This document shows, piece by piece, positions 1 to 21,933 of a DNA stretch of 21,933 nt. How positions within the stretch are numbered: position 1 is the first letter of the stretch; every line of letters begins with the position of its first letter. Under the pieces are notes generated by a model that made no database searches, was not told the DNA's origin, and saw nothing but the letters and a program-made list of their open reading frames with translations. Source of the DNA: a virus; the IMG/VR virus record IMGVR_UViG_3300030117_007050, positions 1 through 21,933 of that record; one strand, 5' to 3'. Made by a program: the position numbers and the translations under genes.

Positions 1-22
1 TGAGAAACGAAGAGAAAAACAA

Positions 23-82
23 TGAAAAAGCTACGGTATATACGAGCGGAGGAAGAAAACTGAAAGAGCTTCGATATATACG
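23..82. repeat. Pair of imperfect 22-bp direct repeats
   Basis: Positions 23-44 and 61-82 match at 19 of 22 bases (TGAAA-AGCT-CG-TATATACG pattern), 38 bp apart. The copies would both encode a (K/E)LRYIR-like peptide but lie in different reading frames. This fits either paired protein-binding sites or the decayed remains of a small repeated coding segment. Confidence 0.55.
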
Positions 83-137
83 GGATATTATTACGATACC
101 TATGGCATCGGGATCCCCTGGTAGGTTCACCTTCAAA

Positions 138-200
138 ACCAGCTTAATCAGATTAAATTAAACTGATTTAATCGTTTTAAATTAAATAGATTAAACTGGT
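138..200. repeat. AT-rich inverted-repeat cluster
   Basis: The outer arms 138-149 and 189-200 are inverted copies (ACCAG-TTAATC, 11 of 12 matching). Between them a GATTAAAT/ATTTAATC stem and several more TTAA-rich half sites occur. Directly downstream lies a further small palindrome, GGATAG-N7-CTATCC (202-220). The extreme AT content and nested symmetry suit an operator cluster or a DNA-unwinding element, but nothing identifies the binding protein. Confidence 0.5.
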
Positions 201-467
201 AGGATAGACTCATACTATCCATAATAGACATTATCGTTAGTATGTTTTGGGCTTATGTGGGGTGGGATAGTGCTATAAATGCCCTGAGAGCGCCTGTGTT
301 GCCCTCTGAGCGCCCTGGAGGCGCTGGGTATGTCTATAGTCCTATAATAGGTTTAATTGAACCTGAGCCAGTATGGGTCATTTGATTGCAAGCATAGAAG
401 CATCTCACCCTATCCCTTCCTATCTTTTCCTTTTCTTTTCCTTCGATCCCTCTACTTTGCGATAGAC

Positions 468-503
468 AAAAAAATAGCGCCCAGGCATAAACCCAGGCGC
501 TAT
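468..503 (-). terminator. Intrinsic terminator after the 58-aa gene
   Basis: Read on the minus strand, an ATAGCGCC/GGCGCTAT stem (496-503 with 474-481) is followed by a run of seven T residues. It lies 26 bp past the stop codon of the gene at 529-705. Confidence 0.75.
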
Positions 504-528
504 ACTGCTGTTGCTGCTGTGCTATTGC

Positions 529-705
529 TCAGCTGGACACTTTAATCAATTTAGCGGTCCCACTGTCCAGGTATAATATTCCCCACTTACCAGGTTCAAC
601 CTCGCAGGGCATATAGGCAGCGTAAATATCGCTCTGCTCTTTATCATATTGCGCAGCGGCAACTATTTTTGCTGTTTCATAGTCCATTGTCATTACGTTA
701 TCCAT
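529..705 (-). CDS. 58-aa hypothetical protein
   Basis: This is a short gene with an ATG start at 705, preceded by a textbook AGGAGG 7 nt upstream, and a TGA stop at 529. The protein starts MDNVMTMDYETAKIVAAAQY and carries an acidic, tyrosine-rich middle (YDKEQSDIYAAYM), one cysteine and a C-terminal WGILYLDSGTAKLIKV strand-like part. No signal peptide or membrane segment is visible, and I do not recognise a family. It is a stand-alone transcription unit, with its own likely promoter (749-777) containing a palindrome and its own terminator (468-503). Such a layout is typical of independently regulated accessory genes in temperate phages. The strong translation signals and complete unit make it likely to be real despite its size. 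Confidence 0.72.
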   Translation of the reverse strand: MDNVMTMDYETAKIVAAAQYDKEQSDIYAAYMPCEVEPGKWGILYLDSGTAKLIKVSS

Positions 706-748
706 AAGTCACTACCTCCTAATAAGTGTAAGATTAAAGGGTAAAAAG

Positions 749-777
749 AATATAGTATATTATCTGATAATATGCAA
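749..777 (-). promoter_or_regulatory. Minus-strand promoter with embedded palindrome
   Basis: On the minus strand, TTGCAT (777-772) and TATATT (754-749) are separated by 17 bp, a good sigma-70 pair upstream of the 58-aa gene. A perfect palindrome, ATATTATC-T-GATAATAT (757-773), fills the spacer, so a bound repressor would block polymerase directly. Promoter strength and the identity of the regulator are inference; the HTH protein encoded at 3828-4061 or 4373-5131 is a candidate. Confidence 0.5.
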
Positions 778-947
778 TACAATATTTACATATCTTCGAT
801 TATATCTTTTGCCCTGCCTTAAAACTGCCCACCAGGTAGACTATGAAAATTATGGTAAACCTGCGCCGTTGTTTATTTACAGTAGTTTATAGAAATATCA
901 TCAAATATTATGTAAATAAAGATGCGCTACCAGGTAGCACACTATAC

Positions 948-979
948 AAAAAAGGGCCCTGAGCTATTGCCCAGGGCCC
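948..979 (-). terminator. Intrinsic terminator after the cysteine-rich gene
   Basis: On the minus strand the stem GGGCCCTG/CAGGGCCC (972-979 with 954-961) is followed by a T run from the A tract at 948-953. It ends transcription from the gene at 1065-1757. Confidence 0.75.
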
Positions 980-1064
980 ACCTATTGCGCTGCTCTGCTG
1001 CTCTATTTACCTGCCCTATCTTTACGTAAAATTAAAAGTAGAATTAGCACAGCTATAAACTCCA

Positions 1065-1757
1065 TTAGGCTGCGCTCCTGGTGTATGCTATTTGCTTATT
1101 TGCTGGACCATGCAATGGCGCTGCAATACTGCGCTGGCTGCTTGCCCCATTGCAGAGCTTGCAATACCTGCATTGCGTATTGTTCGATACATAGAGACAA
1201 GGGCGCTCCTGGGCGCTCTGCTGCTCACCTGGCTGCAGGATAGAATACGTCCTATAGCCCTTGTCCCAGGCCAGCTGCTTTAACTCCTGCACAGTTAAAC
1301 CCTGTTTCTTGGCTGTTAGGTGGTCGATAGATGCCATTAATACCTGGCTGTACTCCTGCCCTATCTGCTGCCATAGATGCGTATAACCTGTATGCGCTCC
1401 TGCTGCCCTTATCAGCTGCTGCAGTAGGTCTAAGGGCAATAAGCCAGGATCGCCCCAGCTGCCTAATCGGATAGGCGCTCTAAAGCGCTTAGGCGCTGCA
1501 GATACTGCCTGGTTTACTGTCTGGTCATAGACTGCGTTTAAGCTCACAGTGTTGACGTAGCAGGTAGAAATCAGGGCACAATCTCCACAATTGGGCAGCT
1601 GCCTATCTTTAAGCGCTAGTGTAGGTTTATTGTCGATAGGCAGTATAGCCAGCTGGACCATATCGCCAGTTTTTGTATTGCTGCTGCTGCGCTCTAAACA
1701 ATACAGCGCAGCGTAAATATTGCGCTGCTTATCTTCATAGATTTTTAGACTATTCAT
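1065..1757 (-). CDS. Cysteine-rich phage/plasmid-type protein of unknown function
   Basis: This 230-aa protein has two cysteine clusters, C57-x2-C60-x5-C66 near the start and C187-x8-C196-x2-C199-x2-C202 near the end. Between them lie the motifs RLGSWGDPG (97-105) and GYTHLW (124-129). I know this arrangement from a family of hypothetical phage and plasmid proteins that share a GDP/TGYTH core between Cys clusters. I cannot name the function, but zinc or iron-sulphur binding is a reasonable inference. The start has no clear SD sequence (only GAGA). An intrinsic terminator (1784-1818) ends 26 nt upstream, and a GATAAT hexamer at 1763-1768 sits 5 nt before the ATG. A leaderless transcript or terminator read-through is therefore possible. 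Its own terminator follows at 948-979. Confidence 0.85.
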   Translation of the reverse strand: MNSLKIYEDKQRNIYAALYCLERSSSNTKTGDMVQLAILPIDNKPTLALKDRQLPNCGDCALISTCYVNTVSLNAVYDQTVNQAVSAAPKRFRAPIRLGSWGDPGLLPLDLLQQLIRAAGAHTGYTHLWQQIGQEYSQVLMASIDHLTAKKQGLTVQELKQLAWDKGYRTYSILQPGEQQSAQERPCLYVSNNTQCRYCKLCNGASSQRSIAAPLHGPANKQIAYTRSAA

Positions 1758-1783
1758 TTCTTATTATCTCAAATTTAAGGCAA

Positions 1784-1818
1784 CAAAAAAGCGCCCCAGG
1801 GATTAACCTGGGGCGCTT
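1784..1818 (-). terminator. Intrinsic terminator between minus-strand genes
   Basis: The perfect 10-bp stem GCGCCCCAGG (1791-1800) and CCTGGGGCGC (1807-1816) encloses a 6-nt loop, with an A6 tract at 1785-1790 that becomes the U run on the minus-strand transcript. It follows the 120-aa gene and separates it from the cysteine-rich gene. Confidence 0.85.
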
Positions 1819-1840
1819 AAACGCTGCATTTGTGTTGTGT

Positions 1841-2203
1841 TTAGCCTGCATCTGCCTTGCTGCGCTTTAACTTGATAGCCATTGCTCGACCTATCGACCT
1901 TGCACTTTCGTTGTCATGCAATTCTAATGCAAGGTGCAGCAGCTGATGTATTCTATGCTGCTCTTTTATTTCCTTTTTGCACTTTGCGGCTTCTATCGTA
2001 TCGCCCACAAATTCTGCTTCTAATCCTCGTTTCATTAAGTGAGCAATATTTGCTTTAATCCCTTCACTTGCTAAACGAAGGAATCTAGGCATAAGTGCAT
2101 TTATTTCTGCGGAGTTTTCCTCTATTGCCTTATTCAAGGCCTTCTCTTTATCCTTAGATTTAGTTTTAAACTTAGGATTCAGTTTATCGGGTAGAAAATT
2201 CAT
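1841..2203 (-). CDS. 120-aa hypothetical, basic helical protein
   Basis: I do not recognise this protein. It is lysine-rich at the N-terminus (NPKFKTKSKDKEKALNKA), strongly helical throughout, has one cysteine, and ends in a basic tail (AIKLKRSKADAG). There is no signal peptide or membrane segment. The ATG at 2203 lies 2 nt after the stop of the DUF932-type gene, and its SD (AGAGG) is embedded in the last codons of that gene, so the two are probably co-transcribed and translationally coupled. A strong terminator follows at 1784-1818. The charged helical composition suits a small nucleic-acid-binding or partner protein, but that is only a guess. Confidence 0.75.
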   Translation of the reverse strand: MNFLPDKLNPKFKTKSKDKEKALNKAIEENSAEINALMPRFLRLASEGIKANIAHLMKRGLEAEFVGDTIEAAKCKKEIKEQHRIHQLLHLALELHDNESARSIGRAMAIKLKRSKADAG

Positions 2204-2205
2204 TA

Positions 2206-3414
2206 TTAAACCTCTACTTTGCGTAATAGCTTAGCTGCAGCCTGGTCAATAGCTGTCCTATCGGCCATGTATTTGCTCTGCTGGCTAGCCCTGGTCAAGC
2301 CCTGTACCCAACCCCAGGTTGTGCCTGCTCTGTCTCCATGATCCTGGGGAAATTGCTCCTGCATTATTTCCGCAGCCTGTATAGTCCCTTTAGGTAAACC
2401 AGTTGCCAGCTGCGCAGATTTAATATCCAAGCGCTGCTCTGCAGCTGCTGCTATCTGCTGCTGCTCCTGGCTGCAGCTGGCTTCCTCTGCTGCTGCGATA
2501 GTCCCTGCAAGAAAAGCGCGACCGTTGAGCCTAGTACTATCGGCGCTGCCTCTATGCACTAGGCGAATATTCGCTATACTGGCTCCGCTCCAGAGTATAT
2601 GATTTCCACATACCTGGCTATAAAGAATACATTCTACGTTATAGCTGCTGGCTCCAACCTCAGAGTTTCTGAGGATTAAGGCACGGTACATATTGCCACT
2701 AGGGGTATCAATACTGCGCTCCTGGTTTACCAGCAGAGCGAACATATCCCTATCGCTGCCATATAGACCAGCAGGACCGCATCTATCGCCAATACGTACG
2801 CTCAGGCTGTGTTGCTCACCTGGCAATACGTCTGCTGCTGTTGCCTGCCAGATATCCTCAGCTGGGCAGCCAGGATAAGGGCGTGCAGGTGGTACACGCC
2901 ATCCATCGGCTTCTAACGTGTTTAGTAGGTCTGTGACTACATCGCAATCCCAATACCTGCTGTATTGATCGCTAGTAATAGCCCTGCAGGTGTTGCCCTG
3001 CTCACTCTCAGTTACTAATAAAGACCTTTCGCGCTCAGGATAGCGCGGTAGTCCCTCATTAATGCAGGCTGCAGCCAGGTGAGCAGGCAGCGTACGCAGA
3101 TACCCTGCAGGAGCGCCTATACCCTGGGCCAGCTGGCCTAAGCTGTAATTATTCAGCAGAGCAGCGCCTTGTTTATTGCTGATAGCTAAACCTTGTTCTG
3201 CAATGGGCAGAACCTCCATTTCAGTAATAGGTAAAAGCCCAGTTTCGGCGCTGCGCTGTTTACGCTCCTGTAAAGCAATTTGCATATCGCCTAAACTTCT
3301 AAATCTCTCCTCAGCTGGTCTGCTGCACCACTGAGTAAAAGCGCTGGTAATATTGCTGCGCTCCTGGGCAGGCGCTGCAGCTGGTGCGCCATTGCTTTCT
3401 ATTGTTGCTGCCAT
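2206..3414 (-). CDS. DUF932-type phage/plasmid protein
   Basis: This 402-aa protein matches the pattern of the DUF932 family (phage/plasmid-like proteins, function unknown). It has an Ala/Gln-rich N-terminus, a helical segment with a GxPxxYL-type motif (YSLGQLAQGIGAPAGYLRTLP, about 90-110), RAITSDQYSRYWD (144-156), a central beta-rich part with LLVNQE (227-232), and the characteristic LRNSEVGASSY then CGNHILW stretch (248-275). The C-terminal 100 residues are helical. The ATG at 3414 has a strong SD (GGAGG), and a plausible promoter lies at 3482-3509 with a perfect palindrome at the expected transcription start. It heads a two-gene unit with the 120-aa gene. In phages and plasmids these proteins are common accessory genes; no catalytic motif is obvious. 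Confidence 0.85.
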   Translation of the reverse strand: MAATIESNGAPAAAPAQERSNITSAFTQWCSRPAEERFRSLGDMQIALQERKQRSAETGLLPITEMEVLPIAEQGLAISNKQGAALLNNYSLGQLAQGIGAPAGYLRTLPAHLAAACINEGLPRYPERERSLLVTESEQGNTCRAITSDQYSRYWDCDVVTDLLNTLEADGWRVPPARPYPGCPAEDIWQATAADVLPGEQHSLSVRIGDRCGPAGLYGSDRDMFALLVNQERSIDTPSGNMYRALILRNSEVGASSYNVECILYSQVCGNHILWSGASIANIRLVHRGSADSTRLNGRAFLAGTIAAAEEASCSQEQQQIAAAAEQRLDIKSAQLATGLPKGTIQAAEIMQEQFPQDHGDRAGTTWGWVQGLTRASQQSKYMADRTAIDQAAAKLLRKVEV

Positions 3415-3450
3415 CTAAACAACCTCCAAATAGTAAAGGATTAAAGGGGC

Positions 3451-3473
3451 TGACAATGGGCTGTCCATTGTCA
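3451..3473. promoter_or_regulatory. Operator-like perfect palindrome before the DUF932 gene
   Basis: TGACAATGG (3451-3459) and CCATTGTCA (3465-3473) form a perfect 9-bp inverted repeat with a 5-bp spacer. It lies at the expected transcription start of the minus-strand promoter at 3482-3509 and about 35 bp before the DUF932 start codon. A matching half site (TTGACAAT) recurs at 3551. It could act as a repressor operator or as a hairpin in the leader RNA. Confidence 0.6.
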
Positions 3474-3481
3474 ACACATCT

Positions 3482-3509
3482 AATATATAAATATTGCAAA
3501 ATAGCACAA
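3482..3509 (-). promoter_or_regulatory. Putative promoter of the DUF932 unit
   Basis: On the minus strand, TTGTGC (3509-3504) and TATATT (3487-3482) have a 16-bp spacer in an AT-rich background. It points at the DUF932 gene. Confidence 0.4.
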
Positions 3510-3576
3510 CCTCTAATTTAAAATACTTTTATATTCGGCAAAATCGCAGATTGACAATAGAATTCAGTTTCATTAA

Positions 3577-3596
3577 CTTAATTGAAATCAATTAAG
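3577..3596. promoter_or_regulatory. Perfect 9-bp palindrome, likely operator
   Basis: CTTAATTGA (3577-3585) and TCAATTAAG (3588-3596) are perfect inverted arms with a 2-bp spacer. The AATTGA/TCAATT core is the same symmetry element that recurs inside the 29-bp repeats at 3649-3765, so one protein may bind both. Confidence 0.5.
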
Positions 3597-3648
3597 CTGG
3601 TTTCAAAAAATGACTCGCAGCTTGCCTGGGGCGCTGCTGCACAACGAT

Positions 3649-3765
3649 AAAATTGAGTTGATTAGAATCTCAATTTCAAAATTGAATTGATTAGAATCTC
3701 AATTTCAAAATTGAATTGATTAGCGGTGGGAGTTCAAAATTGGAGTTGATTAGAAGGGAACGTTC
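3649..3765. repeat. Iteron-like tandem array, four ~29-bp units
   Basis: Units begin at 3649, 3678, 3707 and 3736, each opening AAAATTG(A/G). The first two are identical except for one base and contain the inverted repeat AATTGA-N8-TCAATT. Units 3 and 4 keep the left half (about 16-17 bp) and the closing TTC but diverge in between. There are no spacers, so this is a tandem array. Its place in a non-coding gap beside the HTH regulator gene fits either a replication-origin iteron cluster or a multi-site operator. Confidence 0.8.
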
Positions 3766-3802
3766 AAAAAAAAGCCCCTGGCAACCAAAGTCGCTCAGGG
3801 GC
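3766..3802 (-). terminator. Intrinsic terminator after the small HTH gene
   Basis: On the minus strand the stem GCCCCTG/CAGGGGC (3796-3802 with 3774-3780) is followed by an eight-T run. It lies about 26 bp after the stop codon of the HTH gene at 3828-4061 and shields the iteron array from its transcript. Confidence 0.75.
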
Positions 3803-3827
3803 ACCCTTTAATCCTTACGCTCCTATA

Positions 3828-4061
3828 CTACTGAGGATCACTTTCCTTGTCAAGCTCAACTTCTATCACATCGGCAAGATCGCAATTGAGGCCCTCCATC
3901 AAGCGCTCCAGCGTCTTCCGATTCCAATTCGTTTTGTTGTTTAATAGACTGCTAATGTTAGTAGGAGCAATGTTGAGTTGCTCCCCTAAGTCTCTTATTG
4001 ATTCGATGCCCCTGGCATCCATAATTTCTAAAATTCGGTATTTTCTAACCTTTAATTTCAT
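3828..4061 (-). CDS. Small HTH (XRE/Cro-like) transcriptional regulator
   Basis: This 77-aa protein consists almost entirely of a Cro/C1-type helix-turn-helix. SIRDLGEQLNIAPTNISSLLNNKT (21-44) gives the two HTH helices, followed by the family's WNRKTLERLMEGLNC helix and a short acidic tail (EVELDKESD). No dimerisation or protease domain is present, so it resembles Cro or a compact repressor rather than a full CI protein. The ATG at 4061 has an AGAGG SD, and a good promoter lies at 4094-4122. It is divergent from the larger HTH gene at 4373-5131, forming the usual head-to-head genetic switch. Likely targets are the palindromes and 29-bp repeats downstream and the shared promoter region; that assignment is inference. 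Confidence 0.88.
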   Translation of the reverse strand: MKLKVRKYRILEIMDARGIESIRDLGEQLNIAPTNISSLLNNKTNWNRKTLERLMEGLNCDLADVIEVELDKESDPQ

Positions 4062-4093
4062 TTTTAAACCTCTGCTTTGTTATTGTTTGCTTT

Positions 4094-4122
4094 AGAATAA
4101 AGTAGCATATACCGCAGGTAAA
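4094..4122 (-). promoter_or_regulatory. Promoter of the small HTH gene
   Basis: On the minus strand, TTTACC (4122-4117) and TATTCT (4099-4094) are separated by 17 bp. It lies 33 bp upstream of the start codon at 4061 and faces away from the plus-strand promoter at 4212-4241. Confidence 0.5.
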
Positions 4123-4211
4123 CGCAATCGCAGCTTGTAAGACAATGCTAATAGCGTCATTTTTTTCTCATATTTTGAGCGTGCAAATTTGTTAGAAAAC
4201 TTTTTGCTGCG

Positions 4212-4241
4212 TTGCGTATAAATCAATGATTGTATTATACT
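4212..4241 (+). promoter_or_regulatory. Rightward promoter of the early/switch region
   Basis: TTGCGT (4212-4217) and TATACT (4236-4241) are separated by 18 bp. Transcription would start near 4248, which places an in-frame ATG at 4226 outside the transcript and supports a later start for the following gene. The non-coding gap 4062-4372 holds this promoter and the divergent one at 4094-4122, and nothing else I can identify. Confidence 0.5.
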
Positions 4242-4372
4242 TGCTTACTTTTTTTCCTTTTGTAGAAATGCCCCCCTGCGCTAATTATTACGACAAAAAT
4301 CCCAAATTACGAGAAAGGTTTTTTAAAATAAAGTCTTGCCAAACGAAAATTGCAAGATTATTATGGACTCAC

Positions 4373-5131
4373 ATGAGCGAGCGATTAGAAAAAGTGGGAT
4401 CAAAGATCAGGGCAAAATTAAAAGCCCAGGGCTACACGCTGGAGGCATTTGCCCATGAGATTGGCATAACAACCTCAACGATGGGACGCATCGTAAAGGG
4501 CGTGGGTGGCACAATCAATGTTGCGACATACGAAAAGATTGCTGATGCCCTTGGTGTTGAATGGGAGGAATTACTCAACACGCAGGTTCCCCTGCACCTG
4601 AACTTAACTGGTTTTGCCAAAGTCGATGCACTAATCAGTGAGTTTTTTGAAAATTTGTATAAGGGGGATGCGGGATACGAGAGGCTAAAGGAAATTACGA
4701 CCACTAATTACAAACTGCGGTATTTGTACAACAATCTTATTTCAAACCGATCAAACATGCCAGGGATGACGCCCTCTCAAAGGCCTGTGTTGGGCATGGA
4801 GATTGAGCTTACTAACCCAGGCATGTCACTGGAAGACGAAATGCGTCTTAATGCCAAGGAAAAAGGAAATCACGAGATGTGCAAAGCCACGCCCGTGCAG
4901 GCCTGGCCGTTGGGACGCAGGGACGTATTAGTCCATGTTCAGTCAATATTTAAAGAGTTAGAGAAAGAGGAAAAACAGGTAAATGTGCCCATGATTTCGG
5001 CATACCGCTACGTATCCACGATTGAGGTGTTTACGTTAGATACCCCATGGGCAAATATGTCTGACAAGCCCATAAAGATTGAGGGACGCATCATCGGCAT
5101 AATCAATATACGGACTAACAACCGAAATTAG
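4373..5131 (+). CDS. HTH (XRE-family) regulator, probable phage repressor
   Basis: From the ATG at 4373 the protein is 252 aa. Residues 5-70 form an XRE helix-turn-helix (KAQGYTLEAFAHEIGITTST, then INVATYEKIADALGVEWEEL). The rest, about 180 residues, is not a LexA/S24 peptidase and I cannot assign it. It ends in a beta-rich stretch (IKIEGRIIGIINIRT) that may mediate dimerisation. The frame is open further upstream to ATGs at 4226 and 4268, but the predicted promoter at 4212-4241 excludes 4226, and similarity to HTH proteins begins at 4373. No strong SD precedes any candidate start. The gene is divergent from the small HTH gene and leads into the early operon, consistent with a switch regulator. 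The DNA is more AT-rich than in the operon that follows. Confidence 0.82.
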   Translation: MSERLEKVGSKIRAKLKAQGYTLEAFAHEIGITTSTMGRIVKGVGGTINVATYEKIADALGVEWEELLNTQVPLHLNLTGFAKVDALISEFFENLYKGDAGYERLKEITTTNYKLRYLYNNLISNRSNMPGMTPSQRPVLGMEIELTNPGMSLEDEMRLNAKEKGNHEMCKATPVQAWPLGRRDVLVHVQSIFKELEKEEKQVNVPMISAYRYVSTIEVFTLDTPWANMSDKPIKIEGRIIGIINIRTNNRN

Positions 5132-5135
5132 TTAG

Positions 5136-5173
5136 AAAAAAGGGAGTCAGCGTGCGCCAACACGCTAACTCCC
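5136..5173 (-). terminator. Hairpin with minus-strand terminator polarity
   Basis: GGGAGTCAGCGTG (5142-5154) pairs with CACGCTAACTCCC (5161-5173) except for one mismatch. The A6 run on its left makes it a canonical terminator only for minus-strand transcripts; no T run follows on the plus strand. It sits directly after the HTH gene's stop and before the early operon. It may block antisense RNA from entering the repressor gene. Confidence 0.6.
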
Positions 5174-5216
5174 CAACTACACACAGACCCCAACTCGGTA
5201 GAGAAAGGATATTGTG

Positions 5217-5339
5217 ATGCCCCAATATAGTAGTAGTCCTCCCAAACATGCAATATGCACATATGTGCAGGTAGCGCTCATTTTAGGTGCCGTAGTCTAC
5301 CTCGGCAGCAGGATTATCCCTGCGCTGTGGAACAGATAG
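5217..5339 (+). CDS. 40-aa single-pass membrane peptide
   Basis: This short gene starts with ATG at 5217, preceded by an AAAGGA SD 6 nt away, and stops at TAG 5337-5339, only 3 bp before the annealing-protein gene. The peptide has a polar N-terminus (MPQYSSSPPKHA), then one hydrophobic helix (about residues 16-29, VQVALILGAVVYLG), and a short tail ending IIPALWNR. It would insert as a single-pass inner-membrane peptide. It is the first gene of the early operon, after the HTH gene. Small early membrane peptides in phages are often involved in superinfection exclusion or host modulation, but nothing here proves a role. The good SD, tight spacing and clear amphipathic layout support it being real. 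Confidence 0.6.
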   Translation: MPQYSSSPPKHAICTYVQVALILGAVVYLGSRIIPALWNR

Positions 5340-5342
5340 GCT

Positions 5343-6050
5343 ATGGCAACAAGCGAAAGAATTACGCCTCTACTGCTAGCAGCTTTAGCAGAACCCTTCC
5401 CCAGCGATGAAATCCAGTGGCGTGTAGGGTCTACGACCAAGGACAAAAAACGAGGCCTGGCGCTTGCGTATATCGACGCAAGGACCGTGATGGACAGGCT
5501 AGATGCGGTCTGCGGTGGCTTTTGGGAGGACTACTACTCAGAGGTTGCAGGACGCTTGGTCTGCGGCATCTCGGTTTACGGCCTGACGCGCTCAGATGGC
5601 GCAGGCGATACTGATTTTGAAGCGGAGAAAGGTGGACTAAGCGATGCCTTTAAAAGAGCAGGCGTTAAGTGGGGCATCGGGCGCTACCTGTACCGATTGC
5701 CCAGCGAGTGGGTAGCGTTGGATGGCAGGCAGAAAATCACTACCCCTCCTTCCCTGCCTCATTGGGCGCTGCCCAGCGGTGAGATCAGTGACCAGGACAT
5801 CGATTTCCCTGCCGTAGAGAAAGACGATAAGACCCTGCAGCAGGCAGACGTAGATGAAGCCAAACGCAAAATCATAGGCAATGTGCTGGACTTAGAAGCT
5901 GGTCTAATTAACGGGGATAAGATGACCGCAGAGCAACGCACTACGGTTCGGCGCAAATATGCTGATGCTATCAAGCTGGAGGCTGCTACGGTCGATAACC
6001 TACAGGTTTACTACGACAATTTAATTAAATACGGAGAAACTGTGCAATGA
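5343..6050 (+). CDS. Rad52/Rad22-family single-strand annealing protein
   Basis: This 235-aa protein carries the hallmarks of the phage Rad52_Rad22 family. These are a start with PLLLAALAEPFP and IQWRVGST (9-31), LAYIDARTVMDRLDAVCG (41-58), a strand-rich core ending GISVYGL, and the signature EAEKGGLSDAFKRAGVKWGIGRYLYRLP (93-120). It binds single-stranded DNA and anneals complementary strands in phage recombination and repair, probably working with the SSB encoded downstream. The C-terminal 100 residues are variable and helical. The start at 5343 has only a weak SD, and the stop overlaps the next gene's ATG (ATGA), so the operon is translationally coupled. No partner exonuclease is recognisable nearby. 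Confidence 0.92.
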   Translation: MATSERITPLLLAALAEPFPSDEIQWRVGSTTKDKKRGLALAYIDARTVMDRLDAVCGGFWEDYYSEVAGRLVCGISVYGLTRSDGAGDTDFEAEKGGLSDAFKRAGVKWGIGRYLYRLPSEWVALDGRQKITTPPSLPHWALPSGEISDQDIDFPAVEKDDKTLQQADVDEAKRKIIGNVLDLEAGLINGDKMTAEQRTTVRRKYADAIKLEAATVDNLQVYYDNLIKYGETVQ

Positions 6051-6295
6051 ATCAACACGGATATTGGAGCAACTCAATACCCCCTGAGATTGATCAGTTG
6101 CTCAACGAACCAAACCCTTTGTGGGATTGGCAGGTGCGTGAGATCGATGAGGAGGAGTGGATCGTAGCACGCCTCATCGACAACAACCAGTGTGAACGCA
6201 TCGTCGCAGGCAAAGTGTCTGTAGCGGTAGAGGACCCCCCTGCTGGCAGAGGTATACACGCTCTGATACCCACAGGACCTGACAATGATCAATGA
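6047..6295 (+). CDS. 82-aa hypothetical protein
   Basis: This small soluble protein begins MNQHGYWSNSIPPEIDQLLN and contains the acidic stretch WQVREIDEEEWIVARLID. It is preceded by GGAG 10 nt upstream of an ATG that overlaps the preceding stop codon. I do not recognise a family. It sits between the annealing protein and SSB genes, so a link to DNA metabolism is plausible only by position. Its last 11 bases overlap the following gene. Confidence 0.75.
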   Translation: MNQHGYWSNSIPPEIDQLLNEPNPLWDWQVREIDEEEWIVARLIDNNQCERIVAGKVSVAVEDPPAGRGIHALIPTGPDNDQ

Positions 6296-6512
6296 AGAGT
6301 CTGCGCATTCTCGCCAAGATGCTCAGGCATTTATTTCTGATGCAGACAGTTATTTGCTCCTAACCTTGAAAGGTGATGCCCCTCGTCTGGCAGGATACGC
6401 ATCAGACACAGACCAGTTGCTGATGCTTTTGGCCTACCTGGACACAAACCTCCCCTTAAAAAAATCTTTGAGGATGTGTCTCACCAACACTTTTAAAATA
6501 GGGAAAAATTAG
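6285..6512 (+). CDS. 75-aa hypothetical protein
   Basis: This unrecognised small protein (MINEESAHSRQDAQAFISDA at the start) has a leucine-rich middle (TDQLLMLLAYLDTNLPLKKSL) and a basic C-terminus. The ATG at 6285 overlaps the previous gene by 11 bp and has only a weak AGGA upstream. Its TAG overlaps the GTG of the SSB gene by one base. The operon position and coupled spacing support it as coding. Confidence 0.68.
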   Translation: MINEESAHSRQDAQAFISDADSYLLLTLKGDAPRLAGYASDTDQLLMLLAYLDTNLPLKKSLRMCLTNTFKIGKN

Positions 6513-6886
6513 TGATATCAATAAATTTCGTTGCCCTGCTGGGCACAATTCGCGGCGAGGTGCGCCATAACACCACGCAGAACTCGCAGGTTGCCAATTT
6601 CACTCTGGTTACAAAAGCAAAGGCGCACCCCAATGCCAAAGTTGACTTCTTCCAGACCTTCCACAATATAACGGCTTGGGGCCGCTTGGCTGAGGATATA
6701 AAAGATTGCGCAGAGGGTGATACTGTGCAGGTCGAGGGAGCGCTTGAAACAGAATCTTGGGAGCAGGATGGGACGAAGCGCTATAAGACTATCATCAAAG
6801 CGAGGAACCTCAACGTGATTGAAGAGGATCGTCCTCGCCGCAATCCTGTCGAACAACCTGCGGACGCTCCAGATGCCCCTTTCTAA
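6512..6886 (+). CDS. ssb: Single-stranded DNA-binding protein
   Basis: This 124-aa protein starts with GTG at 6512, with AGGGA upstream. The OB-fold runs from residue 1 to about 108, with FVALLGTIRGEVR, ANFTLVTKAKA, FHNITAWGRLAEDI and the closing strands GDTVQVEGALE and YKTIIKARNLNVIE, as in bacterial SSB. A short proline-rich linker leads to an acidic tip ending DAPDAPF, the phage form of the D-D-x-P-F tail that recruits partner enzymes. It protects single-stranded DNA during replication and annealing recombination. The gene overlaps the following resolvase-like gene by 14 bp. Confidence 0.94.
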   Translation: MISINFVALLGTIRGEVRHNTTQNSQVANFTLVTKAKAHPNAKVDFFQTFHNITAWGRLAEDIKDCAEGDTVQVEGALETESWEQDGTKRYKTIIKARNLNVIEEDRPRRNPVEQPADAPDAPF

Positions 6887-7214
6887 GCCCAAAGCAAAGG
6901 CCCCCTCTCCTGGGCGCAGGTCACGCAACAAGGGTGCCCGTGTGGAGCGTGAGATCGTCGCGCTTCACCAGGCACTCGGCGTAGAGGCAGAGCGTGTGCC
7001 TCTCTCAGGGGCTGCAGGTGGCAGTTATACAGGCGATGTCATCGTGGACAAACGCTACCGTGCAGAGGTTAAGGCCAGGAAAGATGGAGGTGGATTCGCT
7101 TTGATTGAGCGCTGGCTTGAGGGCAATGATATGCTGATCGTCAAATCAGATCGCAAAGAACCTCTAGTGGTGCTGCCCTGGTCTACCTATGGGCAGCTGA
7201 TCACAGGAGAGTAA
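6873..7214 (+). CDS. Hjc-like PD-(D/E)XK nuclease (putative Holliday junction resolvase)
   Basis: From the ATG at 6873 the protein is 113 aa. It has a basic N-terminus, then SRNKGARVEREIVALH (17-32) with the helix-1 glutamate, GDV with D55, and EVK (E65, K67). This is the E...D...ExK pattern of archaeal Hjc-like and phage PD-(D/E)XK nucleases, followed by a helix and strand (DMLIVKSDRKEPLVVLP). The likely activity is cutting branched DNA such as Holliday junctions; a simple endonuclease role is also possible. The frame is open further upstream inside the SSB gene, but homology starts after 6873. It overlaps ssb by 14 bp, fitting the recombination operon. Confidence 0.85.
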   Translation: MPLSKPKAKAPSPGRRSRNKGARVEREIVALHQALGVEAERVPLSGAAGGSYTGDVIVDKRYRAEVKARKDGGGFALIERWLEGNDMLIVKSDRKEPLVVLPWSTYGQLITGE

Positions 7215-7215
7215 A

Positions 7216-7419
7216 ATGAAATTGCAAGTTGATGACATAAAATTTGAAAATTTGATGATGCGCATTGCGCTGAACAATGTGAAGGAAAATATTTTTGAAT
7301 ATATGACTGAAAAATGGGAGAAAGAAGGGAATGAAGTCATTGATGAAACCTTGGCAGACGCATTGCTCTGGATTGAACGTGGGCTGGCTCAGGGCGTACA
7401 TGATGCCCCACAAAATTAG
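7216..7419 (+). CDS. 67-aa acidic hypothetical protein
   Basis: This small helical, acidic protein (MKLQVDDIKFENLMMRIALN at the start, then YMTEKWEKEGNEVIDETLAD) starts 1 nt after the previous stop, with a strong GGAGAG SD. I do not recognise a family. Its AT-richer codons contrast with those of the neighbouring genes. Its position between the resolvase-like gene and the helicase suggests a helper in replication or host interaction, but that is not testable from sequence alone. Confidence 0.78.
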   Translation: MKLQVDDIKFENLMMRIALNNVKENIFEYMTEKWEKEGNEVIDETLADALLWIERGLAQGVHDAPQN

Positions 7420-7472
7420 TTGTGCAGTGATACCTAATTTTCACTTAAAAAACACACAGGCACTGTACAACT

Positions 7473-8768
7473 ATGGCGCACGCTCCTGAAGATTTCGACG
7501 CTGAGCAAGCTGTACTCAGCAGCATCATGCAACGCCTGGGTGCCCTACCCGAAGTGATTGAGATGGGCATCACGGTGGACAGTTTTTGGACTCCAACAAA
7601 CCAAAAACTGTGGCTGGCAATTAATGATGCGGCTACTGCAGCCCCGAAAGGGAGCGATGCACTTGACCCTACGATCCTGTTGCGTTTCACCCAGGGCAGG
7701 GCACCTGAATTGAGTCTGTTCGATGTCACGAAGCTGTTTACTCTGGTGGGCACCTCGCACAACGTGCGGTGGCACGCGCAGACCCTGCTCGACTTGGAGC
7801 AACGCAGGGACCTGGCAGCGATGGGGCGCGACCTGGAGCAGCGTGCGTCCAACATGGCAGACGATCCAGAAGACCTCATCTATGATGTAGAGGAACGTCT
7901 GACTGCCCACGCCAAGGTGGACGCAGGGATGCAGACGCTCAGCGAAGCGCTCGGCATGACGCAGCACTGGACCAGGCAAAACAGCACGCTGGGACTGCTG
8001 GGACTAAGCTCAGGCTTTACCCACCTGGATGACATCACCAATGGACTGCAGCCCTCGCAGCTGATCGTCTTGGCAGCACGCCCAAGTAAAGGCAAGTCTG
8101 CGCTGGCTTGGCAGATCGCTATGCACGCAGCACAGCGAGGTCCTGTAGCGTTCTTCAGTCTTGAGATGGATGCACGCAGCTTGGTGTTACGTGCCCTCTG
8201 CCAGCTGACATCCATACCGATAGCAGACCTGGCACGCAATCGTATGCCAGAGCATAAGCAGCAGGCATTCGATGAGGCTGTGGCGCAGTTGCGTAGCGCT
8301 CAGTTGCACATCGATGATCGGGGCAGTCTGACCCTTCATGCCCTCAAAGCCAAGTGCAAGAAGCTGCATCGCCAGGAACCCCTCTCTCTGATCGTCGTAG
8401 ACTACCTGCAGCTGATGCAGGCAGGCAAAGCCAGCACCAGAGAGCAAGAAGTCAGTCAGATCAGCAGAGGGCTGAAAGCCCTGGCAATGGACCTGGGCGT
8501 GCCCGTGCTGGCCTGCGCACAGCTAAACAGAGCGATAGAGATGCGCACAGGAGAAGCCTCGCGCCCTGCCCTATCGGATCTTAGAGACTCAGGCCAGATA
8601 GAGCAGGATGCAGATGGGGTGTGGATGCTGTGGTGGGGATGGGAGCATTGCTCAGATTTAGCAGAGGGAGACTGTGAGTTGTTGGTGCGGAAAAATCGAA
8701 ATGGACCTTTGGGCACGCAGGGCGTGGATTGGAGTAAGGAGCAAGTGGCTTTTGTTGAACGCTTCTAA
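7473..8768 (+). CDS. dnaB: DnaB-like replicative helicase
   Basis: This 431-aa protein has the two-part DnaB layout. The N-terminal helical domain (about 1-110) opens with the typical DFDAEQAVLSSIM. A linker follows, then the RecA-like ATPase with GFTHLDDITNGLQPSQLIVLAA, Walker A ARPSKGKS (202-209), SLEM with the catalytic Glu231, Walker B VVDYLQLM (308-315), AQLNR with Gln350, and the motif RKNRNGPLG (406-414). It unwinds the replication fork 5' to 3' and recruits primase. The Walker A has Ser instead of the usual Thr and a shortened overall length compared with cellular DnaB (about 450-470). No helicase loader or primase gene is seen here, so host DnaG is presumably used. The SD before the ATG is weak. 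Confidence 0.95.
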   Translation: MAHAPEDFDAEQAVLSSIMQRLGALPEVIEMGITVDSFWTPTNQKLWLAINDAATAAPKGSDALDPTILLRFTQGRAPELSLFDVTKLFTLVGTSHNVRWHAQTLLDLEQRRDLAAMGRDLEQRASNMADDPEDLIYDVEERLTAHAKVDAGMQTLSEALGMTQHWTRQNSTLGLLGLSSGFTHLDDITNGLQPSQLIVLAARPSKGKSALAWQIAMHAAQRGPVAFFSLEMDARSLVLRALCQLTSIPIADLARNRMPEHKQQAFDEAVAQLRSAQLHIDDRGSLTLHALKAKCKKLHRQEPLSLIVVDYLQLMQAGKASTREQEVSQISRGLKALAMDLGVPVLACAQLNRAIEMRTGEASRPALSDLRDSGQIEQDADGVWMLWWGWEHCSDLAEGDCELLVRKNRNGPLGTQGVDWSKEQVAFVERF

Positions 8769-9414
8769 TTATATATATCGCCTGCCCCTGCAACCTTCGA
8801 GCAAGGATGAGCAGTTGCGGTTGGTAGAGCGCTGGCAGCAGGATGGAGATGTGGACGCACGCAATCAGCTAATACGAGAATCGTTGGGATACGTACTCAA
8901 AGAGCTATCCAAACGATACAGTCCTAACTACGATAAGAGTGACGCCCTGCACGATGCCGCGCTAGCACTCTGTGATGCTGCAGACAAATTTGACGCTAGT
9001 ACGGGCCACTCATTTTTGACTTACGCCAAATTCTACATTATGAGGGCGCACAACGTAACTGAGAGTGTGTCACATCCTGGATTTAAGGTCCCTTATGATG
9101 CAATCAAAGATCAGCGACGTAAAGGGTCCGATGAACGACCACACACATTCGTAAATCTTGAGATGGCAGAATTAAACCCTGCCGATAATCTTAGCACCCT
9201 CCCCGATATAAGCGAAGGAAACGATATACGCCATTTTTTGTCTACGATAAAATGTCGCAGGGCACGGGCGATGGTGCAATTTCAATTCGGCATCATTGGC
9301 AATCGCACGTGGCGCAAATCTGAACTTGCCAGAGCAATGCGTTTGAGTAGACAACGTGTAGACCAAATTGAGAAAAGGACTTTACATGAAATACGGCGCA
9401 ACGTGTCGCGGTAG
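8752..9414 (+). CDS. Sigma-70-family-like sigma factor
   Basis: Residues 25-105 match sigma region 2 (ARNQLIRESLGYVLKEL, DALHDAALALCDAADKFDAS, HSFLTYAKFYIMRAH). The C-terminal 35 residues form a region-4-like HTH (WRKSELARAMRLSRQRVDQI). It would direct RNA polymerase to phage promoters, most likely those of the opposite-strand late operon, which has no other visible activator. I chose TTG 8752, preceded by AAGGAG 10 nt away and overlapping the end of dnaB; ATG at 8701 or 8674 is also possible but lacks an SD. The middle segment between regions 2 and 4 is variable. Confidence 0.85.
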   Translation: MLNASNYIYRLPLQPSSKDEQLRLVERWQQDGDVDARNQLIRESLGYVLKELSKRYSPNYDKSDALHDAALALCDAADKFDASTGHSFLTYAKFYIMRAHNVTESVSHPGFKVPYDAIKDQRRKGSDERPHTFVNLEMAELNPADNLSTLPDISEGNDIRHFLSTIKCRRARAMVQFQFGIIGNRTWRKSELARAMRLSRQRVDQIEKRTLHEIRRNVSR

Positions 9415-9454
9415 TTGCTCAGGGAGTAGCACACTATCAATCGTTGCGCCCAGG

Positions 9455-9484
9455 GGTGGGCAGTATTGGGGAGTGCTGCCCACC
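9455..9484. promoter_or_regulatory. Perfect 9-bp stem hairpin before the second nuclease-like gene
   Basis: GGTGGGCAG (9455-9463) and CTGCCCACC (9476-9484) are perfectly inverted around a 12-nt loop containing GGGGAG. No T run follows on either strand, so it is not a simple terminator. It lies 14 nt upstream of the ATG at 9498, whose own SD is not visible. It may act as an RNA switch, processing site or protein-binding leader. Confidence 0.6.
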
Positions 9485-9497
9485 CTACACTACTACT

Positions 9498-10106
9498 ATG
9501 ATTGAAATTGAACTCAGCAGCGACCAGCTAAAGGGCGCACTATACCACGCCGAACTCAACTGCGGCCACGGTATTGGCGCGATGCGCAGTCGTTATCACG
9601 ACGATCAAACGCGCAAGGCGCGTATGCGCACGGACCAGGCCGTTGGGCAGGTGGCAACGTGTGCCGTGGCGAAATACTTACACGGACACACCTCAACGTA
9701 TTTTCAGACCAGATTTCACCGAAACCAGCATCCCAACAGCAGCGATAATGGATTCGATATCGGTTGCGCAAACATAGACGTAAAGGGGAGCTACATGCGG
9801 TATGGCACAGACCCCTCGCGCTACAGTCTGCTGATTCACCCAGCAGAAGTCCACGACGAGTGGGTCTACATACAAGTCCTGTTGGGTCATCCATCGCCAG
9901 ATCCCTCGGATTGGATTGAGGTGCCCCCAACAATTATTTTGACAGGCTGGGCAACCACGGCCATGCTACCCACTACGCCTATAGCGGAAGGCAATCTGGC
10001 AGGTGCCCTCCGCATCCCCATCCCCGAATTGCACCCACTCCCACCCATCCAACATAAGTGGTTTGATCATGAGTGGAAGACAGGAAATCACAGACCGATT
10101 ATGTGA
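9498..10106 (+). CDS. PD-(D/E)XK-like nuclease, putative
   Basis: From ATG 9498 the protein is 202 aa. A helical N-terminal part (DQAVGQVATCAVAKYLHG, 46-63) precedes SDNGFDIGCANIDVKGSYM (82-100). There D87 and D94-x-K96 make a good PD-(D/E)XK active-site signature; an upstream glutamate is not obvious. This is the fold of many phage and restriction endonucleases. The C-terminal half (LIHPAEVHDEWVYIQVLLGH and the proline-rich end) is unassigned. It is thus most likely a DNA-cutting enzyme, with a role in recombination or host-DNA degradation equally possible. There is no clear SD; a strong hairpin lies just upstream. The end overlaps the next gene by 38 bp. Confidence 0.75.
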   Translation: MIEIELSSDQLKGALYHAELNCGHGIGAMRSRYHDDQTRKARMRTDQAVGQVATCAVAKYLHGHTSTYFQTRFHRNQHPNSSDNGFDIGCANIDVKGSYMRYGTDPSRYSLLIHPAEVHDEWVYIQVLLGHPSPDPSDWIEVPPTIILTGWATTAMLPTTPIAEGNLAGALRIPIPELHPLPPIQHKWFDHEWKTGNHRPIM

Positions 10107-10344
10107 TTCACAGCACACCAATCGAATCATATTTTTTGAGCCTGCAGAATTAGATGAGGCGCTAATTGGCATCGCGTGCCGCATCGGACTATCGGTGCCA
10201 GCGTATGACTATGACGCCCTGATAGAGATACACCAACAAATCAACAACTGGTCCTATGAGGATGCAGAAGAATGGGTGCATCACAACACAATGGGCAGCT
10301 ACGTGGGTCCCGAAACGCCCGTGGTCGTATGGAGGCCGCGCTAG
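10069..10344 (+). CDS. 91-aa conserved-phage-type hypothetical protein
   Basis: Starting at ATG 10069 (inside the end of the previous gene), the 91-aa protein has an N-terminal strand (RIIFFEPAELDEALIG) and the helical motif YDYDALIEIHQQINNWSYED, followed by AEEWVHHNTMGSYVGPETPVVV. I recall a small phage protein family of the form YEEAxEWxxYNxxGxxxGExTPxxV, whose function is unknown. A direct assignment is not possible. It is packed between the nuclease-like and SWIM genes with overlaps at both ends. The SD is weak. Confidence 0.75.
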   Translation: MSGRQEITDRLCDSQHTNRIIFFEPAELDEALIGIACRIGLSVPAYDYDALIEIHQQINNWSYEDAEEWVHHNTMGSYVGPETPVVVWRPR

Positions 10345-10547
10345 CGGCACTGGACGAGGAACAGGTATTTAATCGTGTGGGCACCTTGGGCGATACTTAT
10401 ACGATCAGGAGGCACCCCACAGTTGAGCCTGGAGAGGATCGCTGGACCTGCACCTGCAAAGGGTATCGATACCGCAGCAGGCAGCGAGTGGGCTATCAGT
10501 GCAGACACATAAGGGAGATCAGAGAATGCCTGATACAACTGATGTAA
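10329..10547 (+). CDS. SWIM zinc-finger-like small protein
   Basis: This 72-aa protein starts at ATG 10329 and overlaps its upstream neighbour by 16 bp. After a short helical start (MEAALAALDEEQVFNRVG) and strands (TYTIRRHP), it contains CTCKGYRYRSRQRVGYQCRH, the CxCx(n)CxH pattern of a SWIM zinc finger. SWIM domains bind DNA or protein partners in transposases, helicases and Rad51-associated proteins. Here it may be an adaptor for the recombination or integration machinery; that is inferred from neighbours only. No SD is visible, so coupling with the upstream gene is likely. Confidence 0.78.
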   Translation: MEAALAALDEEQVFNRVGTLGDTYTIRRHPTVEPGEDRWTCTCKGYRYRSRQRVGYQCRHIREIRECLIQLM

Positions 10548-10741
10548 CGATTGGCCTGGATTTCGGCCTATGCCAAGCCAATGCGTACAATATGTCGAGA
10601 TACATGAAAGAGCCTGTCACGGTCTACGCCATCGGGCGAGGCAAAGCGGAGCGCTATTTTTTTCGCTTAGATAACGACACCCGTGAGGTGGATGATATGT
10701 GGCGCATCATTTGGCACAGCGATTGGGAAAAACCCGCATGA
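10526..10741 (+). CDS. 71-aa hypothetical protein
   Basis: This unrecognised small protein (MPDTTDVTIGLDFGLCQANA at the start, YNMSRYMKEPVTVYAIGRGKAERYFFRLD in the middle) has tryptophans near the C-terminus. It starts at ATG 10526 with GGGAG about 9 nt upstream and overlaps the SWIM gene by 22 bp. Its TGA overlaps the ATG of the excisionase-like gene. It is probably a real operon member; its function is unknown. Confidence 0.7.
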   Translation: MPDTTDVTIGLDFGLCQANAYNMSRYMKEPVTVYAIGRGKAERYFFRLDNDTREVDDMWRIIWHSDWEKPA

Positions 10742-10911
10742 GTTTAATGAAATACAAAGAAGTCGCAAAAAAATTATCAATATCAGAAACTCAAGTTTAT
10801 GCGTTAAAAGCGACAGGAAAGCTGCCATTTATCAAAATAGGTCGATCTACTCGCTTTGATGAGCAAGACATTCAAAATTTTATACAGGAGAGAAAACGTA
10901 GGATTCAGTGA
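10738..10911 (+). CDS. Excisionase-like MerR/HTH_17 DNA-binding protein
   Basis: This 57-aa protein is a complete winged-helix of the excisionase-family (HTH_17) type, with YKEVAKKLSISETQVYALKA (6-25) then TGKLPFIKIGRSTRFDEQDI (26-45) and a basic tail. Such proteins bind attachment-site DNA and bias integrase towards excision, or act as small regulators. The gene ends 4 bp before the first 23-bp arm-type repeat and lies directly beside the att core and integrase, which strongly suggests the Xis role. The ATG overlaps the preceding stop; an in-frame ATG at 10747 is an alternative. The gene is distinctly more A-rich than its neighbours, suggesting separate ancestry. Confidence 0.85.
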   Translation: MSLMKYKEVAKKLSISETQVYALKATGKLPFIKIGRSTRFDEQDIQNFIQERKRRIQ

Positions 10912-10915
10912 TATC

Positions 10916-10938
10916 GCGCTGTGTCAGTATTGTGTCAA
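10916..10938. repeat. attP arm-type repeat, copy 1
   Basis: This perfect 23-bp repeat is identical to 11168-11190. Each copy contains two TGTGTCA motifs whose starts are 11 bp apart (TGTGTCA-N4-TGTGTCA), about one helical turn, as expected for paired binding of integrase N-terminal domains. Confidence 0.75.
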
Positions 10939-10953
10939 TCGGCCCCAAAACAT

Positions 10954-10993
10954 AAAAACAACCACCTACGAATTAACGTAAGTGGTTGTTTTT
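10954..10993. terminator. Bidirectional intrinsic terminator
   Basis: AAAAACAACCAC (10954-10965) and GTGGTTGTTTTT (10982-10993) form a 12-bp stem with T runs on both strands. It ends the early operon on the plus strand and lies 2 nt after the CCA of the tRNA-like sequence on the minus strand. It could be the host tRNA terminator captured with the att core. Confidence 0.8.
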
Positions 10994-10995
10994 AA

Positions 10996-11067
10996 TGGTG
11001 AGCCCACTGGGAGTCGAACCCAGGACCTACGGATTAAAAGTCCGTTTTTGCTAAACTTTGTTGGGCT
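10996..11067 (-). other. tRNA-Lys(UUU)-like att core with degenerate 5' half
   Basis: On the minus strand, 11044-10996 is a perfect tRNA 3' half. It has the anticodon arm CGGACTTTTAATCCG (anticodon TTT), variable loop, T arm CTGGGTTCGACTCCCAG, acceptor strand TGGGCTC, discriminator A and encoded CCA. The 5' half (11067-11045) is not a good tRNA: the D stem is lost and only AGCCCA remains to pair with TGGGCT, with a T opposite C at the first pair. This fits the phage copy of a tRNA 3' end used as integration core. A decayed phage tRNA is the alternative. Confidence 0.8.
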
Positions 11068-11074
11068 ATATAAA

Positions 11075-11094
11075 ACAACAGCTTACGCTGTTGT
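11075..11094 (-). terminator. Hairpin on the integrase side of the att core
   Basis: ACAACAGC (11075-11082) and GCTGTTGT (11087-11094) form a perfect 8-bp stem with a 4-nt loop. On the minus strand it is followed by TTTTAT, a short terminator-like run, so it may stop antisense transcripts before the tRNA-like core. Confidence 0.5.
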
Positions 11095-11167
11095 GATTGC
11101 CTTACAGCAACTTAGCCCCTACCTTTGACCTACGCCGAACTACACAGAGCTACATGCTATTGCATGG

Positions 11168-11190
11168 GCGCTGTGTCAGTATTGTGTCAA
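11168..11190. repeat. attP arm-type repeat, copy 2
   Basis: Second copy of the 23-bp repeat at 10916-10938. It lies immediately before the integrase SD, so integrase binding here could also repress its own expression. Confidence 0.75.
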
Positions 11191-11201
11191 AGGAGAACAA
11201 C

Positions 11202-12290
11202 TTGGCAGCAAAAAAATACCGCGAAGGGGCTGTAAGCTATTTTAAAAAGGGTACTTATTGGCACGCCTATTGGACCGATCAAAACACGGGATTGCGTGGA
11301 CAACGTAGCTTGCGATGCACAACGCAACGCATGGCTAAAGAGGAAGCAAGAAAAATAAGCGATGCCTTAGATGGAAACATAATACAAAAACTCGATGCTG
11401 TACGGGACAATAAGAAGGTGACGTTTGGCGAAACGGTTGAGCGCTACCTAGATGAGTGCGACCTCGCGGAGAAAAGCCTGAAGGAAGACCGCACGCGCCT
11501 GGATATGGTGCGCTTGGATTGGGAAGACCTGCCCATTAGCAGCATCGACGCAGGCCAGATCGACTCCTGGCTGGCAAAGAAGAGGCGCAGCAGGGGCTGG
11601 AGCCGAAGCACTCGTAATCGCTACCTGAGCGCCATTAAACAGGTCTTCAAGAAAGCACACTCGCTAAACTATACGATAGAGAATCAAGCAGCGCCTCTCA
11701 AAGCGCTTAAAGAAGAGGAAAACATCCCTGAGCCTTTGACAGATGCGGTGATGGATGCCTTAATGCAGGTGCTGCCTGAGTATGCCAAATACTATGTTGC
11801 CATCCTGGTAGATACAGGGCTACGCAGAGGCGAACTGGCGCAGATACGTTGGCGCGATGTGGATACGGCCAACAGGCAGCTGATCGTGCGCAAGAGCAAA
11901 GCGAAGACTTTCAGGGTCATCCCTATGACCGATCGCCTCGCTGCCCTCTTCGACTCCCTGCGCTCGGGACGCAGCTGGGCGCAGACGCAAAGTGGGCACA
12001 GCAGTCATACCCTCGTATGGCCTGATGACAGTAATCCTGAAGCATTGGTAATTGGGCCTATAGATTTAAAGAAGTCTTTAATCTCTGCAAGCAAGCAGTT
12101 AGGAATTGGGCACATTCACCCACATCAGTTCAGGCACACCTTCGCCACACGCCTTATGCAGCGAGGGGTGTCGATGGAGCATATCATGGCGTTGGGAGGT
12201 TGGAAGAGTGCTACGATGGCGAAGCGCTACGCCAGAGTCAATCCAGTAGAATTACACGAACAGATTAAGCGGTTAGAAACCGAAAAATAA
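11202..12290 (+). CDS. int: Tyrosine recombinase, phage integrase
   Basis: I take TTG 11202 as the start, because AAGGAG lies 6 nt upstream; an earlier in-frame TTG at 11097 would run through the arm repeat and has no SD. The 362-aa protein has an N-terminal arm-binding region (AVSYFKKGTYWHAYWTDQNT), a SAM-like core-binding domain (about 75-165) and a catalytic domain with TGLRRGEL (Arg208), a beta-hairpin lysine near KSKAKTFRVIP, HPHQFRHTFA (His308, Arg311), GGWKS (Trp334) and Tyr378-35, i.e. Tyr343, in MAKRYARV. All catalytic residues are present. It should recombine attP with a host tRNA-Lys gene. The late operon converges on it with a 6-bp gap and no clear terminator. Confidence 0.96.
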   Translation: MAAKKYREGAVSYFKKGTYWHAYWTDQNTGLRGQRSLRCTTQRMAKEEARKISDALDGNIIQKLDAVRDNKKVTFGETVERYLDECDLAEKSLKEDRTRLDMVRLDWEDLPISSIDAGQIDSWLAKKRRSRGWSRSTRNRYLSAIKQVFKKAHSLNYTIENQAAPLKALKEEENIPEPLTDAVMDALMQVLPEYAKYYVAILVDTGLRRGELAQIRWRDVDTANRQLIVRKSKAKTFRVIPMTDRLAALFDSLRSGRSWAQTQSGHSSHTLVWPDDSNPEALVIGPIDLKKSLISASKQLGIGHIHPHQFRHTFATRLMQRGVSMEHIMALGGWKSATMAKRYARVNPVELHEQIKRLETEK

Positions 12291-12296
12291 AAATTG

Positions 12297-12473
12297 CTAT
12301 TTCGCTGCATCAACAAAAGCCTGCCCTAAAACGTAGGCTACCGCGACTGCGGCCATCGGCCAGGTAAGCTCAACTACGCCTGTGCCAGCTGCTGCGGCTA
12401 CCGCTGCGGTAACGCCCAGCTTACGTGATGCTAATTTGCCTGCCACATTGCTAACAATGTTAGTTAGATTCAT
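12297..12473 (-). CDS. 58-aa hydrophobic protein, holin-like
   Basis: This short gene starts at ATG 12473 with AGGGGG 6 nt upstream and stops at TAG 12297. The protein (MNLTNIVSNVAGKLASRKLG at the start) has two hydrophobic stretches, about 20-33 (VTAAVAAAAGTGVV) and 38-54 (WPMAAVAVAYVLGQAFV), joined by a short polar turn, and a short charged end. Size, two membrane segments and position at the end of the late operon fit a small holin or other lysis-linked membrane protein. No sequence family is recognised. It overlaps the upstream 60-aa gene by 14 bp. Confidence 0.75.
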   Translation of the reverse strand: MNLTNIVSNVAGKLASRKLGVTAAVAAAAGTGVVELTWPMAAVAVAYVLGQAFVDAAK

Positions 12474-12642
12474 CTTCAGCCCCCTTATCTTGATCCAGTT
12501 CCTCCAGCACCATCAACGCCCCTTGCTGACGCTGGGCCAGGGCCGTTAATTCCTGCACAGTGCCCTGTGCCTGCTGTAATCGTTCCAACGTTGCGCGTTG
12601 ATTTTCTCTTAATTCTAAAATTTTTTCAGCGACATTTTTCAT
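12460..12642 (-). CDS. 60-aa coiled-coil protein
   Basis: The whole protein is a predicted coiled coil (heptad-like KNVAEKILELRENQRATLER, then QAQGTVQELTALAQRQQGAL) ending in a strongly acidic tail (EELDQDKGAEDESN). It has no membrane segment or signal peptide. The ATG overlaps the preceding stop (ATGA), with AGGTGG as SD. It is one of four small late genes after the tail fibre. It may be an assembly scaffold or a partner of the membrane proteins next to it. Confidence 0.75.
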   Translation of the reverse strand: MKNVAEKILELRENQRATLERLQQAQGTVQELTALAQRQQGALMVLEELDQDKGAEDESN

Positions 12643-13049
12643 AACATTCCACCTAAATCGTCTAGCGGGAGTTTGTCTAAAGGGCGTTCCAACAACAAGT
12701 CCTTTAATTTTGTGTTGCTAACTTTTAGCAAAGTTCCACCCACAATAATTTTTTTCCCCTCATCGTCTATTTCGATGTCATAGAGATAGAGGGTCGAGCT
12801 AAACCACCCTGCCTGCGTAATGCGTGCTGGCCTGCGATGCCCATTAATCTGCGCCCAGACAACCTGCGATTCATCGTAATCGCTACCCAGATATACACTG
12901 ATGCCACTTAGTAGATTGACTACTGTCTCGCGGATGGAGAGTAATACTAATGCAGCTAAAAACCACCAGATGTATTGCTCTACAAGCAGGGCTACGCCCG
13001 AAGTTTCGCCAAACGCTTGCAGGGCCTGCTCGGTGTTTTCATCAGTCAT
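12639..13049 (-). CDS. Membrane protein with MscS-like beta domain
   Basis: From ATG 13049 this is 136 aa. An acidic N-terminus is followed by one transmembrane helix (about 22-42, YIWWFLAALVLLSI), an amphipathic helix (ETVVNLLSGISVYLGS), and a beta-rich domain (VVWAQINGHRRPARITQAGW, then TLYLYDIEIDDEGKKIIVGG and GTLLKVSNTKL). This order copies the pore helix and small beta domain of MscS mechanosensitive channels, in miniature. The similarity is by eye and moderate. It may be a pore-forming lysis or osmotic-response protein. An in-frame TTG at 13076 is an alternative start. The gene overlaps its upstream neighbour by 8 bp and is thus coupled. Confidence 0.8.
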   Translation of the reverse strand: MTDENTEQALQAFGETSGVALLVEQYIWWFLAALVLLSIRETVVNLLSGISVYLGSDYDESQVVWAQINGHRRPARITQAGWFSSTLYLYDIEIDDEGKKIIVGGTLLKVSNTKLKDLLLERPLDKLPLDDLGGML

Positions 13050-13461
13050 TGTAAAATGAGTTTGCCGCAGCAGCAAACAAACTAGTTAATAGCCAGGCTG
13101 AGCCAGCAAAAACAAAATCTGAATCAACTATATATTCGGGTATGGCGTGCCTATCATCGTAGTATCGCAGAGTCTGAAACAGCAACGTATTAATCCCCAA
13201 AGCGCAGCCGCTCCAAGATGCGCACGACACCAATTTTTCTTGTTGCGCTTGATGGCGCGTAATCGTTTCAATTTTTGCACGAGCCTCTTTTGCCTCGGCT
13301 TTTGCGCCCCGAACTTGGGCGCTTCTGGACTTTAAAACGCCCTCCGCTGCAGCGTGTTGTTGGCGAGAATCGTCGTATAAACTCCACAATTTTTTGTAAC
13401 ATTCACGTAGCTCGGCAAACGATCCGATTTCTTTAGGATCACGAGGTGGTTTGCCCAACAT
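13042..13461 (-). CDS. 139-aa coiled-coil protein with two membrane segments
   Basis: The N-terminal half is charged and coiled-coil-like (about 15-75, ECYKKLWSLYDDSRQQHAAA, then KEARAKIETITRHQAQQEKL). Two hydrophobic stretches follow, CASWSGCALGINTLLFQTL (79-97) and VFAGSAWLLTSLFAAAANSF (117-136). It is a membrane-anchored protein with a cytoplasmic coiled coil, of unknown family. Position after the tail-fibre gene and beside other membrane proteins suggests a lysis or virion-release role. Its ATG overlaps the upstream stop (TAATG). Confidence 0.78.
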   Translation of the reverse strand: MLGKPPRDPKEIGSFAELRECYKKLWSLYDDSRQQHAAAEGVLKSRSAQVRGAKAEAKEARAKIETITRHQAQQEKLVSCASWSGCALGINTLLFQTLRYYDDRHAIPEYIVDSDFVFAGSAWLLTSLFAAAANSFYND

Positions 13462-13703
13462 TAGTTATTTTGGGATGATGTCCACGCTGCTTTAACCGCA
13501 TCGGTCCATACAGCACTGGCAATGCCCTGTATTTCAGCAGACTCACCGCTAACATCGGCATCTGGCGTCAGCACGCGACGATGGAATGAACGCGACAACT
13601 CAGTGCCATCTTCTTCAATTACAGTAGCGGTGCGAACTTGAATGTGTTTGTAGGTGCCAACAATTTCTATTTTATCATCTACAATAGTTTTATTAAGTGC
13701 CAT
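13461..13703 (-). CDS. 80-aa small late protein
   Basis: This unrecognised 80-aa protein starts MALNKTIVDDKIEIVGTYKH and has a beta-rich first half (KIEIVGTYKHIQVRTATVIE) and a helical end (AEIQGIASAVWTDAVKAAWT). A strong SD (GGGAG) precedes the ATG. It follows the tail fibre directly (14 bp gap), a common place in marine-type phages for small fibre-associated or chaperone proteins; the role is inferred from position. Confidence 0.82.
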   Translation of the reverse strand: MALNKTIVDDKIEIVGTYKHIQVRTATVIEEDGTELSRSFHRRVLTPDADVSGESAEIQGIASAVWTDAVKAAWTSSQNN

Positions 13704-13717
13704 TGTCTGCTCCCAAT

Positions 13718-15688
13718 TTACTCAGTTCTGTACTTGATTTGAAACCTAATTTGCGAATACTGATTACAATTGCCCTCAGTAATGTCTGCAGCGGTCCCTG
13801 TCGTTGAGTCTGTCAACGACTCAAAGTTGAGGTATGCCCTGTTAGGGTAAGCCATCACTGCGGGGGCATCTGCGTAGCTGATTCTATTAGTCCACGGAAT
13901 CACTGAGGTGGCTGCGTTAGTCGTATTTTTAATCGTGTAGGGCAAACCGGTCATCACCATGATTCCCGATCCTGAAACTGCATTTGCCATATTGCCATAA
14001 AAATAGACAGTAACATCGCCTCCGATTTTTGTGTACCACGCATGAGTGTCTCCAATCGTCTGCGACGTTCCAGTTGCACCGCCAAAGCGCCAAACTGGAG
14101 TCCATACCCCAGTTTCGTAGTCGTCGAGCGCGTTTGCGGCGGCGGTATCGCCATTAAATGTAAGACCCCCTGCTTCCAAAACTCGTAATCGTTCTGATGA
14201 ATTTGTCGATATGATTATATCATCTTCGACTTCAATCCCCATATCGCCAGTTGCATGATTGTAATAGATTCGGGATTGATAGTTAGTATCAGCAGAATCT
14301 GAAAACGTAATCTGATTAACAGAGCCACCCGTATCTGACGATGCTAATGCAAGTTCAGTGTTATTGTGACTTGTTGATCCAATTAGCACAATTGCGTCTG
14401 CTGTGCTGTATGAGTGCGGATTACCTCCGCCAATCCCTAAGCCAACATCACTGGAGTCTTCAGAATAAACAAGATTTGCCGATCCATTGATCGTATCTGA
14501 ATCAGAAAATGTAGCAATGCGCGTAGATGCGCCGTTTGTAGCATCTACACCGCTACCCACTGCAGTGCCGTTTACTGAAAACGCCAACCCGCTAGCGAGA
14601 TCAATGCCCCCATCGTCAATAGTAGCAATTTCAGTCTCATCGACATAGAAAGTCATTTTGCCGTGATCGCCCGTACTGCTTGCGGTTTTAGTTGTAAACC
14701 GTAGCTCTTCCAGGGTTTTGTTACTACCACCGTTGAGTGCCTGAACGACAAGTGCTTCCGTAGCAGATGTGCCAATACTCAATGATGTGTCTGCATTATT
14801 ATTATCATCAAATATTGTTATATCACCTGCAGTGGCAACAATAGTTGCTGTGCCTGCACTAAGCGTAAGATTGTTATTGCCGCTGGTGTCTATAGTAGCC
14901 GCAGCATCAAAGGAAAAAATGCTGGCATCGGACTCTATCGTCCCACCATCCAGCGTCAGCACCGCAGTGCCTGCGTCTAAAGATAAAGCGTTATTGCCCG
15001 AAGTATCTATCGTCGCAGCAGAATCAAATGATAGTGTCGTTGCGTCACTCTCTATCGTCCCACCATCCAGGGTGAGGACTGCGCTGCCTGCATCTAACGT
15101 CAGGGCGTTATTGCCACTGGTGTCGATAGTGCTGGCAGCGTCGAAGGAAAGCGTAGTCGCTTTAACGCCCAGGGCCTGCCCACTGTCTCCCACGGCATCG
15201 GTGTAGACATTCGCCCATCGCACGCTCGTCGTGCCCAAATCGTCAGTGCTGTCCGTATCGGAGACAATGTTGCCACCCACCAAAAGACCTGTCGTAGGGG
15301 CTGCATTGTTGTCCGTGCTAAGCCCCCCTCTAACCCTTACATCATCCGTACCATCTTGTATGTCTAATACTACCGCATTAGTGCCACTGCCATCGGCGTT
15401 GGTCGTAGATAGCTCCAGGGCCGTATTGGAGGCATTGTAGCGCATGAAGTAATCGCCATCGGTGGCAGACCCGAAGGTGACGTATATATTGTCGATAAGC
15501 GCCAGCTTGCTGCTGGTGGACATGGTGTGCGTCCCTGTCCAGGTCCACGCTGCACTGGTGGACACATTGTCAGAGTTCAGATTACCGCTATTGGTGTTAG
15601 TAATAATGTTGTTGAACTCTGCATTCAAGTCACTAGAGGTCAAAGTCTCGTTACTTGACCATGTTTTCACATTTGAATACGTAGCCAT
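13718..15688 (-). CDS. Tail fibre/tailspike-like protein with 39-aa repeats
   Basis: This 656-aa protein, rich in Ser, Thr, Asn, Asp and Gly and nearly free of Cys, has the composition of a fibrous receptor-binding protein. The N-terminal region (MATYSNVKTWSSNETLTSSD) probably attaches it to the virion. Residues about 178-295 hold three repeats of 39 residues with the pattern (A)TLSFDAA.TIDTSGNNAL then LDAG.AVLTLDGGTIESD (117 bp apart in DNA). The C-terminus has the ETGVWTPVW motif typical of phage fibre tips and a beta-rich end domain. It should bind the host surface. Its ATG overlaps the stop of the upstream gene by one base, with GAGGGG as SD. Confidence 0.9.
   Translation of the reverse strand: MATYSNVKTWSSNETLTSSDLNAEFNNIITNTNSGNLNSDNVSTSAAWTWTGTHTMSTSSKLALIDNIYVTFGSATDGDYFMRYNASNTALELSTTNADGSGTNAVVLDIQDGTDDVRVRGGLSTDNNAAPTTGLLVGGNIVSDTDSTDDLGTTSVRWANVYTDAVGDSGQALGVKATTLSFDAASTIDTSGNNALTLDAGSAVLTLDGGTIESDATTLSFDSAATIDTSGNNALSLDAGTAVLTLDGGTIESDASIFSFDAAATIDTSGNNNLTLSAGTATIVATAGDITIFDDNNNADTSLSIGTSATEALVVQALNGGSNKTLEELRFTTKTASSTGDHGKMTFYVDETEIATIDDGGIDLASGLAFSVNGTAVGSGVDATNGASTRIATFSDSDTINGSANLVYSEDSSDVGLGIGGGNPHSYSTADAIVLIGSTSHNNTELALASSDTGGSVNQITFSDSADTNYQSRIYYNHATGDMGIEVEDDIIISTNSSERLRVLEAGGLTFNGDTAAANALDDYETGVWTPVWRFGGATGTSQTIGDTHAWYTKIGGDVTVYFYGNMANAVSGSGIMVMTGLPYTIKNTTNAATSVIPWTNRISYADAPAVMAYPNRAYLNFESLTDSTTGTAADITEGNCNQYSQIRFQIKYRTE
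14830..15180 (-). repeat. 117-bp coding repeats inside the tail-fibre gene
   Basis: About three copies of a 117-bp unit encode the 39-aa repeats. For example, the same 20 bases start at 14934 and 15051. The two later copies in protein order have diverged more. Such units can expand or contract by recombination and change fibre length. Confidence 0.85.
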
Positions 15689-17856
15689 TATTGCGCCCCT
15701 CTGGACAAACTTTTAAAGAGGTTAGAACTTGCTTCTTCTTCAGTGGCAAGGATGTCATACGCATCTACCCCTGCTTCATTTTTAATGCGTTCCAGCGTCA
15801 CTCCCAAAGGCAATCCTTCCCGCAGAATGGCATTGACTTTAGGATTGCTGGTCAGCTTCTCTCTTAGCTGCGTAACCTTCTTAGTCGATGGCATCCTCGG
15901 CAGGTCGTAGAAGGTCATCAGTGCTTCGCTGAACAGTCTCGGGCTATAGAGCAGCTGCTGCGCAGCCTGTGTAGCAAACCTTGCTCCCAATGCCCCCATT
16001 GCCGCAGGCAAAGCACCCCCACCATACTCCATTCCCGCTGCGCCACCCAATATGGTAGCTACGTTCTCTGCCATCTCAGACCGCTGGGCCAACCCCTTGC
16101 TTATCGAGGGGTTAAAGGTCGCACCCAATAGCGCTGCTTCCAGGTCAGGCATCTCTGCCATCTCTGCAAACTCTTGGATGACCCTTGGCCGAAGACCCTG
16201 CCTGGCGTTGGGGTTATAGGTGTTTGCTAATTCCCCCAAAATAGTTTCCATGTTTCTCTTGTCTACATCGGTGCCTGTCAGTCGAAAGGTGTTGTACATC
16301 GTGCGCTGCATCTCGGCATAGGCACGATAATCTGCCATTGCTGCCGTATATTGTTCGCCGTATGTAGTTTCAAGAGCGTCAGACACTGCGCTGCGAAGCT
16401 CAGTACGCACGCGAAAGGGCGCTCTATACACATCTTCGGGACCTCCCCCTCCTGGCATTTGTTGAATTTCCTTATCCAAGGCTTTACGCAACTTGTGTAT
16501 ATCCATGCCCGTAGCAGTATTGGGATCAAGATTTAAAAACCTTTCAAATTCGCGTGCGATATCACCTTTAAGATTAGTTCCTTCGGGAACCGCTCCTGCA
16601 TTTTCAAAGCTGACTTCAAAGCGAGAGGGCTCATCAATTATTTTTTGGGGATTATAAGCAATAGATCGTAATGTCCTGTCTGTAGGAGGTGTGATTATTT
16701 CAAAAGTTCCACCATACTCATCAATGATGCCCAATAAAGCACCCTGCATTTCCTCTATAGACCCAGGCTTTTGCTGCTCTAAGGGCTTGCGCAATATGGG
16801 ACCCAAATTCTGCTCAGCCAATTGGTAGGCAGCCTGCGACTTCTCCCGAACCTTCCGCACCGCATTGTTAAAGGTCGTATACAACCGTGAATACAATTGC
16901 TCCTGTGGGAGTCTTCGCCACGCACGCACCTTGTTCCTAAACAGTGGGCTTTCCCCTGCTCGTTCTGCCAATCTACGTATGGCATTGTTACCCGTAGAAG
17001 TTGTAAATGCGACGATATCCTCTGCACGCTCAGCTGCGAAATTACGTCCTCTAGTGGTCCCACGTTTTACAAACTTCTTCACAGGCTCTACGCTTCGCTT
17101 AACCAGGGGATACCCCTTGGTTGCGCCCAGCCTGCCTGCCTTAGCTAGCGTAGACAGGACGTTGGTGGGATCGGCAACCCTGCCTACTTCTCGGACTGTC
17201 TCTGCTACCTGCTGCACCTTGTCAGCATCTGCTCCTACTGCCCGTTGCGCAGTTTTGGGTGCTACCTTGGTGAGCGTCTTGCCTGGCGTTACTGCACTAA
17301 GATTCGCAAGAAACTCCATCGGTCTTTCTTCTCGGGCATAATCTTCAAACGATTCCCGAAATTCTGCCATCACATCGCGCCCAGCACGCTGCTCTGCTGG
17401 AGTCGCGCCCAGCGTAGCCTTACCTATCGTTTCTTCTGGCAAGCCTATCGCTCCAGCAAACTGCTGCCAAAGGTCTGCAGCTGCGCCCTGCCCCAATCCT
17501 GCCAAGGACCGTATAAAAGGAAAGCGCTTAGCCCCTTCGATGTCTCCCGCAACTCTCTCATCGACCCTGGTAAAAGGCAGTGCAAAGGCATCCGCAATGT
17601 CTCCACCAACGCCTACTGCAAGGTCCATGCCTCCCTTCAGCACTTCTCCTGCAGTATCATAAAAATCTTCCCCGTATCGTTCACTGGAAAAAAAGCCCCC
17701 AGCCTCTTCAATGCCTACCTCATCAGGATACTTTTCCTCATACCGCTTCCCCAGGAGATATGGATTTTCCCCTCCGTACGTATCAGGAAACTGGCGAATC
17801 AGGTCTTCACCCAATTCCCTGTGCGTTCTGTACATCTGCTTGTCTGGTTCGGCCAT
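15688..17856 (-). CDS. Large virion-like protein, unknown (possible internal/ejection protein)
   Basis: This 722-aa protein begins MAEPDKQMYRTHRELGEDLI with tyrosine-rich, charged sequence. It continues as long helical and coiled-coil-like stretches (ADKVQQVAETVREVGRVADP, then RNFAAERAEDIVAF), and has a hydrophobic Gly/Ala-rich segment near 620-650 (GGGALPAAMGALGARF). No enzyme motif is seen. Its size, helical content and place between other large late genes and the tail fibre resemble internal or ejection proteins of podovirus-like phages. An AAGGG SD lies 10 nt before the ATG, which is 2 nt after the previous stop. Confidence 0.82.
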   Translation of the reverse strand: MAEPDKQMYRTHRELGEDLIRQFPDTYGGENPYLLGKRYEEKYPDEVGIEEAGGFFSSERYGEDFYDTAGEVLKGGMDLAVGVGGDIADAFALPFTRVDERVAGDIEGAKRFPFIRSLAGLGQGAAADLWQQFAGAIGLPEETIGKATLGATPAEQRAGRDVMAEFRESFEDYAREERPMEFLANLSAVTPGKTLTKVAPKTAQRAVGADADKVQQVAETVREVGRVADPTNVLSTLAKAGRLGATKGYPLVKRSVEPVKKFVKRGTTRGRNFAAERAEDIVAFTTSTGNNAIRRLAERAGESPLFRNKVRAWRRLPQEQLYSRLYTTFNNAVRKVREKSQAAYQLAEQNLGPILRKPLEQQKPGSIEEMQGALLGIIDEYGGTFEIITPPTDRTLRSIAYNPQKIIDEPSRFEVSFENAGAVPEGTNLKGDIAREFERFLNLDPNTATGMDIHKLRKALDKEIQQMPGGGGPEDVYRAPFRVRTELRSAVSDALETTYGEQYTAAMADYRAYAEMQRTMYNTFRLTGTDVDKRNMETILGELANTYNPNARQGLRPRVIQEFAEMAEMPDLEAALLGATFNPSISKGLAQRSEMAENVATILGGAAGMEYGGGALPAAMGALGARFATQAAQQLLYSPRLFSEALMTFYDLPRMPSTKKVTQLREKLTSNPKVNAILREGLPLGVTLERIKNEAGVDAYDILATEEEASSNLFKSLSRGAQ

Positions 17857-17858
17857 TA

Positions 17859-19904
17859 CTAATTGCCCTTCAACGAGGCATCTTCACGCAGCCTGCGCCT
17901 TTGCTGCCCTGGATCTGCCGTGCCTGTAAAATCGCGGATCGCCATTTCATCGAACTGGAAGAACTGCTGTGCTTTATTGAAGTCGAGGTTGACATAATCC
18001 CTGCCTACGTCAACAAATTCTGCCAAGTAATCGACCTCGTTTTCCTGCCGCCAGTTTGCCATCTCAGCTGCTTTCTTCATATTGACAAGATAGGCCAGCG
18101 CTTCCCACTTTTTGTCCTGCACTGAAATCGGTTCACCCAACTGCGGCAAAAGTTTTAACGCGACTACGTAATCTTTATCACTTGGCCTGCCCTTGTTGAA
18201 TGCAGAGGCAAGCTGCAATGCAAGCGCATCTCGCAGCGACTTGTAGGCATACGCATCGTCAAACATTCGCATCATAAAAAAGCCTGCATCTTCTTCGGGA
18301 GAACCCTCAACAAATGCCCTTGCAAGTGGCCCTGTCTTGTCGCTGGCAGACATCCCATCCCACGCGCTACGCATAATATTGGCAGATGCCAATAACTCGG
18401 TAAACGTAGTTTTCGGCGCAGCCTTTTTGCCTTCTTTGACTGCAGTCTGCAAACCTTCCATGAATTTGCCCTCAACTGCTAGCTTACCACTATCAGAAAG
18501 TTTGTCATATACCGCTTTTTTACTTGGGTTGACTTCCAGCCAATCATCTAGCGAGGGTGCTTCCTGGCCGTAGCCTCCTGTTTTCGCCACGCTTCCCAGG
18601 TCAACGACTGCTTGCCGCAATTCCGTGCTTTGAGTTGCTTTTGTCGCTTTTGCAGTTCTTCCCTTAGATATCCCAAACTTGCCCCTGACCATAGCCTGGT
18701 TGTCAGGATCAAGTCTGTCATAAACTCTTTTTACTGCTGGGTCAGATGCCAGGTAATCGTCCCATGACTCGTAATCCTCATACCCCGCAGATTCAGCTAA
18801 GGTGCCTAAACTATTTGCCTGCCTGTCTAGCTCTCTTTGCGCATCTTGCCTAGCTTGACGATCCTTATCAATTTTTGCAGATTCACGTGCCCATTTTGCG
18901 CGTTCTCTTTGATACTCTTTGCTTTCTCCAGAAATGCGCAGTTGTTCCTCACGATATTTTTCTGTTGCCAGCCTCTCTTCGTCTTTCGCTGCCGCTGTCG
19001 CTTGCCTTGCTGCCTCATCAGCTGCCAACTTGCGTTCCCGAAGGTTTATATCACTTGCCAACTTGCGTTCTTTAAGGTCCCTCTCGCGCTCCAGGGTCCT
19101 TTCCTCACGCAACCCTCCACCTATGTCAGCCAGAGTTCCGAAGAGGGTGCCCAGCTTGCCCATGCGAGGTTTCTCTACCGTGCCCCTTGCGCCTGCGCGA
19201 CTGCTCAAGGCATTGATAAGGTTTGCTCGGGCCTGGGACTGCCTAGTACGTTGGTTGGCTTCAGACTGCGCTCTGCCTCCCATGTATGCCTGCCCACCTT
19301 TCGCCAATGCCTGTAGCACTGCAAGACCCCTATCGCTTTCTGCAAAGCGCCCCAATCGCTGTAGCAGCGTAGGGTTTTCTAACTCTTTAATATCGTCCAT
19401 CGCAAAAGGTAATAGGTCTACATCATCAGGCTGGTCCTCAGTAACGTCTTCTGCTATTGGCATTGTAGGACGCTTTGGTGCAGGGCTACGCTTGGCCTTT
19501 GCTTCTATCTCAGCTAATTCGTCTGCGGAGACAATTTCAGTCTCCAGACTTGGCTCAAGCTCAGGCTCAAGCTCAGGCTCTGTCTCAGGCTCTGTTTCAG
19601 GCAAGCCAGCCAAAGGATTTTCCTCGGGTAGGTCTGCCATCCATGACTCTGGCTCAGGCTGCGTTGCCCCTGCCATGCGCTCGTATTCGCTAAACGCCTG
19701 CTCCATCGCACGGGCACGCGAATCTCTACCTGCATCCTTGTACCGCGCACCTGGGGTTTTAGCTACGCCACCCCTGGAATACACATCATATCCTGGATCA
19801 TTATATATCTGATCAGCACGCTTTTCAATTTCGCGCACTGCTTCAGGATCGGTTTCGCGCAGTTTGTTTAAGCGCTTAATCCAATCGGTCGAATACGCTG
19901 ACAT
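17859..19904 (-). CDS. Large late protein with acidic repeat and coiled coil
   Basis: From ATG 19904 (GGAGG just upstream) the protein is 681 aa; a longer upstream frame lacks an SD. Residues 80-122 are acidic and proline-rich, including P/E/T/L four-residue repeats (ETEPELEPELEP). Residues about 250-370 form a highly charged coiled coil (ERERDLKERKLASDINLRER and onward). The C-terminal part is helical with several similar segments (SVAKTGGYGQEAPSLDDWLE against TLAESAGYEDYESWDDYLAS, near 460 and 380), suggesting an internal duplication. No catalytic motif is recognised. It is probably a virion-associated or internal protein. The start is 1 nt after the stop of the 112-aa gene. Confidence 0.82.
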   Translation of the reverse strand: MSAYSTDWIKRLNKLRETDPEAVREIEKRADQIYNDPGYDVYSRGGVAKTPGARYKDAGRDSRARAMEQAFSEYERMAGATQPEPESWMADLPEENPLAGLPETEPETEPELEPELEPSLETEIVSADELAEIEAKAKRSPAPKRPTMPIAEDVTEDQPDDVDLLPFAMDDIKELENPTLLQRLGRFAESDRGLAVLQALAKGGQAYMGGRAQSEANQRTRQSQARANLINALSSRAGARGTVEKPRMGKLGTLFGTLADIGGGLREERTLERERDLKERKLASDINLRERKLAADEAARQATAAAKDEERLATEKYREEQLRISGESKEYQRERAKWARESAKIDKDRQARQDAQRELDRQANSLGTLAESAGYEDYESWDDYLASDPAVKRVYDRLDPDNQAMVRGKFGISKGRTAKATKATQSTELRQAVVDLGSVAKTGGYGQEAPSLDDWLEVNPSKKAVYDKLSDSGKLAVEGKFMEGLQTAVKEGKKAAPKTTFTELLASANIMRSAWDGMSASDKTGPLARAFVEGSPEEDAGFFMMRMFDDAYAYKSLRDALALQLASAFNKGRPSDKDYVVALKLLPQLGEPISVQDKKWEALAYLVNMKKAAEMANWRQENEVDYLAEFVDVGRDYVNLDFNKAQQFFQFDEMAIRDFTGTADPGQQRRRLREDASLKGN
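19551..19602 (-). repeat. 12-bp coding minisatellite
   Basis: Tandem CTCAAGCTCAGG-like 12-bp units encode the acidic PELE/PETE repeats of the 681-aa protein. The array is prone to slippage, so length variation between isolates is expected. Confidence 0.7.
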
Positions 19905-19905
19905 T

Positions 19906-20244
19906 TTAGCCTCCGTAGCGAGACATAAATCCTTGTGCGTTGGGCATAGCGCCACCTCCACCTCCACCAGGTGCCTGCCCACCACTAAACAAGTATTTGA
20001 ACAGCATATCCTGGATCATCTTCTGCATCTGTGGGTCACCCATTATCTGCTGGCCTGCGCCCAGCATTCCCCCAGGAGGACCTGCCATGCCAGAGCGCTG
20101 CGGCTGGCCTTTCAGACTGCCCTGCAGCTTTGCCATAGCATCCATGCGTGCCTGCTCTCGCTCCTGCTGTTGCTGTGCGCGTTGGTCGAGCAAATACTTT
20201 ACGCCCTGCGACCCTACCAGTGCTGCGATTTGTCCTAATGCCAT
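19906..20244 (-). CDS. 112-aa Gly/Gln/Met-rich late protein
   Basis: This small protein starts MALGQIAALVGSQGVKYLLD with a short hydrophobic-amphipathic helix. It continues with a Gln/Arg-rich helix (QQQQEREQARMDAMAK), a Gly/Met/Pro-rich middle and a Gly run (about 91-98). It is not recognised. Low-complexity small proteins in this position between large virion genes are often minor structural or assembly proteins. The GGAG-type SD overlaps the end of the upstream gene, and the ATG is 2 nt after that stop. Confidence 0.78.
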   Translation of the reverse strand: MALGQIAALVGSQGVKYLLDQRAQQQQEREQARMDAMAKLQGSLKGQPQRSGMAGPPGGMLGAGQQIMGDPQMQKMIQDMLFKYLFSGGQAPGGGGGGAMPNAQGFMSRYGG

Positions 20245-20246
20245 GA

Positions 20247-21933
20247 TTAATTTCCCTCTCCTTCCATGACCATATTTTTAAATCGTGCAATCCAATTAGC
20301 ATCCTCTCCTCCAGGCACATTGCCTAGCAGTTCCAACAGTAGCTCAGCCAACTCTTCCTTGTTGCCCTGTATCTCAAGTTCTGGATCAAGGGCTGCAATA
20401 ACCGCAGAGATGATATCCAAGTCTGCCTCTCTCCCACCCAGCGTCTGCGTATCACCTGCAAGGCCCGTAAGCTCTGCCAGGCCCAAATCACGGGTCGTAA
20501 GCGTTCTGCCCAAATCAAGGCCCTGCGCCAGCGCTTGATCTCGTTCAGCTTGTATCCGTTCAGCAGCACTACCCAACACGCCCAAGCGCTCTCGGCGTTG
20601 TAATGATTGCAATTCAGGTATAGCATCCAGGGAAGCGCCGCTTTGTATTACGCCAAAACGCTGTAGCTGCTCTTCCAATTCCGCTTGTTGCTGCTTTTGC
20701 TGATCCGCTAAATCTGCTAATAAGCTCGCTGTAACAGGATCGCCTGCTAAGTAATCTGCTGTAAGCGCCGATTGATCTTTTATCCTGGGACTGAGGGCAT
20801 TTTGCAGCGTAGCCAAAAAACCCGTTGGCGTAGTTCCTGTACCTCCCGTAGTTCCTGTGCCTCCCGTAGTTCCTGTGCCCTGCATATTGCCCTCTTCAAA
20901 ATTTTCAAGGATGTCTTGTATTTCTTGTATGTTTCCAGCTGCTCGTTTGAATGTGGGTTCGTATTTGTCAGATATGCCCTGTACTAACCCAGGTATAAGC
21001 CCCTCAAATTCCATTTCGGGAATCGGAGAATACGTATCTACTACACCCCTACGCAGTGCATCAAGCCACGGCTGCACATCAGTGTCACTAGCATAGAAAG
21101 CGCTCATTGCATCTGTAAGCGCGGTGCCCTGCATCTCTTTAAATCGGGTAATAAGATCGGCCAGCTGCTCTGTGCCCAAGCTAGCGATACCTTCAGGGCC
21201 AATGAGATTGAGCAACATTCCCATGACCGCTTGATCTTCTGGCGAAAACGCACTTAAAGCGTTTTGGAATGTCTCTAATCCCGTAGCGGCTCCAGGAAGG
21301 TCAGTACCTAATTGACCCACGCTGGCAACAAGTGCATCTAAGCCTTCGGGAGCGGTAAGAGTGCTAAGGTCGATTCCTCGCAAGGCATCCTGCAACAATC
21401 CCACTTTGCCCATAAGCGTTTCGGGCGCACCAAAAGACCCCAAGCGGCTTTCCAGCTGAGCAAAAGCAGGAGGGATTTGAAAACCTGCAATACCCGCTCC
21501 CTCGCGGCCTGTGCCCATACCCGTGCCATAGATGAGGTCAAGTAGGCTTTCGGCTCGTTTAGTACCCTTTTCTAAAAAAGTGTCAGGAACCTGAAATTCT
21601 CCAATATCCTGCGTTAGACTAGTGCGCAATCCCTCAATCATATCTGCGATGGGTGTTTGCACATCCTGCCTAAAAGTTTCTGGCAAGGCCCTTCCCTGTT
21701 CTTCTAACGCAGCAAACAATTCCTGTATTGGCGATATGGCAGATTCTTCGACTTCGCCTGGTAGACCTGCAACTTCGCTACGCAGCGGATCAAGCAACGC
21801 TTTTATCTGATCTGTATCTGCGCCAATATCAGTTTGTGTAATTGCGTCAATATTATTTACAATGTCTGCGCGAATTTCATTAGCTATTGATTCAGGGTCG
21901 CGCCGAAAATCATCAGCAGTGAGGGGATTGATG
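20247..21933 (-). CDS. Partial large late protein (continues past the right edge)
   Basis: The frame is open without a stop from 20247 to the window end, giving at least 561 aa. A TTG at 21797 can be read as a start, but upstream in-frame codons (NPLTADDFRRDPESIANEIR) look like coding sequence, so I treat the gene as truncated at its 5' end. The protein is rich in Leu, Glu, Ala and Gln. It has long helical stretches, a Gly/Thr run (QGTGTTGGTGTTGG, from an 18-bp tandem repeat near 20831-20880), and a C-terminal segment with DLGLAELTGLAGDTQTLGGR. It resembles other large virion or internal proteins of this block rather than any known enzyme. A specific role cannot be given. Confidence 0.8.
   Translation of the reverse strand, partial: INPLTADDFRRDPESIANEIRADIVNNIDAITQTDIGADTDQIKALLDPLRSEVAGLPGEVEESAISPIQELFAALEEQGRALPETFRQDVQTPIADMIEGLRTSLTQDIGEFQVPDTFLEKGTKRAESLLDLIYGTGMGTGREGAGIAGFQIPPAFAQLESRLGSFGAPETLMGKVGLLQDALRGIDLSTLTAPEGLDALVASVGQLGTDLPGAATGLETFQNALSAFSPEDQAVMGMLLNLIGPEGIASLGTEQLADLITRFKEMQGTALTDAMSAFYASDTDVQPWLDALRRGVVDTYSPIPEMEFEGLIPGLVQGISDKYEPTFKRAAGNIQEIQDILENFEEGNMQGTGTTGGTGTTGGTGTTPTGFLATLQNALSPRIKDQSALTADYLAGDPVTASLLADLADQQKQQQAELEEQLQRFGVIQSGASLDAIPELQSLQRRERLGVLGSAAERIQAERDQALAQGLDLGRTLTTRDLGLAELTGLAGDTQTLGGREADLDIISAVIAALDPELEIQGNKEELAELLLELLGNVPGGEDANWIARFKNMVMEGEGN
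20831..20880 (-). repeat. 18-bp tandem repeat encoding Gly/Thr run
   Basis: Nearly three copies of an 18-bp unit (GTAGTTCCTGTGCCTCCC-like) encode the six-residue GTTGGT-type repeats in the partial late protein. It is a flexible linker and a likely site of copy-number change. Confidence 0.75.

Follow-up and report, generated by a model that had tools for sequence, protein, structure and literature searches.

The window analysed here, a 21.9-kb virus record from IMG/VR, contains a tandem array of direct DNA repeats that is best explained as the iterons of a phage replication origin with a neighbouring AT-rich stretch, and the product of the predicted small RNA gene abutting the array probably represses the gene that opens the adjacent operon. 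We assign this reading, which was derived from sequence comparison, a probability of roughly 45%. The genes of the window diverge from a region at ~4062–4372. Rightward genes encode a 252-aa HTH protein, a Rad52/Erf-like annealing protein, SSB, a PDDEXK/Holliday-type nuclease, DnaB helicase, a sigma factor and an integrase. Leftward genes encode a 77-aa HTH protein (3828–4061, minus strand; HTH_26, phrog_3642), whose gene adjoins the array in all groups of relatives, a DUF932 protein of 402 aa (2206–3414, minus strand), a 120-aa protein and a 230-aa phrog_2554 protein.

A sequence-only reading of this DNA had described four tandem 29-bp units in the gap between a regulator terminator and the DUF932 gene. 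A repeat search and Tandem Repeats Finder independently recovered four tandem units, the latter with a score of 143 over the first 2.6 copies and of 121 over 4.1 copies, and the setting was confirmed as well, the order being HTH gene, terminator (3774–3802, minus strand), array and DUF932 gene. Counted as 29-nt units at 3649–3677, 3678–3706, 3707–3735 and 3737–3765 (spacing 29, 29 and 30), the copies are 100, 97, 69 and 72% identical to the first. A 20-mer core with at most three mismatches was observed twice, both times inside the array, as compared with 0.01 occurrences expected in the window, and a leave-one-out position matrix scored the four units at 26–38 bits versus at most 9 for the rest of the window and at most 8 for shuffled sequences. 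What did not hold is the unit length: comparison with relatives revealed a natural unit of 28 bp on the minus strand. Including its first box, the array occupies 3653–3768 and consists of unit 1 (TTTGAACGTTCCCTTCTAATCAACTCCA, 3741–3768), unit 2 (TTTGAACTCCCACCGCTAATCAATTCAA, 3711–3738), unit 3 (TTTGAAATTGAGATTCTAATCAATTCAA, 3682–3709) and unit 4 (TTTGAAATTGAGATTCTAATCAACTCAA, 3653–3680), all on the minus strand.

The comparison set comprised 14 related contigs in four sequence-divergent groups, which were found via DUF932, the HTH protein and DNA patterns. The closest public relatives are metagenomic virus contigs, environmental in origin and incomplete. Identity of the HTH protein to that of the window is 54–70% within the window's own group (L003–L009, L026, L027, L030), 43–45% in the L042 group (L042, L043, L045, L080, L108) and 50% in L044, which forms a group of its own; in L031, likewise a separate group, the protein was missed by BLAST, yet it belongs to phrog_3642 like that of the window. 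Since L005, L007 and L009 nearly duplicate one another, as do some other contigs, the number of independent observations is closer to four than to fourteen. The divergent operon with its DnaB, SSB, Rad52-like and PDDEXK proteins is kept in the relatives, largely including L031. A phage collection yielded no DNA match, and a genome collection no relative by DUF932 alignment; the two entries inspected among the matches of a two-unit pattern in the latter (L046 and L066) were not members. A three-unit pattern retrieved 38 stretches from viral contigs, mostly coding sequence or simple repeats, with L080 and L108 as new true members.

Each unit represents a DNA site of 28 bp with an asymmetric, bipartite structure, TTTGRAATY-N7-YTAATCAACTCMA, and a fixed internal spacing. 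In an alignment of 58 unit sequences from 13 loci, anchored at ATCAACTC, both boxes contain near-invariant positions while the 7-nt middle is variable and no constraint is seen outside; the T-run of unit 1 is common to the terminator, so that this column of the alignment is slightly inflated. Phages of all groups carry 3–8 copies, arranged head-to-tail and all in one orientation relative to transcription. The distances from unit to unit take 11 values (28, 29, 30, 33–35, 39–40, 56, 58 and 136 bp) and lack a helical phase, which makes each unit an independent site, best read as an asymmetric site on double-stranded DNA. There is one array per phage, and the leave-one-out matrix finds sites nowhere else in the contigs scanned, the longest of which are ~19–22 kb. 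Conservation in relatives had been named as a test of the array; it turned out to be strong, with head-to-tail units in all four groups, and the proposal thus withstood this comparison. A chance or functionless tandem duplication is hardly credible. Arrays do expand by duplication, as documented by L045, where a two-unit 68-bp block is duplicated (4408–4544; 8 units in total), and such block pairs are compatible with mere duplication; however, the two fixed boxes are kept around a free middle across HTH proteins that are 43–56% identical, and this pattern of conservation refutes the idea.

In every group the array begins at the T-run of the terminator, the one exception being the degenerate unit 1 of L044; in the window, the TTT of unit 1 is the terminator T-run itself. 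The array thus adjoins the terminator at an unchanging distance of zero, its distance to DUF932 varies from ~200 to 750 bp across relatives, and the array is present at the terminator with or without DUF932 downstream. In L031 it is located between the HTH terminator and a convergent phrog_2554 gene and, therefore, cannot serve there as operator for a downstream promoter. We thus discarded the array as DUF932 operator, because the fixed distance is to the terminator and the array occurs where DUF932 does not follow; the variable distance and the convergent gene in L031 imply that regulation of DUF932 is not its general role. Upstream of DUF932 by ~85–115 nt, a conserved extended −10-like sequence is found at ~3498–3503 (minus strand; TTGCTATAATATSGC in relatives), which is devoid of a clear −35 and is possibly an activated late promoter.

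The sequence-only reading had proposed either a replication origin or a cooperative operator for the nearby HTH protein. The origin emerges from our comparisons as the best-fitting, though not proven, reading, whereas the operator is weakened by several findings: no site is present at the regulator's own divergent promoter, no matrix match above 9 bits was detected outside the array in the 21.9 kb, the spacing of the units has no helical phase, the site lacks palindromic symmetry, and the sites persist in L031 although its HTH protein, also of phrog_3642, is too divergent for BLAST. Binding of the units by the 77-aa HTH regulator, though conceivable, is unsupported. Given that the HTH gene always lies beside the array, a regulatory array is the main rival of the origin, less probable than the latter, and the form in which we consider it is a roadblock: a phage regulator, such as the HTH protein, would bind the sites head to tail behind the terminator, stop read-through, insulate the operon beyond and sharpen the end of the small RNA. 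The start of the array at the T-run, its constant place behind the HTH gene and the common orientation of its units would all be accounted for in this way. Stoperators of mycobacteriophage L5 are short asymmetric sites scattered over the genome in one orientation relative to transcription, and the units share asymmetry and orientation with them; unlike stoperators, they are bipartite, measure 28 bp and are gathered in a single compact array, outside which no site occurs, the divergent HTH/repressor promoter included. Moreover, L031 retains the site next to a very divergent HTH protein, and a roadblock in this phage would protect only the 3' end of a convergent gene.

We consider it very improbable that the repeats control DUF932 at the RNA level, as part of a read-through leader that folds or is bound by a protein. 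Although the array region lies in the transcribed direction and each unit junction of the window can form CTCAATTT-TG-AAATTGAG, this hairpin is missing in the L042 group where the DNA boxes are retained, which points to a function at the level of DNA; furthermore, L031 has no following gene in that direction, and no Rfam match rose above noise. Direct repeats are also found in partition, packaging and recombination sites, and we regard another cis-acting DNA site of this kind (centromere-like in the case of partition) as improbable: a partition system is not expected in a phage with an integrase and a tRNA-like attP, and the terminase genes are ~5 kb away from the array in L004. The tRNA-like sequence in question (10999–11068, minus strand) is located beside the integrase gene, has a Lys-like anticodon region (CTTTTAA) and scores 33.9 bits with the Rfam tRNA model but was not called by ARAGORN. 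It is likely to be attP, and as the better candidate it led us to dismiss the array in that role. A second long non-coding region precedes the lysis/terminase genes (window 1–480; L004 6870–8000; L003 3900–4930). It is repeat-rich and AT-rich, with purine-rich tandem repeats, AT-rich palindromes and, in L003 and L004, 38–39-nt direct repeats, and it is possible that it represents a packaging site or another origin.

The origin reading fits best because the array consists of asymmetric direct repeats, is single, has AT-rich DNA nearby, adjoins the divergent replication/recombination operon and is kept in L031, where it could act on no downstream promoter. Several direct, asymmetric and sequence-constrained sites in one place characterize an iteron origin, and the array has them. 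From these features we infer origin function, a binding protein and DNA opening. One protein, encoded by the phage or the host, would bind each unit via the boxes TTTGRAATY and YTAATCAACTCMA at their fixed spacing; once several copies are occupied, the neighbouring AT-rich DNA would open, and the DnaB helicase, SSB and Rad52-like annealing protein of the phage would enter there. AT-rich DNA follows the array in the L042 group (TATATATA and T-tracts) and in L031 (GTTTACATAATA repeats). In the window, the least stable 60 bp beside the array (3477–3536, with a possible extended −10, TGCTATTTT) rank 27 among 21,872 windows of the contig. Low-stability DNA is present within 450 bp of the array and on the same side at 11 of 11 loci tested (rank 0–225 of 4,700–21,900 windows), which is weak evidence for an origin because intergenic regions are usually AT-rich.

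Among the proteins scanned, none belongs to a known initiator or helicase-loader family, and several conserved small proteins are uncharacterised. DUF932 was considered as a Rep-like initiator and rejected, since its AlphaFold model (mean pLDDT 71.6) gave no significant Foldseek match; weak OB-fold matches (RPA) obtained with VIA-align for residues ~54–148 (Z near 5) are within the range of common arrangements. The array is not a cluster of DnaA boxes, as it does not conform to the consensus TTWTNCACA, of which the window has no occurrence (1.7 expected by chance). Nor is it an IHF site (WATCAANNNNTTR), because 54 of 57 sequences have an A at the position where the consensus demands the first T of TTR. 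GC skew changes sign at the array region but is fully confounded with gene direction, and it was abandoned as a test for an origin.

Just before the array, every group has two promoter-like hexamers spaced by 17 nt; a short stretch and a terminator hairpin come next, and from this order an RNA of 54–75 nt is predicted. In the window, the predicted σ70-type promoter TTGACA-17-TAGTAT (3825–3853, minus strand) is embedded in the 3'-terminal part of the HTH gene, and the small RNA, if it starts as the promoter indicates, would comprise ~54 nt (3765–3818, minus strand); the predicted gene ends exactly where the array starts. Position and 17-nt spacing of the promoter are the same within the window's group, and related hexamers occur in L042, L044 and L031. 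Those of L044 (TTGACG-17-TAATCT) and L045 (TTGCCC-17-TAACTT) were chosen by eye, the automatic choice not being the best there. The terminator hairpin, GCCCCTG...CAGGGGC followed by T8 (3774–3802, minus strand), changes on both sides at three pairs and has a UUCG loop in most groups. No known Rfam RNA family matched the small RNA/array region above the gathering score, and the sole match was a tRNA elsewhere. It is from this conserved arrangement and the pairing described below that we infer the existence of the small RNA and its effect on a target.

In three groups, whose seeds are unrelated to one another, the predicted small RNA has a 5' end complementary to the DUF932 ribosome-binding region. 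In the window, the 5' pairing segment CGTAAGGATTAAAGGGT (3803–3819, minus strand) corresponds to the DUF932 leader segment CCCCTTTAATCCTTTACT (3432–3449, minus strand; 13/13 complementary), 18–35 nt before the start codon, and the pairing is GUAAGGAUUAAAGGG with CCCUUUAAUCCUUUAC. It is UCGCUAAAAGU with ACUUUUAGCGA in L042 and L108, and AAGGUUUAGG with CCUAAACCUU in L044. In L031, the segment CCCUUUAUUAUU finds its match, AAUAAUAAAGGG, on the opposite strand, where the phrog_2554 gene begins. Cognate duplexes of the four groups have energies of −20.5, −19.2, −19.8 and −15.1 kcal/mol, non-cognate ones of −3.8 to −13.3, and the cognate assignment of seeds to targets is the best of 24. Seed and target thus co-vary across the four groups, and complementarity to the ribosome-binding site is kept by compensating change. 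The pairing in L031 is weaker as judged by shuffling (p 0.02–0.06), and L003 shows a weaker match of DUF932 to the small RNA. On this basis, the small RNA probably acts as a translational repressor of the gene that opens the adjacent operon, which is DUF932 in most of these phages. Pairing in trans or, alternatively, in cis inside a read-through transcript would in either case lower translation of DUF932; the opposite-strand target in L031 favours the former. A possible second target, ACCCTTTAATCTTACA before AGGAGG in the leader of a 58-aa ORF (727–742, minus strand), was noted, duplex energy alone not being specific genome-wide.

Directly before the target site, the DUF932 leader contains an inverted repeat, TGACAATGG...CCATTGTCA (3451–3473, minus strand), whose two arms co-vary among relatives and may thus form an RNA hairpin. 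Another inverted repeat in this intergenic region, element B at 3577–3596, had been regarded as a perfect palindrome sharing an AATTGA/TCAATT symmetry with the array. Its two 9-bp arms are perfect, but AA separates them (CTTAATTGA-AA-TCAATTAAG). The common symmetry is confined to this phage, as relatives read TTAATNGCGATTTATTAAG while their array sequence is unchanged, and because the palindrome changes in this way we dropped the link between the two elements. In L027 and L030, element B is present as 2–3 tandem copies of TTAATNGCGATTTATTAAG. It occurs as TTAAT-N9-TTAAG/A in both non-coding regions (window 144–200 and 3577–3596; L027 695–760; L030 4042–4085) and is a possible late operator or activator site.

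Origins of iteron plasmids consist of asymmetric direct sites of ~20–30 bp next to an AT-rich stretch, and the gene that follows is frequently controlled by an RNA. The array resembles them in its asymmetric direct sites and AT-rich surroundings but differs in that no Rep gene was recognised beside it and that unit spacing is not uniform. In phage λ, the terminated 77-nt OOP RNA adjoins an origin in which four iterons of 18 bp are accompanied by 38 bp of AT-rich DNA, and acts as antisense regulator of a neighbouring early gene (PMC3349717). A short terminated RNA beside iterons and AT-rich DNA is common to both systems, the RNA described here being predicted from promoter and terminator only. 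By contrast, the λ iterons are located inside the initiator gene O, whereas the units of the window lie between genes, and a gene resembling O was not detected; likewise, OOP is transcribed opposite its target, while the present small RNA is on the DUF932 strand. There is no sequence relation; the layouts work alike without being homologous. We tentatively propose a conserved cassette of promoter, 54–75-nt small RNA, terminator and iteron array, in which the seed varies by lineage yet would still pair with the ribosome-binding site of the first operon gene (DUF932, or phrog_2554 in trans in L031) and thereby couple the origin region to the operon, analogous to but independent of λ oop-ori. P22 sar and P1/P7 c4 are short phage RNAs that prevent translation of a phage mRNA by pairing with its start or nearby (PMC12197685); their target is ant, they have no iteron array, and they are unrelated in sequence to the small RNA of this study. 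As far as titles and abstracts go, no description of the cassette was found; the papers that contain DUF932 mention it in neither, and other searches returned only general material.

If the array is an origin, TTTGRAATY-N7-YTAATCAACTCMA repeats behind a hairpin would mark the replication start in an uncultured phage family without a known initiator, and the search for the latter would narrow to a few conserved uncharacterised proteins. The small RNA, for its part, would represent a phage RNA–target pair that is recognisable from co-variation across lineages. To our knowledge, DUF932 is a widespread family without known function, and the small RNA would make its role testable.

Follow-up and report, generated by a model that had tools for sequence, protein, structure and literature searches.

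A probable intact attP with paired arm repeats around a tRNA-Lys core on an IMG/VR virus contig

Genes and repeats at the locus

The DNA analysed here, referred to throughout as the window, is a 21,933-bp IMG/VR virus contig. Features of the region between the excisionase and integrase genes are listed in Table 1. A preliminary description had reported a perfect 23-bp repeat on both sides of a tRNA-derived core. Both copies were located and they are identical. Thus, the 23-mer GCGCTGTGTCAGTATTGTGTCAA forms a direct repeat (100% identity) with an offset of 252 bp. The description also placed TGTGTCA twice in each copy, 11 bp apart. All four start positions (10920, 10931, 11172 and 11183) agree. 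The TGTGTCA word alone is not rare; it occurs 5 times in the whole window where 2.3 occurrences are expected. Shuffling positions 10500–11800 300 times gave no exact repeat above 16 bp, and the maximum was 17 bp when the whole window was shuffled 40 times. The 23-bp repeat is far beyond chance.

Table 1. Positions of the genes and of the observed or proposed sites in the window.
Feature	Position	Strand	Remarks
xis/RDF gene, 57 aa, HTH_17 fold family	10738..10911	+	PF12728, TIGR01764
Left (P) arm	10916..10938	+	TGTGTCA pair, 11 bp apart; proposed integrase arm-type sites; kept in L004–L008
Intrinsic terminator	10953..10994	-	Oriented as terminator of the tRNA; between left arm and core
attP core	10996..11044	-	3' part of tRNA-Lys(TTT), CCA to anticodon arm
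Anticodon stem-loop CGGATTAAAAGTCCG	11030..11044		Predicted crossover region; from alignment of the phage, L005, L035, L039 and L044
Three 10-bp-spaced repeats GACCTACGCC GAACTACACA GAGCTACATG	11127..11156	+	Proposed excisionase sites; between core and right arm
Right (P') arm	11168..11190	+	TGTGTCA pair, 11 bp apart; in the int leader
int ribosome-binding site AAGGAG	11190..11195	+	Touches P' arm; read from the sequence
Tyrosine integrase gene, 362 aa	11202..12290	+	PF00589, PF02899; N-terminal arm-binding-type domain at residues ~1–57

The neighbouring genes are of the types originally described. The integrase matches PF00589 with 100.9 bits (E 9e-29). Residues R208, H308, R311, H312, W334 and Y343 are invariant in six aligned sequences, which places the protein among the tyrosine recombinases. 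The small gene upstream encodes an excisionase; the TIGR01764 (excise) score is 38.7 bits, above the cutoff of 28.8, and a longer version of the open reading frame matches PF12728 (E 5e-11). The left arm begins 5 bp past the xis stop codon.

The integrase most likely starts at the TTG at 11202, because aligned relatives have an ATG start there. This leaves 11 bp between the right repeat and the start codon, and the repeat adjoins the ribosome-binding site. This agrees with the earlier placement of one copy on the integrase leader. No sigma70-like promoter was found in positions 10700–11300. Arm-bound Int could repress int, since the right arm lies directly against the ribosome-binding site of int, and autoregulation of this kind is plausible by analogy. 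Negative autoregulation has been shown for KplE1 intS and is predicted widely for tRNA-associated integrases (PMC2951348).

We also modelled the structure of the integrase. In the model, strands at residues 5–8, 11–16, 19–25 and 32–37 and a helix at 42–57 form a small separate N-terminal domain, which precedes a helical core-binding domain as expected of a heterobivalent integrase. The pLDDT is ~66–85 for the N-terminal domain, and the pTM of 0.47 means that the orientation of the domains is poorly modelled. Lambda Int was among the PDB matches of the model, with ~20% identity in structure alignments.

Four tandem 29-bp repeats (AAAATTGAATTGATTAGAATCTCAATTTC-like) lie elsewhere in the window, at 3649–3769, downstream of a small helix-turn-helix gene. 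The first copies are nearly identical. These repeats could be operators or replication iterons.

Conservation and modular divergence of the site

Five relatives of the integrase were found in IMG/VR. The identities are 95% for L004, ~83% for L005 and L006, and 43% for L007 and L008. All five loci have TGTGTCANTATTGTGTCAA on both sides of the core, at a separation of 252–253 bp. Hence, as expected of paired arm-type sites, the same repeat flanks the core and is kept in relatives. In L007 and L008 the core is the 3' part of tRNA-Asn(GTT) instead of tRNA-Lys. Both loci retain the arms and xis despite the changed core. The window integrase and those of L007 and L008 are 75% identical across residues 1–57. 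Conversely, identity falls to 31% for residues 76–172 and 41% for residues 173–362. The arms thus appear to co-vary with the Int N-terminus, and the core with the core-binding and catalytic part. In heterobivalent integrases the N-terminal domain acts on the arms and the remainder of the protein acts on the core. The pattern of divergence supports a role for TGTGTCA as arm-type sites.

A search by arm geometry alone recovered a further locus, L110, in an unrelated-looking phage contig. Here, TGTGTCA pairs surround an apparent 3' part of tRNA-Ser (1238–1519, reverse-complemented). The integrase of L110 is differently diverged and its gene is on the opposite side, terminating immediately ahead of the left arm. 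Another integrase lineage thus has a similar arm word. The same search returned L108 and L109, which we rejected as att sites; they have many TGTGTCAT repeats and no recognised integrase or tRNA core. In these contigs the TGTGTCAT repeats lie between opposed reading frames (L108 12608–12872 and L109 9607–9872, reverse-complemented). Another repeat-binding protein probably uses the TGTGTCAT word in L108 and L109. In 23 IMG/VR loci the arm pattern matched once; these, too, were rejected as additional att sites. We judged these to be coincidence because, in the five loci that were translated, the match falls in an open frame of 189–340 codons, reading VSILCQD.

In another explanation, the repeats of the window are operators of a regulator of xis and int that flank the core by coincidence and have no role in recombination. 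Each repeat does lie immediately after xis or before int, and L108 and L109 show repeated TGTGTCAT away from any recognised integrase or tRNA core. However, the position of the left copy, between the xis stop codon and the terminator, is a poor one for an operator. Furthermore, the pair flanks the core in every relative, and in L110 despite int being on the other side. We consider this explanation highly improbable.

A second array of repeats is located between the core and the right arm. Its three 10-bp units match at 18 of 21 positions and none of 300 shuffles equalled this. Counterparts occur at the equivalent place in L005, L007 and L035, the last of these being a bacterial locus described below. 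The recombination directionality factor (RDF) sites of 186 Apl are direct repeats at 10–11 bp (PMC7498355), and KplE1 attL has a block of three TorI sites (PMC2951348). We propose the triplet as the target of Xis because direct repeats at one helical turn are usual for excisionase sites and because of the TorI block. By analogy, the triplet is probably bound by Xis.

The two sets of repeats might have the opposite roles, the TGTGTCA pairs being excisionase operators and the 10-bp triplet being integrase arm sites, within an attP all the same. The spacing of the TGTGTCA words fits this too, since RDF sites are likewise direct repeats at one turn. The excisionase, 72% identical in L005–L008, is also conserved along with the TGTGTCA repeats, but so is the Int N-terminus. 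Against such an exchange of roles, the TGTGTCA pairs flank the core, as required of arms, whereas the triplet is on one side only. In addition, 11-bp arm pairs around a core are the Int pattern of Cluster K phages (PMC3203893). We therefore regard the exchange as unlikely and retain the TGTGTCA pairs as the integrase arms.

Both kinds of repeat recur more widely. We compared 12 integrase leaders: those of the window, L005 and L007, plus nine from the Latescibacterota, chosen as the best matches with a readable start. An 11-bp tandem repeat run with at least 7 identical positions was present in 9 of the 12, 12–81 bp before the int start (shuffle p ≤0.018). The 10-bp triplet was detected in six leaders with p <0.004, and in one more at 0.017. 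The counts for both repeats are not fully independent because the window and L005 are closely related.

The core, its terminator and the likely host

ARAGORN found no tRNA in the window, and the core amounts to less than a complete tRNA gene. One Rfam match spanned a full-length tRNA at 10999–11068 (33.9 bits) but was set aside as chance, given the negative ARAGORN result and the non-tRNA 5' half in L005 and L006. The core instead matches the 3' portion of a bacterial tRNA, as expected of an attP that targets a tRNA gene; 45 bp of it are present within intact bacterial tRNA-Lys(TTT) genes. For the search we used a 45-bp pattern with one position set to R so as to cover L005 and L006. This matched exactly at 12 loci of the genome collection, 10 of which carry an intact tRNA-Lys(TTT). 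The titles of the 12 loci name Latescibacterota or Gemmatimonadetes/Gemmatimonadota.

In two Latescibacterota genomes, SI037_bin186 (L039) and SZUA-1027 (L044 and L035), the terminator hairpin of the phage stands downstream of a tRNA-Lys. The stem is confined to these two out of 64 genomes of the phylum, and no other shares both core and terminator with the phage. The phage core differs from the tRNA-Lys of L035, L039 and L044 by one T-loop substitution. We place the crossover in the anticodon stem-loop because identity to the host tRNA stops there; the exact point of exchange would fall within these 15 bp.

The terminator forms an uninterrupted RNA stem on the minus strand only (-25.1 kcal/mol, z -7.5). 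The plus-strand equivalent is mismatched (-21.3 kcal/mol). We first read the terminator as host-derived. This is no longer assumed; in SI037_bin186 and SZUA-1027 the hairpin follows tRNA-Lys copies that adjoin elements. A similar hairpin lies beside a different tRNA in L007, and sponge Latescibacterota have a different hairpin.

The two genomes contain elements related to the phage at the same tRNA gene. In L039 and L044, an intact tRNA-Lys, the terminator, an 11-bp repeat pair and an excisionase gene occur in the order and orientation expected after integration. The repeat pairs differ from the arms of the window (CTTGCTGTAAT twice in one, ATTGCAAAATC and ATTGCAAAACA in the other). L035, from the same metagenome-assembled genome (MAG) as L044, is on a separate contig. 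An integrase gene (40% identity) lies there next to a partial tRNA-Lys, along with the terminator. The partial core of L035 is flanked by two copies of CGTGATCATAT on the int side and by TCTCATCCAAA and TCTCATCCAGG on the other. The start of the L035 integrase (~5570–5600, minus strand) is out of frame with the remainder, owing to mutation or sequencing error.

The integrases of SI037_bin186 and SZUA-1027 are also the closest ones among bacteria of the phylum. A profile of the integrase gave its best matches in the phylum there, with E values of 4e-99, 1e-85 and 5e-66. Among 50,697 phage records the best single-sequence tblastn match had an E value of 8e-18 and identity below 60%, in a search not strictly comparable with that using the profile. 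Because of the shared core and terminator, the tRNA-Lys elements and the closest bacterial Int in the two MAGs, our best guess at the host, and a likely one on these sequence comparisons, is a Latescibacterota bacterium near SI037_bin186 and SZUA-1027.

An integrated copy with the arms of the window was found neither in a scan of genome contigs for the Int N-terminal domain nor in the 64 genomes of the phylum; none of the genomes searched had either the arms or this domain. The junctions of related elements have single arm pairs only. No two identical arm pairs split over the ends of an element were seen in the phylum, where contigs are too short or copies are absent, and a second arm copy sought in the genomes carrying related elements was not found. 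None of the 64 genomes contains the tRNA-Asn core of L007 and L008, even with 3 mismatches allowed. Among open papers that mention Latescibacter and phage, no title of the 15 listed out of 38 points to a phage of this kind, and the single abstract naming both merely includes the phylum in a sediment community.

The L035 contig bears on another claim of the preliminary description, that two arms imply a non-integrated phage or circular form. The site is indeed unsplit. The implication is not exclusive, however, since a junction between tandem elements can look alike. The window could accordingly be the internal junction of two tandemly integrated copies, given that L035, in a bacterial assembly, has a partial tRNA-Lys core with repeat pairs on both sides. 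We think this quite unlikely for the window, and the site would be equally functional as attP. A free or circular form is the simplest reading because the arms are identical and phage-type genes lie on both sides.

A further sequence is shared between the window and L035. At 80–140 the window has a conserved non-coding block of ~57 bp (...ACGATACCTATGGCATCGGGAYCCCCTGGTAGGTTCACCTTC). The block recurs in four IMG/VR contigs (L089–L092), two of which (L090 and L092) also contain terminase large subunit genes. AGAGCTTCGATATATACGGG-like repeats are upstream of the block in L090 and L091. It has no Rfam match and is a candidate cos (packaging) site. In L035 of SZUA-1027 the block is at 6564–6600; it lies past the tRNA-Lys terminator by ~650 bp, in the direction leading away from int. 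The flank of the L035 junction is itself phage-like, since the block is present there. It possibly reflects tandem elements or a satellite that shares the packaging site.

A model for integration, and comparison with known systems

Taken together, the data make it very likely that the window contains the intact attP of a temperate (marine) phage that integrates at the 3' part of tRNA-Lys(TTT), with arms that the Int N-terminus would bind. The attP proposed earlier is thus well supported, by repeats kept in 5 of 5 relatives, a bacterial tRNA-Lys core and related elements at the same tRNA-Lys. Our reading is based on a chance-defying repeat, its conservation, modular divergence, the bacterial core and the geometry of related elements; from these we infer protein binding, crossover and autoregulation. 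The terminator between arm and core, the three-unit 10-bp array by the right arm and the host did not feature in the preliminary description.

In the proposed mechanism, the Int N-terminal domain would bind the TGTGTCA pairs, so that each 23-bp arm takes up two adjacent protomers at a distance of one helical turn. The core-binding and catalytic part would act on the tRNA anticodon stem-loop. Strand exchange in the anticodon region would then rebuild a complete tRNA-Lys beside xis, followed by the phage-borne terminator, and would leave int at the distal end, next to an incomplete copy of the tRNA. Besides ending the tRNA transcript, the terminator would block xis transcripts going antisense through the tRNA. 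Binding of Xis to the 10-bp triplet near the right arm would favour excision.

A complete attP on one contig indicates the integration target and hence the likely host of a phage of an uncultured phylum. The window and L007/L008 are also a natural pair, with shared arms and different tRNA cores, in which the division of labour between arm and core is testable in a new integrase lineage. More tentatively, the arms, xis and the Int N-terminal domain might constitute one exchangeable cassette, joined to different catalytic parts and tRNA cores, possibly across host phyla. In that case attP and host could be read from the 11-bp pair and 10-bp triplet as from a code. We consider this doubtful, but if true the arm pair and triplet would help to find attP sites and to name the hosts of phages of uncultured bacteria.

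Like lambda, the system combines a heterobivalent tyrosine integrase and an excisionase with arm-type and core-type sites, the role of the sites being predicted here. Lambda attB is not a tRNA gene, and the lambda arm sites are unequally distributed.

The layout is closer to that of Cluster K1 mycobacteriophages such as CrimD, where two 11-bp arm-repeat pairs surround a core located upstream of int, and a terminator separates core from arm (PMC3203893). In both cases the arms are paired at 11 bp and the core matches the 3' portion of an RNA gene. CrimD differs in having a tmRNA core, arm pairs that are mutually inverted, another integrase and a host of another phylum. The arm pairs of the window are direct, as reported for L5 and Giles.

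In the KplE1/HK620 module, the att region with its P' arm sites overlaps the int promoter region (PMC2951348). This module and the window share P' arm sites at the int leader and a block of three RDF sites (both proposed for the window), and a tRNA target. Unlike in KplE1/HK620, integration of the phage would put the intact tRNA by xis, and int at the far end by the partial tRNA. The IntC attP of an Oenococcus prophage (PMC8074189) similarly has a tRNA-Lys target and arm repeats distributed two and two, but the repeat sequence, integrase and host are different. The layout is therefore of a kind described before; the novelty lies in its sequence, its lineage and the likely host.
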